Source: Salinicola corii (lineage in GTDB: Bacteria; Pseudomonadota; Gammaproteobacteria; Pseudomonadales; Halomonadaceae). Taken from it: a stretch of DNA of 64,000 bases. Both the position numbers and the translations under genes were made by a program. Below the pieces are notes generated by a model that worked only from the letters and a program-made list of their open reading frames with translations, was not told the origin of the DNA and made no database searches. The stretch spans positions 1 to 64,000 of the forward strand of contig NZ_VTPX01000008.1 of the NCBI RefSeq assembly GCF_008298015.1, written 5' to 3'. This document shows positions 1-64,000 of the stretch, piece after piece. The stretch's first letter is position 1. The number at the start of each line of letters is the position of its first letter.

Positions 1-3000
1 CCACTAGAGCCTGTATTTGATCGTTTGAAATATCTGTTCCCCTCCTGATAGTTACTTTGCGGGAGCGTTACGGCTTGGCCAGCGATTTTAAGCGTGGTCA
101 CCGCAGCGTCTTCGATATCGGCCGTCTTGATCTTCACATCCTGGATATCGGCCCACTGGATGATGATGTCCTGGACGTTGGCCCACTTGACCTTGAGATT
201 GACGGCATCGATGTAGTCGGCTTTCAGCTTGTTGCCATCGAACACCAGGTTGCCGTTCGTCGAGCGCAGCTTGGTCACGACCAGGGAGTCGATCAGCGCC
301 TGGGGAATGACGACCTTCCCCCCGGTAACGACGAATGCCGTCACCAGCTCACCGGAAATCGGGTTGAGGATCGCGAACTCATCGGCGACACCGACAATCT
401 GGATCTCCTCGCCGAACGCCTGCAGGCCCAGCATTCCCGTCTTGCCGTTGACGTTGACCGTGGTAATCGCCTGGGCGACGGCCCCGGTATCCGGGTCATA
501 GACGGCGCTGATGTTGTCTTCAACTGAAGCGAATTGATCATCGACCTCGACCCGGTACTCGTCCTGCCGTTGACTGACGGCACTCACGCCATCCGATAGC
601 GCCGCCAGCTCCGAGTGCAAGTTGGCCGACGTGTCGCCCAGCTCGGCATTGAGATCGAGTAGATCCTGCGCGAGCGCCTGCTGCTCGCTCGAGAGCGACG
701 ATAGCGCCGAGCGCAGGTTCGACGTCGTTTGGCCGAACTCGGTCTTCACCTCCTCGGTCTGCTGGGCCAGCGCCTGTCGCTCGTTGACACTCACCAGGCG
801 GTCGAACCGTATCGCGGCGCCCCCGGCGCTGGTTTGCACCTGGGTCGCGGACGACTGGAACGCGGTCAGCAGCCCATCGAAGCGCTGCACGCGACGCACG
901 TTCTCGATCACCGCTTCGGCGTCGCCGAGCTGCGTCGAGAGACTCGAGACTTCTTCGACCAGCCCCTCGGTTGCGCTGCTGAGCGCCGAGATCCGCTGTT
1001 CGAAATCCGACGTCGTCTCGCCGTAAGCCGTGGACAGTTGCGACAGTGACTGCGCGGTCGCTTTCTGCTCGTCTGCAAGGGTCGTGATGCGCTCGTCGAA
1101 GTCGGCCGTCGAATCGTCGTAGCTCGCCCCGAGCGAGGCCAGCGACTGGGCCATCGACTGCTGCTGGTTCGATAGCACGGTCAGCCGTTGATCGGCTTCG
1201 GCAGAAAACCCCTCGTAGGACGTTCGCAGGCTGTCGAGTGACTGCCCCAGGGCCTCGGCATCGTTGGCCACCGTCTCGATCTGCGAGCGCACGTCGGCCA
1301 GGCTGCCGTCGGTCTCCGACGTCAGCGCCTCGAGATGGCTGCCCAGCGATTCGGCTTCGCTGGCCAGCAGCGTGATGCGGTCGTCGAACTCGGTCGATGT
1401 GCCCTCGTACTCGCTGCGCAGTCCAGTTAGCTGACTGGTGATCGATTCGGTCGTCGTCACCAGCGCGGTGATCTGGCTACGCGCCGTCGCGATGTTGCCG
1501 CTCAGACGCGCGTCCAGTTCTTCAGTGGCCTGTGATAGCGACTCACCCTGCGAGATCCGCTGGATGCGCTCGACCGTATACGCCGCGCTACCGGCGGCGG
1601 TCTGCACTTGCGAGACCTGGCGCTCGAATGCTGACAACAGCCCATCGAAGCGCTGCACGCGACGTACGTTCTCGATCGCCGCCTCGGCATCGCCTAGCTG
1701 CGTCGAGAGGCGTGAGGTTTCTTCGACCAACCCCTCGGTCGCACTACTCAGCGCCGAGATCCGCTGCTCGAAATCCGACGTCGTCTCGCCGTAAGCCGTG
1801 GACAGGTGCGACAGTGACTGCGCCGTCGCTTTCTGCTCGTCGGCCAGGGTCGTGATGCGCTCGTCGAAGTCGGCCGTCGACGCATCGTAGCTCGCGCTCA
1901 ACGCCTGCAGAGACTGCGTCATGGCTTGCTGATCATTTGCCAGCGTGGTCAGCCGCTGGTCGGCCTCGGCGGAGAATCCCTCGTATTCGCTACGCAGCGT
2001 GCGGATGTCCTGAGACAGCGCCTCGGACTCGTTCGCCACGGTCGTGATCCGCGACTGAACCGTGGCGAAGCCATCCTCTACCTCGGATTTCAGGTTCAGA
2101 ACGTAATCGGCAATCGCCTGGGCTTGAGTCGTCACCGCTGTAATCCGGCTATCAAACTCCGCCGAGGTGCCCTCGTACTCGCTGCGCAGCTCGGTCAGGC
2201 TATCGGTGATCGACTGGGTCGTATCCACCAGCGTGGTGATCTGGCTGCGTGCCGTGGCGATGTTGCCGCTCAGACGCGCGTCCAGTTCCTCAGTGGCCTG
2301 TGATAGCGACTGACCCTGCGAGATCCGCTGGATGCGCTCGACCGTGTACGCTGCACTACCCGCTGCGGTCTGCACCTGCGCCGCTTGACGCTCGAACGCC
2401 TCGAGCATGCCATTCAGCCGGGCAATACGATTGGTCTCGGAGATCTCCGCGTCGTGGCCGTCGGCCCGCGAGTCGAGCGTCGAGACGTCCTCGGCGAGAA
2501 TGTCCGCTTTGGTATCCGCACCCTCGGCGATCGATTCCACCCCGTCGATGCGCTGGTTGGCATCGGCGATCTGGTCGTTGACCCCCGAGAATTCGGTTTC
2601 GACGTCGCTCGACAATTGATCAATCTCGGTATCGAGGTTGCCCAGCGCTTCCTCGGCGGCAGCCTGATCGGTTTCGATGCCATCGATCCGATCATTGGCG
2701 GCACCGATACGCTGATTGACGCCTGCCAACTCGGTATCGACGTTGCTCGTGAGTTGATCGACCTCGGTACCGATTTCGCCGATCAGTGCATCGGTCCGCT
2801 CGATGCCGGCGTTGGCCTCGGCCAGCCCGTCCTCGAAGTCGGTACGTGCGGCCGCAATTTGCTCGGCATTGTCGTTAATACCGTTCTCGAACTGGTCGAC
2901 CAGACCGCCAGGCTTGCGCAGGTCTTCGTCGACGGCGCCAAGGATGGCGTCGAAGTCTTCCCGCGTAGTGACCTTGAGTACGTAGAACTCGGACGACGAG

Positions 3001-5846
3001 TACACGGTGTAGGCCTGAACGTAATACCAGTAATCGGTACCGGGCTGCAGGTCGGTGTCGACCATGACCGCGGCGACGCCGAGATTGACCGCCCCGCTCT
3101 CGACCTGGCTCGGCTGGAGCTCGACGGCTGAGCGGTAGAAGCGGAACAGGCTGCCGGCGTAGATCGTCACCGGGCGCAGGGTCACGCTGAACGTGCCGAC
3201 CTCGGCATCGACGCCAGTGGGCGCGATGGCGGCCTGGCCGATCACGTCCAGCGCCACCTCGGCAGACCATGCCGAGACGCGGTCACGGTTACGGGCCCGT
3301 ACCTGGATCCCGTACTCAGCGTGCTGTTCGATGTCGGCGATCGCCAGCGACCCCGTTGCCGGGAACGGACCGGCATGGCTCCACTGCGGATTGCTCAGCA
3401 GCCGATAGCGCGCCTCCACCTGTACCGTCGGCGAGCCGACACGAACCGGGAAGATGTACGACACCCGGATCAGCGTCCGGTAGCTGCCATCCGCATTGCG
3501 CGATGCCGCAGTGGAGTCGCCCCGCGCGGAGGTGATCACCGGCGCCGGCGGCGCAACCTGGTTGGGGTCGATCGGGTTGGTGATGCCTGGGTCGTAGATC
3601 GGGTCGTTGGCGAAGTCGTAGATATCGATCGCCGCCGGCACCAGCGTCAACGTCGCGGTGAAGTCGGGGCCCGGGTCCACCCGGGTGATCTTGGTGTCGA
3701 TGGTCTCGCGATCCAGCACGCCATAGGTAACCAGGTCGCCCGGCTGCAGATCGTAGTCCTCGTCGCCGATCGAGAGCGTATCGACGTAACCCACCTCGTC
3801 GGCAGTGACCGGAATCAGCACTTGCTCGCCATCCTGCTGGCGCACGCGCAGCCCATACTGCCGTTCGGTGGTGTACTCGACTTCGCTGTCCAGCGTGATG
3901 CGATTGTTGACGTCGTCGATGGCCGAGATCCGCGCGCTGGCCAGGCCGACCTTCAGCACGTCGGAGGCCAGCGAGCAACGGTTGCCGCGCACTGCAGCCA
4001 GGTTCTCCCAATCCATATCGGCGGTGAACGTCTCGGGTCGGAGGATGGCCTGGCGCAGATAGTAGTTGCCCTGGAACGACGCCTCAGTGGCGCTGGTCAC
4101 GCCCTGCGTCTCGAAGTCTTCGAAGATGGTGGCGTTCTGCTCGGTGAAGCCATCGCGATAGACGATCAGCTCGGCATCGGTGCCGGTAGCCGCGCCGGTC
4201 TCGAAGTCGACGTATTTCACGCGGATCCCGTGTGGCAGCTTCCGATACTGACGGCTGGCACGCACGTTGGACGCATTACGCGGTGTGATCATCTGGGTGA
4301 CAGGCTCGCTGGGGCTGTCGCGGACGACGCCGTACAGTCCATCTTGCAGTGAGAACGAGCCCTGCCCGGTCGATGCGATGGCACGGCAGCGCTGGAACAG
4401 CGTCTCGTTGCCGTCGTGCACCCAGGAGTAGCCGAGGCCGGTCTCGTCACAGAACGCCGCCCAGGCTTGAATCTCGGGCAGGTTGACCTGGTCGTCGGTG
4501 ATCGGGCGTGGCACCTGCTCGCCGGTGAGCGCATCGAGGTAGGCCCATGCCGGATTGTTGGTCGCATCGAGCGTGAACGACTCACCGTTCCATACGCGGA
4601 GCACCGACTGCGTGCGGATCGAGAGCTGATCGACAACACCGTTGAGCTGATCAGTGGCTTTGATCCGCAGTGCCATCAGCACGTGCCGATCGTTACCGTA
4701 AGCCTCGTTATCGCCCTGAATCGTACGCAGCGCCGACCACTGGGCATCGGAAACGACAGCCTCGCGGTTGGGCCCATCGGTGCGCACGCGCGTCACACGG
4801 ACGTCGTACTGCCCCTTGGGGACGCTCCAGCTCCAATTCTTGCGCACGGTCGTCTTGGACTCCGACGACACGACAACGCTGCGCTGGGTGATCCACTCGC
4901 TCTGCCCGACTTCGCGCTGTTCGATCAGCATCTCGACATTGACCGGGGACATATCGCCGGTCGAGTTCATGGCGTAAAGCCCTGACGGCCAGACCACATC
5001 GACGCTGATCTCGGTCGCATCGACGGCAGTCGTGCGCACGGCGGAGACGTCATCCTGGGAACTCAGCAGATTCTTGCCGGTGGTGCGGTCCTGCAGGTCC
5101 AGGGCTACGCCCGGCACCTCCTCCACGATATCTTGGGTGTAGAGCGTCAGTTGGTCGCGGGTACCGATCTCCCAGCTCACCTCGTCGTATTCGCCCAGGT
5201 TTGTCTCGCCGATACGGATAGCAGCGCCGACATCGGCGTTAGCCAGCAACGGCAGTCCAGGGCCGACCCGGTGGCCAGCGATCTCCAGCGGGCCATAGCC
5301 GAGGCACAGCAGCATGCGCAGGTACTGGTCATCGCCGGCCGACTCAGTGACGTCGTTGCCCGCCTTGGGCGGGAACCAGCGCGGGTTCCCGTAGACGCGC
5401 GGGATCACGCCGTAGGGGTTGGCCCGGTTCTGGCTGCCGGTGAGCGAGCTGCGGATGGTGCTGCCGGATTGGGTGCCGGTGCTGGCATCGGGGGTTTTGG
5501 GGGGGATGAGCATGTTGATCGCCGTGCTGCCGGCGATATTGATCCCCGCCGCCGCAACCGCGCCCCAGGGGCCACCGATCGTGAAGCCGACGTAAGCCGC
5601 CGCCACAGCAACCGCCACTTGGAGGACTGAACCGAGAATGCCATCGTCGCCAGGAACGGCCACCACGTGTACGACGCCAGCCGGCAATACCTCTCCCCAG
5701 CGGGATTGGGGCCACGGAGTCCCGTTTACCTGGGCGTGCAGGCCTTCCATCTGTGGAACGATGCTGGAGAGTACGGCACCCTCGCCGAGGTCGACCTCGT
5801 AGATATCACTGCGCAGCGGGTGCGGGCGGGCGATAAGCGTCGTCAT
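1..5846 (-). CDS. Phage tail tip / host-specificity protein J, C-terminus beyond the window
   Basis: The reading frame is open from an ATG at 5846 (GAGG five bases upstream) to the left edge, giving at least 1,948 residues. The N-terminal 120 residues carry a Gly/Ala-rich hydrophobic stretch followed by NMLIPPKTP and an RVYGNPRW segment, as in lambda-type J proteins. The middle holds the tail-hub region, then fibronectin-III-like segments (around residues 750-950). After that comes a very long predicted coiled coil made of heptad-like Ser/Thr/Gln/Glu repeats. Two 256-residue copies of one unit lie in tandem there (see repeat). The segment nearest the edge has short beta-type repeats (for example ADIQDV, ADIEDA), typical of a fibre base. 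Family knowledge: J forms the tail tip and contacts the receptor. It is the last gene of the visible late operon. The true C-terminus, where specificity would lie, is not in the window. Confidence 0.93.
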   Translation of the reverse strand, partial: MTTLIARPHPLRSDIYEVDLGEGAVLSSIVPQMEGLHAQVNGTPWPQSRWGEVLPAGVVHVVAVPGDDGILGSVLQVAVAVAAAYVGFTIGGPWGAVAAAGINIAGSTAINMLIPPKTPDASTGTQSGSTIRSSLTGSQNRANPYGVIPRVYGNPRWFPPKAGNDVTESAGDDQYLRMLLCLGYGPLEIAGHRVGPGLPLLANADVGAAIRIGETNLGEYDEVSWEIGTRDQLTLYTQDIVEEVPGVALDLQDRTTGKNLLSSQDDVSAVRTTAVDATEISVDVVWPSGLYAMNSTGDMSPVNVEMLIEQREVGQSEWITQRSVVVSSESKTTVRKNWSWSVPKGQYDVRVTRVRTDGPNREAVVSDAQWSALRTIQGDNEAYGNDRHVLMALRIKATDQLNGVVDQLSIRTQSVLRVWNGESFTLDATNNPAWAYLDALTGEQVPRPITDDQVNLPEIQAWAAFCDETGLGYSWVHDGNETLFQRCRAIASTGQGSFSLQDGLYGVVRDSPSEPVTQMITPRNASNVRASRQYRKLPHGIRVKYVDFETGAATGTDAELIVYRDGFTEQNATIFEDFETQGVTSATEASFQGNYYLRQAILRPETFTADMDWENLAAVRGNRCSLASDVLKVGLASARISAIDDVNNRITLDSEVEYTTERQYGLRVRQQDGEQVLIPVTADEVGYVDTLSIGDEDYDLQPGDLVTYGVLDRETIDTKITRVDPGPDFTATLTLVPAAIDIYDFANDPIYDPGITNPIDPNQVAPPAPVITSARGDSTAASRNADGSYRTLIRVSYIFPVRVGSPTVQVEARYRLLSNPQWSHAGPFPATGSLAIADIEQHAEYGIQVRARNRDRVSAWSAEVALDVIGQAAIAPTGVDAEVGTFSVTLRPVTIYAGSLFRFYRSAVELQPSQVESGAVNLGVAAVMVDTDLQPGTDYWYYVQAYTVYSSSEFYVLKVTTREDFDAILGAVDEDLRKPGGLVDQFENGINDNAEQIAAARTDFEDGLAEANAGIERTDALIGEIGTEVDQLTSNVDTELAGVNQRIGAANDRIDGIETDQAAAEEALGNLDTEIDQLSSDVETEFSGVNDQIADANQRIDGVESIAEGADTKADILAEDVSTLDSRADGHDAEISETNRIARLNGMLEAFERQAAQVQTAAGSAAYTVERIQRISQGQSLSQATEELDARLSGNIATARSQITTLVDTTQSITDSLTELRSEYEGTSAEFDSRITAVTTQAQAIADYVLNLKSEVEDGFATVQSRITTVANESEALSQDIRTLRSEYEGFSAEADQRLTTLANDQQAMTQSLQALSASYDASTADFDERITTLADEQKATAQSLSHLSTAYGETTSDFEQRISALSSATEGLVEETSRLSTQLGDAEAAIENVRRVQRFDGLLSAFERQVSQVQTAAGSAAYTVERIQRISQGESLSQATEELDARLSGNIATARSQITALVTTTESITSQLTGLRSEYEGTSTEFDDRITLLASEAESLGSHLEALTSETDGSLADVRSQIETVANDAEALGQSLDSLRTSYEGFSAEADQRLTVLSNQQQSMAQSLASLGASYDDSTADFDERITTLADEQKATAQSLSQLSTAYGETTSDFEQRISALSSATEGLVEEVSSLSTQLGDAEAVIENVRRVQRFDGLLTAFQSSATQVQTSAGGAAIRFDRLVSVNERQALAQQTEEVKTEFGQTTSNLRSALSSLSSEQQALAQDLLDLNAELGDTSANLHSELAALSDGVSAVSQRQDEYRVEVDDQFASVEDNISAVYDPDTGAVAQAITTVNVNGKTGMLGLQAFGEEIQIVGVADEFAILNPISGELVTAFVVTGGKVVIPQALIDSLVVTKLRSTNGNLVFDGNKLKADYIDAVNLKVKWANVQDIIIQWADIQDVKIKTADIEDAAVTTLKIAGQAVTLPQSNYQEGNRYFKRSNTGSS
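865..2400 (-). repeat. Tandem 768-bp (256-codon) duplication inside gene J
   Basis: Matching landmarks lie exactly 768 bp apart: 871 and 1639 (AGCCCATCGAAGCGCTGCAC), 991 and 1759 (ATCCGCTG then CGAAATCCGACG), and 1561 and 2329 (TGGATGCGCTCGACC). The unit therefore occurs twice in frame (about 2400-1633 and 1632-865). A weaker third start follows, with AFQSSATQVQTSAGGAA replacing AFERQ-QVQTAAGSAA. The ends of the two units are almost identical, while the middle (around 1940-2160 against 1170-1390) has diverged. This suggests duplication followed by gene conversion or selection on part of the unit. It lengthens the coiled-coil shaft. Confidence 0.9.
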
Positions 5847-5864
5847 GCATACCTCAGAAGCGAA

Positions 5865-5889
5865 GAAACCCAGCGCTTGGCTGGGTTTC
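5865..5889 (-). terminator. Hairpin before J, terminator-like
   Basis: A perfect 10-bp stem (5865-5874 with 5880-5889) with a 5-nt loop lies between the lipoprotein stop and the J ribosome binding site. On the minus strand the 3' arm ends in GGGTTTC followed by TTCGCTTC, a weak U-rich tail. It may be an attenuating terminator. Confidence 0.45.
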
Positions 5890-5909
5890 GAAAGTAGTCG
5901 GGAGCTAGG

Positions 5910-6323
5910 TCAGAACATGGTTGGCGAGAGCGTTACCGAGAACGCCCCGTCGCTGGCCGTGCGGAAATAGTAGGTCTCGTCGGATGCTACAGTCTCGACG
6001 GAGGTATCCCTCCCACTGCATAGCATTCCACTCGACGCGGCTTCGATCAGTGTCCGCCCCGGCTTCACCTGGAACGTTGCAGCTTCCCCTGGCTCCAGGG
6101 TGGCGACACGCTCGCGGTTGATGTACACGTCGATCGAGCAGCCGGATCCAGTCACCCCGGTGTCACGCAAAACTTGGACGGTGCCGTATCCAGGCTGGGG
6201 CGCCTGCATGCTGTAGAGGCGGTCGGGCGGCACAGCGGCCGCTGATTCGGGCGTCGACGGCTGGTTGGCGCATCCCGCCAGCCCAAGCGCGACGATGGCG
6301 GCTACTACTGCGAGTGCTTTCAT
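5910..6323 (-). CDS. Prophage lipoprotein of unknown role
   Basis: 137 residues. It starts with a lipoprotein signal (MKALAVVAAIVALGLAGC), so Cys18 is the likely lipidated residue. The mature part is Pro/Ala-rich for about 25 residues. A small all-beta-looking domain follows, with two further cysteines (CSID and MLCSG) that could form a disulfide. A GGGGAGAC ribosome site precedes the ATG. It sits between the NlpC/P60 tail protein and J, where lambda has gene I. Lipoproteins near receptor-binding genes in other phages (T5 Llp, phi80/N15 Cor) block superinfection. That role here is inference from position only, and I do not recognise the family. Confidence 0.8.
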   Translation of the reverse strand: MKALAVVAAIVALGLAGCANQPSTPESAAAVPPDRLYSMQAPQPGYGTVQVLRDTGVTGSGCSIDVYINRERVATLEPGEAATFQVKPGRTLIEAASSGMLCSGRDTSVETVASDETYYFRTASDGAFSVTLSPTMF

Positions 6324-6361
6324 TCTGTCTCCCCTGAATGCACAACGCCGCTCTGGGGCGG

Positions 6362-6787
6362 CTATTCGGCCAGAATAGGCTTATCGGGGTTCGCAAACAA
6401 ATCGCCGCATCGGCGATAGACCCCCTCAACCCGGCTTCGCCACATCGGGCGCGCATAGCTTTCGATACAGGCGTTTTTCTGGTGGGTGGTATGCAGCATC
6501 CAGCCGGGCGAGATGACCAGACCGATGTGGTTGGGAGAACCTGCGACATTGAGCAGCACCACGTCATAGGCGTCAGGCGTGGTCACCGACCCCCATCCGG
6601 AACGGCCCTGCTCGATCATCTCGGCGGTGTGTGCGGTCAGTGTCTCGTCGTAGCCGAGGTTCGAGGGCAGCTCGATCCCCAGCCGATCAGCGTAGACGAG
6701 GCGGATCAGCCCCCAGCAGTCATAGGCGTCTGGTCCGCGGCCTTCGACCTGGTACGGCAAGCCAATGTATTCGCTGACGTCGATCAT
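6362..6787 (-). CDS. NlpC/P60-family tail assembly protein (lambda gpK-like)
   Basis: 141 residues. The motif DAYDCWGL near residues 20-27 carries the nucleophile Cys of NlpC/P60 cysteine peptidases. A conserved His lies in HIGLVIS (about residue 94). The length equals the NlpC half of lambda gpK. Family role: a tail-tip protein that may cut peptidoglycan during DNA entry or help tail assembly. It overlaps the upstream DUF1833 gene by 4 bp (ATGA), so the two are translationally coupled. Confidence 0.88.
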   Translation of the reverse strand: MIDVSEYIGLPYQVEGRGPDAYDCWGLIRLVYADRLGIELPSNLGYDETLTAHTAEMIEQGRSGWGSVTTPDAYDVVLLNVAGSPNHIGLVISPGWMLHTTHQKNACIESYARPMWRSRVEGVYRRCGDLFANPDKPILAE

Positions 6788-7275
6788 GACGAGAACATCG
6801 CCGGGGCCGTCCCGGGGTTGAAGATGTCCCCCGTGGCCGGGCTGTTCAGAATATCGTTGGCGTAGCCGATTTGCAGGGTCACCGATTCCGGAGTGATGTC
6901 CGCGCCCAGCAGAGAGAACTCCATGGGGCCCAACTCGGACGTGGTGCCGCCCTGACGGTTCACGCGTATCACCTCGATCGACACGCTCGGAGGCTCATCC
7001 ACGCTGCGCAGGAGCTCCACCAGCGTTCGCTCGACGTTGTCCACTGTCATGGTCAACTGAGGAACCTGCTCATCCGAGCTGGAGGGCAGGCTGAGCTGGA
7101 ACGGCAAGCCAATATAGGTGGCACCGTTGTGCTCGATGGATTCTGTGTTGTTGACCACCCTCGCGTAATTGGTCGAGTCGGGCTCGTAGAACGAAACCAG
7201 GGCGAGCATTACCGAGTCGGTGTGCTGGGCGAATAGATCGCGGAGCCCCTCCGCTGAGATGGAGCGTACGGCCAT
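6784..7275 (-). CDS. DUF1833-type phage minor tail protein
   Basis: 163 residues. The sequence runs from an N-terminal helix into a beta-rich body with the HNGATYIGLPFQLSLPSSSDEQVPQLTMTVDN-type pattern of DUF1833, shown here only in part. This family sits between the tape measure and the NlpC protein in many siphophages, as it does here, and is thought to belong to the tail-tip complex. The start is fixed by AAGGAGGTAGC directly before the ATG at 7275. Downstream it overlaps the NlpC gene by 4 bp. Confidence 0.8.
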   Translation of the reverse strand: MAVRSISAEGLRDLFAQHTDSVMLALVSFYEPDSTNYARVVNNTESIEHNGATYIGLPFQLSLPSSSDEQVPQLTMTVDNVERTLVELLRSVDEPPSVSIEVIRVNRQGGTTSELGPMEFSLLGADITPESVTLQIGYANDILNSPATGDIFNPGTAPAMFSS

Positions 7276-7290
7276 GCTACCTCCTTGGTC

Positions 7291-7647
7291 TCAGGGCACT
7301 GTTTGAATCTGGAATGAAACCCGCCAGGGCCGGCGCGGTGCGCCAGTCGGTTCGATGGTGTAGGGCGGGCTACCGATGATTCGACACCGGACGTCTTGCC
7401 CCGTACGCGGGTGCGGGATGGTGAATGGCACGGCATCCGGGGCGTCATCGCGAAAGAAGGTCTCGAATGTATCCAGTTGCTCGGTAGTCATCGCCACCCG
7501 CCCGGTGATGGTTCGATAGGCAGCGGTGAAGCGACGACGGGATTTGGGCGGCCCGCCGTCGACACTCGACTCGATGGTCTGAGACACCGGCGCTTCCTGA
7601 TAGCCATCGCGCAAGAAATCCGGCAGATCACTAGGCCAGGTTGCCAT
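7291..7647 (-). CDS. Phage minor tail protein, tail-tip module
   Basis: 118 residues when started at the ATG at 7647, which has GAGGGGCAGAGG before it. A longer frame to 7674 would add nine residues inside the tape-measure coding region and is less likely. The body (PDFLRDGYQEAPVSQTIES, then RRFTAAYRTITGRVAMT) and the end (GAPRRPWRVSFQIQTVP) resemble the small beta-sandwich tail proteins encoded just after tape measures in lambda-like phages (gpM-like position). No catalytic residues are visible. It overlaps the tape-measure 3' end by 17 bp. Confidence 0.75.
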   Translation of the reverse strand: MATWPSDLPDFLRDGYQEAPVSQTIESSVDGGPPKSRRRFTAAYRTITGRVAMTTEQLDTFETFFRDDAPDAVPFTIPHPRTGQDVRCRIIGSPPYTIEPTGAPRRPWRVSFQIQTVP

Positions 7648-10633
7648 TGCCTCTGCCCCTCCTCTGGATGCCAAAGTTGTCTGCCATCGTCGTGTCGAGC
7701 GCTCCCGAGCTGAAAGCGGACTTCAGCCACATGTGAATCTCCCGCTTACCGCCGGTGCTCCGACGCTGCTCAGTTCTGGTCACTTGCGCTGGTTCGCCCT
7801 CGTTGTGGATCACGATCGACATATCACCTGCAGTGGCCGGCGCCACCGCAGGCATTGCCGGCACGCTGGAACCCACGTAGCCGCCATTGGCATAACCGCG
7901 ATTCAGACCGGTCAGGAACTCGAGAACTCCTGGCTGCTTGACGACCTCGCTGCGAACGACAAACTCCTCGGCATGAACGACACCCTTGGGCGTGTACTTA
8001 CCACCGGCGCCCGTATAGCCACCGCCGGAGAAACTGGTAGCGCTGGCCGCCCATCCTGAGCTGTAGCTGCCAGAGCTACTCGAGCTGAAAAGGCTGCCCC
8101 AGTCAAAGCTACCCAGGGCATTCGCCGCTGGCTCGGTGACACTCTTTCGAATCAGGATCCGCTGAATGTCATCGGCGATGCCAGACAGCACATCGCGGAA
8201 CTTGTTGCCGCCGATCACGGCATCCTCGAACGCGGAGCTGAACGTCAGCCCCAGGCTCTTGGCGACGCTGGTCGTCTGCTCGAGCTTCTTGGTGTCCTTC
8301 GGGTCGAAACCGTAGACCTTCTGGAAGTCCTCGTCGGAGGCATAGCTATCCTTCAGCCGCCGTTGCGCTTCCGCCAACTCATCGGCCGTCTTGCCCTCGC
8401 GCATCATCCAGGCGACCAGCAGTTCCTTGTCGCGGGCATATTCCTTCTGCGCGGCCTGCACGGGGTAGAGTGTGTCGAGCAGGCTGACGTACTGATTTTT
8501 CTCCTGCTCCAGCGCCCGCTTCACCTCCTCCGCTTCTCGCTGCGCATTGCGAATCGCCTCGGCGGTAATGCGCTTGGCCTCGGCGGCCGCAGCCTTTCGC
8601 GCCTCCTGCTGCTGCCGGATGGCATCTAGTTGCGACGCCTGGAAGATAGTGAAGCCACGCAGCACCGAGTCGTCGATGCCGAGACTATCGAGCTCCCGGG
8701 ATGCGGCGCCGACCTCTGACGGATCCCGAATGGCGGCCATCTGATCGCGCAGGCGCTCGTTGAACGTGCGCCACTTGTCGAGCACCTTCTGGCTTGGGCC
8801 TTCATTGGCGGTGTCATTGAGCCCAGCGAGGGAGCGAGAGGCGCGAATCGCCGTGTCGCTGACCTTGACCAACGCACCGCTCAGCGCATTCTGGCGTTGC
8901 TCCGCCTTTTGGGCTGCCTGATCGGCGTCGGCGATATTGCCCGCCAGCACCAGCCAGGACTCGGTCTGCTCATCACTGAGGCCGTAACGCTCTTGAATGC
9001 GGGCAACTACAGCGGAGAGCGACTCGCCGCTCTGGCGAGCCTGGTCGAACTCCTGGGCGACGCGCTGACCGAACTGACCGCCGAACGTACTGGTGATCGA
9101 TTCGCGCAGCTGTTCGTAACCTTGCTGGGCCTTCTCGATCTCTTCGCGTTGTTTCTGCCCCCAGGCGACCAGCTCGGCGCGCTGCTGGTCGTCGTTGAGC
9201 GCGCGGAACTTGGTGCGGAGATCGTCCAGCGTTGCCGACATGTCGATATTCGCGCTGGACGCCTTCTGCGTATTGTCGCGGTACAGCAGCCAGCCGGCGG
9301 CCACTGAGGCGACGATACCGACCAATCCGGCCGGCCCGCCCAGCAAGCCGAGCACACCAGAGCCCACTCTGCGGGTGACGGCCATAACGGTATTCAAGCG
9401 GCTGTTGGCAGCGCTCAGCGCGGTGGTGGCCGCCGCGGCCTCCGACGTCGCCACCGCATAGCGGTCGCGGGCCCCGCTGAGCGCTTGGGTGGCGAACGCC
9501 TGGGCGTTGGTACCACGGGCAGCGTTGTATTGCGCCTGAGCCGTGGCAAGCGCCGCCTTGGCCGATGCCTGCTCAGCAGCGGTACGCCGCACGAGCTGCG
9601 CGGCAGCCTCGCGTTGTGCCGCCGCGTGAGAGATTTGCGCGCGGGTTCCCTGCACCACCTCGAGCGTTGCGGTTCCAACCGATCGGCTCAACTTGGTGAA
9701 GTAGCCGGCGAGCACGCCGCCAGCCAGGGCGACGCCTGCGTTGGCGACAGTGTCGAGGTTGTTGGCCAGGCCAAGGATGGCGGTCGACATGACCTGGGTT
9801 GCACCGGTGGCCGCATCCTGCCGCCCCACGTAGGCCGTCCACTGGTTGTTGAGCACCTGCAAACTGGCGCCCACGGTGTCGGGCAGTGTGGCAGCTTCCT
9901 TGCGCAGCGTAACGAGCTGACTGGTCATCGCCTTTAGCACGCGACCAGTCGTCAACTGCCCAGCTTCCGCCATCGCGCGAAGCTCACCACGCGCGACACC
10001 GAGACCATCCGCTAGCGCTTGCGCAGCGCGGTTGCCCGACTCGTTGATGGCGTTGAACTCTTCACCCCGCAGTACGCCAGAGGAAAGCGCCTGGGATAGC
10101 TGCGTGATGACCGAGCTGGATTCTTCGGCGGTGGCGCCTGAGAGGCGCAGGCCCAACGCGATAGATTCCGTCAGCCCAAGCGCGTCTTCTACCGAGCCGC
10201 CGTAGTCCCGAACGGACTGAGCGGAACGAGCGAACAGGTTGGCATTGGCTTCGAACGAGGTTCGGGTCTGGTTCGATAGCTCCAGCAGGCCCGTTTGCGC
10301 TTGGGTGAACTCGCGTTGATCCTGCGTGGCGAGCTTGATGCGGGCGCTGGTGTTCTTCCAGGCGTCGGCCTGGCGCACGATGCCCCGGGCGCCTTCAATT
10401 CCGGCGTAAGCCGCGAAGAAGGCAATCGCCTGCTGACGAGCGGCTCCCAGAGAGGTCCGTACTGCTTCGAGCTGCTGCTGGTTGCGACGCATCGCCGCAT
10501 CGGCGCGGCGGGCGCCGCCCTCGATGCTCTTGTAGTAGTCGCTGCCCATGCGGGACGCACGACTCATCTCGCGCTGGTACTGGCTGGAATCCGCGCTGAT
10601 GCGGACGATCAGCTCACGGAGCTTGGACGCCAT
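7631..10633 (-). CDS. Tail tape measure protein
   Basis: 1,000 residues. The N-terminal 60 residues (LRELIVRISADSSQYQREM) and the conserved region around residues 70-280 match the tape-measure domain of siphophages. Hydrophobic segments occur near residues 290-310 and 420-445, and a long Ala/Glu/Lys coiled coil covers about 480-800. The C-terminus has the typical Gly/Ser-rich run followed by GGGYTGAGGKYTPKGVVHAE and YANGGYV. Family role: it sets tail length and leaves the tail with the DNA. A 1,000-residue tape measure predicts a tail of about 150 nm, by the usual 1.5 Angstrom per residue rule. GGAGAATCTGC precedes the ATG. Confidence 0.95.
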   Translation of the reverse strand: MASKLRELIVRISADSSQYQREMSRASRMGSDYYKSIEGGARRADAAMRRNQQQLEAVRTSLGAARQQAIAFFAAYAGIEGARGIVRQADAWKNTSARIKLATQDQREFTQAQTGLLELSNQTRTSFEANANLFARSAQSVRDYGGSVEDALGLTESIALGLRLSGATAEESSSVITQLSQALSSGVLRGEEFNAINESGNRAAQALADGLGVARGELRAMAEAGQLTTGRVLKAMTSQLVTLRKEAATLPDTVGASLQVLNNQWTAYVGRQDAATGATQVMSTAILGLANNLDTVANAGVALAGGVLAGYFTKLSRSVGTATLEVVQGTRAQISHAAAQREAAAQLVRRTAAEQASAKAALATAQAQYNAARGTNAQAFATQALSGARDRYAVATSEAAAATTALSAANSRLNTVMAVTRRVGSGVLGLLGGPAGLVGIVASVAAGWLLYRDNTQKASSANIDMSATLDDLRTKFRALNDDQQRAELVAWGQKQREEIEKAQQGYEQLRESITSTFGGQFGQRVAQEFDQARQSGESLSAVVARIQERYGLSDEQTESWLVLAGNIADADQAAQKAEQRQNALSGALVKVSDTAIRASRSLAGLNDTANEGPSQKVLDKWRTFNERLRDQMAAIRDPSEVGAASRELDSLGIDDSVLRGFTIFQASQLDAIRQQQEARKAAAAEAKRITAEAIRNAQREAEEVKRALEQEKNQYVSLLDTLYPVQAAQKEYARDKELLVAWMMREGKTADELAEAQRRLKDSYASDEDFQKVYGFDPKDTKKLEQTTSVAKSLGLTFSSAFEDAVIGGNKFRDVLSGIADDIQRILIRKSVTEPAANALGSFDWGSLFSSSSSGSYSSGWAASATSFSGGGYTGAGGKYTPKGVVHAEEFVVRSEVVKQPGVLEFLTGLNRGYANGGYVGSSVPAMPAVAPATAGDMSIVIHNEGEPAQVTRTEQRRSTGGKREIHMWLKSAFSSGALDTTMADNFGIQRRGRGNGNLA

Positions 10634-10645
10634 GCAGATTCTCCA

Positions 10646-11370
10646 TTATTGGGACAGCCCCGCGAACAGCGACTCGAAGGCGTCGTCGTCATTGCCGGCG
10701 TCTTCCTCACCTGACTCGCCCCACTTCAACAGCAAGTCGCTCAACTTCGCCTCTCCGCCCAGCACCTGGCAGATGGCGGCCGCAGTGTTGGCGTGCTGGA
10801 TATCGCCCCGGTGATCACCGATCGGCGACTGCTTGTCGAACGCGGACCAAAGCATGAGCTCCCGGGCTGTCATGTGCTGGCCCAACTCATCGAGCGTTCG
10901 CCCGAGGCGCAGCGCCAGCGTCATGAGGAAGAACAGCCAGGGGCTCTCGCTCAGTTTTTTTCCGCTTGCTCCAGCGGCGTTTCGGTCAGACCTGCCAACT
11001 CCATCGCTTTACGCAGGAGACGTTCATGCACCGGGCCATAGATCGCGGCGACGTCGGCCACGTCTTCATCGCTGAAGACTCGTTTGCCATCCGCGTCGTA
11101 GAGAACGCGGACGAACAACGTGGCCTCGAGCGTTCTGTCGTTACCGTCGATCCCCGATTCGAGCTCACCGACGTTGTCTTGCGTGACCTCTTCGCCAGTG
11201 ATCGCAGCCAGCTTGGACTGCCATGTCGTCCAGTCACCCGCCGAGGGCTCGCGAATGGTAACGGTGGCGCCCTTCCATTCGTCGACCTTGATCGACTCGT
11301 GCCGAAACCCGGCGAGGGGCGATAGCGCCAGGGCGCGCAGATCGAGTTGGGGGGATTGGGATTTCGCCAT
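10646..11370 (-). CDS. Tail assembly chaperone GT, made by -1 frameshift
   Basis: The G frame (from 11370) reads GAA AAA AAC TGA at its end. A slip of one base on A AAA AAC (10960-10954) skips the stop at 10951 and continues CTG AGC GAG AGC CCC TGG, giving LSESPWLFFLMTLALRLGRTLDEL and then a DUF4035-like region (MTARELMLW). The fusion is about 241 residues and ends at 10646. The T part has no convincing start of its own, only an internal Met at 10924. Lambda G/GT and most siphophages use the same arrangement. GT recruits the major tail protein to the tape measure and is absent from the mature tail. Confidence 0.88.
10951..11370 (-). CDS. Tail assembly chaperone G (unshifted product)
   Basis: 139 residues, ending at a TGA just after the slippery site. 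The sequence ALSPLAGFRHESIKVDEWKG and the acidic C-terminal half fit the G-type chaperones found between the major tail protein and the tape measure. Family role: with GT it coats the tape measure before tail-tube polymerisation. The start at 11370 lies 3 bp after the stop of the major tail protein gene. Confidence 0.85.
   Translation of the reverse strand: MAKSQSPQLDLRALALSPLAGFRHESIKVDEWKGATVTIREPSAGDWTTWQSKLAAITGEEVTQDNVGELESGIDGNDRTLEATLFVRVLYDADGKRVFSDEDVADVAAIYGPVHERLLRKAMELAGLTETPLEQAEKN
10954..10960 (-). promoter_or_regulatory. -1 ribosomal frameshift slippery heptamer
   Basis: On the minus strand the sequence is A AAA AAC, a canonical X XXY YYZ site in the correct register, immediately before the zero-frame TGA. 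The -1 frame stays open from here to 10646 and encodes the T domain. Confidence 0.88.
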
Positions 11371-11373
11371 CGA

Positions 11374-11844
11374 TTACTCTCCCGTCCCGCCGGACGGCGC
11401 CGATGCGTAGACCGGCTTGCCCTTCACTCGCAGCGTGAAGCCGCCGGTGGCAACGCCGCTCTTCTGAACGCCCCACGTTTCCTGCCGCACCTGGACGAGC
11501 ATGGTGGCCGTGGCGCCGCTCTTGAATGTCAGCACCAGGCCACGGGTGGAGTCGTCCGCGTCGGCGGCGCGCAGCGATGCCTGGCCTTCGTCACTGGGGA
11601 ACCAGTTGCCAGAGAGAGACAGCTCGCCCGGCGACTCCAGGCCGTTCTCCATTTCCTCTTCTTCACTGAGGAGCACGCCGACATCCACGTCCTGCTTCTG
11701 GCCACCGTTGTAGCTGATCTCCTTCTGGGTCGTGCCGATTTCGAGAAGCGTGGCGCTGGCGATCGCTTCGATAGTGGCAACGGTCGATTCGGTGACCCCG
11801 ATGCTGGTACCGGCGGTAAGATGAAACTTCGCTTTTCCTGCCAT
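11374..11844 (-). CDS. Major tail tube protein
   Basis: 156 residues from the ATG at 11844, chosen because AGGAGG lies six bases upstream. A Met six codons earlier has no such site. Features are AGKAKFHLTAGTSIGVTEST at the start, a central SLSGNWFPSDEGQASLRAAD and a C-terminal FTLRVKGKPVYASAP. The size, beta-rich character and place between the tail terminator and the G/GT chaperones identify it as the tube subunit (lambda gpV-like). A terminator-like hairpin lies directly before its ribosome site. Confidence 0.85.
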   Translation of the reverse strand: MAGKAKFHLTAGTSIGVTESTVATIEAIASATLLEIGTTQKEISYNGGQKQDVDVGVLLSEEEEMENGLESPGELSLSGNWFPSDEGQASLRAADADDSTRGLVLTFKSGATATMLVQVRQETWGVQKSGVATGGFTLRVKGKPVYASAPSGGTGE

Positions 11845-11863
11845 GTCGTGCCTCCTGGGCATG

Positions 11864-11884
11864 AAAAACCCGCCGGCGGCGGGT
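11864..11884 (-). terminator. Terminator-like hairpin before the major tail gene
   Basis: Minus-strand arms ACCCGCC and GGCGGGT with a 3-nt loop are followed by TTTTT (plus-strand A-run at 11864-11868). It lies between the stop of the tail-terminator gene (11890) and the major-tail ribosome site, so late transcription must read through it. Confidence 0.7.
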
Positions 11885-11889
11885 ATGGG

Positions 11890-12219
11890 TTACAGCCAGA
11901 TTTGGGTTTCTATCGATTGCCGATAGAGCTTGGTGTCGTCCTCGTATCCAGGCGTTCGTTCGATATCGCCGGGTTCGAGTGGCATCAGGGCCTCGACGAT
12001 CTCGTCACCCGCCTGACCCGCCGAAATCAGCGTGTCGGCGTAGGCGTCCACCTGGACTGTGACCTCTTGCGCGCCAAAGCCCTGGAGCATCTTCTCGGTG
12101 ATATCGCTGGGGAGGATGTAGACCAGATATGGCCGCGCCGTGCCCTGGGGGGCGATCATCGGAAACACCCGGCCGCCCTGCAGGTCCTTGAGCACGGCAT
12201 AAATCTGCGCCTCGATCAT
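11890..12219 (-). CDS. DUF3168-type tail terminator / tail completion protein
   Basis: 109 residues from the ATG at 12219. The start overlaps the upstream stop (ATGA) and gives MIEAQIYAVLKDL; an upstream Met at 12252 would run into the neighbouring gene. The pattern VFPMIAPQGTARPYLVYI followed by EVTVQVDAYADT is that of DUF3168 proteins (lambda gpU-like position), which cap the tail tube and join it to the head connector. The order HK97-gp10-like gene, this gene, then major tail protein is the usual one. Confidence 0.82.
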   Translation of the reverse strand: MIEAQIYAVLKDLQGGRVFPMIAPQGTARPYLVYILPSDITEKMLQGFGAQEVTVQVDAYADTLISAGQAGDEIVEALMPLEPGDIERTPGYEDDTKLYRQSIETQIWL

Positions 12220-12635
12220 CGCGTTAGCACCTTGTCGATGGCCTCGTTGCACTTCATGAACACAGCTTGCGCGGCTTCTTCCTGCTTGGCCTCGAACGCG
12301 GGCCGAATGAACGGCGCCGCGGGAATCGTCGACGTGCCATATTCGATGAATTTCCAGTAGAAGGCGTTGCGCGGGTTGCTCGCTTTGCCTTCCTCCCGAA
12401 CCTTGACCCCTGCGGTGGCCTTGGTGCTGCTGGTGACCTTCGCGGTATCGCTGACGATGTTCTTCGCCAGCTTGCCGGTGCGCTTCTTCACACGCCGACG
12501 CGCCTCATCTCGAAACACACCGGCACCGGCCCGGGCGCCCTGTCGTAGCACGCGCTCGCTTTCCGCCTTTTCGAGCAGGCGCAATTCGGCCTCGAGGTCG
12601 GGCAGGGTTGACCAGTCCAAATGGGTCGTGTTCAT
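12216..12635 (-). CDS. HK97 gp10-family head-tail protein
   Basis: 139 residues starting at the ATG at 12635, which overlaps the preceding stop (ATGA). A longer open frame to 13139 is only read-through of other genes. The Arg/Lys-rich stretch RRRVKKRTGKLAKNI and the motif YWKFIEYGTSTIPAAPFIRPAF are typical of the HK97 gp10 family, which contributes to the neck and tail-completion complex. Both ends have 4-bp overlaps with neighbours, consistent with coupled translation in the connector module. Confidence 0.87.
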   Translation of the reverse strand: MNTTHLDWSTLPDLEAELRLLEKAESERVLRQGARAGAGVFRDEARRRVKKRTGKLAKNIVSDTAKVTSSTKATAGVKVREEGKASNPRNAFYWKFIEYGTSTIPAAPFIRPAFEAKQEEAAQAVFMKCNEAIDKVLTR

Positions 12636-12967
12636 GAGCGTCTCGCTGACTTGCACATCAGGATCAACTGCCGACGGCGTGCGTCCGGCAGCGCGGAGAT
12701 GATCTCGTAGATCTCGCCGCCACCGGTCGGCGGCGGATGGATCACCTGCATGGTCTCGTCGATGCCAGTCCGGTACCGCATCAGGACCTGCATGGAGACT
12801 TCGCTTTGCTCGCCACCGGACGCGATGTACTCGCGGCCAGAGAGGCCGGTGACCTCGGCCCAGACGGTGGCGACGTCCTCCCAGCCTTCGACCGGCTGAC
12901 CGAGCTCGTCTTTGCCCTCGCCCTGGCGCTGGATCGTCACGCGATGTCGTAGGCGTCCGGCTCTCAT
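12632..12967 (-). CDS. Phage head closure protein (SPP1 gp16 / HK97 gp7-like)
   Basis: 111 residues. It begins MRAGRLRHRVTIQRQGEGKDELGQPVEGWED, a pattern typical of head-closure proteins (PF05521 type), which form the ring below the portal adaptor and stop DNA leaking out. WAEVTGLSGREYIASG and the ISALPDARRRQLILMC end also fit. It overlaps both neighbouring genes by 4 bp. Confidence 0.87.
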   Translation of the reverse strand: MRAGRLRHRVTIQRQGEGKDELGQPVEGWEDVATVWAEVTGLSGREYIASGGEQSEVSMQVLMRYRTGIDETMQVIHPPPTGGGEIYEIISALPDARRRQLILMCKSARRS

Positions 12968-13494
12968 CCCACTGGTACCCTGTAGTCGTTGAGCAGTTCA
13001 TCGACATAGCCGACTCGGCTAACGATGGTCCCGGTAACCTCAGCCTCGCGAAGCTCGTACATGGTATCGACGGCGACCAGAATCCATTGGCGAATCGGCG
13101 CTGGCACAGCGTCGGCGGAATCCCCGTAGCCGGCGACATACTCCACTGTCACGTCGCCATCCAGGCAATCGATCAGCGCGACTTCCGGGAACTCCCCGAG
13201 CTCAGCTCGCCAGCTATCAGCATCCAGCGGGCCGTCCACGCCGCTCACGGATACCACCTCAACCGCAGGCCAACGCCGCAGCTCGACCACGCCATCCTGC
13301 GGCCGCCCGCGCTGCTCCCAGGTTTGGGTGATTAGCGCCCTGCCGGTCCGCTGCTCGGCAGAGCTGCGGGCCGAGGCAATCAGCCGCTGGATCATCTCGT
13401 CATCGTCGTCGTGCTCGACACGCGCCTGGACCTTGGCTTCGTCCAGAGTGACCGGTTCGGCTGCCGGCGGCACGATCAGGCGGCTGCGAATCAT
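12964..13494 (-). CDS. Head-tail connector protein (HK97 gp6-like adaptor)
   Basis: 176 residues. The N-terminal half (VTLDEAKVQARVEHDDDDEM, then LIASARSSAEQRTGR) is the helical DNA-packaging/adaptor domain of gp6-like connectors, which dock on the portal. The C-terminal half contains GYGDSADAVPAPIRQWIL, a segment also typical of this family. It overlaps the closure protein and the upstream gene by 4 bp each. Confidence 0.85.
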   Translation of the reverse strand: MIRSRLIVPPAAEPVTLDEAKVQARVEHDDDDEMIQRLIASARSSAEQRTGRALITQTWEQRGRPQDGVVELRRWPAVEVVSVSGVDGPLDADSWRAELGEFPEVALIDCLDGDVTVEYVAGYGDSADAVPAPIRQWILVAVDTMYELREAEVTGTIVSRVGYVDELLNDYRVPVG

Positions 13495-14003
13495 TCGATC
13501 ACCTGCTCGGATTCTCGTGCGCCGCCTTGTGCGCTTCTGAATGCGCGAATCGCCGCAGGGTGGGAGTCCGCGACCCGCCGTTCGAGCAGTCGCTCAGCGA
13601 TGCGTGCCGGCAGCGTGGGAGTCGCACCCGGTCGGTAATCGATGCCGTCTACCGTCTCATCTCGCAGAATTAGCACCTCGATGGGACGCTCGGGATCCAA
13701 ATCACTAGGATCCTTGAACCCTTCATCGTCTCCCTGCTCATCGCCGCCCTGGTCGCCGCCTTGTTCGATATTCGTCGGTGGCGTCTCCGGCGGAACATCG
13801 GACATCCCCGTCAGTTGCGACTGCTCCCCATCGGCAGATGCCGAGATCGAGGGTTGCGCATCGGCGGCGACACCATCGGTGGCTGAGGGTTGCTCCGATT
13901 GGTCGGATTGCCCGGCGGTCGCTTCCTGGTCACGGGCGTCTTGTTCGGCTGCGGGATCATCGGCTTTCGTCTCCTGCGCCTGCTGTGACTTGCTTCGAGC
14001 CAT
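13491..14003 (-). CDS. Acidic hypothetical protein between capsid and connector
   Basis: 170 residues. The first 100 are low-complexity and rich in Gln, Asp, Glu, Ser and Ala, probably disordered. The last 65 form a compact-looking domain (PIEVLILRDETVDGIDYRPG, then LPARIAERLLERRVADSHP) of a kind seen in small phage proteins next to the capsid gene. I do not recognise a named function. A decoration, scaffold-like or connector-accessory role would fit the position but is not shown by the sequence. Confidence 0.7.
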   Translation of the reverse strand: MARSKSQQAQETKADDPAAEQDARDQEATAGQSDQSEQPSATDGVAADAQPSISASADGEQSQLTGMSDVPPETPPTNIEQGGDQGGDEQGDDEGFKDPSDLDPERPIEVLILRDETVDGIDYRPGATPTLPARIAERLLERRVADSHPAAIRAFRSAQGGARESEQVIE

Positions 14004-14059
14004 GTTCGCTCTCCTCCATCCGTGAGTGCGAGGCCTGTCGGCCCCGCACTGGGGTGACG

Positions 14060-15307
14060 TTAGCTGGCCGCGTTCTGGAAGGCCTTCACCGCACCACCGA
14101 CGTCCATCAGACGCCCGCCGGAACGCATGAACGCCAGGAATCCGACCTGACCCTTTTCGGTGTACTTCGAGTCGGTCATGCGGAAGAACTGCAGCTGCAT
14201 GACGTCACGGATGATGTACTTGTTGAAATCGCCGAACAGGATTGGCTTGTTGCCGGCGCCGAGCTTGGGCATGTGCTGGTTGATGGCATAGGCGTACCCG
14301 GCCAGAGTGTCGGGCTCCTTGGTCGCCACGCCAGGCACCCAGATCGGCCGGCCCTCGCCGTCCTTCAGCTTTTTCAGGTCGCGGAGCGTCTGATCGTGGA
14401 ACATCCAGCGGCACGACCCCATCCGATAGGCGGGGTCGACACTGTGCTCCAGGTCAACCAAGTCGTCGTATCCGGCGGTATCGACCTGCCCGGTCAGGGC
14501 GATCTTGCCTGCCGAAGCGCCGGTGACGATGCCATGCGGCTGCCCCGTGCCCGTGCCGACCGTAAACATGCGGTTGGTGACACGCCCCAGACGCTGCTGC
14601 AGTAGACCGCGGATATAGGCCTCGAGGTCGATCTCGGAATCCTGAAGCAGCTCGAACGGGATCGCGATCGACTTGGAGCTGAACTTGTAGGTCGCATGGG
14701 GCAGCGTGCCGAAGCTGGTGTCGGCCGCGGATACCTGCTGGTTCTCGCCAACGATCTCACCTTCTTCGCTGGTGGCATCGGTGGTGGGCCAGTTGATCGC
14801 CACGCCGCTATTGGTCTGGATGACCTGCGAGACTTCGCGCATCCCGCCGAAAGCCTTGAGCGCCTGCAGCAGCTCACCGCTGAACTGATCCGGCGCCAGA
14901 TAGCCGCCTTCACTGCCGGTGCCCGTGCTCATCGAGTTCTGCAGCATACGCTGACGCTGCTGTTGCACGTGCTGGCGCTGCTCCTCGTTCAGGTTGTCGG
15001 CACCGCCCCGCATCCAGGCGGTAAAGATATGGCGCTCCTTGTCCTGCAGGTGGTGCGCCTCGTCTTCAGAAATGCCCTCGCGCGTTGCGCGATTCTGGGT
15101 GCGGTGCGTCTCTTCGGACTCGAGGTCCATGAGCTTCTGGTGCCGCTCGATCTCGCCATCGCAGCGGTCGATCTCACCGACCAGGTTGTCGTATTGGGCC
15201 TGCTGCTCCTGGCCCCACTTGTCGCCGGGGTTGGCATCGAGCAACTCGCGGGCGCTCTTGGCGGCCTTGCTGCGCTGCTCCCGCAGATCCTGAATGCTCT
15301 TGGGCAT
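14060..15307 (-). CDS. Major capsid protein, HK97 fold
   Basis: 415 residues from the ATG at 15307, chosen because AGGAG lies seven bases upstream. Residues 1-120 are a charged coiled coil, the scaffolding delta domain of HK97-type capsids that the prohead protease removes. From about residue 128 the shell domain starts (TGTGSEGGYLAPDQFSGELL), with typical HK97 elements such as the P-loop-like GTGTGQPHGIV and the C-terminal FGDFNKYIIRD and FLAFMRSGGRL. The protease gene lies just upstream, as expected. Confidence 0.95.
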   Translation of the reverse strand: MPKSIQDLREQRSKAAKSARELLDANPGDKWGQEQQAQYDNLVGEIDRCDGEIERHQKLMDLESEETHRTQNRATREGISEDEAHHLQDKERHIFTAWMRGGADNLNEEQRQHVQQQRQRMLQNSMSTGTGSEGGYLAPDQFSGELLQALKAFGGMREVSQVIQTNSGVAINWPTTDATSEEGEIVGENQQVSAADTSFGTLPHATYKFSSKSIAIPFELLQDSEIDLEAYIRGLLQQRLGRVTNRMFTVGTGTGQPHGIVTGASAGKIALTGQVDTAGYDDLVDLEHSVDPAYRMGSCRWMFHDQTLRDLKKLKDGEGRPIWVPGVATKEPDTLAGYAYAINQHMPKLGAGNKPILFGDFNKYIIRDVMQLQFFRMTDSKYTEKGQVGFLAFMRSGGRLMDVGGAVKAFQNAAS

Positions 15308-15328
15308 GTCTTCTCTCCTTTCGGGCAC

Positions 15329-15352
15329 AAAAAAACCGCCTCAGATGGCGGT
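15329..15352 (-). terminator. Intrinsic terminator-like hairpin between protease and capsid genes
   Basis: Minus-strand arms ACCGCC (15352-15347) and GGCGGT (15340-15335) with a 6-nt loop are followed by seven T residues. It lies 20 bp before the capsid start, so it would stop most late transcription unless it is antiterminated. Confidence 0.75.
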
Positions 15353-15376
15353 CATGGTGAGGCGCGCGGGAGCCCG

Positions 15377-16096
15377 CTATCGCCGTTCGAGTAGCGCCAG
15401 GCGGCGTTCGGCCTGGACACGATCAAAAAGCTGCTCCGGCGGCGGCTGATCCGTGAGTGCCGCCGGTACGTTTTGATAGGCGGCCAGATTCCACTGGGCG
15501 CGCTTGCGGTTCTGCGAGCGGTTGGTCTCGAGCATCCGGTCAGCGAAACCGTGCTCGACCGCCTCGGCGGCACTGAACCAGGTCTCGGCTTCCATCCAGT
15601 CGATCAGCTGTTGCCGGTCGCTCCCGGTACGCTTGGCGTAGTCGTTGATGATGCTGTCATCGACCTTACTCAGCAGGCCGATCTGGTGTTCGTGGTCGCG
15701 CTTGTTGCCCAGTGTCAGCGTCCAGGCTTCGTGGATCATGTAGAAGCCGCCATCGGCGATCTCCACTTCGTCACAAGCCGCCGCGACGTACGTCGCAGCC
15801 GATGCCGAGAGGCCTTCGATGTGACAGATCGTCCGGGCCTTCACCTGCGACAGCGCCGTCGCCATCGCGCGGCCTTCGAACACGTCACCACCCGGGCTGT
15901 TCATGCGTAGGTGGATGGTCTCCACGCCGTCCAGGTTGCGCAGCTCGCGAACGAAATCCTCGGCGGCAACACCGAACCAGGCACCGATGGCGTCGTAGAG
16001 GTAAATCTCCGCTTCGTTGCCCTCGGCCTTGACGTGGAAGTCACGGGGTCGGTTTTGGTTGTCCAGGAAAAGCTGGAGTAGCTTCGGCATCGGCAT
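15377..16096 (-). CDS. ClpP-type prohead protease
   Basis: 239 residues from the ATG at 16096 (AAGGGA nearby). It carries the ClpP/crotonase fold motifs: LRMNSPGGDVFEG around residue 75, the nucleophile Ser in GLSASAATYVAAA (about residue 98), and the catalytic His in YMIHEA (about residue 122). Family role: it cleaves the delta domain from the capsid protein during head maturation. It overlaps the portal gene 3' end by 56 bp in another frame, common in HK97-like modules. Confidence 0.92.
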   Translation of the reverse strand: MPMPKLLQLFLDNQNRPRDFHVKAEGNEAEIYLYDAIGAWFGVAAEDFVRELRNLDGVETIHLRMNSPGGDVFEGRAMATALSQVKARTICHIEGLSASAATYVAAACDEVEIADGGFYMIHEAWTLTLGNKRDHEHQIGLLSKVDDSIINDYAKRTGSDRQQLIDWMEAETWFSAAEAVEHGFADRMLETNRSQNRKRAQWNLAAYQNVPAALTDQPPPEQLFDRVQAERRLALLERR

Positions 16097-17348
16097 TGGT
16101 CTGTCCCTTGGGAGTGTAGAGCGTGTCACCGCCCTCGATCGGTGGCAGATTCTCCTTGGCGCGCACCTCGTTGGGGGTCATGAAGCCGGGGTTCTGGGTG
16201 CCGCCGAGCGCCGACTTGTAGTAGTCGGAGCGCGTCTTGGCATCGCCACGCAGCAGCGCGTTGACGTTGAACTCGGCGAAGAGCCGGCGGTCGCGCAGGA
16301 TCTTGCGATTGATCTCCTGGGCGGCGCGGTTCAAGTGCTGCTGCAGGGTGTAGATGATGAAGCCAAGCCCCATCTGCTCGAGTCCACTGCCCCAGCTCGT
16401 GGTCTTATCCATCGCACCGATCATCCAGGTCGGCACGCCGAAGGCGCGGGCAATATCAACCACCTGGAACTGTCGCACCTGCATGATCTGGGCGTCCTCG
16501 GCGCTCATCGTCACTTGTTGCAACTTGGCGCCGCCGACCAGCATGCCCGGCAGGTGGGCGTTGGCGACGCCGGTATGCCGCTTGAGCCAGTTGTCGCGAA
16601 TCCGGTCGACCTGATCTTGAGTCGGCGAACCATCCATCGTGATCACGTGATCCGGCCGCGCCCCGTTGCTGAAGAAGCGAGCGCCGTACTCCTCGGCAGC
16701 CATGGCCAGGCCAATCCCCTGCTTGGCGGCCAATCCAATTACCGAGGGGCTGGAAATGCCATCGAAGCCGATGTTGGGAATATGCAGGACGTCATCTTGG
16801 TCCAGCCCCACATAACCCTCGTCCAGCGAGGCGTGATACCGCAGGCGGCCGTTCTTCTTCTCGATGATCGTCTGGGTACGCGGTAGCGGCTCAATGCCGG
16901 TGAGCTCACCACGGCGATTACGTTGCAACCAGGCAAGGCCGTCGCCACGCAGCAGCATCTCGGCAATACCGTGTTCCCACATCGCCGAGGCGGTGAACAG
17001 TTCCGATGCCTGCTGGTTCAGGTGCCACCAAGCGTCGTGATCGACACGAGTACGTCCGGTGGCGGTGCGCTCGTAGATGTGCACCGGCATGGTGGCCACC
17101 GCGCCGGCCAGCAGCCGCACGCATGAGTAGACCGCAGTAACACGCATCGCGGTATTGGCGTTGACCACCGGCCCGGCAGCGCTAGGGTTGAGCTGGAACA
17201 GCTCCATCATCCCCGGACTATCGCTGCTGCTGACGGTGGGAGCCCCATCGGCGGCGTTCTGGAGGCCGGGATCAGGGGTGACCGTCGGCTCTTCACGCGT
17301 CGCCGCGACCGATCGGCCGCCGGTCAGTCGGTTGAGTAGCTCGAACAC
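16041..17348 (-). CDS. Portal protein, HK97 family
   Basis: 435 residues. Conserved family segments include AMRVTAVYSCVRLLAGAVAT near residue 65, AEMLLRGDGLAWLQRN, and the C-terminal TPNEVRAKENLPPIEGGD. Family role: a dodecameric ring at one capsid vertex through which the terminase packages DNA. It lies between the large terminase and the protease in the usual order, 13 bp after the terminase stop. Confidence 0.93.
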   Translation of the reverse strand: MFELLNRLTGGRSVAATREEPTVTPDPGLQNAADGAPTVSSSDSPGMMELFQLNPSAAGPVVNANTAMRVTAVYSCVRLLAGAVATMPVHIYERTATGRTRVDHDAWWHLNQQASELFTASAMWEHGIAEMLLRGDGLAWLQRNRRGELTGIEPLPRTQTIIEKKNGRLRYHASLDEGYVGLDQDDVLHIPNIGFDGISSPSVIGLAAKQGIGLAMAAEEYGARFFSNGARPDHVITMDGSPTQDQVDRIRDNWLKRHTGVANAHLPGMLVGGAKLQQVTMSAEDAQIMQVRQFQVVDIARAFGVPTWMIGAMDKTTSWGSGLEQMGLGFIIYTLQQHLNRAAQEINRKILRDRRLFAEFNVNALLRGDAKTRSDYYKSALGGTQNPGFMTPNEVRAKENLPPIEGGDTLYTPKGQTNADAEATPAFPGQPKPTP

Positions 17349-17361
17349 GGCGTCTCCGTCG

Positions 17362-19083
17362 TCATAGCAGTATGAAGTCAGGCTCGGGAGTGGACTCCTC
17401 GAGCTCGGTCAGTGTCAGCGCGGTCGCCATGACGGCGCCGACGATGCCGTCGACGCGGCCGGTTGACTTGGCCTTGTTGATCTTGCGATTACCGGCCGGG
17501 TCTTCCTGATAGACCGCATTGGCGGCGCACCAGGTCAGCACCGGGTGACCCTGGTGCCGAAGCTGCGCGTTGATCAATCGTCGTTCGAACTCGTCAACGG
17601 CAGGCGCCATGGTCTTGAAACCCTGACGCACCGCGACCAGCGGCGGCAGGCTAACGCCTTCGTCGTCGATCAGCGCCTGCAGGTCTGCCATGCGCCACTC
17701 GTCGTAGCCGATGGCAACCAGGTCGTAACGAGCGGCAACCTCCGAAAGCTGGTGTAGAACGAAGCGCTTGTTGATAGCGCGTCCTGGCGTCGTGTCGAGG
17801 TGCCCATCCCTACGCCAGACCAGGTAAGGCACCCGGTCCTGCTCGGCCTTCTTGGCCAGCCCCTCCTCGGGCAGCCAGAACCACGGCTTCATCCGCCATA
17901 CTGGATCGGCCTCGGTCGGCTGGAAGAGCAGCACTAACGCCGTGAGATCCTGCGTGCTTGACAGGTCGAGCCCGGCGAAACAGCGCCGGCCTTCGAGCAG
18001 CGTCTCGTCGAAGTCCTTATCCTGGGTCGACAGCCAGGCGTCACGGCTGATCGCGGGGTTATCCGCCTGCACCCACTGGCAGAAGTTCAGGCGCCGAACG
18101 GTGGCCTCTTTCGAGGGCATGCCGCGAGCCTGGGTCACCTGCTCACGCAGATACTTGAGCCCGGGGATGCCGTAGGCCAACGAGGGGTTGGCCTTGTACC
18201 AGCACTGTTCGTCTTCGAACGGGTCGTCGGTCTCGTCGAGCCCGCAGACGAAGCCGAAGAAGGCGTCGTCTTCGAGCACGCCCGACGCGACCTTGTCGGC
18301 GTAGTCGTGATAGTCACCGCACACTGTGAGCTTGTCGGTGCCGCTGTTGGTGATCATGAAGATCAGCGCTTGGTCGCGGCTCTTGGTGCCGGCGCGCATC
18401 ATCTCGACGACCAGCGCGGTCTTGTGCTCGTGGATCTCGTCCAGCAGCGCAATGTGTGGCCGTGGGCCTGACTGGCCATCGTCCGCCGCCACGGTGCGGA
18501 AGAACGACGACGTGCGGTGAAAGGCGAGGTTGTACTCTTTGCCCGCCGCCCCGGACTTCACGACCCGAGAGGCCAGCAACGGCGACTGGTCGACCATCGC
18601 CACCGCATCGCGGAACAATATCTGGGCCTGCTCCTTCTTCGTTGCCGCGGCGTAGACCTCGGCGCGGTTCTCACCGTCGGCGACTAGGCCGTAGAGCCCG
18701 ACGCCACCGGCCAGCGGCGACTTGCCGGAGCCCTTGGCCGTCTCGACGTAGGCGACGCGAAACCGACGCCAGCCGTCCGGCCCCATCCACCCGAACAGCG
18801 ATCCAACGATGAAGGCCTGCCAGGGCAGCACTTTGAACGGCTCGCCTTCGAACCGACCGCCGTTGAGGCGCAACACGTCTTCGAAGAATCCGATGGCGTG
18901 CTGGGCATGCTCCAGACTCCAGGTCAGGCCGCGCTCGGCCCCGGTCTCGAGGTCATTGAGATGGCGCTCGCAGGCGTGCCGAACCTGCGGCCCTGCGATG
19001 ATGTCGCCCGCCACTACCGCCTGAGCGTACGCGGTCGCCCGGTCATCAGAGACCGTATTTGGCGGCTGTCTCCGCTTGCTCAT
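17362..19083 (-). CDS. Terminase large subunit (Terminase_1 type)
   Basis: 573 residues. The ATPase has a Walker A-like ETAKGSGKS (residues 114-122) and a Walker B IALLDEI (211-217). The nuclease domain begins FAGLDLSSTQDL, with metal-binding Asp373, and a late acidic site sits in GRVDGIVGAVMA (about residue 545). Family role: it packages DNA through the portal and cuts concatemers. It starts 38 bp inside the small-subunit gene. The combination of this subunit with a P27-type small subunit and an HNH nuclease is typical of cos-type HK97-like phages. Confidence 0.95.
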   Translation of the reverse strand: MSKRRQPPNTVSDDRATAYAQAVVAGDIIAGPQVRHACERHLNDLETGAERGLTWSLEHAQHAIGFFEDVLRLNGGRFEGEPFKVLPWQAFIVGSLFGWMGPDGWRRFRVAYVETAKGSGKSPLAGGVGLYGLVADGENRAEVYAAATKKEQAQILFRDAVAMVDQSPLLASRVVKSGAAGKEYNLAFHRTSSFFRTVAADDGQSGPRPHIALLDEIHEHKTALVVEMMRAGTKSRDQALIFMITNSGTDKLTVCGDYHDYADKVASGVLEDDAFFGFVCGLDETDDPFEDEQCWYKANPSLAYGIPGLKYLREQVTQARGMPSKEATVRRLNFCQWVQADNPAISRDAWLSTQDKDFDETLLEGRRCFAGLDLSSTQDLTALVLLFQPTEADPVWRMKPWFWLPEEGLAKKAEQDRVPYLVWRRDGHLDTTPGRAINKRFVLHQLSEVAARYDLVAIGYDEWRMADLQALIDDEGVSLPPLVAVRQGFKTMAPAVDEFERRLINAQLRHQGHPVLTWCAANAVYQEDPAGNRKINKAKSTGRVDGIVGAVMATALTLTELEESTPEPDFILL

Positions 19084-19561
19084 TGGGGAAGAGGTCTCCT
19101 TGCTTGACCGTGCCGGTACCGAGCTTGGCGCGAGCGCTGGGGTTCAGCCCGAACGAATTGCCGGCGGTGCGCATACGTTCCTCGGCGCGGTTGGCGATCT
19201 GCATCCAGACGCTCATCTGCTTGTAGCCGCTGGGCGTGTTGGCGACGTAACCCGTGTCGTTCTCGGCGGCGCTGATCTTCTCGCGCGCGTTCTTCCAGTC
19301 GGCCCAGGCCTGGCAGTAGACGGCGAGCTCGCCACGATCGACCTTCGTCATCAGCCCGAGCGTGACCAGGTCCTGCACGACCCGCTTCCATTCAGCCTTG
19401 GCGTCCTTTGTCAGGAAGCTGGGGCACGGCGGAGCTTCCGCATTGAGCGAAGGCGCCGAATTGTCATGCAGCTCGTGCGCCGACTTCTTCGATGGGTTGC
19501 CGCGCAGCGCGTGGACGTTCGACGGCAGCGCTCTGCGACCTGAATTGCGATTGCCCGCCAT
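19046..19561 (-). CDS. Terminase small subunit, P27 family
   Basis: 171 residues from the ATG at 19561, preceded by GGAGG at six bases. A longer frame upstream has no ribosome site. The start MAGNRNSGRRALPSNVHALRGNPSKK is characteristic of P27 small subunits. A helical DNA-binding region follows (PSFLTKDAKAEWKRVVQDL, LGLMTKVDRGELAVYCQAW). Family role: it recognises the packaging site and stimulates the large subunit. Confidence 0.92.
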   Translation of the reverse strand: MAGNRNSGRRALPSNVHALRGNPSKKSAHELHDNSAPSLNAEAPPCPSFLTKDAKAEWKRVVQDLVTLGLMTKVDRGELAVYCQAWADWKNAREKISAAENDTGYVANTPSGYKQMSVWMQIANRAEERMRTAGNSFGLNPSARAKLGTGTVKQGDLFPNEQAETAAKYGL

Positions 19562-19735
19562 GGCGAACCTCCGTTGATGAATACCCGGGGCCGAATACCC
19601 CCCTGCCATTTTTCCCGCTTTCACGAAAAGAGATGAGCGGACGGTCTCCGGCGCTGACCCTGTGAACTTTCGACCCACCCCTCCCGCCTCAAACGCGAAA
19701 AATTCGCATTTCGTGAATCCGCACGGGATCGCGGC
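19562..19735 (-). other. Non-coding gap at the packaging genes, candidate cos region
   Basis: 174 bp without a gene between the HNH nuclease and the small terminase gene. It contains a short hairpin (GCGAA, 3-nt loop, TTCGC near 19700) and C-rich runs. In HK97-like phages with this gene order the cos site lies here. I cannot locate the cut site from sequence alone. Confidence 0.35.
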
Positions 19736-20059
19736 TCAGGCCCAGTGGTGGCTCGGGTCGGTCGGCACGCCGTCGAGGTCGCAGCCCGGCAGGCTGCCAC
19801 CGTTCTCGATGCGCTTCTTCTCAGTGTCGTGGCACGGCTTGCACAGCGACTGCCAGTTGGAACGGCGCCAGAACAACTTGAGATCGCCACGATGCGGCAC
19901 GATGTGGTCGACTACTGTCGCCGCCGTCACGCGGCCGCGACGCTGGCAGAACACGCAGAGCGGATGCTGCTGGAGGAACTGCTCGCGGGCCTTGCGCCAC
20001 TTGCGACCATAGCCACGAGCGTTGGCGTTGCCTCGTTTATCGTCGTGCATCGATCTCAT
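19736..20059 (-). CDS. HNH endonuclease next to the terminase
   Basis: 107 residues if started at the ATG at 20059. A second Met at 20050 is equally possible, and upstream Mets lie inside the holin gene. Motifs are CVFC (first Zn-binding pair), VVDHIVPHRGD (catalytic His), and NWQSLCKPCHDTEK (second Cys pair and final His). Family role: in HK97-like phages an HNH protein beside the terminase is needed for cos cleavage. The 5' end overlaps the holin gene by about 23 bp. Confidence 0.88.
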   Translation of the reverse strand: MRSMHDDKRGNANARGYGRKWRKAREQFLQQHPLCVFCQRRGRVTAATVVDHIVPHRGDLKLFWRRSNWQSLCKPCHDTEKKRIENGGSLPGCDLDGVPTDPSHHWA

Positions 20060-20501
20060 CACCCAACCGCCCCGCTTTCGCTTGCTCCCTCGCCACCTGT
20101 CCCTGCTGCCATGACGAGACGCCCTCGCGCACGCCTTGGGTCGCGATGTACCCGCCGACGCCAAGCGTCATGAGATCCCATAGCGCCGAGGGCAGCGGCA
20201 GCGTCAGACCGACGCCAAACATGGCACCGAGGTAAGGCGCCACCAGGTAGTTGTTGGCTACGATCGCCACGATGGTGAGCATCAGGAGAGGCCGCCAGTT
20301 GCGCTGAAGCCAGCTTTCGCCGTTCGCCTCGGCCAGCACGACCTGCATGCGAGCCTCAACCGACTTGGATCGTTCGAGAATCAGCGCACGTGTGATCTCA
20401 GCCTTGATGGCCGCCGCTTGGTCCTTATCGGTCACCGCCTTATCGACGATATCCAGGATCGGCGACACCACGGCACCGAGCGCCTTATCGATGATGCTCA
20501 T
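20037..20501 (-). CDS. Holin, 3TM-holin type
   Basis: 154 residues. The N-terminal part (IIDKALGAVVSPILDIVDKAV, then charged helices) and the motif GESWLQRNWRPLLML are typical of the Holin_3TM family. Hydrophobic segments occur at about residues 72-92, 92-106 and 108-125. Family role: it forms the inner-membrane lesion that releases the endolysin. It overlaps the upstream membrane-protein gene by 4 bp. Confidence 0.85.
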   Translation of the reverse strand: MSIIDKALGAVVSPILDIVDKAVTDKDQAAAIKAEITRALILERSKSVEARMQVVLAEANGESWLQRNWRPLLMLTIVAIVANNYLVAPYLGAMFGVGLTLPLPSALWDLMTLGVGGYIATQGVREGVSSWQQGQVAREQAKAGRLGDEIDARR

Positions 20502-20815
20502 TCGTCCTTCCCCTCGAGCACGGTCACGCGCTCTCGCAGCGTGCGGATGTCGCTGCGGAATGAGGTCATCTCGCGCTCGGCATCCGCCCTCGGATAATAC
20601 TTGTCAGACTGGCTACGTAGATCAGCTTGGATCTGTGCCAGTTGACTCTGCACGCCGATCATCTTCTCGTCCTGCCGCGCGAATCCCTCGCGCACCTCGA
20701 CGACGCTGCTGCCGAACCAGAGCAATGCAGCAACAATGACGGACAGCAGAACCGTCTGGATGTGACGTTCCATGATCGGGCGCGAACGGACAGGCATGTC
20801 CTGTTCCTCAGTCAT
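20498..20815 (-). CDS. Single-span membrane protein with coiled coil, lysis cassette
   Basis: 105 residues. It has one hydrophobic helix near residues 20-40 (IQTVLLSVIVAALLWFGSSV) followed by a charged coiled coil (DEKMIGVQSQLAQIQADLR, then IRTLRERVTVLEGKDE). The topology resembles an inner-membrane spanin or a holin regulator. I found no obvious embedded lipoprotein (Rz1-like) partner by eye, so the name is left open. It is coupled to the endolysin and holin genes by 4-bp overlaps. Confidence 0.75.
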   Translation of the reverse strand: MTEEQDMPVRSRPIMERHIQTVLLSVIVAALLWFGSSVVEVREGFARQDEKMIGVQSQLAQIQADLRSQSDKYYPRADAEREMTSFRSDIRTLRERVTVLEGKDE

Positions 20816-21426
20816 CGCGCGGCCTCGGTATAGAGATTGATGGCGCGCTGGGTTGATAGCGGCCCTGCGATTTCATTGCGTAGATTCACGATGCGGCTGA
20901 ACCAGCCGAACGTGAACGCCTCTTGAGATGGGCGTTTTCGGGATAACTCACGGCAGAACGCGATACGGCAACCGTTGATCGCCCCGGCCAGCACCTCGAT
21001 ACCAGCAGCACCACGCGCAACCCGAAAGCCATCCAACGCGGCCAGCGTCTTGCCGCCGACAGCACCATCCTCGCCGACGTCCGGATACAACCGCTGCTGA
21101 TCGTTCAAGGCGTTCAGCGTCATCTGCAGCTCGAGGCCGGATCGACCCGGGCCACTGTTCACGCCGTAATCGAATAGGTAGCTCGTCAGCGCCTCGCTGA
21201 TCGGCTCGATGCTGTCCAGCGCCAACGAATCCCAATAGCGTCGTTCGTAGATCGCGATGGCCAGGCTCAACGGCAAGTCGCGCATGTCGCCGGTATAGCC
21301 CTCGGCCCTGGCGACGGCCTCGGTAATGCCATAGCGGGTCGGACCGCCGCGATCCGCCGGATGATCGACGTACCCACCCTCGCGATCGATCACTTCCGTG
21401 ACCAACCGGCGTTTGAGCGTCGTCAT
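20812..21426 (-). CDS. Endolysin, GH108 muramidase with peptidoglycan-binding domain
   Basis: 204 residues from the ATG at 21426 (GAGG seven bases upstream); the adjacent ATG at 21429 is an alternative. The N-terminus holds the GH108 signature DREGGYVDHPADRGGPTRYG, in which the Glu of REGGY is the expected catalytic acid. The C-terminal half (LDGFRVARGAAG, then FGWFSRIVNLRNE) matches the PG_binding_3 domain usually fused to it. No signal peptide is visible, so release would depend on the holin. It is the first gene after the late leader. Confidence 0.92.
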   Translation of the reverse strand: MTTLKRRLVTEVIDREGGYVDHPADRGGPTRYGITEAVARAEGYTGDMRDLPLSLAIAIYERRYWDSLALDSIEPISEALTSYLFDYGVNSGPGRSGLELQMTLNALNDQQRLYPDVGEDGAVGGKTLAALDGFRVARGAAGIEVLAGAINGCRIAFCRELSRKRPSQEAFTFGWFSRIVNLRNEIAGPLSTQRAINLYTEAAR

Positions 21427-21504
21427 CATCGAACCTCGAATAGGTGCCCGGCGAGCGCCGGGCGGCTGTCCACCACAGACAGGAGCAACGTGGTGACCCC
21501 AGCG

Positions 21505-21534
21505 CCAAAAGAAAGACCCGGCGGGAGCCGGGTC
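21505..21534 (-). terminator. Leader terminator downstream of the late promoter (tR'-like)
   Basis: A perfect 8-bp stem, GACCCGGC with GCCGGGTC and a 4-nt loop (21515-21534), is followed on the minus strand by TTTCTTTT. It lies about 45 nt after the predicted late start site and before the endolysin. A second GC hairpin (21446-21463) lies nearer the gene. Confidence 0.75.
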
Positions 21535-21585
21535 AAGGGGAACTACCATGGACGCTGCGGGCATAACTCTGTGAAGTCTGACTGA

Positions 21586-21614
21586 TTTATATCGGCCCAT
21601 TCCGGTGGCATCAA
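21586..21614 (-). promoter_or_regulatory. Predicted late promoter (pR'-like)
   Basis: On the minus strand TTGATG (21614-21609) and TATAAA (21591-21586) are separated by 17 bp. The promoter lies between the Q-like gene and the leader terminator, the position of pR' in lambdoid phages. Confidence 0.7.
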
Positions 21615-21681
21615 CGGGTCGGTAATGCCAGCATCGCAATACAGGGGCAACGTACCGGAAACGCATCACAATAGGCGGGTG

Positions 21682-22065
21682 TCATGAACGCATCTGCCGA
21701 CGAGCTGCCAAGTCCTTCAGCGATTCCTTGAGCTTCCTGTGCAGCCGGTCGAGGCGTTCGTAGTAACTGCTGGACGAGATCTGCAGCCGCTGGCACTTGG
21801 CCTGGCTGTAGCCGCCATCGCGGTAATGCTCATCGGCCATCATCTGGTGGTGCCACTCCAAACGTTGCAGCCCCTGCTCCACCTCCCAAGCCACGTTATC
21901 CAGCTCGCCCAGGTTCAACAGGTCGCGTGACTTCTTCGGGCCCGTGCCGCGCGGTGGGATGCCGCCGAATTCAATCGCCTGCGCCAGCATCGACTGCGGC
22001 TGACCGCCCCGGCGGGCGTGCTGCTCCGCCCAATGGTTCAGCAACTGGTCCATTTCTTTGATCAT
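21682..22065 (-). CDS. Putative late-gene antiterminator or activator (Q-like)
   Basis: 127 residues, start fixed by GGAG seven bases before the ATG. The C-terminal 60 residues contain a helix-turn-helix-like stretch (YSQAKCQRLQISSSSYYERL) similar to sigma region 4 or the HTH of Q, ArpU or DUF1133 regulators. The N-terminal part is helical (MDQLLNHWAEQHARRGG). Its place, just upstream of a strong promoter followed by a terminator and then the lysis genes, supports a Q-type role. Direct transcription activation instead of antitermination cannot be excluded. Confidence 0.6.
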   Translation of the reverse strand: MIKEMDQLLNHWAEQHARRGGQPQSMLAQAIEFGGIPPRGTGPKKSRDLLNLGELDNVAWEVEQGLQRLEWHHQMMADEHYRDGGYSQAKCQRLQISSSSYYERLDRLHRKLKESLKDLAARRQMRS

Positions 22066-22126
22066 TGGTTTGCTCCGTGGTGTTCAAGACTGCGCAGAGG
22101 TGGTGGCTTCAGCGCAGCCTGGTGCC

Positions 22127-22369
22127 GTCACAGGTGTCACAGGTACCGATTTAGACCTGTGACACCAAAACCCCTTTTAAAACAACGTTGTCACACCTGT
22201 CACAGGTGTCACACAAGAAAATGAATATGAATGCGTGCGCGCGCGTGCGCGTGTATGTGCGCGGGAGACGTGTGACACCTGTGACACCTGTGACACGGTT
22301 GAATCGTAAGCACTTTTTTGGCTCAAGACCTGTGACACCACCTGTGACACTTGCGTAGACCTGTGACAG
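22127..22369. repeat. Cluster of TGTGACA boxes upstream of the Q-like gene
   Basis: At least ten copies of TGTGACA or its complement TGTCACA lie in 243 bp (for example 22135, 22158, 22189, 22199, 22208, 22271, 22280, 22289, 22331, 22343, 22362). Three are in exact 9-bp tandem (TGTGACACC at 22271-22297), and 22193-22209 is an 8-bp inverted repeat with one central base. The cluster surrounds an alternating purine/pyrimidine tract (22230-22262). No ribosome site supports a gene here. Candidate roles are replication iterons or an operator array. Confidence 0.8.
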
Positions 22370-22376
22370 ATCATGC

Positions 22377-23840
22377 TCATTTCTCCGCGTCTGGATCGGC
22401 GCCGGGGCGCAGATAGGGGCGAATGCGCTGGCCAGTGAGCGCCGAGCGCTGCTGCTTCTGCTTCATCCAGCCCAGGTGCCGCATCACGTTACCAACACGT
22501 CGCTGCTCCTGCATGCCCTGTCTGCCGACATCCAGGCGCAAGGCGTTCTCCATCAGCTCGCGAGTGGTCACCTTGTTCACCGGCTCCCCACGGGCGCCAC
22601 CGTTGCGCCAATCGGGGTAAGCGTTCGCCGGCGCGTGCCCCTCCAGATAGTCGTGAATGCGCTCCTCCCAAGGGTCTTCCAGGTAGCGCTGGTCCTGCTC
22701 GTCCTCGGCTTCACTCTTCGGCACATCCCACCATCGGAAGCCTTTACGGTACTCCCGCAGCGCCTCGGCCCATAGCTGGATCCGCCACTGCTCGATATAC
22801 CCCACGTCAGCCTTACGGCAAGCCACGGGTAGAAAGCGCCGGGCACCGGTACTGTCGATCAGGTATTCGGTCGCGTTGGTCGTCCCGATGAAGATGCACT
22901 GCCGAGGGTGCGAGATCGGCCTCACCGCATACGGCGGCCGGAACTTGTCATCGCGGCGGGTGATCGCCATCTTCACCATCGTGATATTGGCCTTGGAGAA
23001 CGACTGCAACTCGCCGATCTCGACCGCCCACGCCCCCTGGATCGTCAGGAAGAAATCCTTGTTGTCCGGCGCCTCGGATAGCTCGACGTACCACTCGGCG
23101 CCGAACAGCTGCCGAATGCACGTCGACTTGCCCAGCCCCTGGCCGCCCTCGAGAATGATCATCTCGTCGACCTTGCAGCCCGAGTCCATGATTCGCGCCA
23201 CCGCCGAGACCAGCATCGCCTTGCCGAGGTGCTCGGTGTAAGCGGTCTCATCGGCACCGAACACATCCGGCATCAGCCGGCCAAGCCGCGAATTGCCATC
23301 CCAGGCGGGCAACCGCTCAAGGAACTGTCGCACCGGGTGGTACCGAAACTCGTCGGCCACGGTCATCGCGGCCTTGTCTGCGGTGGGCACATGCCCCAGG
23401 CCCATGCTCATCTTCTGCTGCAGCCACACCAGGGCGTGGCCAGCATCCGCATCACGCCAGGCCCCGGCCTCCCCGTTCGGGAATGGCGGCGCCCGCAGCT
23501 TGTCCACCTCCCGCGTGAACTCGTTGAAGGCCAGCATGCCCTTCCACACCGGATGGTGCTTGAAGATCTCGTAGGCGTTGGATAGCTCGGGCTTGATCGC
23601 CCCTTTGTCGGTGAAGCGCAGCCGCTCCATCAGCGCATCGAGTTCCGCGTCATGGTCCTGAGGGGGCTCATACCCCACGTCAGGCTTGCGCCCCTCGTCG
23701 GGGTTCTGATCATTGCTCGCCGCAAGGCTTCCGGTGGGGTATGAAGGCTCGTCGTTCGCCGCCTCGACCGCCCGCATCAACTGCTCGCGCACTGCCGGCA
23801 GCCCCTGCGCCACGCGCAGATCATTCCAGTCTGCCATCAT
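22377..23840 (-). CDS. VirE-family (DUF5906-type) helicase/ATPase for phage replication
   Basis: 487 residues. The C-terminal two thirds match virulence-associated E proteins: Walker A GGQGLGKST (about residue 233), a DNKDFFLTIQGAWAVEIGEL Walker B region, sensor-like FIGTTNATEYL and RFLPVACRKAD. The N-terminal 90 residues are acidic and variable. Family role: a superfamily 3-like helicase working with the primase encoded just upstream. Two adjacent ATGs (23840, 23837) are possible starts, and the first overlaps the primase stop. Confidence 0.9.
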   Translation of the reverse strand: MMADWNDLRVAQGLPAVREQLMRAVEAANDEPSYPTGSLAASNDQNPDEGRKPDVGYEPPQDHDAELDALMERLRFTDKGAIKPELSNAYEIFKHHPVWKGMLAFNEFTREVDKLRAPPFPNGEAGAWRDADAGHALVWLQQKMSMGLGHVPTADKAAMTVADEFRYHPVRQFLERLPAWDGNSRLGRLMPDVFGADETAYTEHLGKAMLVSAVARIMDSGCKVDEMIILEGGQGLGKSTCIRQLFGAEWYVELSEAPDNKDFFLTIQGAWAVEIGELQSFSKANITMVKMAITRRDDKFRPPYAVRPISHPRQCIFIGTTNATEYLIDSTGARRFLPVACRKADVGYIEQWRIQLWAEALREYRKGFRWWDVPKSEAEDEQDQRYLEDPWEERIHDYLEGHAPANAYPDWRNGGARGEPVNKVTTRELMENALRLDVGRQGMQEQRRVGNVMRHLGWMKQKQQRSALTGQRIRPYLRPGADPDAEK

Positions 23841-24865
23841 GCCACCTCGCCAAGCGTCGGGAACACCGCAACCGCACCCAGGCCGCGCGCGACCTCCTCG
23901 GCCTTCTTGCGGCCGGGATTCTTCGGGTTATCCGGATCATCGTCACCCGCAATCACCAGACGATGCTCGGGGTAGGCCAACTTCAGCGTCTGCCCCACCC
24001 GTTGCAGGTTGCCCGAATCCAGCGCCACCGCCACCGGCCAGCCGGTCGCCTCATGCACGCTGGCGCCCGTGGCATACCCCTCCACCTCGGCGATCGTGTC
24101 GGCAGCCGTCGGATCGCCGATCAGATGGAAGCACCCCGCCTTGCGCCCGTACTTCGGGAACAGCTTCTTGCCCTCCGGCTTGATCACCTGGATCGACCAC
24201 ACGTGCCCCGTGCCATCGCGTAGCGGGATGATGATGTCGCCCTTCTTGATCAGCAGAAACGAGATGTGATCCGGCCGCGGCTTGGGCAGCGCCTCGAAGT
24301 AGCGCTTTACCTCCTCGCCAGGCCAGACCTCCACGCGCTGCGCCTGGTCGTCGATGCCGATCAGCACAGAGTGCCGCGGGAACAGCACGCCGTGCGCTTG
24401 CACCTGCTTCGTGCCCAGGTACTGGCTCGGCCCGGTGGGCTGCACGTGATTCTTGAGGATCAGGCGGCATGCCATACCTACCTGCCGCTGCATCGCCTCC
24501 AGCTTCGCCGCGTCGGCTTCGATGCTCGCCTGTCGATCCTTGCGCCGCTGCTCGGCTTCCTGCCGCATCTGGCGCTTGTCCGCTGCGCTCAGCTCGCGCC
24601 GGGTCGGCTTCCAGCCATTGCGTTTGGCCTCGTTGACCACGAACCCGAACGACACACAGCCCAGGCTCAGGCTGCGCCAGACCGACTTGGCATCAGCGGC
24701 GTTATAGCTCTGCGCGCCTTGGCTCCACGCATCCCACGTATCGAACGCATCCTCGCCGAACTCGCTTTTCAGCGCGTTGCCGACGTTGATCCAGAGATCA
24801 CGGTCATCGGGCGCAATAAAAGCGACCACCTGGGCCGCTTCCTCCAATGTTGTGATGAGACTCAC
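23837..24865 (-). CDS. Phage primase with PriCT-2-like and Toprim domains
   Basis: 342 residues from a GTG at 24865, chosen because GGAGG lies six bases upstream and the GTGA overlaps the previous stop. Residues 1-80 (AAQVVAFIAPDDRDLWINVG, then DTWDAWS) match a PriCT-2-type domain. The C-terminal half has Toprim features: EVEGYATGASVHEATGWPV and VIAGDDDPDNPKNPGRK with the acidic DDDPD triad. The combination is typical of phage DnaG-like primases that act with VirE helicases. Confidence 0.88.
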   Translation of the reverse strand: MSLITTLEEAAQVVAFIAPDDRDLWINVGNALKSEFGEDAFDTWDAWSQGAQSYNAADAKSVWRSLSLGCVSFGFVVNEAKRNGWKPTRRELSAADKRQMRQEAEQRRKDRQASIEADAAKLEAMQRQVGMACRLILKNHVQPTGPSQYLGTKQVQAHGVLFPRHSVLIGIDDQAQRVEVWPGEEVKRYFEALPKPRPDHISFLLIKKGDIIIPLRDGTGHVWSIQVIKPEGKKLFPKYGRKAGCFHLIGDPTAADTIAEVEGYATGASVHEATGWPVAVALDSGNLQRVGQTLKLAYPEHRLVIAGDDDPDNPKNPGRKKAEEVARGLGAVAVFPTLGEVA

Positions 24866-25071
24866 CGCCGCCCCTCCTTTGCCGACTGACACTCGACACA
24901 CCGCAGCGCGTACGGCATGCGCTCCCGGCGCGCCGCCGGGATCGTCTCGCCGCAATCGACGCAGTGGTCATCCACCGGTACCGCGTGCCGGCGCGGCGTC
25001 TGGCGAGCGGCCAGGGTCTGCGCCATCCGCTCGTCGATCAGCTCCTGGGCGATATCCGCTTTGTCCGCCAT
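24862..25071 (-). CDS. DksA/TraR-type zinc-finger protein
   Basis: 69 residues. It has a CVDC pair, 18 residues, then a CVEC pair, matching the C4 zinc finger of the TraR/DksA family (PARRERMPYALRCVEC). The N-terminal helix (MADKADIAQELIDERM) is short, as in F-plasmid TraR. Family role: binding in the RNA polymerase secondary channel to change promoter choice. It overlaps the primase start and the CII-like stop, so it belongs to the early left operon. Confidence 0.88.
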   Translation of the reverse strand: MADKADIAQELIDERMAQTLAARQTPRRHAVPVDDHCVDCGETIPAARRERMPYALRCVECQSAKEGRR

Positions 25072-25571
25072 TACTCGCCCTCCTCGTACAGCTCGGCGGC
25101 TTTCTCCACGGCCAGCACCGCCCCCAACAATCGGCGAATGCGCAGGTCGAGCTTCTTCGCCTCGACGATATCGATAACCTGGTCATCCAGGCTGTCGCTC
25201 AGCGTCTCGACGACTTCGGCAACCTCTCGGTGTAGCTGCTTCAGCGAGCCCAGCATCCCCAACTCGGGCACGTGCTGTGTCGCCTCCTGCGGTCGCACCC
25301 AGATCGCCCCGCCCGCCATCTCGCCGAGGCTATCGAGGATGCGCGGATCACCGGTCGTCGACAGCACCGCTTCCAGGTCATCGATATTCGGCTTATGCGG
25401 CTCGTGGGTCGGGCTCAACTTGTGCTGCAGCGTGGTCGGATTGAGACCATGAACCGCGGCGACGGCCTTGATGCCGCCGGGATAGTCGCGGGCAGCATGG
25501 TAAAGGGATAGGTTCAACGAGAGGACTTCGGTAATCGCACGATCGCGCGACGTAGGCCACTGCTTGCCCAT
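25071..25571 (-). CDS. CII-like phage regulatory protein
   Basis: 166 residues. The N-terminal HTH-like region (AARDYPGGIKAVAAVHGLNP, then LQHKLSPTHEPHKPNIDDLE) and the C-terminal helix match the Phage_CP76/CII regulatory family found next to cro genes. Family role: activation of lysogeny promoters. AGGAGTAATGCC precedes the ATG at 25571. A 14-bp perfect inverted repeat lies directly upstream. Confidence 0.85.
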   Translation of the reverse strand: MGKQWPTSRDRAITEVLSLNLSLYHAARDYPGGIKAVAAVHGLNPTTLQHKLSPTHEPHKPNIDDLEAVLSTTGDPRILDSLGEMAGGAIWVRPQEATQHVPELGMLGSLKQLHREVAEVVETLSDSLDDQVIDIVEAKKLDLRIRRLLGAVLAVEKAAELYEEGE

Positions 25572-25595
25572 GGCATTACTCCTGAATCGTTGCCA

Positions 25596-25639
25596 TGCGC
25601 CACGGTCTCTAGGTGGTGTACTATTGAGACCGTGGCGCA
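25596..25639 (-). promoter_or_regulatory. Perfect 14-bp inverted repeat just upstream of the CII-like gene
   Basis: TGCGCCACGGTCTC (25596-25609) and its exact complement (25626-25639) flank 16 bases. In the cro-cII transcript it would fold into a strong hairpin about 20 nt before the cII ribosome site. There is no U-run, so a simple intrinsic terminator is unlikely. A Rho-type terminator, RNase III site or antitermination element is possible. Confidence 0.75.
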
Positions 25640-25724
25640 GACAGCTTTATTGGTTTGCTCTTCTGCGTCACACAAAGCCCAGCGACGGCTCGTTTCTGTG
25701 GTGGGAACACCGCCGCTGGCACCC

Positions 25725-25752
25725 GCCGAGCGGGATTGCAGTCCCGCTCGGC
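25725..25752 (-). terminator. Strong GC hairpin after cro (tR1-like position)
   Basis: An 11-bp perfect stem, GCCGAGCGGGA with TCCCGCTCGGC and a 6-nt loop, lies 5 bp past the cro stop. It lacks a T-tract on the minus strand, so its strength as a terminator is uncertain. Confidence 0.5.
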
Positions 25753-25757
25753 ACCTT

Positions 25758-25946
25758 TCAGGCGGAAGCCTTGGACGCCAACTTGCGCTGCGCCTTCAGT
25801 TTCCCGTCCGTCAAAACCTCGATTTGCCACTGACGTGAGCGCGGCACCACTTCAGGCCACATGCTGACGTACTGAGTGGTGATCTCTAGCGCCTCGGCTA
25901 CAGCCGTGATGCTGCCGAAGTGGTCGATGACATCGGATTTACGCAT
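25758..25946 (-). CDS. cro: Cro-like repressor
   Basis: 62 residues. It starts MRKSDVIDHFGSITAVAEALEI, the small HTH of P22/lambdoid Cro proteins (KSDVIDHFGS, then ALEITTQYVSMW as the recognition region), with a basic tail. Divergent from the cI-like gene, it is the first gene of the leftward early operon. Its promoter (TTGCGA, 18 bp, TATGAT at 26007-25978) overlaps operator copies. The ribosome site is weak and very close (CAGGA at 3-4 bases). Confidence 0.88.
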   Translation of the reverse strand: MRKSDVIDHFGSITAVAEALEITTQYVSMWPEVVPRSRQWQIEVLTDGKLKAQRKLASKASA

Positions 25947-25961
25947 TCCTGTTCAGCCCGT

Positions 25962-25975
25962 GTAAATGCTTTTAC
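25962..25975. promoter_or_regulatory. Operator O1, GTAAA-N4-TTTAC
   Basis: A perfect 5-bp-arm palindrome, GTAAATGCTTTTAC, just downstream of the cro promoter -10 and 16 bp before the cro start. The same pattern occurs exactly at 26843-26856 and with one change at 26011-26024. Confidence 0.8.
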
Positions 25976-25977
25976 GC

Positions 25978-26007
25978 ATCATAAGGCGAAATGCAATTAC
26001 TTCGCAA
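25978..26007 (-). promoter_or_regulatory. Predicted cro promoter (pR-like)
   Basis: On the minus strand TTGCGA (26007-26002), an 18-bp spacer and TATGAT (25983-25978). It lies between operators O1 and O2. Confidence 0.65.
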
Positions 26008-26010
26008 GGC

Positions 26011-26024
26011 GTAAGATTATTTAC
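26011..26024. promoter_or_regulatory. Operator O2 overlapping the cI promoter
   Basis: GTAAGATTATTTAC ends one base before the cI ATG. It contains TAAGAT (26012-26017), a plausible -10 for cI, which would place transcription start at or very near the ATG. Repressor bound here would block its own gene. Confidence 0.7.
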
Positions 26025-26753
26025 ATGAACGATCAGGCATCTAGAATCAAGCAGCGCCGCAGGGAACTGCAACTCACCCAGAAAGAGCTAGCCTCACGGA
26101 TCGGAGTGACCCGCGAGGCGATCTCCATATGGGAGAACAACCCGTCCGTGCAGCTCGGGTCGCAGAACCTCGAGAAACTGGCCAAGGCACTTTCGGTTGC
26201 GACTGGATGGATTCTTTACGGCAAACGTGAAAAGGTAACTCCCGGCAACAACGTGATACCTATGCACAACAAAGCCGGGGAATTCAACGTCATGGAGCCT
26301 TTACGCAACTACTCAGCCAGCAAAGCCCAGAACGCCAGCGACTATCGCATCCCCATTCTCGCGGTTACTGCGAGCGCAGGGCATGGCGCGATCGTGTTAT
26401 CAGAGGCGACGACCAGCTTCATGGAAGTTCCCCGTGAGATATTGCGGGCGATTGGGGTCGAACCGACCAAACATCTGCGCATCATCAATGTCCGGGGTGA
26501 CTCCATGCTCGGTACACTGAACGATGGGGACCTCGCCATCGTTGACCTAGCCGTCACCGAGATGCAGGACGACGGCGTCTATATCTTCCAGCTCGATGGC
26601 TATGTCCACATCAAACGCCTGCAGCACGTTCCCAGCAAGCGTATCCGGGTGATATCTGATAACCCTCTCTACGAAAGCTACGACATAGACGAAACACACG
26701 ATTTCCAGATCTGCGCACGCTTTCTGGGTCGCTGGGCGTTCGGCAAAATGTAG
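26025..26753 (+). CDS. CI-like repressor with LexA-type self-cleavage domain
   Basis: 242 residues from the ATG at 26025; a longer frame runs upstream through the operators and cro and is not credible. Residues 5-60 form an XRE-type HTH (LTQKELASRIGVTREAISIWE). Residues 105-240 are an S24 peptidase domain: cleavage site Ala-Gly in TASAGHGA (118-119), nucleophile Ser160 in VRGDSM, general-base Lys197 in HIKRL. Family role: maintains lysogeny and is inactivated through RecA after DNA damage. There is no good ribosome site; the transcript is probably leaderless, as for lambda cI from pRM. Confidence 0.94.
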   Translation: MNDQASRIKQRRRELQLTQKELASRIGVTREAISIWENNPSVQLGSQNLEKLAKALSVATGWILYGKREKVTPGNNVIPMHNKAGEFNVMEPLRNYSASKAQNASDYRIPILAVTASAGHGAIVLSEATTSFMEVPREILRAIGVEPTKHLRIINVRGDSMLGTLNDGDLAIVDLAVTEMQDDGVYIFQLDGYVHIKRLQHVPSKRIRVISDNPLYESYDIDETHDFQICARFLGRWAFGKM

Positions 26754-26777
26754 CAGGCGACCCTAACCCGCCCTCCG

Positions 26778-26801
26778 AACCGGCTCATGGCCGGTTTTTT
26801 T
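26778..26801 (+). terminator. Intrinsic terminator of the cI gene
   Basis: AACCGGC (26778-26784) and GCCGGTT (26790-26796) with a 5-nt loop are followed by a T-run to 26801, 25 bp after the cI stop. Confidence 0.88.
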
Positions 26802-26830
26802 GCCCCGCGAATGTAAATTCACTTTGCATA

Positions 26831-26859
26831 TTGACCGCGATGGTAAATGTGTTTACGTT
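26831..26859 (+). promoter_or_regulatory. Operator O3 in the promoter region of the rightward small-gene operon
   Basis: A perfect GTAAATGTGTTTAC (26843-26856) repeats the O1 pattern. It lies between a possible -35 (TTGACC, 26831-26836) and a weak -10 (TACGTT, 26854-26859, 17-bp spacer). The repressor therefore probably controls the operon that starts at 26913. Confidence 0.65.
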
Positions 26860-26912
26860 TGGCATTACGGCGTCTGCAAACGCCAGCTGAACCACCACCA
26901 CAGGACAGCAAG

Positions 26913-27089
26913 ATGCAAACCAATACCCGCAAGACCCCGGGCCGGGTGTATCTGCACCCGGCATCGGGCACCAGCCCCGAGAGCATCCAACGCATTCAGC
27001 GTGAAACCGGCATGCTCGTCGTCCTCGGCACCAACGCCGCACGCCTGATCCCGATGACCGCAGCACGCGGCCAGGCGGTGACGGCATGA
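26913..27089 (+). CDS. Small prophage protein, unknown
   Basis: 58 residues (MQTNTRKTPGRVYLHPASGT onward). The start is preceded by AGGA. An upstream Met at 26847 would place coding sequence over operator O3. The sequence SPESIQRIQRETGMLVVLGTN has a helix-then-strand look. I do not recognise the family. It is the first gene of the rightward operon and overlaps the next by 4 bp (ATGA). Confidence 0.65.
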   Translation: MQTNTRKTPGRVYLHPASGTSPESIQRIQRETGMLVVLGTNAARLIPMTAARGQAVTA

Positions 27090-27367
27090 TGAACCGCACC
27101 CAAGAACGCGCGCTGCGCAATGTCTGCCGCCAAGGCGGCACCCTGACCCTGCCGACGACCGATGGCCCTTTGACCATCGAGGTCACGCTCAGGCAACGCG
27201 CCAACCACCCCGACCGCGCGGATGCCATGCTCTCTACCAGTCCGACGACCTTCCTCAAGCTCAATGATTGGTCGCCTCGAGAGCTATACGCCGACCTGGC
27301 AGAGCGGATCGAGGACCAGTACCAGGTGCTGTCCGATGCCGACGATGCACCGGAGGCCCGATCATGA
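27086..27367 (+). CDS. Small prophage protein, unknown
   Basis: 93 residues. The N-terminal half looks beta-rich (GGTLTLPTTDGPLTIEVTLRQ); the C-terminal half is helical and acidic (ELYADLAERIEDQYQVLSDAD). No known motif. Both ends have 4-bp overlaps, which supports real translation in the operon. Confidence 0.65.
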   Translation: MMNRTQERALRNVCRQGGTLTLPTTDGPLTIEVTLRQRANHPDRADAMLSTSPTTFLKLNDWSPRELYADLAERIEDQYQVLSDADDAPEARS

Positions 27368-27693
27368 CCGTTCTCAGCTTCCCCGCTGCCGCGCCGGCGA
27401 TCACCAGCGGCATGCGTGCCCTGATGTACGGCGTTCAGGATCTTGCGCTGGACATCACCGCTCAGGGCCAGCACCACGTCCACACGCACTTCTGGGCCCA
27501 CACCTTCGAGCTTGATATTCGCGTGACCAGGGCGCCACACAAGATGGGCTGCCAATCGATCTGGGCGAAGACCATCTACCTCCCACGCAACCAGGATGGT
27601 CGCCCCGCGCTCTCCGAATGCGCGCTGGACGATCTCAGCGAGACCATCGCCTATCTGCAGAGCCTGCTGGCCAGGCCGGAGGCTTGCTCATGA
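27364..27693 (+). CDS. Small prophage protein, unknown
   Basis: 109 residues from the ATG overlapping the previous stop. It contains several His residues (QGQHHVHTHFWAHTFELDI) and a C-terminal helix (LDDLSETIAYLQSLLARPE). The His cluster could bind metal, but nothing in the sequence proves it. No family recognised. Confidence 0.65.
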   Translation: MTVLSFPAAAPAITSGMRALMYGVQDLALDITAQGQHHVHTHFWAHTFELDIRVTRAPHKMGCQSIWAKTIYLPRNQDGRPALSECALDDLSETIAYLQSLLARPEACS

Positions 27694-27956
27694 ACCGCAC
27701 TCTCCTTGAGCGATGCGAGCAGCAAGCTTCCCTCGCAATAACAACGATGCATCATCTGGTTGTCGCCGAGCTACCGGTCGGAAAAGTCGTTGATTACAAC
27801 GTCGGCGGTCGATGGATAGGACCCTGCCGCGTAACTGCTCATCGGGATCAGAGGGCGAGCTACGGCCCGAAAATCGTCGTCCTAAATCTGAAGACTGGCA
27901 AAGAACGAGCCATCGACTGTTACGAGTTTGTTCGCCCATCGGAGGCTCGCTCATGA
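27690..27956 (+). CDS. Small prophage protein, unknown
   Basis: 88 residues. The C-terminal 50 residues (DYNVGGRWIGPCRVTAHRDQ, then VVLNLKTGKERAIDCYEFV) look like a small beta-barrel. GC content is lower than in the neighbouring genes, which may mean a different origin. It overlaps both neighbours by 4 bp. Confidence 0.62.
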   Translation: MNRTLLERCEQQASLAITTMHHLVVAELPVGKVVDYNVGGRWIGPCRVTAHRDQRASYGPKIVVLNLKTGKERAIDCYEFVRPSEARS

Positions 27957-28255
27957 ACGCGCCCGCCCATGACCTGCTCACCCGTACCGGCCAGCCGCGC
28001 TGCCTGATCGTCGGGCTGATGCCGGCACACACCAACGCGGCCAGCCTCACCGGCAACCTGCTCGAACGCACCCACTACCCGCTCTCCATCGAGCGGGTCG
28101 GCGAGGTCGTCGCCCAAGGCCACATCGAGGACACCGGCGCCGGCATCTCGCTCACGCTCACCAACGCCCAGGGCGTCCGAGTGCTCAACCTGCACAACGG
28201 CACACCGGCGGATGCCACCTGGGCGCTGGCCAAGCTGCTGGAACGCCTGACCTGA
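27953..28255 (+). CDS. Small prophage protein, unknown
   Basis: 100 residues. It has a hydrophobic N-terminal strand (CLIVGLMPAHTNAASLTGNLL) and a C-terminal helix (ATWALAKLLERLT). No recognised domain. The start overlaps the preceding stop. Thirteen bases separate it from the KilAC gene, with ACGGAGG as that gene's ribosome site. Confidence 0.62.
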   Translation: MNAPAHDLLTRTGQPRCLIVGLMPAHTNAASLTGNLLERTHYPLSIERVGEVVAQGHIEDTGAGISLTLTNAQGVRVLNLHNGTPADATWALAKLLERLT

Positions 28256-28267
28256 CGGAGGCCACCG

Positions 28268-28546
28268 ATGCGATACGACCTGCAAACCGCCGCCACCCTG
28301 CTCGGTACGGGCCGCACCACGCTCTGCCGGCAGCTGCGAGAACGCCACATCTTCGACCGCTACAACCTGCCGATGCCGGTACACATCCGCGCCGGCCGAT
28401 TCGCGGTCGAGTCGAAGTCCGTCGTCACGCCCGGCCTGGGCCGCGAAATGCCTTACGGCAAGACGCTGGTGACCGAGCGTGGCCTGCTCTGGCTTGCCGG
28501 CGAGCTGGGCGTGCGCATCCACCGCGAGGCCGCCAACGATGCCTGA
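28268..28546 (+). CDS. KilAC-domain protein (antirepressor C-terminal type)
   Basis: 92 residues. The pattern LQTAATLLGTGRTTLCRQLRE, then VESKSVVTPGLGREMPYGKT and LVTERGLLWLAGEL, matches the KilAC domain found at the C-terminus of phage antirepressors. Here the domain stands alone, without an N-terminal Bro/Ant part. Family role: DNA binding in antirepression or replication control. It overlaps the next gene by 8 bp. Confidence 0.85.
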   Translation: MRYDLQTAATLLGTGRTTLCRQLRERHIFDRYNLPMPVHIRAGRFAVESKSVVTPGLGREMPYGKTLVTERGLLWLAGELGVRIHREAANDA

Positions 28547-28916
28547 GATCACCCCGCCCGAATGGCAGAGCGAAGACGCGCCCGGCGACAGCAGCACCGT
28601 CGCCCTGCTGTTCGAGCAGTTCGGCGACGTGCTGATCCCGCTGGACGCCGTGCGCGGCCGCTACTTCCGCAACCTCAACGAGGCCAACTTCCGCGCCGCG
28701 ATCCGCGAAGGGCGTATCGACCTGCCCGTGATCACACTGGACCGCAGCCAGAAGGCCCAAGGGTTCATCTGCATCTACCACCTGGCGGTGCTGATCGAGC
28801 GCCAGGCCCATGACAGCGTTCGGCAGCTTAGCCCGCGCAAGTGGCACCACTACCACCGCGCCCTGCCGACCACCGAGCACACCCTGATCGCCGAGGCGAC
28901 GGGTAGCACCGGCTGA
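28539..28916 (+). CDS. PrtN-family transcription activator
   Basis: 125 residues. The segment ALLFEQFGDVLIPLDAVRGR, then NLNEANFRAAIREGRIDLPV and FICIYHLAVLIE, matches PrtN, which in Pseudomonas activates pyocin genes after DNA damage by binding P-boxes. In this prophage it may activate lytic or early genes. No P-box-like array is obvious by eye. The start (28539) overlaps the KilAC gene. Confidence 0.85.
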   Translation: MPEITPPEWQSEDAPGDSSTVALLFEQFGDVLIPLDAVRGRYFRNLNEANFRAAIREGRIDLPVITLDRSQKAQGFICIYHLAVLIERQAHDSVRQLSPRKWHHYHRALPTTEHTLIAEATGSTG

Positions 28917-28956
28917 GGCAACGCCCAGCCTCCACCACACCACGAGGAAACCAATC

Positions 28957-29331
28957 ATGAGCCAGAACCAACCGACCACCACCGGTACCGGCACCAACTT
29001 CGCCGAGCTGCTCGGCGATCTCGATGCCGGCGTCTTCCACGAGAAGATCGCCCACGCGTTGTCCGCGGTTGCCCTCGGCGTCATCCAGAACGGCAAGGCC
29101 GGCAAGGTCACCATCACGCTGGACGTCAAGCAGATCGCCACCAGCCGGCAGGTCGATGTCAGCCACAAGCTCAGCTATGTCGAGCCCACCGCCAAGGGCA
29201 AGCGCTCGGAGGAGAACACCACCTCCACCCCGCTCTACGTCGGCAAGGGCGGCAAGCTGACGCTGTTCCCGGAGAACCAGGGCAAGTTCGAGTTCGATGG
29301 CGAAAAGGCTGGGCAGAACGCTAACGCCTGA
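28957..29331 (+). CDS. Conserved-looking prophage protein upstream of DUF2303 gene
   Basis: 124 residues. The core (AGVFHEKIAHALSAVALGVI, then GKVTITLDVKQIATSRQVDV and GKGGKLTLFPENQGKFEF) looks alpha/beta. In other phages a similar protein commonly precedes a DUF2303 gene. Its function is unknown; an association with phage DNA metabolism is a guess from context. The 5' leader carries CCACCACACCACGAG and AAACCAAT, a pattern shared with the leader of 30321. Confidence 0.72.
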   Translation: MSQNQPTTTGTGTNFAELLGDLDAGVFHEKIAHALSAVALGVIQNGKAGKVTITLDVKQIATSRQVDVSHKLSYVEPTAKGKRSEENTTSTPLYVGKGGKLTLFPENQGKFEFDGEKAGQNANA

Positions 29332-29426
29332 CCCAGCCGCAGCACCACAGGTAGTCGCGGAGCCCGACGCCGGGCGGGCCAAGCCCGGCACCACCACACC
29401 AAACCAAACCAATGAAGGAATGAACC

Positions 29427-30233
29427 ATGTTCGATGCCGACGCACTCGACAAGCTCCAGGACCTGACCCAAGCCGCCAATATTGGCCACCCCGGCACCCA
29501 CGTGCCGACGATGCTGGTGCCGCGTGGCTATGACCTGGTCTCGCTCGAAAAGTACATGGAGAACCCGGGCCGCTTCCGGGGCAACTTCGCCACCTCCTCC
29601 ATCGAAGACTACGCCGCCTACGTCAACGCCGAGGACAAGTCTCGCGTGTTCGTCGATATCGACAGCATGAGAGCCAAGGGCTTCTTCGACCTCGGCACCC
29701 ATCTCGATCCCGGCCATGCGGACCACACCGCCACGCTCGCGCTCGACAAGACGGCACCCTTTGCCGCCCTGCTCAACGCCGATGGCACCGCCTACGGCCA
29801 GAAAGACCTGGCCGCCTGGATCGAGGACTGGAACGGCAACATCGAAGGCGAGGACAGCACCGGCGACAGCATGAGCCCCAACCAGCTCGCCGCCGCCGTC
29901 CGCCGCATCGAGATCAAGGCCAGCAGCGAAAGTGCCCACGAGGACAACGACTGGAGCGCCAGCCGATCCGGCCTCGACCGCCTGGACGCCAACACCGGCG
30001 CCCGCACGCCGGCGATCATCCGCTTCAGCTGCATCCCGTACGAAGGGCTCAGCTTGCGGACCTTTGCGCTGCGCGTCTCCATCATCGCCGACGACCAGAA
30101 ACCGAAGCTCAAGCTGCGCCTGATCGGCTTGGAGGCGGTGAAAGAGGAGATCGCCCAAGAGTTCAAGCGCGTGCTGGCCAGCCACCTTGGCGCGAACGCA
30201 ACGCTACTGCTCGGCAACTTCAATAAGGGCTGA
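29427..30233 (+). CDS. DUF2303 family protein
   Basis: 268 residues. Typical DUF2303 features are LVSLEKYMENPGRFRGNF near residue 40, DYAAYVNAEDKSRVFVDID, AFAALLNADG-like spacing and a C-terminal KEEIAQEFKRVL helix. The family is widespread in siphophage early regions and has no assigned function. A 95-bp leader with a 7-bp GC hairpin (29369-29389) precedes it, and GAAGGAATGAACC lies before the ATG. Confidence 0.88.
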   Translation: MFDADALDKLQDLTQAANIGHPGTHVPTMLVPRGYDLVSLEKYMENPGRFRGNFATSSIEDYAAYVNAEDKSRVFVDIDSMRAKGFFDLGTHLDPGHADHTATLALDKTAPFAALLNADGTAYGQKDLAAWIEDWNGNIEGEDSTGDSMSPNQLAAAVRRIEIKASSESAHEDNDWSASRSGLDRLDANTGARTPAIIRFSCIPYEGLSLRTFALRVSIIADDQKPKLKLRLIGLEAVKEEIAQEFKRVLASHLGANATLLLGNFNKG

Positions 30234-30242
30234 GCCCCAGCG

Positions 30243-30296
30243 GTCAAGGAATCCTTGACGACTGACCACCCGCCGCCGACCACCACCGGCGGCGGG
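30243..30296 (+). promoter_or_regulatory. Palindrome plus GC hairpin between two early genes
   Basis: Two structures follow the DUF2303 stop: GTCAAGGAATCCTTGAC (30243-30259, 8-bp arms) and a perfect 10-bp stem CCCGCCGCCG / CGGCGGCGGG with an 8-nt loop (30269-30296). The second lies 24 bp before the next ATG and has no T-run, so it may act on RNA stability or translation rather than as a terminator. Confidence 0.6.
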
Positions 30297-30320
30297 CCTC
30301 CACTACACGAGAGCAAACCA

Positions 30321-30926
30321 ATGCGACTAATCGAGATCGTCTACAACCACGCACAGTTCGACGAGTTAGCACCCGAACGCATCTTCGCCCCGCTGGGCCT
30401 CGAGGTGCACACCGAGTGCCACGAGCCACCGCTCGACGAAGAAGACGAAGGCCTCGAAGCGTTCGACCACTACGCCCGCGATCCGCAGGGCTACATCGAT
30501 GCCTTGTCCTTTCAGCTACCCGCGGGTTTTGTGGAAGTCGCGCGCTACGAGAACGAGGACAACATCGTCCTGCTCGCGCTCAAGCCGCTGACGCCCCTGG
30601 CCGAGCTTCTGCTGGCACAGGAAGAGACCGGCGAAGCACTCGCCGCCGTGGCCCGTGAACGCCGCCGCCAGGTCGATGCCGAAGGCTGGACGGCAGAGCA
30701 TGATGATACACACGTCACAGGTGAGATCGCGAAAGCGGCGGCTTGCTATGCCCTACCCCAAGACATGCCGCGCCGCGATCGGCACGTGATGACCCTGTGG
30801 CCATGGGATGGCGCTTGGTGGAACCCGACCACCGACCTGCGCAACCTCGAAAAAGCCGGCGCCCTCACCCTCGCCGAAATGGAACGCATCGCCCGCGCCA
30901 AGCAGCGCGAAGGCGGTGCGGTATGA
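30321..30926 (+). CDS. Prophage early protein with conserved WPWDGAWW C-terminal domain
   Basis: 201 residues from the ATG at 30321. The N-terminal part is acidic (HEPPLDEEDEGLEAFDHYAR). The C-terminal 90 residues (ARERRRQVDAEGWTAEHDDT, then LWPWDGAWWNPTTDLRNLEK and AEMERIARA) match a small helical domain common in phage and prophage proteins of unknown function. GAGAGCAAACCA precedes the start. Confidence 0.78.
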   Translation: MRLIEIVYNHAQFDELAPERIFAPLGLEVHTECHEPPLDEEDEGLEAFDHYARDPQGYIDALSFQLPAGFVEVARYENEDNIVLLALKPLTPLAELLLAQEETGEALAAVARERRRQVDAEGWTAEHDDTHVTGEIAKAAACYALPQDMPRRDRHVMTLWPWDGAWWNPTTDLRNLEKAGALTLAEMERIARAKQREGGAV

Positions 30927-31183
30927 ATCAGCCAGCTCAGCACCCCATCAGCCAGTACCCGCAATTCGAAGTCATCGAGTTCAGCAAGCGCCGTCTACAG
31001 CGCGGCCTCGCACCGCTCAGCATGCGCGTGGTTCATGGCGAAGGTGACGAGGACGTGCTCTGGCTCTCGCCGGAAGAACTGCGCCAGTACATCCAGCAGT
31101 TCGGTCCCCTCGAGGCCCTGCTCGCCGGCCAGGAACTCTACCGCCGCCGGGGTGGCGCCAGCAGCCGGGGAGATCTGGAATGA
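30923..31183 (+). CDS. Small prophage protein, unknown
   Basis: 86 residues (MNQPAQHPISQYPQF onward). The middle has EFSKRRLQRGLAPLSMRV; the end is helical and basic (LEALLAGQELYRRRGGAS). No known domain. The ATG overlaps the preceding stop by 4 bp and its own stop overlaps the next ATG. Confidence 0.65.
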   Translation: MNQPAQHPISQYPQFEVIEFSKRRLQRGLAPLSMRVVHGEGDEDVLWLSPEELRQYIQQFGPLEALLAGQELYRRRGGASSRGDLE

Positions 31184-31338
31184 GCAGCAAGCACACCCTG
31201 ATCGCCGCCATCGCCGGCGCGTTCGGTACCGGCCTCGGTTGGAAGAACCGCAAAGCCGCCGCCGCGGATCGCCGGGCCCGCCAGAAGGCCAAGCGTGCCG
31301 AGCAAGCCCGCCGGCAACGGGAGGGCATGGAGCGATGA
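31180..31338 (+). CDS. Very small basic protein, unknown
   Basis: 52 residues from an ATG overlapping the previous stop. It has a short hydrophobic N-terminus (TLIAAIAGAFGTGLGW) followed by a strongly basic helix rich in Arg, Lys, Ala and Gln. It could be a membrane-associated or nucleic-acid-binding peptide. A 28-codon frame (31335-31421) starts at its stop and may also be translated. Confidence 0.55.
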   Translation: MSSKHTLIAAIAGAFGTGLGWKNRKAAAADRRARQKAKRAEQARRQREGMER

Positions 31339-31407
31339 GTGCTGGCATTACCGGGTGCAGGATGCCATGCCAGGCATCGGCGAACGTGATAGACACGGAG
31401 GGCCCCG

Positions 31408-31698
31408 ATGCTCGCGCTTGATCATCTCACCGTCGAGAAGTTCGCTGAACACAGCGGCTACTCTCCCGGCGCGATTCGCTCGAAGATCAAAACCGGCGTA
31501 TGGCGCGAAGGGCACGAGTATAAGAAGGCGCCAGACGGGCGCATCCTCGTTTCAATTCAGGGATACGAACAGTGGGTAAACCGACCGACTTCGACGGCGT
31601 CCGGGCCGCTTCGGCCAGCACAATCGAGATCGACTTCTACTACCAGGGAGCGCGCTGCCGCGAACGAATCAAGCTGCAGCCCACCCCCGCTAATCTGA
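31408..31698 (+). CDS. Excisionase-like DNA-binding protein
   Basis: 96 residues, with GGAGG six bases before the ATG. Residues 3-57 (LTVEKFAEHSGYSPGAIRSK, then GREGHEYKKAPDG-like spacing and SIQGYEQWV) match the winged-helix fold of phage excisionases. The remaining 39 residues are Ser/Thr/Arg-rich and encoded inside the integrase gene in another frame; they do not look like a folded domain. Family role: directs the integrase towards excision. The 127-bp overlap suggests coupled expression of excisionase and integrase. Confidence 0.8.
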   Translation: MLALDHLTVEKFAEHSGYSPGAIRSKIKTGVWREGHEYKKAPDGRILVSIQGYEQWVNRPTSTASGPLRPAQSRSTSTTRERAAANESSCSPPPLI

Positions 31699-32735
31699 AG
31701 AAAGCGGCGCGCCACCGCGCCGCGATCCTGGACAGCATCGACAACGGCACCTTCGACTACGCCGTCACCTTTCCCCGCAGCAAGAACGCCCGCAAGTTCA
31801 TCCGCGGCGATCGCCTGGACCACTACCTGACCGGCTGGCTCGAGAAGAAACGCCCAACGCTGAAAACCAGCACCTTTCAGGGTTACCGCAAGATCATCGA
31901 CGGGCAGTTGATACCGGAGTTCGGCCACCTGCTTCTCGGCGAGCTGAAGCGTGGCCATGTGCGTGACTGGGCGGCCACGCTTACTTGCACCAATAAGCGG
32001 ATCGCCAACATGGTCAGCCCGCTACGCGCAGCGCTGGATGACGCCATGCACGACGAGCTGATCCCAGCCAACCCACTCGCCGGCTGGCACTACCGTAAGC
32101 AAGAGGCCCCGCGGGAAGTCGACGATATCGATCCGTTCACCGCCGAAGAGCAGCGCGCGATCGTTGCGGCAGCCCCAGCGGCGGCACGGCCGCTACTCGA
32201 GTTCGCATTCTGGAGTGGACTGCGCACGTCCGAACTGGTCGCGCTACGCTGGGAGGACATCGACTGGCAGCACAAACGACTGCGCGTGACCCGTGCGATG
32301 ACGCAAGCGGCCCGCGGTACCGCCGAGGCAACGAAGACCGCCGCCGGCACCCGCACGATCGACCTACTGCCTATCGCCCACGACGCTCTCACAAAGCAGA
32401 AGCCGCTGAGTGCGTTGCACCCCAGCGGCCACGTCTTCCTCAACCCGCGAACCGGCGAACCCTGGACCGGCGACCAGGCGATCCGAAAAACGATGTGGAC
32501 CCACGCACTCAAGCGCGCTGGCGTCCGGTACCGCCGGCCCTACCAGACACGCCACACCTTCGGATCGATGATGGTCTCCGCCGGGGAGCCCCTCGCCTGG
32601 GTATCGCGGCAGATGGGCCACACCAGCGTCATCACCACCACGAGGATCTACGCCAGGTGGATACCGGTTACGAATAGCCAGGCGGGAGCCTTGGCGACAC
32701 GCGCATATGCTGATTCACGCGGAAGCATTGCTTGA
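31572..32735 (+). CDS. int: Prophage tyrosine integrase
   Basis: 387 residues from a GTG at 31572. The N-terminus (STIEIDFYYQGARCRERIKL) is an arm-binding domain of the DUF3596 type. A SAM-like core-binding domain follows. The catalytic part shows the first Arg in FWSGLRTSELVALRWEDID, the RHTFGSMM box, the LGH-like MGHTSVITT and the nucleophile Tyr in RIYARW. It lies at the right end of the prophage, 1.2 kb from the attachment core. The Abi_2 gene between them is probably cargo. Confidence 0.93.
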   Translation: MGKPTDFDGVRAASASTIEIDFYYQGARCRERIKLQPTPANLKKAARHRAAILDSIDNGTFDYAVTFPRSKNARKFIRGDRLDHYLTGWLEKKRPTLKTSTFQGYRKIIDGQLIPEFGHLLLGELKRGHVRDWAATLTCTNKRIANMVSPLRAALDDAMHDELIPANPLAGWHYRKQEAPREVDDIDPFTAEEQRAIVAAAPAAARPLLEFAFWSGLRTSELVALRWEDIDWQHKRLRVTRAMTQAARGTAEATKTAAGTRTIDLLPIAHDALTKQKPLSALHPSGHVFLNPRTGEPWTGDQAIRKTMWTHALKRAGVRYRRPYQTRHTFGSMMVSAGEPLAWVSRQMGHTSVITTTRIYARWIPVTNSQAGALATRAYADSRGSIA

Positions 32736-32767
32736 AAGCATTTCGCGAAAAAATTTGACGGAAAAGT

Positions 32768-32789
32768 AGTGTTAAGGTACCTTAACACT
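32768..32789. promoter_or_regulatory. Perfect 22-bp palindrome in the integrase-abi gap
   Basis: Eleven-base arms (AGTGTTAAGGT and its exact complement) meet with no spacer. The palindrome covers the -10 region of a possible promoter (TTGACG at 32755-32760, 17-bp spacer, TACCTT at 32778-32783) reading towards the abi gene. It looks like an operator for a dimeric regulator that is not encoded nearby. Confidence 0.7.
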
Positions 32790-32866
32790 CAATCGCGCCC
32801 GCTCCTCTGGCCTGCCTATATGGCTTGCTACGTGCGGGCCTTCTCGTTTCTGGTCCAAAAATAAAT

Positions 32867-33856
32867 ATGTCTCAGCCGAATCCCATTGCGCCGAAACCCT
32901 GGAAAGACTACACCGATCTCGTCAGTAGGCTTGAGAACAACGGCATGATTGTTCCTGATCGGGCGCGAGCAGAGCGCAAGATTTCGCAGATCGGCTACTA
33001 CCGGCTGAGTGGTTACTGGTATCCGTGTCGCCAGATAGAATTGGATGATACCGGCAGGCAGGTTAAGAGATATGGACTACCAATGAGATCTAGCGCCTTT
33101 CAAGAAGGCACTAACTTCGATGATATTGTTCGTCTCTATATTTTTGATAAACGCTTAAGGCAACTAATTCTCGACGCAGTTGAACGAATAGAAGTCAATA
33201 TTCGGACCATTATTGCCCATGTTGTCGGACAGCAAGACGCCCTAGCGTACGAGAACCCCTCATTTATAAACCCTAAAAAGCTAGCCACCTATTTTCAGAA
33301 TGGCAATGTGAGGAATCAATGGCACGACTGGCTCGGCAACCATAAAGCTAAAATCAACAGGAGCCGAGAAGACCATATTGAATGGCATAAGCGGAGCCAA
33401 AAAGCCATTCCCTTTTGGGTGGCTGTCGAAGCTTGGGACTTCGGAACAATGTCAAAATATTTCGAACTTCTCAAAATGTCTCATCAAACAAGAGTCGCAG
33501 AAAAAGTAGGTGTCTCGACAGTCAAAAATTTAGTTAATTGGCTGCGTGAGATAAATACGTTACGTAATAGATGCGCCCATCATGCAAGAATCTGGAATCA
33601 GTCTAGCTCTAATCCACTCAATTATGAGAACGACCCTTTTTTTCATGGTCTGCCATCTAATGGAGAAAGCAAGAAGCGCATGTTGGGCTTGATCGCTGTG
33701 ATTGGGTATCTCACGAAACAGATCGGTCCGGGATCACGCTGGATCGAGGATGTAGCGGCATTGATAGATGATAAGCCCAACCCACCATCTTGCTCTTTGA
33801 GCGCAATGGGGATACCTGAAGACGGCTTTCCTAGAGCAGCTTTTGGGATTGGCTGA
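32867..33856 (+). CDS. Abi_2-family abortive infection protein (AbiD/AbiF-like)
   Basis: 329 residues from the ATG at 32867. The start KPWKDYTDLVSRLENNGMIV, then SQIGYYRLSGYWYP, and the middle FDKRLRQLILDAVERIEVNI are hallmarks of Abi_2. LREINTLRNRCAHHARIWN contains the R-x4-H HEPN ribonuclease motif. Family role: abortive infection after phage attack, by RNA cleavage. The gene is clearly more AT-rich than its surroundings and lies outside the core prophage modules next to the att site, as expected for acquired anti-phage cargo. A repressible promoter lies upstream. Confidence 0.9.
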   Translation: MSQPNPIAPKPWKDYTDLVSRLENNGMIVPDRARAERKISQIGYYRLSGYWYPCRQIELDDTGRQVKRYGLPMRSSAFQEGTNFDDIVRLYIFDKRLRQLILDAVERIEVNIRTIIAHVVGQQDALAYENPSFINPKKLATYFQNGNVRNQWHDWLGNHKAKINRSREDHIEWHKRSQKAIPFWVAVEAWDFGTMSKYFELLKMSHQTRVAEKVGVSTVKNLVNWLREINTLRNRCAHHARIWNQSSSNPLNYENDPFFHGLPSNGESKKRMLGLIAVIGYLTKQIGPGSRWIEDVAALIDDKPNPPSCSLSAMGIPEDGFPRAAFGIG

Positions 33857-33910
33857 TAGTCAGGGAATGGTCAGCAATCTATGTAAGTCGTTGTTTATAG
33901 AAGACATGGC

Positions 33911-33938
33911 GGGGGTTCAATTCCCCCCGCCTCCACCA
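33911..33938 (+). other. Attachment site: 3' end of a tmRNA (ssrA) or tRNA, left boundary of element 2
   Basis: GGGGG, TTCAATT, CCCCC forms a T-arm, followed by CGCCTCC and ACCA, the 3' acceptor strand of tmRNA or tRNA. The 5' part of such a gene is not present upstream, because the abi gene ends only 55 bp away. The last 14 bp (33925-33938) recur exactly at 43433-43446. I interpret this as an att junction shared by the prophage and the second element. ssrA is favoured because related P4-type integrases (E. coli CP4-57) use it. Confidence 0.72.
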
Positions 33939-33985
33939 AATAAGGGTTTCAGGGCATATCAGAAAGTGTCATGAGACCAGCAAAC

Positions 33986-34008
33986 AAGGGCCTTCGGGCC
34001 CTTTTTTG
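33986..34008 (+). terminator. Intrinsic terminator just inside element 2
   Basis: AAGGGCC (33986-33992), loop TTCG, GGCCCTT (33997-34003) and a T-run. It may terminate transcription coming through the reconstituted RNA gene end. Confidence 0.8.
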
Positions 34009-34051
34009 TTGTCATAACGTCCCACAAGATTCCTAGACATCCGCCGTTCTA

Positions 34052-34222
34052 TGGGGGCATATTTGGGGGCACATCGCCATAGCGCCCGATCTTATGCCCC
34101 CAAATCGGCAGGAAATCCCCGCCCCATGGGCTCAGGCAGAGAACGAGAGATGCCCCCAGCGTGGGGGCATAAGCTCCAAGATTGGGGGCACATGGCGACC
34201 ATAACGCCACGAGGTGCCCCCA
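34052..34222. repeat. Integrase arm-type boxes TGGGGGCA, left end of element 2
   Basis: Seven copies of TGGGGGCA or its complement lie in 171 bp: 34052, 34064, 34162 and 34183 on the plus strand; 34095, 34151 and 34215 on the minus strand. The last overlaps the integrase ribosome site and start. The first pair, 12 bp apart, sits in a 21-bp segment repeated exactly at 43351-43371 near the other end. Such boxes at both ends are expected arm-binding sites for the integrase. The copy at the start codon could also autoregulate it. Confidence 0.8.
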
Positions 34223-35455
34223 ATGTCCCGCCCTACCAATAAGCTCAGCGCGACCGCCGTTCGCACCGCCAAGCCTGGAGAGAAGATCCAACGGCTGGCG
34301 GATGGTGGAGGGCTATATCTGGAGATAACTCCAGCAGGTGGTCGCTACTGGCGGATGAAATACCGGATCCACGGCAAGGAGAAGCGCCTGGCCATCGGCG
34401 TCTATCCCGATGTGAGCCTATCCGATGCCCGGGAAGCGAGAGACGAGGCCCGCCGGCTACTGACTCAAGATATCGACCCCAGCACGGCCAAGCGCCTGAC
34501 ACGCCAGCATGGCGTGGAGAATGCCGCCAGCACCTTTCAGACCGTGGGCGTGGAGTGGCTGGAGCAGGTACACCAGCATGAAGTGGTGCCAGAGCACTAC
34601 CAGCGCAACAAGCGCCGGCTGGAGCGTGACGCGTTCCCCATACTTGGCCGCCGGCCGATCGCCGATATCACCGCCCCGGAGCTGCTGGATTGCCTCAAGC
34701 GGATACAGGACCGCGGGCATCTGGAGACCGCCCACCGCGTCAAGACGCTATGTGGCCAGGTATTCCGTTACGCCATCTCCAAGGACCGTGCCGAGCGAGA
34801 CCCAACACCAGACCTCAAGGGCGCCCTGCGCAGCGCCAGAGGCAGCCACCACGCCGCGCTGACGGATCCCGAGCAGATAGGCCCGCTGTTACGAGCGATC
34901 GACGGCTACGGCGGCACGCCGACCGTTATCGCCGCGCTCAAGGTATCGCCCCTGGTCTTCGTCCGGCCGGGAGAGCTTCGCCAGGCGCTGTGGGAGGATA
35001 TCGACCTCAAGGCTGGCGAGTGGTCATTCCAGCCCAGCAAGAACGCCGCGCCGCTGATTGTGCCTCTACCCACCCAGGCCGTGGCGATCATATCCGACCT
35101 CCAAGGGCTGACCGGGCGCAGTCGATACGTATTCCCCGGCGCCCGTAGCCATACTCGCCCGATGAGCAATGCCGCCATCAAGGCCGCGCTGGACACGATG
35201 GGATTCAAGGGGCAGATGACCGCCCACGGCTTCCGAGCCATGGCCCGCACGGTGCTGGCGGAACGTCTCAACTTCCCCAGCGAATACATCGAGCAGCAAC
35301 TGGCCCACTCAGTACGCGATGCCAATGGCCGGGCATACAACCGCACCCAGCACCTCGAGCAGCGCCGGGAAATGCTACAAGCATGGGCGGACTACCTCGA
35401 CGCTCTCAAGGCAGGCACCACCAACGTGGTGCCATTGCGGAAAGCTGGCGCATGA
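34223..35455 (+). CDS. P4-type tyrosine integrase of element 2
   Basis: 410 residues from the ATG at 34223 (GAGG eight bases upstream); a GTG at 34214 is a weaker alternative. The N-terminal 90 residues (LSATAVRTAKPGEKIQRLAD, then RLAIGVYPDVSLSDARE) are the DUF4102 arm-binding domain of P4-like integrases. The catalytic domain has Arg in VFVRPGELRQALWEDID, AHGFRAMARTVL, the LAHSVRD box and the Tyr in GRAYNRTQHL. It lies directly beside the att core. Its sequence is unrelated in the N-terminus to the prophage integrase, so the two elements integrate independently. Confidence 0.95.
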   Translation: MSRPTNKLSATAVRTAKPGEKIQRLADGGGLYLEITPAGGRYWRMKYRIHGKEKRLAIGVYPDVSLSDAREARDEARRLLTQDIDPSTAKRLTRQHGVENAASTFQTVGVEWLEQVHQHEVVPEHYQRNKRRLERDAFPILGRRPIADITAPELLDCLKRIQDRGHLETAHRVKTLCGQVFRYAISKDRAERDPTPDLKGALRSARGSHHAALTDPEQIGPLLRAIDGYGGTPTVIAALKVSPLVFVRPGELRQALWEDIDLKAGEWSFQPSKNAAPLIVPLPTQAVAIISDLQGLTGRSRYVFPGARSHTRPMSNAAIKAALDTMGFKGQMTAHGFRAMARTVLAERLNFPSEYIEQQLAHSVRDANGRAYNRTQHLEQRREMLQAWADYLDALKAGTTNVVPLRKAGA

Positions 35456-35619
35456 ACCTTGCGGATGCTGCGGATCTGCGGAAAGCCCCGCCATTCCGGG
35501 TATTTGCCGTTGCGGATAAGTTGCGGACGGCTGCGGATAGCTCCAATTCATCCCCCCGTTTCAGGGCAGTGGCCAGCAGTCGCGGACGGGGCCTGCGGAT
35601 TCTGCGGATTTGCGGATAG
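35452..35619 (+). CDS. Doubtful 55-residue frame made largely of repeat module 1
   Basis: An ATG overlaps the integrase stop (ATGA) and opens a frame of 55 codons (MNLADAADLRKAPPF onward). Most of it is TGCGGAT-repeat DNA. Similar residues (ADSS, ILRICG) arise simply from translating the repeats. It may be translated because of the overlap, but a functional protein is doubtful. Confidence 0.25.
   Translation: MNLADAADLRKAPPFRVFAVADKLRTAADSSNSSPRFRAVASSRGRGLRILRICG
35460..35538 (+). repeat. Composite six-box repeat module M1
   Basis: TGCGGA(T/A/C) boxes start at 35460, 35469, 35477, 35511, 35522 and 35532, so the spacings are 9, 8, 34, 11 and 10 bp. The same spacing recurs in M2, and in reverse order in M3 and M4 (33 bp in the middle). 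Box 5 is TGCGGAC in M1, M2 and M4. Confidence 0.9.
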
Positions 35620-35672
35620 CCCCGCCACGGCGGGCGATACCGTTTGCGGATGAATTGCGGACGGCTGCGGAT
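35594..35672 (+). repeat. Composite six-box repeat module M2
   Basis: Boxes start at 35594, 35603, 35611, 35645, 35656 and 35666, giving 9, 8, 34, 11 and 10 bp, identical to M1. Only 55 bp separate M1 from M2. The spacer sequences differ between modules while the boxes are kept, which points to selection on protein binding rather than simple duplication. Confidence 0.9.
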
Positions 35673-35695
35673 AACATCGAGAACGCGGAGGCGAC

Positions 35696-35857
35696 ATGGA
35701 AAACGACAACCTTTCAATCAAAGGCTACCGCAAAGGAGGCCGGCCGATGAGGTGCCATGCCTGTGGCAAGAAAACCGAGCGAGCAACCTCCGAAGTCATC
35801 GACAAGCGGCGCTACTGCGTTGATTGCCTTCGCTATACCATGGCACGCCGACGCTAA
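35696..35857 (+). CDS. Small zinc-ribbon protein
   Basis: 53 residues from an ATG with GGAGG four bases upstream. It contains CHACGKK, a 13-residue insert and YCVDCLRY, so two CxxC pairs about 20 residues apart could bind zinc. The tail is basic (MARRR). Function unknown; a DNA-binding or regulatory role is plausible. It follows the M2 repeat and precedes the structured leader of alpA. Confidence 0.72.
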   Translation: MENDNLSIKGYRKGGRPMRCHACGKKTERATSEVIDKRRYCVDCLRYTMARRR

Positions 35858-35956
35858 CTAGAGTCCACCAAATAGCCATAGCGTGCCAAGCGATTCCAAG
35901 AAGTTGTTCAAAAAGGTGACCTTTTGGGGTATTCTTTCTCCCATGCTGGTATTTCA

Positions 35957-36075
35957 GATGCCGAACGGTAGTGACAGTTACCGATTGGCATCCGCGATAA
36001 CTAGATAAACCGCCCACGAGAGGCGGTTTTTTTGTGCCCAAAGGAAACCCGAACCCGCCTCGAGCGGGTTTTTTT
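35957..36075 (+). promoter_or_regulatory. Structured leader with stem-loop and two intrinsic terminators upstream of alpA
   Basis: A stem-loop (35957-35992) has a 6-bp and a 5-bp helix around a 3x3 internal loop and an 8-nt apical loop (GATGCC/GGCATC, CGGTA/TACCG). Terminator 1 is AAACCGCC/GGCGGTTT with seven T (36007-36033). Terminator 2 is AACCCGC/GCGGGTT with seven T (36052-36075), 18 bp before alpA. AAAAGG-TGA-CCTTTT near 35914 may be an operator. The layout recalls P4, whose immunity works through a small RNA and premature termination in front of its replication operon. Confidence 0.7.
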
Positions 36076-36093
36076 ATGCCTGGAGAAAGTGCA

Positions 36094-36291
36094 ATGGCCA
36101 TGATTCGGCTTCCCCAAGTAATGAAGGAAACAGGCCTGAGCCGCAGCAGCGTTTACCGGCTCATCAAGTCCGGCGAATTCCCGCAGCCGGTCAACCTAGG
36201 CCCGAGAGCGGTCGCGTGGGTCGATAACGAAGTGCGCGAGTGGATCGACAGCCGCATCCAAGGGGCGCGCAACAACGGGGAGACTGCCTAA
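36094..36291 (+). CDS. alpA: AlpA-family transcription regulator
   Basis: 65 residues from the ATG at 36094, preceded by GGAG eight bases upstream; an ATG at 36076 lies in the terminator and lacks a site. RLPQVMKETGLSRSSVYRLI, then GEFPQPVNLGPRAVAWVDNE and VREWIDSR are the MerR-like winged helix of AlpA. Family role: in CP4-57 AlpA activates excision, and in P4 the homologous Vis controls excision and transcription. It is the first gene after the double terminator. Confidence 0.93.
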   Translation: MAMIRLPQVMKETGLSRSSVYRLIKSGEFPQPVNLGPRAVAWVDNEVREWIDSRIQGARNNGETA

Positions 36292-36329
36292 TGCTTGCCC
36301 CAGCCACTCCCCGCCGATATGCTGCAGGC

Positions 36330-36414
36330 GTTACGGCAAAATCCGTAACCGATCTTGGCGGATCGAATCCCAAAAGGCGCATCAGCGCCCCTACATCATG
36401 TCGGCGCTTTTTTT
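36330..36414 (+). promoter_or_regulatory. Hairpin and terminator after alpA, with mutually exclusive pairings
   Basis: A perfect 7-bp stem GTTACGG/CCGTAAC (36330-36349) is followed by a terminator AGCGCC (36384-36389) / GGCGCT (36403-36408) with seven T. The same GCGCC can instead pair with GGCGC at 36376-36380, which would break the terminator. This looks like an attenuator between alpA and the small-gene operon. The rest of the 36292-36568 gap shows no gene. Confidence 0.6.
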
Positions 36415-36568
36415 GTGCCCGACTGATGCGTTATGGCGGCTGTGCGCGAGATGCCTACGGGCATGCCGGTGTTTCCTTTTGGGCCGGTCCGCCAACTTGC
36501 GTACAGTCGCCCCCATCCGTTGCTTGGCGGCAACCGGGGACGACTCCAATACCAAAAGGAGTCACCCT

Positions 36569-36754
36569 ATGGCCTTCCCGCGCCTATTCCCTATCCGCAA
36601 TCCGTCTGCACGCGCCGCAGCCCATCGCGCTATGGCAAGAGCAGCCCTGTTCAGCAACTCAAGCGCCGCCGTCCGGCTCAAGCGCTACAACCACCACATC
36701 AGCAAAGCCCACCACCTGGAAACCTTCAACGCCGGCCAGGAGGTGCAGGCATGA
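36569..36754 (+). CDS. Small basic protein, unknown
   Basis: 61 residues, ATG with AGGAG seven bases upstream. It is rich in Ala, Arg, His and Ser (ARAAAHRAMARAALFSNSS, then RLKRYNHHISKAHHLE) and strongly basic, likely helical. It overlaps the next gene by 4 bp and begins the main operon of element 2. No family recognised. Confidence 0.65.
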   Translation: MAFPRLFPIRNPSARAAAHRAMARAALFSNSSAAVRLKRYNHHISKAHHLETFNAGQEVQA

Positions 36755-37008
36755 AAATGGTCTCGATCACTCCAACCGCCATCAAGCACCGCGCCGATAC
36801 GGCCGCCCGCATCGGGTCCGCGCTGGCGGGCATTACCACCGTGCTGCACAACGACGAGATGGAGCGCGACGAGGGCCGCCCAGCGCTGGTGGACAACTTC
36901 ACCCGAGGGAATCTGTTCGAGGCACTGCTGGCGCTCAGCGATCAGGCCACCGACCTGGCGGATTCCATCGCTTACCTGAGCCAGAACGAGCAGGAGGGCC
37001 AGTCATGA
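36751..37008 (+). CDS. Small helical protein, unknown
   Basis: 85 residues (MKMVSITPTAIKHRADTAAR onward). Predicted mostly helical with an acidic C-terminus (FEALLALSDQATDLADSIAY). Start and stop both form ATGA overlaps with neighbours. Unknown function. Confidence 0.65.
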   Translation: MKMVSITPTAIKHRADTAARIGSALAGITTVLHNDEMERDEGRPALVDNFTRGNLFEALLALSDQATDLADSIAYLSQNEQEGQS

Positions 37009-37325
37009 GCGATGACCTTCAAGTCGCCCGGCTGATGGTGGAGCGCGTCACCCTCGAATCCAGCCGCCTACAAGTCGCCCTCAACGCGATCAGCGATGCC
37101 GCCTCCGAGGATGACGGCACGCTCTCCGACAGCACCTTGCGCGGCCTGATGGAAGCCGCCGGCATGTTGGGCGACTACATGGACCTGTTCGCCAACGAGC
37201 AGGCCGCCAGCCTGCGCAGCCTGGAAGAATCACGGAATCGCGAGGAGTCCCGCCGCGCCTTGGCCGAGTGTGCCGATAGTGTGCAAGACACCCCCGTCTC
37301 CAAGGCAAGGGGGGCGAAACGATGA
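37005..37325 (+). CDS. Small helical protein, unknown
   Basis: 106 residues. Acidic helices (RLMVERVTLESSRLQVALNA, then GLMEAAGMLGDYMDLFANEQ) end in a charged tail. No motif recognised. It is coupled by overlaps to both sides. Confidence 0.65.
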   Translation: MSDDLQVARLMVERVTLESSRLQVALNAISDAASEDDGTLSDSTLRGLMEAAGMLGDYMDLFANEQAASLRSLEESRNREESRRALAECADSVQDTPVSKARGAKR

Positions 37326-37798
37326 AGACTATTATCACCTTCGACACCGCCCGCCTGACCGACGACGAGCAACGTCGACGCCTCGAGGAATCACCGGGGT
37401 TCGAGCTGGCGGCGATCCTGCGTCAGTTGGCCGTGGAGTGTGAGCAAGGCGGCAAGCTGCCCACCTCCCGCATGGTGGCGTTGGACGAGTCCGCCAGCGG
37501 CACACGTTTCCCGACTCACATCGGCACCGTTGAGACCCCGCCTCAGGCTGAGGCAGATGGACAGCCCCGCATGACGATCGGCCAAGCCATCGAGCTGGTG
37601 CAGACCACAAGCGATCTGCTGACGCTGGGCAACCGGATCGAGCGAATCGAGAAGGAGATGGGGCATGCCAAGGTGCCGGCCCGCGAGCGTCTACCACTGG
37701 CCAAGGCCAGCGGGCATATCGGCGCCACGTTGCATGCGGTATTCCGTGCGCTGGAGAACGCCCACGAGGGCATGGGAGGGCCGTTCCGTGAAGTCTGA
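37322..37798 (+). CDS. Hypothetical protein of element 2
   Basis: 158 residues. The N-terminal half (IITFDTARLTDDEQRRRLEE, then LAAILRQLAVECEQGGKLPT) and the C-terminal helix (ASGHIGATLHAVFRALENAH) show no known domain. Position directly before the primase suggests a replication accessory role, without sequence support. It overlaps the primase start by 11 bp. Confidence 0.62.
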   Translation: MKTIITFDTARLTDDEQRRRLEESPGFELAAILRQLAVECEQGGKLPTSRMVALDESASGTRFPTHIGTVETPPQAEADGQPRMTIGQAIELVQTTSDLLTLGNRIERIEKEMGHAKVPARERLPLAKASGHIGATLHAVFRALENAHEGMGGPFREV

Positions 37799-38738
37799 AA
37801 CGAGAACGCCCGACCACAAGGGCCGGGCGCCAGAGCCGCGTTGTGTGCTCCCCACACATCACCATCATAGCATCGAATCGGCGTTGATCGACGCCCTGCT
37901 AGGCCAAGGCGTGGCCGGCCTCTCCATCATCGCCGATGGTAGCGTCCATCGCTTCGATGCCCCGGACAAGCGTCGCGGCAATCTCTCCGGCTGGTACGTG
38001 TGCCCCACTCACGAGATCGCCGTCTATGGCTTCTGGCATACAGGCGAACAGCACACGGTGACGCTGGCGGGAGAGCATGACCCCATCGCCGCCGAGCAAG
38101 CACGACAGGTTGCGCAGAGAGCCCGGCAGGCAAGGGAAAGCCAGCGGCAGCGAGAGCAGGCGCACGCGGCCAAACGCGTCCGCCGGCTGTGGGCAAGCGC
38201 CAGCGCTGCCGATCGACGCCATGCCTACCTGGTCGCCAAGCAGGTAGCACCCTACGGCATCCGCCAGCATGGCGACCGGCTGCTGGTCCCACTGTTCGCC
38301 GAGGGCCAACTGGTGAACCTGCAACGCATCGGACCAGATGGCACCAAGCGCTTCATGCCCCGCGCTCGCCTCAAAGGCTGCGCGACGATCATCGGTCGGC
38401 TGGCGGATGCACCGCGCCTGTACCTCTGCGAAGGCTGGGCAACGGCCGCGACGTTGCATGAGTCCACCGGCTGCCCCGTGGTCGCCGCCATGACCGCCAA
38501 CAACCTGGCACCGGTCGGGCAAGCCCTTCGTCAGCGTCTGCCGGCGAGCGTTGCCATCACCGTCGCCGCCGACAACGACCAGCACACCGAAGGCAATCCC
38601 GGCATCACCGCCGCCAGAGAGATCGCGGCCGCCGTCCGCGCCGATCTGACCTGGCCACGCTTCCCCTGTCCGGATTGCACCTGTACCGACTTCAACGATC
38701 TGGCTCGCTGCCAGTCTCCCCAGGAGGGCGCCGCATGA
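37788..38738 (+). CDS. Toprim-domain primase of element 2
   Basis: 316 residues from a GTG at 37788 (GGAGGG seven bases upstream). Residues 60-180 include GWYVCPTHEIAVYGFWHTGE and a basic helical linker. The C-terminal half has LYLCEGWATAATLHESTGCP and ITVAADNDQHTEGNPG, the Glu and DxD elements of a Toprim catalytic site. CPDCTCTDFNDLARCQ at the end adds a Cys cluster. It probably makes primers for replication of the element. It overlaps the DUF3987 gene by 4 bp. Confidence 0.87.
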   Translation: MKSETRTPDHKGRAPEPRCVLPTHHHHSIESALIDALLGQGVAGLSIIADGSVHRFDAPDKRRGNLSGWYVCPTHEIAVYGFWHTGEQHTVTLAGEHDPIAAEQARQVAQRARQARESQRQREQAHAAKRVRRLWASASAADRRHAYLVAKQVAPYGIRQHGDRLLVPLFAEGQLVNLQRIGPDGTKRFMPRARLKGCATIIGRLADAPRLYLCEGWATAATLHESTGCPVVAAMTANNLAPVGQALRQRLPASVAITVAADNDQHTEGNPGITAAREIAAAVRADLTWPRFPCPDCTCTDFNDLARCQSPQEGAA

Positions 38739-40261
38739 GTAACGCCGCCGTTAAACAGCAACTGGGGCAGCCCATAGAGCGCGGGAGCGTGCTCGAGCTG
38801 AACCCTATTCCTCTCGCTGAACGAGAGCAGCCGCCCGCCTTTCCTCTTGAGGCACTGGGTCCGATCTTGGGAGAGGCTGCCGAGCGCCTGGCCTTCCACG
38901 TTCAGACACCGCCGGGCATGGCTGGCCAGTCCGTGCTGGCGGCCGCCGCGCTGGCGGTGCAAGGCCAAATCGATATTGCACGAGGACCGATCGGCCGCGG
39001 TCCGGTCTCGCTGTTCTGCATGACCGTGGCCGGTAGCGGAGAGCGCAAGTCAAGCCTGGACGGTCTGGCGTTGGCGCCGATCCGCGACCTGGAAGCCGAG
39101 AAGCGTCAGGGGCACCCCGAGGCCATGGCGAGCTTCAAGGCTGCCCGTGAAGCGTGGGAGATGCGCCGAGAGTCTGTTATCAGCGCCAGCAAGCCTAAGG
39201 GCCGCCAGCCCATGAAGGAGGCGGAGCAAACCTTTCTCCAAGAGCAACTGGCGGAGATCGACGGACAAGAGCCCCAGCCGCCAGCCACGCCAAGCATGAC
39301 CTTTGCCGAGCCCACCGCCGAGGGCATCTACCGACATCTCCAGCACAGCTACCCAAGCGCGGGGCTGTTCAGCGACGAAGGCGTGGGATTCTTCGGTGGG
39401 CATGGAATGAGTGAGGAGAGCCGGGGCCGCACGGTAGCGATGGTTTCCAAGCTGTGGGATGGCTCACCGATCACCCGGACTCGAGGCACCGCTGGGGAGT
39501 CTGGCTTTCTGTCTGGCCGGCGCCTGTCGGCCCACCTGATGGTGCAACCCGTAGTAGCTGCCAAGGTGCTGGGCGACCCGCTATTGCAAGGCCAAGGCTT
39601 CCTGGCCCGCTTCCTGATTGTGCAGGAGACGAGCCTGGTAGGTAGCCGACTGCTGAAAGGACGAGATCCCAAGCGTGGCGCCCATCATGATCCGGCGATC
39701 GGCCGCTATTGGGAGACGCTGGCCAGCCTCATCCGTGAACCACTTCACACCGACGAGAACGGCGCCCTGTCGCCCAGGCTTGCCAGCATCGACGGCGCAG
39801 CCTTCGATACGTGGGCCCGCCTTCACGACAGTATCGAGTGGCAGCTCAGCCCCGATGGTCGCTTTCGCGACGTGCAGGCGTTCGCCAGCAAGGCAGCCGA
39901 CAACGCCGCGCGCATCGCCACCGTGCTGGCAATCGTCGAGGGAGAACACAGCCCTACACCCCAGCATATCGAGAGAGCCGGACGCCTGATGGCGTACTAC
40001 CTCGAGTCGATGGCGATCCGCACAGCCGAAGCACGTCAGGACGTGCAGGAGCTACAGGCTCGCGACCTGATGGAATGGATCAAGGCGCACGGCGGAGAGC
40101 TACACGCCCGCGACTTCAAGCGACTGGGCAGCGAGTACCGCAGCGCCACGAAGGCCCGCGCCCTGCTGACCTTCCTGGTCGACACGGGGCACATGCAGAT
40201 TGCCAGCAGCAACCAGAGCGGAAAGCCGACAGGCTGGCGGATTCGGGAGGTGCAATCATGA
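38735..40261 (+). CDS. DUF3987 family protein, putative replication helicase/ATPase
   Basis: 508 residues from the ATG at 38735. FHVQTPPGMAGQSVLAAAAL, then CMTVAGSGERKSSLDGLAL, SAGLFSDEGVGFFGG and AGRLMAYYLESM are DUF3987 features. The SGERKS sequence stands where a P-loop would be, with Arg in place of the usual Gly, so ATP binding is uncertain. The family commonly follows a Toprim primase in mobile elements. The middle contains a charged coiled-coil insert (about residues 110-170). Confidence 0.86.
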   Translation: MSNAAVKQQLGQPIERGSVLELNPIPLAEREQPPAFPLEALGPILGEAAERLAFHVQTPPGMAGQSVLAAAALAVQGQIDIARGPIGRGPVSLFCMTVAGSGERKSSLDGLALAPIRDLEAEKRQGHPEAMASFKAAREAWEMRRESVISASKPKGRQPMKEAEQTFLQEQLAEIDGQEPQPPATPSMTFAEPTAEGIYRHLQHSYPSAGLFSDEGVGFFGGHGMSEESRGRTVAMVSKLWDGSPITRTRGTAGESGFLSGRRLSAHLMVQPVVAAKVLGDPLLQGQGFLARFLIVQETSLVGSRLLKGRDPKRGAHHDPAIGRYWETLASLIREPLHTDENGALSPRLASIDGAAFDTWARLHDSIEWQLSPDGRFRDVQAFASKAADNAARIATVLAIVEGEHSPTPQHIERAGRLMAYYLESMAIRTAEARQDVQELQARDLMEWIKAHGGELHARDFKRLGSEYRSATKARALLTFLVDTGHMQIASSNQSGKPTGWRIREVQS

Positions 40262-40962
40262 TCGACCTGATGGAAGTCGGACGCCGACTATGGGAGAGCG
40301 GAGATACCCAAGCCAGTACGTCCTTCACCCAAGCGCGGCCAGCCTTGGACCTGATGGAGCTGGGCCGCCAGCTATGGGATGACGAGACGGCAGAGAGCTC
40401 ATCCGCAACCATCCGCAACTCATCCGCAAACGCCGAGCCTAATGATACCGGCTTATCCGCAGATCCGCAGAATCCGCAGCACCCCGCGCCAATGCGGGAG
40501 ATCGAGGCGATCATCTCCAGCCTGGTAGCCGCTGGCCATGACGTGGATGCGAGATTGGCTCATCGGCTGCGGGAAACGATGGCGCCACTGTCCCGGCGTG
40601 ACCGCGCCGATCTGGCCATAGCCGTGGAAGACGCCATGACGGCGACCAGCGACCCGGACGAGACAAGCCGGCGAGCGCTGGCCCTGCTGGGCGAAGCGTC
40701 CCCCAAGGCACCACACCGGGAGACGATCGGCAATCGAGAGCCTTGGATCGATTGGATCGCCGGCCGTTGCCCGCTACTGGCGGAGGATAGGACGTTCATC
40801 TGTCGACGTATGCGGACCCTGCCACCCAGGGCCGCAGAGCGCACCGCCCGGCGATACGTGGCGATCTGGCACTCAGCCGTCGAAGTTGAGCCCAGCCCAG
40901 TGAAGCAAGAGAACGCCGGCAGAGCCGCGGCCAATCGCTCACTACTGGCGTTGGTGCGCTAA
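40258..40962 (+). CDS. Hypothetical protein containing repeat module M3 in frame
   Basis: 234 residues. It opens with two copies of a short motif (IDLMEVGRRLWESGDTQAST and LDLMELGRQLWDDETAESSS). Then comes a Ser/Asn/Pro-rich linker (residues 48-80) that is encoded by repeat module M3. The C-terminal 140 residues are helical (APLSRRDRADLAIAVEDAM, then WIDWIAGRCPLLAEDRTFIC). No family recognised. The linker suggests that the DNA repeat, not the peptide, is under selection there. Confidence 0.7.
   Translation: MIDLMEVGRRLWESGDTQASTSFTQARPALDLMELGRQLWDDETAESSSATIRNSSANAEPNDTGLSADPQNPQHPAPMREIEAIISSLVAAGHDVDARLAHRLRETMAPLSRRDRADLAIAVEDAMTATSDPDETSRRALALLGEASPKAPHRETIGNREPWIDWIAGRCPLLAEDRTFICRRMRTLPPRAAERTARRYVAIWHSAVEVEPSPVKQENAGRAAANRSLLALVR
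40401..40478 (-). repeat. Composite six-box repeat module M3 (reverse), inside a gene
   Basis: ATCCGCA boxes start at 40401, 40411, 40422, 40455, 40463 and 40472 (spacing 10, 11, 33, 8, 9), the mirror image of M1 and M2. It lies within the coding sequence of the 40258 gene and keeps its reading frame open. Confidence 0.9.
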
Positions 40963-41271
40963 CAGCTAGCCGAAAGGATGGGGCGTTTCGCCCCGTCCTC
41001 CAACAAAACCCTGATATCGCTCAGTCGCCGCAGCCTGCCGAAAATGGCGGGTCCTTCCCCACCCAGATTCCCCAGGCCACGGGGGACGAGCATCGCGGAA
41101 TTCGGCATTTTTTCGGCGATCTATGATGCTCCACCACAGGTGGCAATGAGGCCCGCTGTTGAGCGTCTAGAGACCTGTACCACCTGTACATGGATGCAGT
41201 GAATTTGCCGCCTTTCATGCTCAGGTCAAACCCGCCCACGACGGGCACTTAACTCACCGCAGGAGAATCAA
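40963..41271 (+). other. Intergenic region before the coiled-coil gene
   Basis: 309 bp without a convincing gene. It begins with a GC hairpin (GATGGGGCG/CGCCCCGTC, 40976-40999) that lacks a T-run. ACCTGTAC-CACCTGTAC is a short direct repeat near 41170. AGGAG precedes the next ATG. Confidence 0.5.
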
Positions 41272-42285
41272 ATGTTCAAATCTAAAAAAGCCACCGATGA
41301 ATGGGCCGCCTGGTATCAGACGGTCAAGGCAAAGCGCGATGAGCTTTCAGAGGCAGACAGCAGTCTGTCGGAAGCCAAGAAAGAACGGGAGGCATCGCAG
41401 CACGCATTGACGTTCCATGTCCGCAACGCCCGTCACATGACATCCAGGGAAATCGGAGAGGAACCCAGCGCACAGGATATCCAAGCCCTGATGACTCGGC
41501 TCGAGCAACTGGCAAGCTCAGGGCCTAAGACACAGAAAGGAGAAGAGGCCCAAGCGTATCTGCATAACGTCCAGCAGGCCTATCAGAACTTACAGCAGGC
41601 CGGAGAAGCGCAGCAGGCCGCGGGCGAGCTGAAAGATGAGCGGGCTGAATCTCTCGCCAAGGTCGAGGGAAGAATCCCGAAAGCCACCGCGACCACGCTG
41701 GAAATCATCCAGAAGGATATGGACGAGGCCCAAGCCTACCGAGATGGCATTGCCGAGAAGCTGGCCAGTCTCGAGGGCGAAAGCGGCTCGCTGACAACTG
41801 CAGCACAGGAAGCCGTGGCAGCCCAGGAAAAGCTCGAGGAACTAGAGGCCCTGGCGGCAATCGGCTACGGCGACGAGACCGAAACCAAGGCCGCGAACAC
41901 ACAGCACGCCAAGGCACGTACACAGGTCGAGAAGGCACAAGCCGATGTGAGCCGGCATCAAGCGCTCCAGCGCGGTCTACGTCGAAAGCTGTCGGAAGCA
42001 AACGTCAGCCTAGCCCACCTGGAGCTAGCCTATAGCGCCGCAGCGACGCACGTTCACGGTGAGAAGCTGGCGCAGCTGGAAACCCATCTGGTCGAATATC
42101 TGACGGGTAGCGATCTGACGTGCCTGCTGGAAGAAATCGGCCGCCATCGGCGGGCGCTCGAGGAAGCCCAGCCAGGGGCAAGTTATGGCTTGCCGCCCGA
42201 AGTCACGGTTGAGCTCCCAGTCCTGTACTTCCACCCCGATCGCGCCGAGCTGTCCGGCGAGCGTCGCACCGTCCAGCCGATCTGA
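41272..42285 (+). CDS. Long coiled-coil protein of element 2, unknown
   Basis: 337 residues, almost entirely charged heptad-like helix (DELSEADSSLSEAKKEREAS, then AEKLASLEGESGSLTTAAQE) up to residue 290. A short C-terminal end is rich in Pro and Arg (LPVLYFHPDRAELSGERRTV). There is no signal peptide or membrane span. In satellites such a protein could be a scaffold or capsid-size factor, or a structural or defence component. The sequence alone does not decide. It has its own ribosome site and is followed by repeat module M4. Confidence 0.72.
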   Translation: MFKSKKATDEWAAWYQTVKAKRDELSEADSSLSEAKKEREASQHALTFHVRNARHMTSREIGEEPSAQDIQALMTRLEQLASSGPKTQKGEEAQAYLHNVQQAYQNLQQAGEAQQAAGELKDERAESLAKVEGRIPKATATTLEIIQKDMDEAQAYRDGIAEKLASLEGESGSLTTAAQEAVAAQEKLEELEALAAIGYGDETETKAANTQHAKARTQVEKAQADVSRHQALQRGLRRKLSEANVSLAHLELAYSAAATHVHGEKLAQLETHLVEYLTGSDLTCLLEEIGRHRRALEEAQPGASYGLPPEVTVELPVLYFHPDRAELSGERRTVQPI

Positions 42286-42326
42286 GTCAGGGAAGGGTAC
42301 GCGCATCTGTGTACCCTTTTCGCCAT

Positions 42327-42404
42327 ATCCGCAGCCGTCCGCAACTCATCCGCAACCGCCGAGCTCCGTGATAACGGCTTATCCGCAAATCCGCAGAATC
42401 CGCA
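42327..42404 (-). repeat. Composite six-box repeat module M4 (reverse)
   Basis: ATCCGCA-type boxes start at 42327, 42337, 42348, 42381, 42389 and 42398 (spacing 10, 11, 33, 8, 9), the same as M3. It lies 42 bp after the coiled-coil gene and 28 bp before a strong promoter. Confidence 0.9.
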
Positions 42405-42431
42405 CGACCAATTCCAAAGAGAGGAGCGGTG

Positions 42432-42460
42432 TTGACACTGTGTCACGCTGCGCCAATAAT
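42432..42460 (+). promoter_or_regulatory. Near-consensus sigma-70 promoter with overlapping palindrome
   Basis: TTGACA (42432-42437), 17 bp, AATAAT (42455-42460). A perfect inverted repeat TGACAC-T-GTGTCA (42433-42445) overlaps the -35 box and could be an operator. Confidence 0.82.
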
Positions 42461-42466
42461 GAGGTC

Positions 42467-42585
42467 GTGTGAGTAAGGCCTAGGTAGCCGCGACAGCGTA
42501 TAGCATCGTAAGCGTACTGTTTGGTGCGCCGGCCCTAGGGGTCACACACAGCTTCCAAGGCCAATGCCCGTCATTGGCCTTTTTT
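42467..42585 (+). ncRNA. Candidate small RNA of element 2
   Basis: The promoter at 42432-42460 would start a transcript near 42467. A strong intrinsic terminator (AAGGCCAATG/CATTGGCCTT with a 5-nt loop, 42557-42581, then T-run) ends it about 118 nt later. No open frame with a ribosome site lies between. The terminator also separates it from the DUF3800 gene downstream. A regulatory RNA is therefore more likely than an mRNA leader. P4-like elements use a small RNA for immunity, but similarity of function here is only a hypothesis. Confidence 0.6.
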
Positions 42586-42608
42586 CTTGCCTGAACAAAA
42601 AGTTATAT

Positions 42609-43334
42609 ATGCAGCGCTTAATATTTCTCGATGAAAGCGGCGATTTAGGTTGGAAATTCGATGCGCCTTTTGGCAAAGGCGGATCTTCTCGGCATTTGAC
42701 CATCGCCAGCGCATTCACCTGCATTGAGGCAAAAAAGCATTTAGCGAGAACAATTATAAACCTGAAGAAGAAGGCTGGCTGGGCAAAAAAAGATGAGATG
42801 AAGTGGGTACATACTCCCCACGAGTTGAGATTAGAGTTTTGCGAGAAGGCTGCCCAGCTTTGTGAAAAGCATCAAACGATTGAATATAGAGCCTTAGTTA
42901 TCGCGAAACAGGGAGTACTGGAGCGCCTTAGACACGATGACGCCATGCTCTACAACTATCTAATTAAGTGTTCTCTTCTCGAGCCGATTTCAAGATATCA
43001 ACGCGTAACGCTTTTTCCTGATCCGCGTGGGATCGCTCCTAACGCCGGACATCCATTGAGCACCTACCTACAAGGCAGGCTCTACGAGAAGTTTGTGGAT
43101 GGTCATCACCTCACGGAACTTGGGGTAAAGCAGATAGACAGCGCAGCAGAATACGGCATCCAATTCGCCGACATGTTGGCTGGTGCTATCCAGCTTCACT
43201 ATGAAGGCAAGACCTCCGAGTATTTCGATCTTCTCAGGCCCTGCCTCCGGGACTGCAAAGAGCTTTATTTCCCGCGGCCAAATGTGCAGCAGGTCTGGCA
43301 AGAATACGCAGCGAACGAGATATTTGGGCCCTAG
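42609..43334 (+). CDS. DUF3800 family protein, cargo gene
   Basis: 241 residues from the ATG at 42609; a Met at 42564 lies in the terminator and is not credible. The N-terminus LIFLDESGDLGWKF with the DESG motif and the late acidic EYGIQFADMLAGAIQ are diagnostic of DUF3800, which has an RNase H-like nuclease fold. The gene is AT-rich against the rest of the element and has a poor ribosome site. It sits at the far end next to the att core, a common place for cargo. DUF3800 proteins often occur in islands and near defence genes; its role here is unknown. Confidence 0.88.
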   Translation: MQRLIFLDESGDLGWKFDAPFGKGGSSRHLTIASAFTCIEAKKHLARTIINLKKKAGWAKKDEMKWVHTPHELRLEFCEKAAQLCEKHQTIEYRALVIAKQGVLERLRHDDAMLYNYLIKCSLLEPISRYQRVTLFPDPRGIAPNAGHPLSTYLQGRLYEKFVDGHHLTELGVKQIDSAAEYGIQFADMLAGAIQLHYEGKTSEYFDLLRPCLRDCKELYFPRPNVQQVWQEYAANEIFGP

Positions 43335-43350
43335 CCATCCAATCATGCTT

Positions 43351-43371
43351 GGGGGCATATTTGGGGGCACG
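43351..43371. repeat. Right-end arm-type boxes of element 2
   Basis: A 21-bp segment identical to 34052-34072. It holds two TGGGGGCA boxes 12 bp apart (43351 and 43363), about 60 bp before the att core. Confidence 0.85.
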
Positions 43372-43432
43372 TCTGACTATGGATTACAAAAAATGCTTAC
43401 TTTACTGATGTATATGCGATCTTTTAAGTGGA

Positions 43433-43446
43433 CCCCGCCTCCACCA
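43433..43446 (+). other. Right attachment core of element 2
   Basis: CCCCGCCTCCACCA, exactly the last 14 bp of the RNA-gene end at 33925-33938. The flanks differ on both sides, as expected for attL/attR of a 9.5-kb insertion. Confidence 0.8.
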
Positions 43447-43459
43447 CATTTCAAATGAA

Positions 43460-43486
43460 AACAGCCACTTAAGAGTGGCTGTTTTT
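43460..43486 (+). terminator. Intrinsic terminator just after the right att core, probably of the original RNA gene
   Basis: AACAGCCACT/AGTGGCTGTT with a 4-nt loop (43460-43483) and a T-run. It begins 14 bp after the ACCA of the core, the usual distance for a tmRNA or tRNA terminator. This indicates that sequence from here on is host chromosome. Confidence 0.85.
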
Positions 43487-43747
43487 GTTTCTATGGCCTG
43501 AAATGGTCTGTATCAGGCATGGCATGGTCAGCTTTTCCTGCCCATGGCTCTTTTCTTCTATATAACCTCTGAATCGAATTTCGTCGCGTAGGGTATCCAG
43601 ATTAAGTGGTTGATGGAACCTTCCTACATCCCCACCTCTTAACCCTCTCAGAATATTGCAGCCAACTATTTGGTCCGGATACCCGTATCGAGCGTATGGG
43701 CCTTGAATGTTGCTTTGGGGACATCGCGCATGACGGGTACTCCGGCT
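43487..43747. other. Host intergenic region
   Basis: About 260 bp between the terminator and the esterase stop. Short direct repeats around ATGGTC occur near 43500-43530. I see no gene, RNA or clear promoter. Confidence 0.5.
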
Positions 43748-44761
43748 TTACACTTTGCGCTGTGGCAGATTGTCCGTGATGAAACGGGTAATCTCCTGCA
43801 CAAGCTCGAGATCCTCGGGGGCTGTACCTCCGAACCCGCCATGCGGCATTGCCTCGAAGACGTGTAGCTCTGCCGGTACTCCTGCCCGGCGCAGCTTGCG
43901 GTGGAGGCGTACCGTATTGGAGAGAAAGAGGTCACGGGTTCCGCTCTGCAGGAACATTGGCGGCATGTCGGTCGTCATCTTTCCGAACAGTGGCGAGACA
44001 TAGGGATGCGTCAGGTCCGCGTCGCCCGCATAGAGCAAGTTGCATGACATCAGGGAGTTCGGCAACACGACATCGATGGTTCGGTTGGTCTGGAAGCTGT
44101 CGCCCGATTCCGTCAGATCGACTTCCGGGGATAGAAGGACGACGGCGGCCGGCAGAGGCAGCCCCTCGTCCCGCGCGCGCAGGATCATGGCCATCGCAAG
44201 ATTGCCGCCGGCCGAGCGGCCGCAAAGGATGACATGACCGGCACCGTACGCTTCGATCGCGTGTCCGTAGACTGCCATGCAATCCTCCAGAGCGTCCGGA
44301 TAGGGGTGATCCGGGGGCATCCGGTAGTCAACACCGCAGCATACCATGCCATGCCGGTCCGCCTGCATCCGCGCACTTTGGCGGCAGGCTTCTCCACCAC
44401 CAAAGACCAGCGCGCCGCCGTGGAGATCGATGCAGACACAGTCTTCGTGGCGAAGATCGTGCGGCGTCGCGATATGCACGGTTGCTGGGCCAATGTACTG
44501 AGTCTCGATCTCAGCTTCCACCTCGCCCGCGAGCCCCCTGACCGCCTCCGCGTAGTGCACGTCGGCGGCTTCCTGCATCTGTCTCCAGCCGTCATGATCT
44601 TGCGGTGCAGGCGAGGGATAGAGCGCATTCAGTGGCGTGCCGTCGTAGCGTACGGCGGCTTGCAGCATCCCTCGCGCCGCGGCGCTGATCGATGCAGGGA
44701 CGGGGATCAGGCGCTCGTGGATGCGGACACCCTGCACCTCAGACTCTTTGGTTTCCGGCAT
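43748..44761 (-). CDS. Alpha/beta hydrolase, hormone-sensitive-lipase (family IV) type
   Basis: 337 residues. The oxyanion-hole motif HGG occurs in CIDLHGGALVFGGG (about residue 114) and the nucleophile Ser in CGRSAGGNLAMAM (about residue 183). A catalytic His lies in FEAMPHGGFGG near the C-terminus, and an Asp in GTRDLFL completes the likely triad. Family role: hydrolysis of short-chain esters; the substrate is unknown. It may be co-transcribed with the small gene at 44764, only 2 bp away. Confidence 0.9.
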   Translation of the reverse strand: MPETKESEVQGVRIHERLIPVPASISAAARGMLQAAVRYDGTPLNALYPSPAPQDHDGWRQMQEAADVHYAEAVRGLAGEVEAEIETQYIGPATVHIATPHDLRHEDCVCIDLHGGALVFGGGEACRQSARMQADRHGMVCCGVDYRMPPDHPYPDALEDCMAVYGHAIEAYGAGHVILCGRSAGGNLAMAMILRARDEGLPLPAAVVLLSPEVDLTESGDSFQTNRTIDVVLPNSLMSCNLLYAGDADLTHPYVSPLFGKMTTDMPPMFLQSGTRDLFLSNTVRLHRKLRRAGVPAELHVFEAMPHGGFGGTAPEDLELVQEITRFITDNLPQRKV

Positions 44762-44763
44762 AG

Positions 44764-45027
44764 CTATTTTCCTCTCATTTCGAGCCAGGAAAACTGGTGG
44801 CCGGGCCGCCCATAAGCCATCAAGGCTTCCTGCTTGGCGGTTTCACCCGCACCCTCGTAGGCTTGCATCAACGCCCGAGCGAGTTCCAGGCTGTCGATTC
44901 CGGCTCGAAACGCGGGCTCCAGCAATGAGATGGCGCCGTCAAAATCCTGGCGATCCAGACGCCTCGTCGCTTCGGCCACCAGCTCGGGAGCTCGCTCGAG
45001 ACGTTCGGCAAAAGAGAATGGACTCAT
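44764..45027 (-). CDS. Small TPR-like protein, unknown
   Basis: 87 residues. Two or three helices with a TPR-like pattern (AEATRRLDRQDFDGAISLLE, then LARALMQAYEGAGETAKQEA). It sits immediately upstream of the esterase gene in the same direction. No named family. Confidence 0.62.
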   Translation of the reverse strand: MSPFSFAERLERAPELVAEATRRLDRQDFDGAISLLEPAFRAGIDSLELARALMQAYEGAGETAKQEALMAYGRPGHQFSWLEMRGK

Positions 45028-45444
45028 GACAACTCCATGGTGGCGTGCAACAAGAAATCCCGGAAACGACGCTGCCGGCGAATCGCGGAATCACGCTGCC
45101 CGGGCTTGCTGGTTCATCCCGACTATATCGCAACCTTCAACTGGCCGGACATCGCCCGCCGAGCATGAACTTTGTCATGGTTCGCAGGGATGGCGCCTTC
45201 ATCGCCGATCATCCCCCAGCGCTCACTCGGCAGACGTTCGCGAGAAGAGGCAACGGGAATCCGGATCGAACGTCACTGCCGAAACTCTGGAAAGCTCGAT
45301 CATATCGGCTAGCCTCATCATAGAGTCGCCGTCATCCTCATGGACGCGTCAGTTTGTCCCAAACGATAAAGTGTTACCCTACCGACGATCAGGCTGGTGC
45401 AATACCGCCAGATCGATCCATCCATAAGACAAGGAGATTGGAGC
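45028..45444. other. Divergent intergenic region
   Basis: 417 bp between the small minus-strand gene and the channel gene. Short frames exist but none has a ribosome site and family support. Near the channel gene AAGGAG appears at 45431-45436. No clear promoter stands out. Confidence 0.45.
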
Positions 45445-47931
45445 TTGACAGTCCTTCGCCCCGATCGCTGGCTCAGTTGCTGGCTGTTGCTACTACTTTT
45501 GATATTCGCCGCGCCGGCACTGGCTCAGGAAAGTGGCTCCGAAGGGCAGAATGCTCAGGGTGGCCCGGCTTATTCCACGATGGCGGACCTACTCGAAGAC
45601 TCGCAGTCGCGTCAGGTGCTGATCGACCAGCTGCGAGAGTTGGCCGCGCAGCAGGAATCCGGCAATACGCAGGAAAGCGACGCGCAGGAATCCGGCAAAG
45701 GCGCCGCCAGCGAGACCTCCCAGAGCAGCCAGGAATCCACGGCTTCGAGCGACAATGGCGAGAGTTCCCCTGCCACGGTCTCCTTCCCCCGTAGAATGGC
45801 GCAAATGACCAGCGATATCGCGGGTGACATCGGCGGGCAATTCACCAGCCTCGCCGCCATGATCGGCGGCTTCTTCGCCAGCGGAGACGCCGCGGCAAGT
45901 AGTGGCCCCTCATTCAGCATGAGCGACTTCCTCAGTGCGGCGATCGAGCTCGCGCTGGTCATCATCGCGACCGTTGCCGCCTTCCTGATTCTGCGCCGGA
46001 TAGCGAGTCCGCTGTTCTCGAAGTTCAGCCAGTGGGCCTTGCATGATGGCGGGCGCAGCCATCTGCTGCGGGTCATCCTCGCCGTGGTACTGGCTGCCAT
46101 CGTCGACGTCATCGTCGTCGTGCTTGCCTACGTAGCCGGCAATCTGGTCGCGACCTTCCTTGTCGGCGAGAGCGGCAGCCTCAATACCCGGTTCTCGCTA
46201 TTCCTCAACGCCTTCCTGATGATCGAGCTGTTCAAGTGCGCGCTGCGCATTCTTTTCTCGTCGCGTCACGAGGGGTTGCGCCTGGTATCAATCGAGGCCG
46301 CACAGGCAAGGCGCTGCAACCGCTTCCTGGCAACGCTGGCAGGTTTCGTCGGCTACGGCATGCTGGTCGCGGTACCGATTCTCAATACCAATCTTTCACT
46401 CGCGTTCGGCAAGGCCGTGGGTGTATTGATCATGCTCATCGCGCTGATCTGGGCAATGGGTGTGATCCTCAAGAACCGTAACGGCGTCCGCGACATGATC
46501 ATCGCCAAGGCTGATGCGGCACAGATGGCCGCCTCCCGCGTGGCACTTCGGCTGTTCGCACGGACCTGGCACATTATCGCGCTGCTCTACGCCATCATGG
46601 TGTTCGCCGTCACACTGTTGCATCCCGAGACGGCACTGCCATTCGTGTTGATCGCAACGCTCAAGACGATCATCTACGTCGGGGTCGGCATGCTGGTTTC
46701 CAGCATTCTGACCCAACTCATCGGGCGACGTATCGACCTCGGCGAGAACATGCGTACCCGCTTGCCACTGCTCGAGGCGAGGCTGAACTCCTATATCCCG
46801 ACGCTGCTGAAGATCATCCGTGCCATCATCCTGATCGCCGTGGTGATGTACACGCTCGACGCCTGGAAAGCTTTCAATCTCGCCGCCTGGTACGCGAGTG
46901 ACTCGGGAGCACATACCGTCGCGACGGTAATCCAGGTCATCCTGATTCTGATCATTGCCGCGATCGTCTGGATTGGTCTGGCCAGCCTGATCGAGAACTA
47001 TCTCAATCCGGATACGGGTGGCGGTGCTCCCACTGCACGAGCCAAAACCTTGATGAGCCTATTCCGCAATGCTCTGGCCATCACGCTGGTCATCATGACA
47101 CTGATGATCGTGCTGTCGCAGATCGGTATCAATATCGGGCCGCTCATCGCCGGTGCCGGGGTGCTGGGCCTGGCCATCGGCTTCGGCGCTCAGAAGCTGG
47201 TGCAGGACGTCATCACCGGCGTCTTCATTCAACTCGAGAACGCCATGAACACAGGCGACGTGGTCACCGTGGGTGGAGTCACCGGTACCGCCGAGCGAGT
47301 CAGCATCCGCTCGGTGGCGATCCGCGACCTGTCGGGCACCTATCATATCGTGCCGTTCTCGTCGGTCGACACGGTTTCCAACTACATGCGCGAATTCGGT
47401 AATCACGTCGGCGAGTACGGCATCGCCTATCGCGAGAACATCGACTATGCCATCGAGCAGTTGCAGGCTGCCTTCGACGAGCTCAAGGCGAGCGAAGAGC
47501 ACGGTCATAAACTGCTGGCGCCAATGACGGTAGCAGGCGTCATCGCTCTGGCCGATAGCTCGGTCAATATCCGCGTGGTGATCAAGACCACGCCTGGGGA
47601 TCAGTGGGGCGTCGGACGCGCATACAATCGTCTCGTCAAACTCTACTTCGACAAAGCCGGTATCGAGATTCCGTTCCCGCATACCACGCTCTACTTCGGC
47701 CAGGACCGCACCGGCTCGGCACCGCCCGCCAACCTGCGCATCATGCAGGAGGACTTCACCATCGATGGCAGCCCCGCCGGCCAGCCGAAAGCCCATGAAA
47801 CCGGGACTCCTGCGGCAATCGAGGGTGAAAGCCAGTCGAAGACAACGCCGAACCAACAAGCACAAGACCGGACGCATCGGAAGCCTACCAATGACGATGT
47901 CGACGGTGGCGAGGCCGGCGATCCTCGCTGA
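45445..47931 (+). CDS. Large MscS-family mechanosensitive channel
   Basis: 828 residues from a TTG at 45445, favoured because AAGGAG lies eight bases upstream and a signal peptide follows at once (WLSCWLLLLLLIFAAPALAQ). A GTG at 45397 is the alternative. A periplasmic Ser/Gln/Glu-rich stretch (about 30-140) is followed by about ten hydrophobic helices. The conserved pore region is IGPLIAGAGVLGLAIGFGAQ, then QDVITGVFIQLENAMNTGD and the beta domain. Family role: opens under membrane tension and releases solutes after hypo-osmotic shock, useful for a halophile. The tail is polar and Gln/Thr-rich. Confidence 0.9.
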   Translation: MTVLRPDRWLSCWLLLLLLIFAAPALAQESGSEGQNAQGGPAYSTMADLLEDSQSRQVLIDQLRELAAQQESGNTQESDAQESGKGAASETSQSSQESTASSDNGESSPATVSFPRRMAQMTSDIAGDIGGQFTSLAAMIGGFFASGDAAASSGPSFSMSDFLSAAIELALVIIATVAAFLILRRIASPLFSKFSQWALHDGGRSHLLRVILAVVLAAIVDVIVVVLAYVAGNLVATFLVGESGSLNTRFSLFLNAFLMIELFKCALRILFSSRHEGLRLVSIEAAQARRCNRFLATLAGFVGYGMLVAVPILNTNLSLAFGKAVGVLIMLIALIWAMGVILKNRNGVRDMIIAKADAAQMAASRVALRLFARTWHIIALLYAIMVFAVTLLHPETALPFVLIATLKTIIYVGVGMLVSSILTQLIGRRIDLGENMRTRLPLLEARLNSYIPTLLKIIRAIILIAVVMYTLDAWKAFNLAAWYASDSGAHTVATVIQVILILIIAAIVWIGLASLIENYLNPDTGGGAPTARAKTLMSLFRNALAITLVIMTLMIVLSQIGINIGPLIAGAGVLGLAIGFGAQKLVQDVITGVFIQLENAMNTGDVVTVGGVTGTAERVSIRSVAIRDLSGTYHIVPFSSVDTVSNYMREFGNHVGEYGIAYRENIDYAIEQLQAAFDELKASEEHGHKLLAPMTVAGVIALADSSVNIRVVIKTTPGDQWGVGRAYNRLVKLYFDKAGIEIPFPHTTLYFGQDRTGSAPPANLRIMQEDFTIDGSPAGQPKAHETGTPAAIEGESQSKTTPNQQAQDRTHRKPTNDDVDGGEAGDPR

Positions 47932-47951
47932 GCCGATCCCGCTGTCTCTTC

Positions 47952-47976
47952 AAGGCCGCCTTCGGGCGGTCTTTTT
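47952..47976 (+). terminator. Terminator of the channel gene, shared convergent end
   Basis: AGGCCGCC/GGCGGTCT with a TTCG-like loop and TTTTT, just before the stop of the convergent kinase gene. Confidence 0.8.
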
Positions 47977-48907
47977 ATATTCGCTCGTTCCCGGCGCTCG
48001 CCGATACGTCGGCGCCGAGCATCGCCGCGCCACGTACACCGCTCGAGTTCCCGAAGCGAGAGCGGACGACGCCTGGCGTCTCGACACCGGGGAACAAATG
48101 CGCCGCTATCGCCGCCGGCAACGCCGTCAACAATCCATCCATGGTCGAGAGACCTCCGCCCATCACGATCACCTGCGGCGACAATAGCTTGACCACGTTG
48201 GCCAGGGCACCGCCCAGCAGGTCGAGGTGACACTCCCGCGCGCGTTGCGCCGCTTCCTCGCCCGTCCTCCAGGCCACGTGCCACTCCTCGGCGGATGACG
48301 ACGCACCCCCGAAGTGACGATGCAGTCTCACCAGGCCGGGCCCGGCGATGTAGGTTTCCAGGCATCCCGACAGGCCACAGCCACAGGTCGGGCACGGCAA
48401 CCCGTAGTCTCTTGCCGCGGCGGCGGGCAGCGGCAGGTGCCCCCACTCTCCGGCAAACCGGCCCCCGCCCCTGAGAAGACGGCCGTCGACGATCGCGCCG
48501 CCGCCCGCCCCGGTCCCCAGAATCGCGCCGAAGGCATGACTCGCCCCCTCTGCCGCTCCACCGGGGCCGGCTTCCGACACCACGAAACAACGGCTGTCGT
48601 TTTCGATCACGAAGGCACGATCGAGAACCGCCGCAAGCGCCGTTTTGAGCACGAACGGACGCAGTCCCGACAGATTCGCCGTGATCAGATGCCCGCGCTC
48701 ATCGAGCACGCCCGGAAACCCGAGCCCCAGCGTGCCGCGCCCGTCACAGCGGCGGTCCGCCTCCCGCACCAGCGCGGTCAGCATCGACAGGAAGGCTTCG
48801 CCATCGTCCGACGGCGTCGGCTTGCGCCAGCGATCGAGACAGACCCAATCCCGGTCATAGATCGCGATCTCGGTCTTGGTGCCGCCGACATCGATACCAT
48901 AGTGCAT
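47975..48907 (-). CDS. ROK-family sugar kinase, NagK/fructokinase-like
   Basis: 310 residues. The ATP-binding start YGIDVGGTKTEIAIYD, the GFPGVLDE loop, the catalytic Asp in ENDSRCF, and the zinc motif CPTCGCGLSGCLETYIAGPG identify a ROK kinase. GEWGHLPLP with the EWGH box supports an N-acetylglucosamine or mannofructokinase-like subgroup, which I cannot separate by eye. Family role: phosphorylates free sugars, for example GlcNAc in cell-wall recycling. Confidence 0.9.
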   Translation of the reverse strand: MHYGIDVGGTKTEIAIYDRDWVCLDRWRKPTPSDDGEAFLSMLTALVREADRRCDGRGTLGLGFPGVLDERGHLITANLSGLRPFVLKTALAAVLDRAFVIENDSRCFVVSEAGPGGAAEGASHAFGAILGTGAGGGAIVDGRLLRGGGRFAGEWGHLPLPAAAARDYGLPCPTCGCGLSGCLETYIAGPGLVRLHRHFGGASSSAEEWHVAWRTGEEAAQRARECHLDLLGGALANVVKLLSPQVIVMGGGLSTMDGLLTALPAAIAAHLFPGVETPGVVRSRFGNSSGVRGAAMLGADVSASAGNERI

Positions 48908-48989
48908 GGGACATTGTTCCTCGTGACGACTTCATTTCGATCGGTAGCCTGCCTCGAGACGTCGCCGAGGGCAATTTCCCGGTGGCCAC

Positions 48990-49011
48990 AAAAAAGGCGC
49001 CCGCAGGCGCC
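48990..49011 (-). terminator. Terminator of the hem operon
   Basis: On the minus strand GGCGCC, a 4-nt loop, GGCGCC and TTTTTT, about 30 bp after the hemY stop. Confidence 0.85.
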
Positions 49012-49039
49012 GAGGAGAGCAACCGGTCGAAGGCCGAGA

Positions 49040-50263
49040 TCAGCGCGTCATGTCGCTGGGCTGCGGCAGCGCGGGTAGCGACTTGTCCAGCAGCGTCACG
49101 CTTTGACGATAGTAGAGCTGGCTCTTGCTGTGGTCGCCAAGATTGGCGTAGAGCCTCGCCAGCTCGGCGCAAACGACGCCACTCGGACGCTGGCGCTGGC
49201 TCGCTTCGAAGTACTCCTGCGCCTTGCCCCAGTAGGCATTGCGCAGCGACAGGCGGCCCAGCGTCAGCAACAGATCGGGATCGTTGGGCCGCTCTTGAAG
49301 CCACTTCTCGGCGTATACCAACTGGCGCGCCGCATCGACGTTGAGCAGACCGTAGCGCAGCACCAGACGGGTGTCCCAATGCTCCTTGAGCGAATTACGC
49401 AGCAGGCGTTCGGCGTCGCCCTCTTCCCCCCCCTTGATCAACGCTTCGGCGTAAAGCCCGACCAGTTCGACATCGCCGCGCAGATTGTCCGGCATGTCGG
49501 CCCACAACGAGCGAACGCGCGGCAAGTTGTCCTCCTGTTGCGCAGCCTGCACCAGCAGCTCGCGATAGACCCGCTGGTCGAGTGCCCGACGCTCGTCTTC
49601 GGTAATCAGACGGTGCTTGTCGAGACGCGGCAGCAGACGACGCATGCCGTCCCAGTCGTTGACGCTGAGATAGGCCTGCTTGAGCAGCTTGAGTACCTGG
49701 GGATGTTCCGGCAGTTGCTGTTCCAGGCGCGTCAACGTCGCCAACGCTTCTTCGAACTGCTGACGATCCAGCATCAACTGCGCCTGCACCAGACCGACCG
49801 CCGTATCCGCACCCTCGGTGCTGTGATGGGCGCGCTTGAGCAGAACGTCCGCCTGCTCATAGCGCCCCTGGTAATGCGCCGCCAGCGCCGCGGAGAGATA
49901 GTTGACCAGCGGCGTGCCGGAATCGTCGGCCGCCTTGGTGAGTGACTTCTCGGCACGCTTCCAGCGACCTTCCGCCAGAGCCACCAACCCGCGGACGGTG
50001 CGCTTCATCGCGGTACGGTGGCGGGTACGGCTGTTCCATACCTTGAGCCGGCTCACGGGACGACGCAGCCGCGTCAGGGCCCGTAGCAGGAAATGCAGCA
50101 CCAGAAAGGCCGCCAGCAACAGGACGCAGCCGAACCAGAACGAGGTCTGGACGGAAGTGTCACCGACACGAATGAACCAGTAGCCCGGCAGCGATTGCAT
50201 CAACTGCCCGAACAGAGCGCCGACCGCCAGACCGAAGACGATCAGCAGGATCAGCTTCCTCAT
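49040..50263 (-). CDS. hemY: HemY, membrane TPR protein of heme biosynthesis cluster
   Basis: 407 residues. Two N-terminal membrane spans (MRKLILLIVFGLAVGALFGQ and SFWFGCVLLLAAFLVLHFLL) are followed by TPR-like helical repeats (LVALAEGRWKRAEKSLTKAA, then ARLYANLGDHSKSQLYYRQS). Proteobacterial HemY is found after hemC-hemD-hemX, as here. It is not the protoporphyrinogen oxidase also called HemY in Gram-positives. Its start overlaps the hemX stop by 4 bp. Confidence 0.92.
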   Translation of the reverse strand: MRKLILLIVFGLAVGALFGQLMQSLPGYWFIRVGDTSVQTSFWFGCVLLLAAFLVLHFLLRALTRLRRPVSRLKVWNSRTRHRTAMKRTVRGLVALAEGRWKRAEKSLTKAADDSGTPLVNYLSAALAAHYQGRYEQADVLLKRAHHSTEGADTAVGLVQAQLMLDRQQFEEALATLTRLEQQLPEHPQVLKLLKQAYLSVNDWDGMRRLLPRLDKHRLITEDERRALDQRVYRELLVQAAQQEDNLPRVRSLWADMPDNLRGDVELVGLYAEALIKGGEEGDAERLLRNSLKEHWDTRLVLRYGLLNVDAARQLVYAEKWLQERPNDPDLLLTLGRLSLRNAYWGKAQEYFEASQRQRPSGVVCAELARLYANLGDHSKSQLYYRQSVTLLDKSLPALPQPSDMTR

Positions 50264-51834
50264 GCGCCCTCTCCCTGTGCCGACCCTTGGTTCGCGCTAC
50301 CGCTTCGCGAACCGCTGCCCTGCGAACCTTGCTGGTTCCCGCTGCCGTTGTCGAAGCGTTGCTCGATGAAGCGCTTGAGCAGCTGCGAGGATTCGCTGAT
50401 GTCCGGCAGGTCCGGGCGCACATCGTTGTCACGCAGGCTTTTCAGCTTGTCGATCGACTTGGCCACACCGTCGTTGTCGGTGGCGTAATAGCCCTCGACC
50501 AGTTCCGTCGCCTTGCCGAGGCTGGCCTGATAGAGCTCGGGCTCGGACTTCAGCAGTGCCAGTTGCGCCTGCTCCAGCAGCAACCGCACGTTCTGGCGCA
50601 GATAGGACTCCTGTTGTGGCGTGATCAAGGCCTCCAGCGGCTGATCATGTCGTCGCACGGTCACCAGATCCTTGAGTTCGCGACCCAGCGTTGCCAGTTG
50701 CTGGCGCCATCCGCCGGTCGGCTGGGCATCGCCCTTGCCGGCCGCGATCTCTTCGATATCCTGTTTGAGCGGCAGTCGCGCCAGCTGCTCCTGCTGCGCC
50801 ATCAGCGCCAGGTAAAGGCCGGTGCGATCGATGACCGACACCGAATCGAGCGATGCCAGTTCGGACTGGATGGCGCGACGAATCGGTACCAGTGCCGGGT
50901 TGTCCGCCTCCCGAAGCCGGTCGTCTGCCGCCTTCAACAGCGCCTTGGCGCCCTTGACGTCACGTTCGAGCTGAAGCCGCTGATTGGCCAGACGCAGCAG
51001 ATATTCGGCCTCGGCATGCAGCCACTCGCGCGGGTCGGCCTGCTGCTGCTGGGCCAGCTCCTTGAGCACCTTGTCCAGCGTATTGTCGAGATTCTGGCGA
51101 TACTGATCGAACTCGCCACGCATCATCTTCAGGTTCTGCTGGCGACTCTGATCGAGCTCGCCGACTTTCGATTCGAGTTGATCGAGAGTGGTACTATTGG
51201 TGCCGATTTGACTCAACTGCGCCTGCTGTGCCTGCAGTTTCTGCCATCCCCGGTAGCCGACGAATGCCACGACGATCGCCAGCAGAATCACCAGTATCAG
51301 GGCCAGCAGACCCAACTTGCCGCCAGTGCCGCGCTTGCCGCCACCCGAGGTCGCACCACTGCCCGCTGGTGGCTGACCGTCACCCGAGGACGTTTTGCCA
51401 GCGTGACCGGAGTTACCGTTCGCGGGTTTGGGCTGCGCGGCGGCGCCGGATGTCGGCGGCGGGGTAGCGCTCGACGCCGAGGCTCCGGCTTCCCGCCCAG
51501 ACCCCGCCTTGGACTTGCCCGCCGATTGCGACTTGCCGTCGGTATCCCTCTTGCCGGTCACATCGGTCGAAGACGAGTCGCTCACGGTTCCCGGCTTGCC
51601 GGTCGCACCGTCGGCGGAGACTGGCTGAGCGACATAGGGCTTGATCGGATCGGTCGAACCGGCCTTGCCTGGCGAACCGGCGGATGATGGCGTCCGGTCA
51701 TTGCCCGTGTTGGATGCCTCGGACGACGTCGCCTTCGAATCCTGCCCGGTCGACTTGGGCTGGCCGTCCGATGTCTGCTCGCCATCGGAAGCCGGTGCCG
51801 ACTGCGGTTGCTGATCTTTGCTCTGCTTGCTCAT
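50260..51834 (-). CDS. hemX: HemX, uroporphyrinogen-III C-methyltransferase-like membrane protein
   Basis: 524 residues. The first 165 are low-complexity (Ser, Gly, Lys, Thr, Gln), longer than in E. coli. A single membrane span follows (LGLLALILVILLAIVVAFVG, about residue 180), then the periplasmic coiled coil (LQAQQAQLSQIGTNSTTLDQ) and the HemX core (EAEYLLRLANQRLQLERDVK). The catalytic SAM domain of true CobA-type enzymes is absent, so methyltransferase activity is unlikely. The C-terminal tail is again Gly/Ser/Gln-rich. Confidence 0.92.
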   Translation of the reverse strand: MSKQSKDQQPQSAPASDGEQTSDGQPKSTGQDSKATSSEASNTGNDRTPSSAGSPGKAGSTDPIKPYVAQPVSADGATGKPGTVSDSSSTDVTGKRDTDGKSQSAGKSKAGSGREAGASASSATPPPTSGAAAQPKPANGNSGHAGKTSSGDGQPPAGSGATSGGGKRGTGGKLGLLALILVILLAIVVAFVGYRGWQKLQAQQAQLSQIGTNSTTLDQLESKVGELDQSRQQNLKMMRGEFDQYRQNLDNTLDKVLKELAQQQQADPREWLHAEAEYLLRLANQRLQLERDVKGAKALLKAADDRLREADNPALVPIRRAIQSELASLDSVSVIDRTGLYLALMAQQEQLARLPLKQDIEEIAAGKGDAQPTGGWRQQLATLGRELKDLVTVRRHDQPLEALITPQQESYLRQNVRLLLEQAQLALLKSEPELYQASLGKATELVEGYYATDNDGVAKSIDKLKSLRDNDVRPDLPDISESSQLLKRFIEQRFDNGSGNQQGSQGSGSRSGSANQGSAQGEGA

Positions 51835-51840
51835 CTATCG

Positions 51841-52629
51841 CTAGCCTTTTTCGTGATCACCCTGATCGAAGGTGGCGCTCCGTGGATCGAGCACCGCGCG
51901 AATCTCTGCGTCCAATGCCGCGGGAGAGGCGCTCGACGCCATGTGAGGCGAGCCGAACCCTAACGTCCCCGCCAGTGTAGCCAACCGCGGACTCGAGACG
52001 ATTAGCGGTTGGTTCAACGCAACCGGGCCACACCACGTGACCAAATGTTGCAATATTTCTCCGCTGGTCACCACCAGCGCGGCGAAATCACCGTGCTTGA
52101 GCCATTCTGTCGCGAGCGGCGAGGGCGTCCGGTAACGGCGCCGATAGAGCGCCAGGACCTCGATATTCGCTCCCCGCTCTCGCAGGCGTTCCAGCAGGAG
52201 CTCGCGACCTGACTCGCCACGAGCCAGCAGCATGCGCTTGCCGGCCACCGCCCTGAGCGACGCCACTTCCAGCAGCGCTTCGCTGTGTTCGCCGCTCGTG
52301 CGCGAGGGAATGACCGCCGGCACACCCAATTCCGTGTGAAGCTTCTCCGCAGTGGCTTCGCCGACGGCATAGAAACGCAGCCGCTGCGGCAACTGCGGCC
52401 AGTATGACGCAATGGCCTCGGCAAGACACGTCGCCGCCTGCGGGCTGACCACGATGACACCGTGGAATCGATCGAGATCGAGCAACGCTGCACGACCGAC
52501 GTCCGACAGCGCCACGGGTTCGAAGCGCAGGACATCGAGCGCAGCCGTGACGAAGCCGCTCTCTTCCAGCGTCCGCGCCAGTACCTCGCCACGCTCCCCG
52601 GGGCGCGTCAGCAGTACGCGGCCTGACAT
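51841..52629 (-). CDS. hemD: Uroporphyrinogen-III synthase
   Basis: 262 residues from the ATG at 52629, which shares a base with the hemC stop (TGATG). VLLTRPGERGEVLARTLEES, then IVVSPQAATCLAEAIASYWP, FYAVGEATAEKL and LLARGESGRELLLERLRERG are typical HemD segments. Role: cyclises hydroxymethylbilane with ring-D inversion to uroporphyrinogen III. It is translationally coupled to hemC. Confidence 0.93.
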   Translation of the reverse strand: MSGRVLLTRPGERGEVLARTLEESGFVTAALDVLRFEPVALSDVGRAALLDLDRFHGVIVVSPQAATCLAEAIASYWPQLPQRLRFYAVGEATAEKLHTELGVPAVIPSRTSGEHSEALLEVASLRAVAGKRMLLARGESGRELLLERLRERGANIEVLALYRRRYRTPSPLATEWLKHGDFAALVVTSGEILQHLVTWCGPVALNQPLIVSSPRLATLAGTLGFGSPHMASSASPAALDAEIRAVLDPRSATFDQGDHEKG

Positions 52630-53609
52630 CACTCGCTGCCAGCGCCTCCGTAGACCTCGGCGAGGATCTCGCCGGCCCCCTGGGCCAGCAGATCCTCCGC
52701 CACCCGAATGCCCAGCGACTCGGGTTCCATGGCCGATCCCCGGCCCTCGGCGCGCAGTACGGTCGAACCGTCCGGATGGCCAACCAGCCCGCGCAGCCAT
52801 AGCGTATCGCCATCGCTCTCGAGCACGGCGTAGCCGCCGATCGGCACCTGGCAGCCGCCATCCAGGCGCGTATTGAGCGCCCGCTCGGCGCGCACCCGGG
52901 TTGCCGTCGCGGCGTGGTCCAGCGGCGCCAGCAGGGAGACCAGGTCCGCATCGTCATGGCGACACTCGATGCCCAGCGCCCCTTGGCCACAGGCTGGCAG
53001 GCTCTCTTCCGGGGTGAGCTCCGCGGTGATCCGGTCGGCGAGTTGGAGCCGCTCCAGCCCGGCCGTGGCAAGGATGATCGCCTCGAAATCGCCTGCGTCG
53101 AGCTTGCCCAGGCGGGTCTGGACGTTGCCCCGCAGCGAGAGTACTTCGAGATCCGGCCGGCGCGCGCTGACCTGCAGGCCGCGGCGCAGGCTGGAAGTGC
53201 CCACACGCGCCCCCTCGGGCAGCCCATCGACGCCGGCATAGTGGTTGGAGACGAAAGCATCGGTGGGCGCCCCGCTCTCCAGGATCACCGAGAGCCCCAG
53301 CCCCTCGGGGAACTGCATCGGCACGTCTTTCATCGAGTGCACGGCCAGATCCGCCCGACCATCGAGCATCGCCTCCTCGAGTTCCTTGACGAACAGCGCC
53401 TTGCCACCGACCTTGGCCAACGGCGTGTCGAGGATCTGGTCACCCCGCGTGGACAGCGGCACCAGTTCGATACTCAGGTGCGGATGATGATGTTCGAGCA
53501 GCGCCTTGACATGTTCGGCCTGCCATAGCGCCAGAGCGCTCCTGCGGGTTGCGATTCTCAATCTGTTAGCGTCGGGCACGCCGTTCTCCGGGTCGGATGG
53601 ACGCCCCAA
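52629..53609 (-). CDS. hemC: Porphobilinogen deaminase (hydroxymethylbilane synthase)
   Basis: 326 residues. The start [20 protein letters not shown], the [20 protein letters not shown] box, [11 protein letters not shown], and [17 protein letters not shown] with the Cys that carries the dipyrromethane cofactor are diagnostic. Role: joins four porphobilinogen molecules. First gene of the hemCDXY operon, divergent from argH as in many gammaproteobacteria. Confidence 0.95.
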
Positions 53610-53848
53610 AACGCCAGGGCATGCGCTTCGGGCTTCGTCATCAAGTGGGTGTTCGTCTGCGCGAACCTCAGGATCCCATGATAAAGCAGTCGCCGACCGA
53701 GTAAAAACCGGGCAGCGCGCAGCGCGACAGGCCGTGCATCCCGCTTTTCGACCGCGAGTTTCAGCGTCCTATGCCGACGCGGTCTCTGATACACTCGGAT
53801 AATCGTTTCGCAGTTTTCACCCGCAGACCACGCAGAGCTCGATTTTCG

Positions 53849-55261
53849 ATGACGCAGGCAACCAACCAATCCTGGGGCGGACGTTTCAGCGAACCCACCG
53901 ATGCATTCGTCGCCGCCTTCACCGCTTCGATCCCGTTCGACAAGCGTCTCTATCATCACGATATTCGCGGTTCGATCGCCCACGCCACCATGCTGGCCCG
54001 GGTCGGCGTGCTGACCGACGACGAGCGGGACCTCATCGTCGATGGCCTCAATGCCATAGAGACGGAGATCGAGCGCGGCGACATCGAATGGTCGATCGCG
54101 CTCGAAGACATCCACATGAACATCGAAGCGCGGCTGACCGACAAGATAGGCATCACCGGCAAGAAACTGCATACCGGGCGCTCGCGCAACGACCAGATCG
54201 CCACCGATATCCGGCTCTATCTGCGCGACGAGATCGATGCCGTGGCCGCCGAGCTCTCGCGCCTGCGCAGTGGCCTGATCGAGCTGGCCGACCGCGAAGC
54301 GGACACCATCATGCCCGGCTTCACCCACCTGCAGACCGCCCAGCCGGTGACCTTCGGCCACCACCTGCTGGCGTGGCAGGAGATGCTGACGCGGGATCAC
54401 GAGCGCCTGCTCGACTGCCGCAAGCGAGTCAACGTGCTGCCGCTGGGCGCCGCGGCGCTGGCTGGTACGACCTACCCCATCGATCGTCATGTCACCGCCG
54501 AGTTGCTGGGCTTCGAGCGCCCGTCGGAAAACTCGCTGGACACGGTCAGCGATCGCGACTTCGCCATCGAATTCACCGCTTTTGCCAGCATTCTGCTGAT
54601 GCACCTGTCGCGCATGAGTGAAGAGATGGTGCTGTGGGCCAGCGCCCAGTTCGATTTCGTCGATCTGCCGGACCGTTTCTGCACCGGCTCCTCGATCATG
54701 CCGCAGAAGAAGAACCCGGACGTGCCCGAGCTGGTACGCGGCAAGACCGGTCGTGTCTATGGCCACCTGATGAGCCTGCTGACACTGATGAAGTCACAGC
54801 CGCTGGCCTACAACAAGGACAATCAGGAGGACAAGGAGCCGCTGTTCGACACGCTCGACACGGTCAAGGGTTGTCTGCGGGCTTTCGCCGACATGGCGCC
54901 GGCGCTGGTAGCCAAGCCGGACAACATGCTCGAAGCGGCGCGCCGGGGCTTCTCGACCGCCACCGATCTCGCCGACTATCTGGTCAGGGCCGGTGTCGCG
55001 TTTCGCGATGCCCACGAGATCGTCGGCAAGGCGGTCGCCTACGGTATCGAGCAGGGCAAGGACCTATCCGAGATGTCGCTCGACGAGCTCAAGCGGTTCT
55101 CAGACGTGATCGGTGGGGACGTTTTCGAGGTGCTGACGCTGGAAGGCTCGGTCGCCGCTCGCAACCATATCGGCGGAACCGCGCCCGATCAGGTTCGCGC
55201 CGCCGCCCAGCGTGCACGCGATGCCCTCGCCACGCTGCAGGAGCGCCGTCATGTCGCGTAA
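53849..55261 (+). CDS. argH: Argininosuccinate lyase
   Basis: 470 residues from the ATG at 53849. [20 protein letters not shown] opens the protein. Catalytic regions are [28 protein letters not shown], and the signature loop [20 protein letters not shown] with the active Ser. Role: last step of arginine synthesis, splitting argininosuccinate into arginine and fumarate. The next gene starts 11 bp before its end. Confidence 0.96.
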
Positions 55262-55517
55262 CGCACTTATCATCGCCTTGGCCGCGATGCTGCTGGCGCT
55301 GGCCGGTTGCGGTCAGAAAGGCCCCCTCTACCTGCCCGGCGATAGCGAGGCTTCGAAGACCTACGATCCGCAAGGGGATTACGAACAGTCGCAGCCAGCC
55401 TCCTCGAAGCAGACGCCTGGAGAAAGCCGCTCCGACGCGCAGCGTCGCCAGCCGGCAGCGCCTGAGGCAAGCCCGGCGCCGGCAGCCACCTCGCCGACCG
55501 CCGAGGAGCTGCCGTGA
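55251..55517 (+). CDS. lptM: Small lipoprotein LptM (YifL)
   Basis: 88 residues. The signal peptide ends in ALAGCG with the lipidated Cys, followed directly by the conserved [10 protein letters not shown] motif of YifL/LptM. The remaining 55 residues are a Pro/Ala/Ser/Gln-rich tail. Known role of the family: helps LptD mature in the outer membrane LPS translocon. The argH-lptM-lysA-dapF order is widely conserved. It overlaps argH by 11 bp and lysA by 4 bp. Confidence 0.92.
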
Positions 55518-56776
55518 CGTCCGACGCTTTCCCCGTCCACGATGGCGTGCTGCACGCCGAAGGCATCGCGCTGGATCAGTTGGCCGAGCAGTATGGCACG
55601 CCTTGCTACGTCTACTCCCGCGCCGCCCTGACCCGACATTTCCGCGCTTACAGCGATGCCCTCGGCGACATGCCGCATCTGGTCTGCTACGCGCTCAAGG
55701 CCAACTCCAACCTGGCCGTGCTCGATGTGCTCGCCCGCCTCGGTGCCGGCTTCGACATCGTCTCGGTCGGCGAGCTGGAGCGGGTGCTGGCGGCCGGCGG
55801 CGATCCGGCCAAGGTCGTCTTTTCCGGTGTCGCCAAGCAGGCCGACGAGATGGCGCGCGCCCTGGAAGTCGGCATCAAGTGCTTCAACGTCGAGTCGCGT
55901 CCGGAACTCGAGCGCCTCGATCGTGTCGCCACCGAGCACGGCCAGGTTGCGAACATCTCGATTCGGGTCAATCCGGACGTCGATGCCAAGACCCATCCCT
56001 ACATTTCAACCGGGCTCAAGGCCAACAAGTTCGGCGTGGCAGCGGAAGAGGTGTTCGATCTCTACGCCTGGGCCGCCGCACGGCCGAACCTCAAGGTCAT
56101 GGGGCTCGATTGTCATATCGGCTCGCAGTTGACCGAGCTCTCGCCGTATCTCGATGCGCTGGATCGCCTGCTCGCATTGATCGACCGGCTCGCCGGCCAC
56201 GGTATCGTGATCGAGCACCTGGACATCGGTGGCGGCCTGGGCGTCACCTACCAGGATGAACATCCGCCGGCGGCTGGCGATTTCGTTCACGCGGTGCGCG
56301 AGCGCCTGCGAGGCCGTGAACTGACCCTGCTGCTCGAGCCAGGCCGCTCCATCGCCGCCAACGCTGGCGTGATGCTGACGCGAGTCGAGTACCTCAAGCC
56401 CGGCGAGACCAAGAACTTCGCCATCGTGGATGCCGGCATGAACGATCTGATCCGGCCGTCGCTGTACCAGGCATGGCAACGCATCGAACGCGTCGATGCG
56501 CGGCCGTCGCGGCAATCCGCCGTCTACGACGTGGTCGGTCCGATCTGCGAGAGCGGCGACTTTCTCGGCCAGGAGCGCGAGTTGGCAATCGCCGAGGGGG
56601 ATCTGCTCGCGGTGCGTTCGGCCGGTGCCTACGGTTTCGCCATGGCATCCAACTACAACAGCCGTGGCCGCCCCGCCGAAGTCCTCGTCGACGGCGACCG
56701 AAGCCATCTGGTACGCCGTCGCGAGAGCCTCGACTCGCTGTGGGCGCTGGAGTCACGGCTGCCGGGGGGGAGCTGA
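55514..56776 (+). CDS. lysA: Diaminopimelate decarboxylase
   Basis: 420 residues. PLP-lysine site in [14 protein letters not shown], then [36 protein letters not shown] and the active Cys in [14 protein letters not shown]. Role: converts meso-diaminopimelate to lysine, the last step of lysine synthesis. Its stop overlaps the dapF start (TGATG). Confidence 0.96.
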
Positions 56777-57609
56777 TGCTGCTGAACTTCACCAAGATGC
56801 ATGGCCTGGGCAACGACTTCATGGTGGTGGACCTGATCACCCAGCGCGCCTACCTGCGGGACGACCAGATCCGCCAGCTGGCCGACCGCCATTTCGGCAT
56901 CGGTTTCGATCAGTTGCTGCTGGTGGAACCGCCGCGCAAGCCGGACATGGATTTCCGCTACCGGATCTTCAACGCCGACGGCGGCGAGGTGGAGAACTGC
57001 GGCAACGGTGCACGCTGCTTCGCCCGCTTCGTCATCGACCAGCGCCTGACCCACAAGCGCGAGTTCCAGGCCGAGACCCTGGGCGGGCCGCTGTCGCTGA
57101 AAGTCGATGACGACGGCCGGGTGCGGGTCGACATGGGCACCCCCCACTTCGCACCGGCGGACGTACCGTTCGTCGCCGATCGCGACGAGGCGTCGCACCA
57201 TCTCGATATCGACGGCCGGACCGTCACCTTCAGCGTCGCCTCGATGGGCAACCCGCATGCGGTGATCGAGGTCGAGGAGGTCAATAGCGCTCCGGTCGAG
57301 ACGCTCGGCCCGGCGCTGCAGCGCCACCCGAGCTTCCCGCGTCAGGTCAACGTCGGCTTCATGCAGATCGAGTCACCCCACGCCATCCGCCTGCGCGTCT
57401 ACGAGCGCGGCGTCGGCGAAACACTGGCCTGCGGCACCGGCGCCTGCGCGGCGGTGGCCTGCGGCATTCGCCGGGGCGTGCTGCAAAGCCCCGTCGACGT
57501 GGAACTTCGCGGCGGTCGCTTGACACTCGAGTGGAAAGGCGGCGAAACGCCTATCGTCATGACCGGCCCCGCCGAACGCGTCTTCGAAGGGCGCATAGCC
57601 TTGAACTAG
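56776..57609 (+). CDS. dapF: Diaminopimelate epimerase
   Basis: 277 residues from the ATG at 56776. It starts [20 protein letters not shown]. The two catalytic cysteines lie in [16 protein letters not shown] and [16 protein letters not shown]. Role: converts LL- to meso-diaminopimelate for lysine and peptidoglycan. Coupled to lysA. Confidence 0.96.
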
Positions 57610-57677
57610 CAAATTCTAACAAAAAGATACGACGGGCAGGCTGCTGCCTCGTCAGGGATTCACAGGAGAACCAACGC

Positions 57678-58418
57678 ATGTCACGCGCCCAGGTCCCCAA
57701 GCCTCGCCAGACACTGGATCCCGATCGGGTCGCCGAATGGCTGGCACAACATACCGACTTTTTCGTCGGCCGAGAGGGGCTGCTACAGCAACTCAAGGTA
57801 CCGCACCCGCATATCCCAGGCGCCGTATCACTACTGGAGCGGTTGGTGCACGACCTGCGCCACCGGGCCGAGGACGCGGAGTGGCGGCTCGAGAACCTGC
57901 TCGAATCGGCACGCTACAACGAGGCGCAGTATCGCCGTACCCGCGAGCTGGTACTGGGCCTGATCGAAGCCGAGAACGCCGATGCCCTGGCCGAAGCGCT
58001 GTCGACGCAGCTGGCCGAACGCTTCCGTACCCAGGGCATCGGCCTGTGGCTCGAAGCGCCACCGGCCTGCCACGCCATGCCCCGGGATACCACCACCTGG
58101 CAGCCACCGCGGTTCGAATTGACTGACAGCGCGCGTCAGCGTCTGGAACTGCTGCTCAACGAACAGACCAGCCGCTGCACCACTCTCAACCGGGAGGACT
58201 GGGAGGCCTTGCTTCCGCACTGCAGCGCCCCGCCGGAATCCGGCTCCTGCGCCATCACCCGGCTGACACAGGGAGAGTCGTTGGGCTTCCTGCTGCTGGC
58301 CAGTCACGATGGAGAGCACTTCCGGGCCACCCTGGATACGCTGTTCACGGAGTATCTGGGCGAGGTGGTCAGCCGATTGTTGCGGCGTGCCGAGGTCCCC
58401 CGTGCAGGCCGCGCTTGA
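57678..58418 (+). CDS. DUF484 family protein
   Basis: 246 residues from the ATG at 57678 (CAGGAGAA upstream). VAEWLAQHTDFFVGREGLLQ, then VPHPHIPGAVSLLERLV and a GAF-like C-terminal half are typical of DUF484. The gene regularly precedes xerC in gammaproteobacteria; the function is not known. It overlaps the xerC start by 17 bp. Confidence 0.92.
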   Translation: MSRAQVPKPRQTLDPDRVAEWLAQHTDFFVGREGLLQQLKVPHPHIPGAVSLLERLVHDLRHRAEDAEWRLENLLESARYNEAQYRRTRELVLGLIEAENADALAEALSTQLAERFRTQGIGLWLEAPPACHAMPRDTTTWQPPRFELTDSARQRLELLLNEQTSRCTTLNREDWEALLPHCSAPPESGSCAITRLTQGESLGFLLLASHDGEHFRATLDTLFTEYLGEVVSRLLRRAEVPRAGRA

Positions 58419-59316
58419 CGCCTTTCTGAAGCGACTGGCGCAGCGCGCCAGCCCGGCGACAGTGGATGCCTATCGGCGCGATATCGGCGGTCTGATCGGC
58501 TATCTCGAAACACAGGACGTGTACGCCTGGCGCGAGCTCGACGTCACGTTGCTACGGCGCTATCTGGCCCATGAGCGTACCCGTGGCATGGCGCCGAGGA
58601 CCCTGGCGAGGCGACGCGCCGCGCTGTCCCGCTTCGCCGATGAGTTGGTCAGGCGTGGCGAGCTGGATCACAACCCGGTCCAACTGACTCAGGCGCCCCG
58701 TCAGCCGCGCCACCTGCCAAGTCCGGTGGACGTCGACCTGCTCGGCCGGTTTCTGGATACGCCGCACGACGGCGACCCGCTCGAAGTGCGCGACCAGGCA
58801 ATGCTGGAGCTGTTCTACTCCTGCGGCCTGCGCCTGGCCGAACTGGCGGCGCTCGATCTCGCCAGCCTCGACGAGCGCCACGTTCGGGTCGTGGGCAAGG
58901 GCGGCAAGCCGCGCCAGGTACCGCTGGGCCAACGCGCCGGGCAAGCCATCCAGACTTGGCTCGGGTTTCGCAGCGCACTGGCGGGAGAGGGCGAGACCGC
59001 GCTATTCGTCGCCCAGCACGGTGGTCGCCTGGGTCATCGTTCGATCCAGGTCCGCTTGGCTGACACCGCCCGCAAGCGCGGCCTGCCGGAACACCTCCAT
59101 CCGCATCGGCTGCGCCACTCGTTCGCCAGCCACCTGCTGGAGTCCAGCCAGGATCTGCGGGCGGTCCAGGAACTGCTGGGCCACGCCAATCTCTCGACGA
59201 CGCAGATCTACACCCGCCTGGACTGGCAGCAGCTCGCCGAGGTCTACGACCAGGCCCATCCCCGGGCACGGCGCAGGCCGGCTTCCTCCTCGGACGAGAG
59301 TTCAGACAACCGCTAG
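58402..59316 (+). CDS. xerC: Site-specific recombinase XerC
   Basis: 304 residues from a GTG at 58402 (GAGG six bases upstream). Catalytic residues are the Arg in YSCGLRLAELAALDL, Lys in VVGKGGKPRQVPLG, the HRLRHSFASHLLES box, LLGHANLSTTQ and the Tyr in IYTRLDWQ. Role: with XerD resolves chromosome dimers at dif. It is host-encoded, distinct from the two integrases of the mobile elements. Confidence 0.95.
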   Translation: MQAALDAFLKRLAQRASPATVDAYRRDIGGLIGYLETQDVYAWRELDVTLLRRYLAHERTRGMAPRTLARRRAALSRFADELVRRGELDHNPVQLTQAPRQPRHLPSPVDVDLLGRFLDTPHDGDPLEVRDQAMLELFYSCGLRLAELAALDLASLDERHVRVVGKGGKPRQVPLGQRAGQAIQTWLGFRSALAGEGETALFVAQHGGRLGHRSIQVRLADTARKRGLPEHLHPHRLRHSFASHLLESSQDLRAVQELLGHANLSTTQIYTRLDWQQLAEVYDQAHPRARRRPASSSDESSDNR

Positions 59317-59328
59317 GGATCACTCGCC

Positions 59329-60066
59329 ATGCCGCTTGACGCCATCACCTTCGACCTCGACGACACGCTGTGGCACAACGGCCCGGTCATGGCCCATGCC
59401 GAGCCGACCCATTATCGATGGCTCGCCGAACAGATCGACACCCACCGTGGCCCCACCGCGACGCCGCTGGCCGAAGCCTTCCCGCTGGAAGCCTACCAGT
59501 CCCTGCGCGCATCGCTGATGCAGCGCTATCCGCTGAGCCGCGGCGACCACAGCTGGATTCGCGAACGTGCCATGTATGAGTTGCTGATCGAGCATGGTCT
59601 GTCGACCGAGGACGCGCAGCGCTGGGCGAGAGCTGGATTTGAATACAATATGGAGTTGCGTCACGCCATCACACCCTATGAGGAAGTCGTTCCGATGTTC
59701 GAGACCTGGGCGAGGCGCTATCGGTTGGGTGTAATCACCAACGGTAACGCAGACGTGCGCCGGTTGGGTCTAGGGCATCATTTCGACGTGATCATTCTGG
59801 CTGGTGAGATGCATGCTCCCAAGCCCGACTCGCGTCCGTTCCTGACCGCCGTCGCCCGGCTCGGCACGCAGCCCTATCGCGCCCTGCACGTCGGCGACAA
59901 CTGGGAGGAGGACGTGATGGCGGCCCAGCGTCTCGGCATGCATGCGGTGTGGATCGACGCCAAGGACGAGGGCGAACGCGAACTGCCGCCACGGGTGTAC
60001 CGCGTGACGCACGTACGCGAGCTGCCGGAGATCGTCGCTAAACTGGATGGCGGCACGCCGCCGTAA
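59329..60066 (+). CDS. HAD-superfamily hydrolase, YigB-like
   Basis: 245 residues. HAD motif I ITFDLDDTLWHNGPV, motif II GVITNGNADVRR, motif III Lys in MHAPKPDSRPF, and motif IV HVGDNWEEDVMAA are all present. In E. coli the gene after xerC is yigB, which encodes an FMN phosphatase; the same order suggests a similar role. It begins 12 bp after xerC. Confidence 0.92.
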   Translation: MPLDAITFDLDDTLWHNGPVMAHAEPTHYRWLAEQIDTHRGPTATPLAEAFPLEAYQSLRASLMQRYPLSRGDHSWIRERAMYELLIEHGLSTEDAQRWARAGFEYNMELRHAITPYEEVVPMFETWARRYRLGVITNGNADVRRLGLGHHFDVIILAGEMHAPKPDSRPFLTAVARLGTQPYRALHVGDNWEEDVMAAQRLGMHAVWIDAKDEGERELPPRVYRVTHVRELPEIVAKLDGGTPP

Positions 60067-60404
60067 TGGATTCCCGCCACCGTGCCAATCGGATGGCTTA
60101 TTCTCGTCTCACCAGATCATGACAAACCTTGAATCGGCCACCATTCGACGCCTGTTCAGGGCGGCGCTACGCGCGGAATCGATGAGCCGGGTCTTGCATC
60201 ATGGATGATGCAAGAGGCGCGTTGGGCAGGATGCCCTTTCGCGCCGGCCTGAGCTCAGCGATGGCGCGCGAAGGGTTTCGCCGCCCTGGGCGTCAAAAAG
60301 GGGAGCGCGAGGGGCCTGCCCCTCGCATCAACGAGCAAAAGGGTGGCCAGTGCTCGGTCAGTGGTAAGCGGGAAACTCAAATGAGTCGCTAACCCGAGGG
60401 AACT
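60067..60404. other. Intergenic region between the HAD gene and engB
   Basis: 338 bp without a convincing gene. It holds a perfect 9-bp stem CTTGCATCA/TGATGCAAG with a 4-nt loop (60193-60214), without a T-run on either strand. A GGGGCCTGCCCC-like inverted repeat lies near 60310. Confidence 0.5.
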
Positions 60405-61037
60405 TCAACGGGCCAACCACCGATCCATCACGGAATAAGCCTGATCCAGCCCCTGGCGCTTGAGCGCGGAGAACAGCTGCACGCTGACCAGATCTTCCCA
60501 TTCGGCCAGACGCTGCTTGACCTGCTGCAGCGAGGCCTTGGCCGGCCCCTGTTTCAGCTTGTCGGACTTGGTCAACAGGATGTGAACCGGCAGTTCGCGG
60601 TCGTCGGCCATTTCGAGCAGTTGGATGTCGAAGTCGCTGAGTGGATGGCGCACGTCCATCAGCAGGATCAGGCCGGCCAGCGAGCGGCGGCGATGCAGAT
60701 AATCGGCAAGATGGGCCTGCCACTCCTTTTTCATCGCTTCCGGCACCTTGGCGTACCCGTAACCCGGCAGGTCGACCAGTCTGAGCTGCTCGTCGTTCTG
60801 CAGGGTGAAGAAGTTGATCAGTTGGGTGCGGCCGGGCGTCTTCGAGGTGCGCGCCAGCGCCCGCTGCTGGGTCAGTGCGTTGATCGCGCTGGACTTGCCG
60901 GCGTTGGAACGACCGGCGAAAGCGATCTCCACACCGCGATCCGACGGGCATTTGGCCAGCGTCGGCGCGCTGATCAGGAAAGTCGCGGTCTGGTAATTGC
61001 GGCGCTCGGGCGTGGCGGTCATGGTGGGCTCGATCAT
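60405..61037 (-). CDS. engB: Ribosome-assembly GTPase EngB (YihA/YsxC)
   Basis: 210 residues. G1 loop [17 protein letters not shown], switch [13 protein letters not shown]3 [11 protein letters not shown] and G4 LTKSDKLK are those of EngB. Role: large-subunit ribosome assembly and normal division. The start at 61037 gives [16 protein letters not shown]; the sixth residue Met is an alternative start. Confidence 0.95.
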
Positions 61038-61340
61038 CTTGAGACGGTGGCGCCGCGCAGTGTATCACGCGTGCCGGCCATCGGATGAGCGCCAAGGCCG
61101 GGCCTCCGGCAACGCGGTCGACCTCCCCGCGCCCGACAACGGCCTGGGTGCCCTACGCTTTTCCGGCCATTTCTGTCAGGCTAAGGGAAAGCGGTCGGTA
61201 GCAGGCTAGCGAGGGAACCTCGCGGCCCCTCGCGGCTCCAATAGCCGTGGCGTACCATCGACCGAGGCGCCGTCGCCTGGCGGTGATTTCCTCGACATCC
61301 GTTTCACAACAACTTTATCGACCTTCAGGAGCAGTAACGC
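61038..61340. other. Intergenic region between engB and dsbA
   Basis: 303 bp. In many pseudomonads a cytochrome c4 gene lies in this interval, but no CxxCH-coding frame is seen here. A CAGGAGCAGTAACGC ribosome site precedes dsbA. A GC-rich inverted repeat (GCGGCCCCTCGCGG) near 61220 is the only structure noted. Confidence 0.5.
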
Positions 61341-61979
61341 ATGATCAAGTCTTTCGTGGCGCTATTGGCCGGGCTGACGTTCTCGGGCGCGGTGATGGCG
61401 GCGGACATCGTCGAGGGCCAGGACTATCAGGTCGTCGACGAGCCGATGAAAACCGAGGTGCCGGCGGACCAGATCGAAGTCACCGAAGTGTTCTGGTACG
61501 GCTGTCCGCACTGCTATGCCCTGGAAAAGCCGCTCAACGAGTGGGTTGCCCAATTGCCTGACGACGTCACCTTCGATCGCATGGCAGCCCCGCTGGGTCG
61601 GGTCTGGGAACAGCATGCCATCGCTTTCTACGCAGCCCGGCAGCTGGGCATCGAGCACGAGATGCGCCAGGACTTCATGGACGCCATCCACAAGCAGGGC
61701 AAGCGGCTGACCGACAAGGAGGACATCGCCGAATTCTTCACCCACTATGGCGTCAGCAAGGATGAAGCCCTCGAGGCGCTCGACTCCTTCGGCGTCAAGA
61801 GCGAGATCCAGCAGGCTTCGGCCAAGATGCGTGGCTACCAGCTGATGGGCGTACCGGATTTGATCGTCGATGGCCGCTATGTGGTCACGCCCGACTCCGC
61901 CGGCTCACTGGAAAACATGCCGAAGATTGCCAGCGCCTTGATCGAGAAAGTCCGCGAGGAACGCACCGAGAGCGAGTGA
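61341..61979 (+). CDS. dsbA: Periplasmic thiol:disulfide oxidoreductase DsbA
   Basis: 212 residues with a signal peptide (SFVALLAGLTFSGAVMAAD). The active site is FWYGCPHCYALE (Cys55, His57, Cys58) in a thioredoxin fold. The cis-Pro lies in MGVPDLIVDGRYV. Role: introduces disulfides into exported proteins. It lies 4 bp before the next gene. Confidence 0.94.
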   Translation: MIKSFVALLAGLTFSGAVMAADIVEGQDYQVVDEPMKTEVPADQIEVTEVFWYGCPHCYALEKPLNEWVAQLPDDVTFDRMAAPLGRVWEQHAIAFYAARQLGIEHEMRQDFMDAIHKQGKRLTDKEDIAEFFTHYGVSKDEALEALDSFGVKSEIQQASAKMRGYQLMGVPDLIVDGRYVVTPDSAGSLENMPKIASALIEKVREERTESE

Positions 61980-61983
61980 CGCC

Positions 61984-62805
61984 ATGTCTCTAGCCGTCTC
62001 GACACCCGCCAGCGAGATCGCGTCGACGTTGAAACTGCTGACCTGCAACCTGCAGGTCGGCATCCATACCTCGGCCTATCATCACTACTTCACCCGGAGC
62101 TGGCAGCACCTGCTGCCCCACCCCAAGCGCAGCTCGCGGCTGGATATCGTCGCCAGCACCCTGTCGGCCTACGATATCGTCGGCCTACAGGAGGTCGATG
62201 GGGGCAGTTTTCGATCCAATCATGTCAATCAGGTCGAGTATCTCGCCCATCGCTCGGCGTTCGATTTTCATTTTCAGCAGCTCAACCGCAACCTCGGTCG
62301 CGTCGCCCAGCACAGCAACGGGCTGCTATCGCGCCTGACGCCCAACCAGGTGGATGAACACCGCCTGCCCGGCATGCGCGGGCGCGGCGCGATTCACGCC
62401 CGCTACGGCGAAGGGCCGGATGCGCTGCACGTCTTCGTCGCACACCTGGCACTCAGCCAGCGCGGGCGCTGGCGTCAGCTCGACTACCTGGGCGAGATCG
62501 TCGAGCCGCTGCACCATGTGGTGGTCATGGGCGATCTCAACTGCACGCCGGAACAACTGCTGGCGCACCCCCGGTTCTGCAAGGCCCTGGATCTCAACCC
62601 GCTCAAGCCGCAGCTCAGCTACCCGGCCTGGCAGCCCCGCCGCGCGCTGGACCATATCCTGCTCTCCGCGTCGCTGAAGGCCGAGCAGCCGCGCGTGCTG
62701 GAGGCGATGTTCTCGGATCATCTCCCCATCGCCGTGGACATCCATCTGCCAGTCAGTTGTCGTCGCAGCATCGGCCTCGCCAGCGATCGTGGCACCGACA
62801 CCTGA
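61984..62805 (+). CDS. Endonuclease/exonuclease/phosphatase (EEP) family protein
   Basis: 273 residues. EEP motifs: LLTCNLQVGIH at the start, metal-binding Glu in DIVGLQEVDGGSF, VFVAHLALSQRGR, VVMGDLNCTPEQL, and the final FSDHLPIAVDI. Substrate unknown; related genes follow dsbA in Pseudomonas and allies. Probably co-transcribed with dsbA. Confidence 0.9.
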   Translation: MSLAVSTPASEIASTLKLLTCNLQVGIHTSAYHHYFTRSWQHLLPHPKRSSRLDIVASTLSAYDIVGLQEVDGGSFRSNHVNQVEYLAHRSAFDFHFQQLNRNLGRVAQHSNGLLSRLTPNQVDEHRLPGMRGRGAIHARYGEGPDALHVFVAHLALSQRGRWRQLDYLGEIVEPLHHVVVMGDLNCTPEQLLAHPRFCKALDLNPLKPQLSYPAWQPRRALDHILLSASLKAEQPRVLEAMFSDHLPIAVDIHLPVSCRRSIGLASDRGTDT

Positions 62806-62835
62806 CCCGGGATGGCGGGATGGTGGAATAGCAAG

Positions 62836-62863
62836 AAAAAGCGCCCTGTCGCGGGCGCTTTTT
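62836..62863. terminator. Bidirectional terminator
   Basis: AAAAAGCGCCC and GGGCGCTTTTT flank a 6-nt loop, so it can end both the dsbA operon (plus) and the nuo operon (minus). Confidence 0.88.
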
Positions 62864-62900
62864 CGTACGGTGATGCAGGACGCTCGACGGCTGGCGGCCG

Positions 62901-64000
62901 TCACCCCGCGACCCAATTGACCCAATTGATCATCGGGGTCGGGTAGAGTCCCAGCAGGATCACCAGTGTGGCGACGCCCAGCACCACCATGCCGCCGGCG
63001 CGCTCGGCCCAGTCGTGGGTCGCGTCGCGGCGCTGCATGCCGGGCTCGTGCAGGAACAGGGTCACCATCACCCGCAGGTAGTAGTAGAGCCCGATGGCAC
63101 TGCCGACCACCACGCTGCCCACCAGCCACCAGCGGTGCGCCTCGACACCGACGGCGATGATATAGAACTTGCCGATGAAGCCGGCCGTGAACGGGATCCC
63201 CGCCAGCGATAGCATCGACACCGTCATCACCGCGGTGAGATAGGGCCGACGCCAGAACAGGCCCCGATAATGGTGCAGCGGGCTCGCATCCGCCGTACCG
63301 CCGGTGGCGACGTAGGGGCTGGAGACCAGGGTGACGACGCCGAAGGCGCCGAGCGTGGTGAGGACATAGGTGACCAGGTAGATGCCGACGGTCTCGACCG
63401 CCAGGCCCTGGTTGACCACCAGCGCCACCAGCAGATAGCCGAAATGGGCGATCGACGAATAGCCCAGCAGGCGCTTGAGATCGTTCTGGGTCAGCGCCAG
63501 CAGGTTACCCACCAGCATGGTGATCACGGCGATGAAGCCGAGCAGGTCGTGCCACCAGTTCTCGTGGAAGGCCAGCGTCGACTGGAACAGCCGCAGCAGC
63601 ACCAGGAACACCGCCACCTTGCTGGCGGTAGCCAGAAACGTCGTCGCCGGCCCGGGGCCACCCTGATAGACGTCCGGGGTCCACAAGTGAAAGGGCACGA
63701 TGGAGAGCTTGAACGCCAGCCCCACCAATAGCAGGCCGGCCCCGGCCAGCAGCCAGGGGTCGCTGCCACGAGTCGAGAGCGCCGCCCCCAGCTCGGCGAA
63801 GTCCAGCGTGCCGGTCACCGCGTAGAGCAGCGCCATGCCGAACAGCAGGAACGCCGTCGCCGCCGCCGACAGCACCATGTACTTGATGCCGCTCTCCAGC
63901 GCGCCGCGGTCCCGGAAGGTATAGGCAAGCATCCCGAACAGCGGCATCGACAACAGCTCGATACCGAAGAACAGTGTCGTCATGTGACGCGCCGAGACCA
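62901..64000 (-). CDS. nuoN: NADH-quinone oxidoreductase subunit N, 5' part beyond the window
   Basis: The frame enters at the right edge (VSARHMTTLFFGIELLS) and ends at 62901, giving at least 366 residues. The segments GIKYMVLSAAATAFLLFGMA, FHLWTPDVYQGGPGPATTF, then LKRLLGYSSIAHFGYLLVAL are diagnostic of NuoN, an antiporter-like membrane subunit of complex I. The Lys residues in the middle of the helices are expected proton-path residues. Being last in the nuo operon, it is followed by the terminator. Confidence 0.94.
   Translation of the reverse strand, partial: VSARHMTTLFFGIELLSMPLFGMLAYTFRDRGALESGIKYMVLSAAATAFLLFGMALLYAVTGTLDFAELGAALSTRGSDPWLLAGAGLLLVGLAFKLSIVPFHLWTPDVYQGGPGPATTFLATASKVAVFLVLLRLFQSTLAFHENWWHDLLGFIAVITMLVGNLLALTQNDLKRLLGYSSIAHFGYLLVALVVNQGLAVETVGIYLVTYVLTTLGAFGVVTLVSSPYVATGGTADASPLHHYRGLFWRRPYLTAVMTVSMLSLAGIPFTAGFIGKFYIIAVGVEAHRWWLVGSVVVGSAIGLYYYLRVMVTLFLHEPGMQRRDATHDWAERAGGMVVLGVATLVILLGLYPTPMINWVNWVAG

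Follow-up and report, generated by a model that had tools for sequence, protein, structure and literature searches.

The window analysed here, a stretch of 64,000 nucleotides from Salinicola corii (contig NZ_VTPX01000008.1, positions 1 to 64,000), contains four copies of a six-box repeat module, and the question raised by this locus is what these modules do and which protein reads them. A sequence-only reading of this DNA had placed 24 TGCGGAH boxes in four modules of fixed spacing. All 24 boxes were found at the coordinates it gave, and a pattern search of the window located the six-box pattern only at 35460 and 35594 on the plus strand and at 40478 and 42404 on the minus strand. Modules 1 (35460..35538) and 2 (35594..35672) are on the plus strand, with TGCGGA boxes spaced at 9, 8, 34, 11 and 10 bp. 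Modules 3 (40401..40478) and 4 (42327..42404) are on the minus strand and, read along that strand, have spacings of 9, 8, 33, 11 and 10 bp. Modules 3 and 4 had been described as bracketing the right part of the element; this fits only in part, with module 4 at the right end and module 3 inside an ORF (40258..40962) that directly follows the DUF3987 gene. The boxes are conserved and the spacers differ, as had been claimed. Over 13 modules, four of them from the window and nine from related records, pairwise identity was 75% in the two short left spacers, 43% in a 20-bp stretch of the central spacer and 99.1% in the boxes, the last value being partly a product of construction because the modules were chosen through their TGCGGA boxes. 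An extra single TGCGGAA box is located at 35436, within the 3' end of the integrase gene; neither this box nor the position of module 3 inside an ORF was part of the earlier description.

All four modules are inside one 9.5-kb, ssrA-linked element that resembles a phage satellite. The element is delimited by a 14-bp direct repeat on the plus strand, with a left copy at 33925..33938 and a right copy at 43433..43446. The left copy forms the last part of 24 bp (33915-33938) that duplicate the ssrA 3' end; on contig C26, these 24 bp also terminate the intact tmRNA gene of the genome. Genes on the plus strand of the element include those for a tyrosine integrase (34214..35455; Pfam Phage_integrase, Arm-DNA-bind_3 and Phage_int_M), a zinc-ribbon-like protein (35696..35857; a short ORF in which a CxxC...CxxC pattern was read from the sequence) and an AlpA-type regulator (36094..36291; Pfam Phage_AlpA, 1.2e-22, in a scan begun at 36034). 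These are followed by a Toprim primase (37788..38738; Pfam Toprim_3, 2e-11) and a DUF3987 protein of the YfjI family (38735..40261; Pfam DUF3987, 5e-79), which is an MCM-like helicase by its predicted fold and the proposed initiator. According to Pfam, primase and helicase are separate proteins here. The plus-strand ORF at 40258..40962 had no Pfam match; it has an N-terminal MIDLMExGRRLWE motif, homologs in the related loci L021, L022, L023 and L152, and a variable linker that carries module 3. The element adjoins another integrase and an Abi gene, apparently the end of a prophage.

The sequence-only reading had named scatter over the genome, as in a REP-like family, as an observation that would speak against a special role. 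Such scatter was sought and not found. In the own genome (4.66 Mb, 30 contigs), a five-box pattern matched exactly these four copies, all of them in the element, and a backwards control pattern gave no match; a genome-wide repeat was rejected on this basis. A family-wide search for the spacing pattern, proposed at the same time and made without reference to any gene, was positive in 4 of 275 family genomes; in each of them the pattern occurred in two or more copies, within an element that also carries a DUF3987 gene. In an order-level sample the pattern occurred in 1 of 391 genomes, the window's own. DUF3987 was found beside the modules in the three other pattern-positive genomes and in the viral contig L016 when the window's protein alone was used for matching. 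A DUF3987 match at 1e-40 was present in 20 of the 275 family genomes; the resulting linkage statistic of 2e-5 is only indicative and partly circular, because the DUF3987 profile was built from the four pattern-positive elements. The places of the modules recur in relatives: after the integrase, in or after the ORF following DUF3987, and at the right end. Three modules are present in L022 and also in L027. The copy after DUF3987 is decayed in L021, and the modules of L024 and L025 are located elsewhere than downstream of DUF3987, that of L025 being decayed.

The boxes themselves indicate what kind of protein reads them. In L022, from Salinicola, three modules at homologous places have TGCTGA in 18 of 18 boxes, and in L152, from another genome of the family, both modules have TGGCGG boxes. 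Because the boxes switch throughout the element, the arrays appear to answer to one element-specific binder. The primase, the DUF3987 protein, the zinc ribbon and AlpA had all been listed as possible binders, and comparison of 12 window proteins with 17 related stretches narrowed this list. DUF3987 was matched in 16 of the 17, the lone exception being L019, a single contig from an element that is probably split. Toprim, matched in 11 stretches, was rejected as the binder, as were AlpA (five; distant AlpA proteins may escape) and the zinc-ribbon-like ORF (none). The integrase and the ORF after DUF3987 were matched in 8 of 17 each, and the remaining window proteins in at most 6. Since DUF3987 had itself led to most of these stretches, the comparison excludes the other proteins more than it proves DUF3987. 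In L024, no Toprim match was obtained, and a RepB_primase is fused to DUF3987.

The arrangement first described with TGCGGA is not confined to that box; 3+3 arrays with other boxes are found at DUF3987 genes. An array (score at least 37 of 42) lies within 700 bp downstream of the DUF3987 gene in 43 of 65 non-redundant loci, the window included, or in 41 of 65 without L041 and L091, which are counted although doubtful. The same definition gave no array in 61 upstream regions and none in 390 dinucleotide shuffles; it was widened to inverted triplets after the data had been seen, and both controls used the widened form. A narrower search of L078-L107, with same-strand triplets only, returned only L096, which is the window's own copy, and an A/T-rich call in L101; L099, L100 and L107 gave no DUF3987 hit in it. 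The set of 65 was derived from 105 loci, 102 of which had a DUF3987 hit, by dropping proteins shorter than 330 aa and thinning at 88% identity. DUF3987 searches supplied the loci, apart from L034, L035 and L037, which were picked by record type; arrays played no part in the choice, except for the window and the elements also found through the TGCGGA pattern. The triplets are often at a 9-bp pitch, direct or inverted, and 29 of the 43 arrays have a triplet at exactly 9,9 bp; box sequences differ between elements. Viral contigs of 35-45 kb and circular plasmid records also have arrays of this kind after DUF3987, and that of L034 sits in a small ORF after the gene. No array at threshold was found in 22 of the 65 loci, including yfjI of E. 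coli CP4-57, and three further enterobacterial DUF3987 loci had none. Among the literature matches listed, none described an array at DUF3987 genes.

The four modules are probably iteron-type binding sites of the element's DUF3987 helicase, with at least one module serving as a replication origin (probability roughly 0.78). The arrays, the DUF3987 link and the element-specific box sequence are observed, and the predicted fold adds support at the level of a structural model. A role as replication-initiator sites had already been suggested by analogy with P4 ori and crr; it gains from the DUF3987 link, the element-wide box switching and the predicted MCM-like fold. Against the DUF3987 origin reading stand the loci that lack an array, the modules of L024 and L025 that lie elsewhere than downstream of DUF3987, the decay in L021 and L025, and the low Foldseek TM-scores and covariation values given below. 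In addition, the modules, with an AT content of 0.37-0.44, are not rich in AT, and one exact DnaA-box pattern sought across the element had no match.

It is unlikely that the modules are instead operators, through which AlpA or another small element-encoded regulator would control the integrase, AlpA or replication genes. Modules 1 and 2 do lie between integrase and AlpA, and module 4 near right-end genes; AlpA belongs to a DNA-binding family and is needed for PICMI excision, according to PMC10803314. However, module 3 and the L034 array lie inside ORFs, arrays follow DUF3987 in very different loci, and the small regulators recur poorly among the 17 stretches. A role in partition, incompatibility or copy-number control rather than initiation, in which DUF3987 may still bind as at plasmid control iterons, is quite improbable. 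The several copies per element, some away from the helicase gene, would suit such a role, whereas the array is close to the helicase gene in the 43 of 65 loci, as SaPI origins are, and Pfam matched no partition family among the ten element proteins scanned.

The modules are very unlikely to be arm sites of the integrase or an excisionase, even though module 1 begins 5 bp past the integrase gene and several relatives also have modules after their integrase. The element has another repeat, TGGGGGCAY, by both attachment sites, which may serve as the arm-type sites: it occurs at 34052, 34064, 34162 and 34183 on the plus strand and at 34094, 34150 and 34214 on the minus strand (span 34052..34222), and a repeat search found a 21-bp copy shared with this region, TGGGGGCATATTTGGGGGCAC, at 43350..43370 on the plus strand. 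Moreover, L021 keeps TGCGGA boxes with an integrase from another lineage, and the integrase of L022 is 94% identical while its boxes differ. Packaging signals for a helper phage terminase, as might be expected of a satellite-like element beside an apparent prophage end, are scarcely credible given that box sequences are element-specific and that like arrays occur in the 35-45 kb viral contigs and circular plasmid records.

If the modules are DUF3987 origins, the three boxes that flank the ~26-bp spacer on each side would be read by the winged helices of DUF3987 subunits. Loading of a helicase ring at the module, perhaps one for each triplet, would be followed by melting of the DNA there and by priming of synthesis by the linked primase. 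Modules at different places, behind the integrase, behind DUF3987 and at the right end, may act together in cis, like ori and crr of P4.

DUF3987 was predicted earlier to be a helicase family (PMC5862659). The AlphaFold2 model of the window's protein has a pLDDT of 86.7, and MCM, CMG or replisome chains account for 43 of the 50 Foldseek matches listed, with low query-normalised TM-scores to MCM (at most 0.40 among the matches listed). VIA-align, which re-aligns Foldseek's list, gave Z 18.8 over 275 residues at an rmsd of 3.7 A against MCM. In a structure search with the last 83 residues alone, the fold matched winged helices; the predicted winged helix comprises residues 437-508 (40043..40258, plus strand) and is the proposed box-binding domain. 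The model suggests that DUF3987 is an MCM-like AAA+ helicase with a C-terminal winged helix. It resembles archaeal and eukaryotic MCM in the predicted AAA+ core fold and winged helix but differs in sequence, as only DUF3987 and no MCM Pfam model matched at E <= 0.001. Iteron reading is not known for MCM winged helices.

Residue-level covariation was computed for 39 of 45 boxed loci, leaving out L041 and L091 (doubtful boxes), L042, L043 and L053 (C-terminally disrupted) and L075 (400-aa limit). The sliding-window maximum, a partial r of 0.34 against a median of 0.14, fell in the winged helix, but a window in the core (285-300) reached 0.33, and the permutation p of 0.0005 ignores relatedness. 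In close pairs, the recognition helix was no more alike where boxes agree. The winged helix of L022 showed excess divergence, with a ratio of 3.1-3.6 against 1.0-2.3 in four other pairs, all small numbers. YRSAxK was rejected as a mark of TGCGGA boxes; L138 has RSAxK with TGGCGGA, and L039 has RKAKK with TGCGGAA.

According to PMC7581432, the Rep helicases of SaPIs use a C-terminal domain to bind iterons located just downstream of their own gene. Rep is a self-loading helicase (Ubeda et al., 2007, as cited there), and two bound hexamers have been described for SaPI. SaPI Rep/ori and SCCmec Cch2 resemble the present system in that the helicase of a mobile island has short repeats directly downstream of its gene. 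They differ in their helicases, which are of the DUF927 or D5/Primase_Cterm type, whereas Pfam found DUF3987 only here, and in that the present arrays have two triplets with a recurrent 9-bp pitch and additional copies at other places in the window's element and its close relatives. The counterpart of the SaPI recognition domain would be the predicted winged helix. In phage P4, alpha is a single primase-helicase protein, and iterons lie at ori1 and crr. Like P4, the window's element is satellite-like and has its iterons distributed over at least two separate cis sites, one a tandem pair, with four modules in all; unlike P4, with one protein and other iterons, these elements combine a Toprim or RepB-type primase with DUF3987. 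The E. coli cryptic prophage CP4-57 (intA, alpA, yfjI, yfjJ) lies near smpB-ssrA, its site presumably being ssrA itself, and has integrase, AlpA and DUF3987 in the same order, but the 700 bp after yfjI contain no 3+3 array. PICMI satellites of Vibrionaceae also have an integrase, AlpA and a DUF3987 (or DUF5906) replication protein but integrate at fis (PMC10803314), while the attachment repeat places the window's element at the ssrA 3' end. In a Vibrio satellite of this class, defined by DUF3987 or DUF5906, deletion of the primase gene lowers circular copies, and the word iteron is absent from the main text of that paper (PMC10803314).

A broader reading is tentative and rather doubtful as a whole: DUF3987 might be a bacterial MCM counterpart needing no separate loader, the 3+3 array a two-ring loading site and the box an element password. 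Each triplet would seat one ring through winged-helix reading; inverted arrays would serve two opposed rings, and direct arrays would work jointly with modules of opposite orientation at other places in the circle. The password could be changed at all sites of an element and might keep satellites and prophages that share a host from activating one another's origins.

With DUF3987 as the probable reader of the modules, an uncharacterised helicase family gains a candidate DNA target and a testable origin. The array geometry is recognisable even when the box sequence changes, which would provide a sequence-based way to locate origins of DUF3987 satellites, prophages and plasmids. The natural specificity switches TGCGGA, TGCTGA and TGGCGG may be used for swaps, and the predicted structure would link a bacterial mobile-element initiator to the MCM fold.

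The element in the window extends from about 33,925 to 43,446 and is bounded by a 14-bp repeat, whose left copy closes a 24-bp stretch that matches exactly the 3' end of the intact tmRNA gene in this genome. It encodes an integrase, a short zinc-ribbon-like ORF, AlpA, three short ORFs, a Toprim primase and DUF3987, followed by an ORF whose N terminus carries the motif MIDLMExGRRLWE, one further ORF and DUF3800. A Pfam scan of the ten proteins other than the zinc-ribbon-like ORF gave no match for the three short ORFs after AlpA or for the ORF before DUF3800. The shorter motif DLMExGRxLW occurs twice in the first 40 residues of the ORF after DUF3987 (40258-40380). The DUF3800 gene (42564-43334) at the right end, matched in none of 17 stretches of related elements, is likely a cargo gene, and most of the element's AT-richest DNA lies in this region. 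TGGGGGCAY repeats near both ends look like integrase arm sites and are unrelated to the modules. Directly left of the element, another integrase, of the Arm-DNA-bind_2 type, and an abortive-infection gene (Abi_2) occupy 31572-33856 and apparently mark the end of a neighbouring prophage.

Four modules of six TGCGGA-type boxes had been claimed in the sequence-only reading, and their positions, strands and spacings were borne out when the window was read again. Module 1 (35460-35538, plus strand) starts 5 bp beyond where the integrase gene stops, with module 2 (35594-35672, plus) coming next. These face module 3 (40401-40478, minus), which lies within a variable linker of the ORF beginning at the end of DUF3987, and module 4 (42327-42404, minus) at the element's right end. 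Box starts are spaced 9, 8, 34 (or 33), 11 and 10 bp apart in all four. Genome-wide scatter, named in that reading as evidence against it, was looked for, and the genome holds these four copies only; a backwards control pattern was absent from the same genome. Over 13 modules, two of whose source elements (L033 and L017) carry nearly identical DUF3987 genes, identity was 75% in the two short left spacers and 43% over 20 bp within the central spacer. Boxes were identical at 99.1% of compared positions, a figure due partly to construction, since modules were selected through their boxes.

The proposed search for the spacing pattern across family genomes located it in 4 of 275, and within an order sample of 391 genomes only the window's own genome contained it. 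Two viral contigs also carried it: L015, set aside as a near-identical copy of the window element, and L016, the same relative as L033. L019, a second contig of L018's genome, carries the integrase with its module. With the window DUF3987 as sole query, a homologue was found adjoining the modules in L016, L017, L018 and L020. Modules recur at three positions, with some elements lacking one or more: after the integrase (window, L016/L033, L019, L021, L024, L027), within or immediately behind the ORF next to DUF3987 on its downstream side (window, L017, L018/L023, L027, L033; a decayed copy in L021), and farther to the right (window, L021, L024). One L021 module (13627-13784) has its triplets about 114 bp apart, as against 33/34, and an extra lone triplet lies at 14076.

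Twelve window proteins were compared with the 17 related stretches. DUF3987 was matched in 16, Toprim in 11, the integrase and the ORF after DUF3987 in 8 each, the short ORF at 36569 in 6, AlpA in 5, another ORF in 3 and two short ORFs in 1 each, while the zinc ribbon and orf37322, like DUF3800, were matched in none. Most stretches were found via DUF3987, a few represent the same element retrieved twice, and short proteins may escape detection, so this table excludes the other proteins more than it proves DUF3987. The integrase is swapped in L021 with the box unchanged; conversely, the box is changed in Salinicola salarius L022, where the integrase is still 94% identical. L024 gave no match to Toprim and carries a RepB_primase domain fused to its DUF3987.

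In L022 (DUF3987 89% identical), three modules occupy homologous places at spacings of 9, 8, 33/34, 11/12 and 11/12, and 18 of 18 boxes read TGCTGA. In L152, another family genome (DUF3987 62% identical), the two modules, one behind the integrase and one behind DUF3987, use TGGCGG. The same altered box at every site of an element is expected from a single trans-acting binder. A circular 19-kb P. putida record (L034, NZ_CP043577.1) has TGGCGAC boxes at 9, 9, 34, 11 and 12 immediately after DUF3987. Its gene table, possibly incomplete, lists no AlpA or Toprim, and DUF3987 with its array is the sole replication-type gene recognised (Pfam was run on 7 of 15 listed proteins); the record may be an excised, self-replicating element.

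The survey was generalized to 3+3 arrays, scored as any two triplets of 7-bp boxes (box pitch 8-12) separated by 8-60 bp, in direct or inverted orientation, within 700 bp after DUF3987 at 65 non-redundant loci from 102. Scores of at least 37/42 were obtained at 43 of 65 loci (two of them, L041 and L091, doubtful), whereas none of 61 upstream regions and none of 390 shuffled sequences reached this level; inverted triplets were admitted after the data had been seen, and the controls used this broadened form. Twenty-three arrays are direct and 20 inverted, 29 of the 43 contain a 9,9 triplet, and the box words include TGTCGCA, TGCTACA, GCTATTC and TGCTTAA. The alphaproteobacterial Paracoccus L160 has an inverted array scoring 41/42; four enterobacterial loci (CP4-57, L157, L158 and L159) have none. 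At 1e-40, DUF3987 was matched in 20 genomes among the 275 of the family, and 11 of these loci have a downstream array. Three others (L135, L140, L141) correspond to L021, L024 and L025, elements with their modules located elsewhere, L025's being decayed, and the remaining six showed no array. The statistic for linkage of pattern and gene is partly circular, since the profile behind these matches was built from the four elements that carry the pattern; this caveat and the zinc-ribbon comparison offset one another and leave the odds as they were.

Several viral contigs among L060-L075 carry TGTCGCA arrays (TGTAGCA in L060), which start roughly 410-560 bp past DUF3987 on its downstream side and in many cases pair a 9,9 triplet with a subsequent cluster of mixed orientation; L063 and L068-L071 lack arrays. 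A different form, eight GGCGGA boxes with a pitch of exactly 8 bp, follows DUF3987 in L154 (10971-11032). In E. coli K-12 CP4-57 (L037, 12413-12460), six tandem copies of the 8-bp unit GCACTATG lie between abpA and yfjM. The Psychrobacter plasmids pA37P2 and pA52P5 (L035, L036) are small plasmids that each encode RepM with 22-bp repeats upstream, plus an integrase and DUF3987 with its own array, and look like plasmid-satellite cointegrates.

The AlphaFold2 model of DUF3987, built with 25 sequences (pLDDT 86.7), has an AAA+-like core and, at the C terminus, a helix-helix-helix-strand-strand domain. Foldseek gave 219 matches at E <= 10, of which three reached E <= 0.001, with low TM-scores; 43 of the 50 rows listed were MCM, CMG or replisome chains. 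VIA-align, a re-look at the same list, gave Z 18.8 across 275 residues. Taken by themselves, the last 83 residues matched winged helices weakly in Foldseek (best E 0.013) and at modest Z values up to 9.1 in VIA-align, including chain 4 of 9gjw (Mcm4 by label) at Z 8.4. Covariation between winged helix and box is no more than suggestive.

In the proposed mechanism, DUF3987 would be a helicase that binds the modules through its own predicted DNA-reading domain and melts the DNA, with the modules acting as a putative origin. Phage P4, with its ori and crr, offers a parallel for several modules per element. The proposed layout is that of SaPI Rep/ori: a helicase with a DNA-reading domain, repeats just downstream of its gene and a variable primase partner. 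PMC7581432 describes SaPI iterons as bound by the C-terminal domain of Rep, apparently as two hexamers, and PMC5862659 predicted DUF3987 to be a helicase whose winged helix may recognise the origin. In a PICMI satellite, according to PMC10803314, the primase gene affects circular copy number; the PICMI model accepts DUF3987 or DUF5906, and the tested primase may be either. Among the papers listed in the literature searches, none was found to describe this helicase family in such a role, arrays of 3+3 geometry, several sites per element as seen here, or element-wide box switches. The kind of system, in which a mobile element's self-loading helicase uses an iteron origin, is already known.
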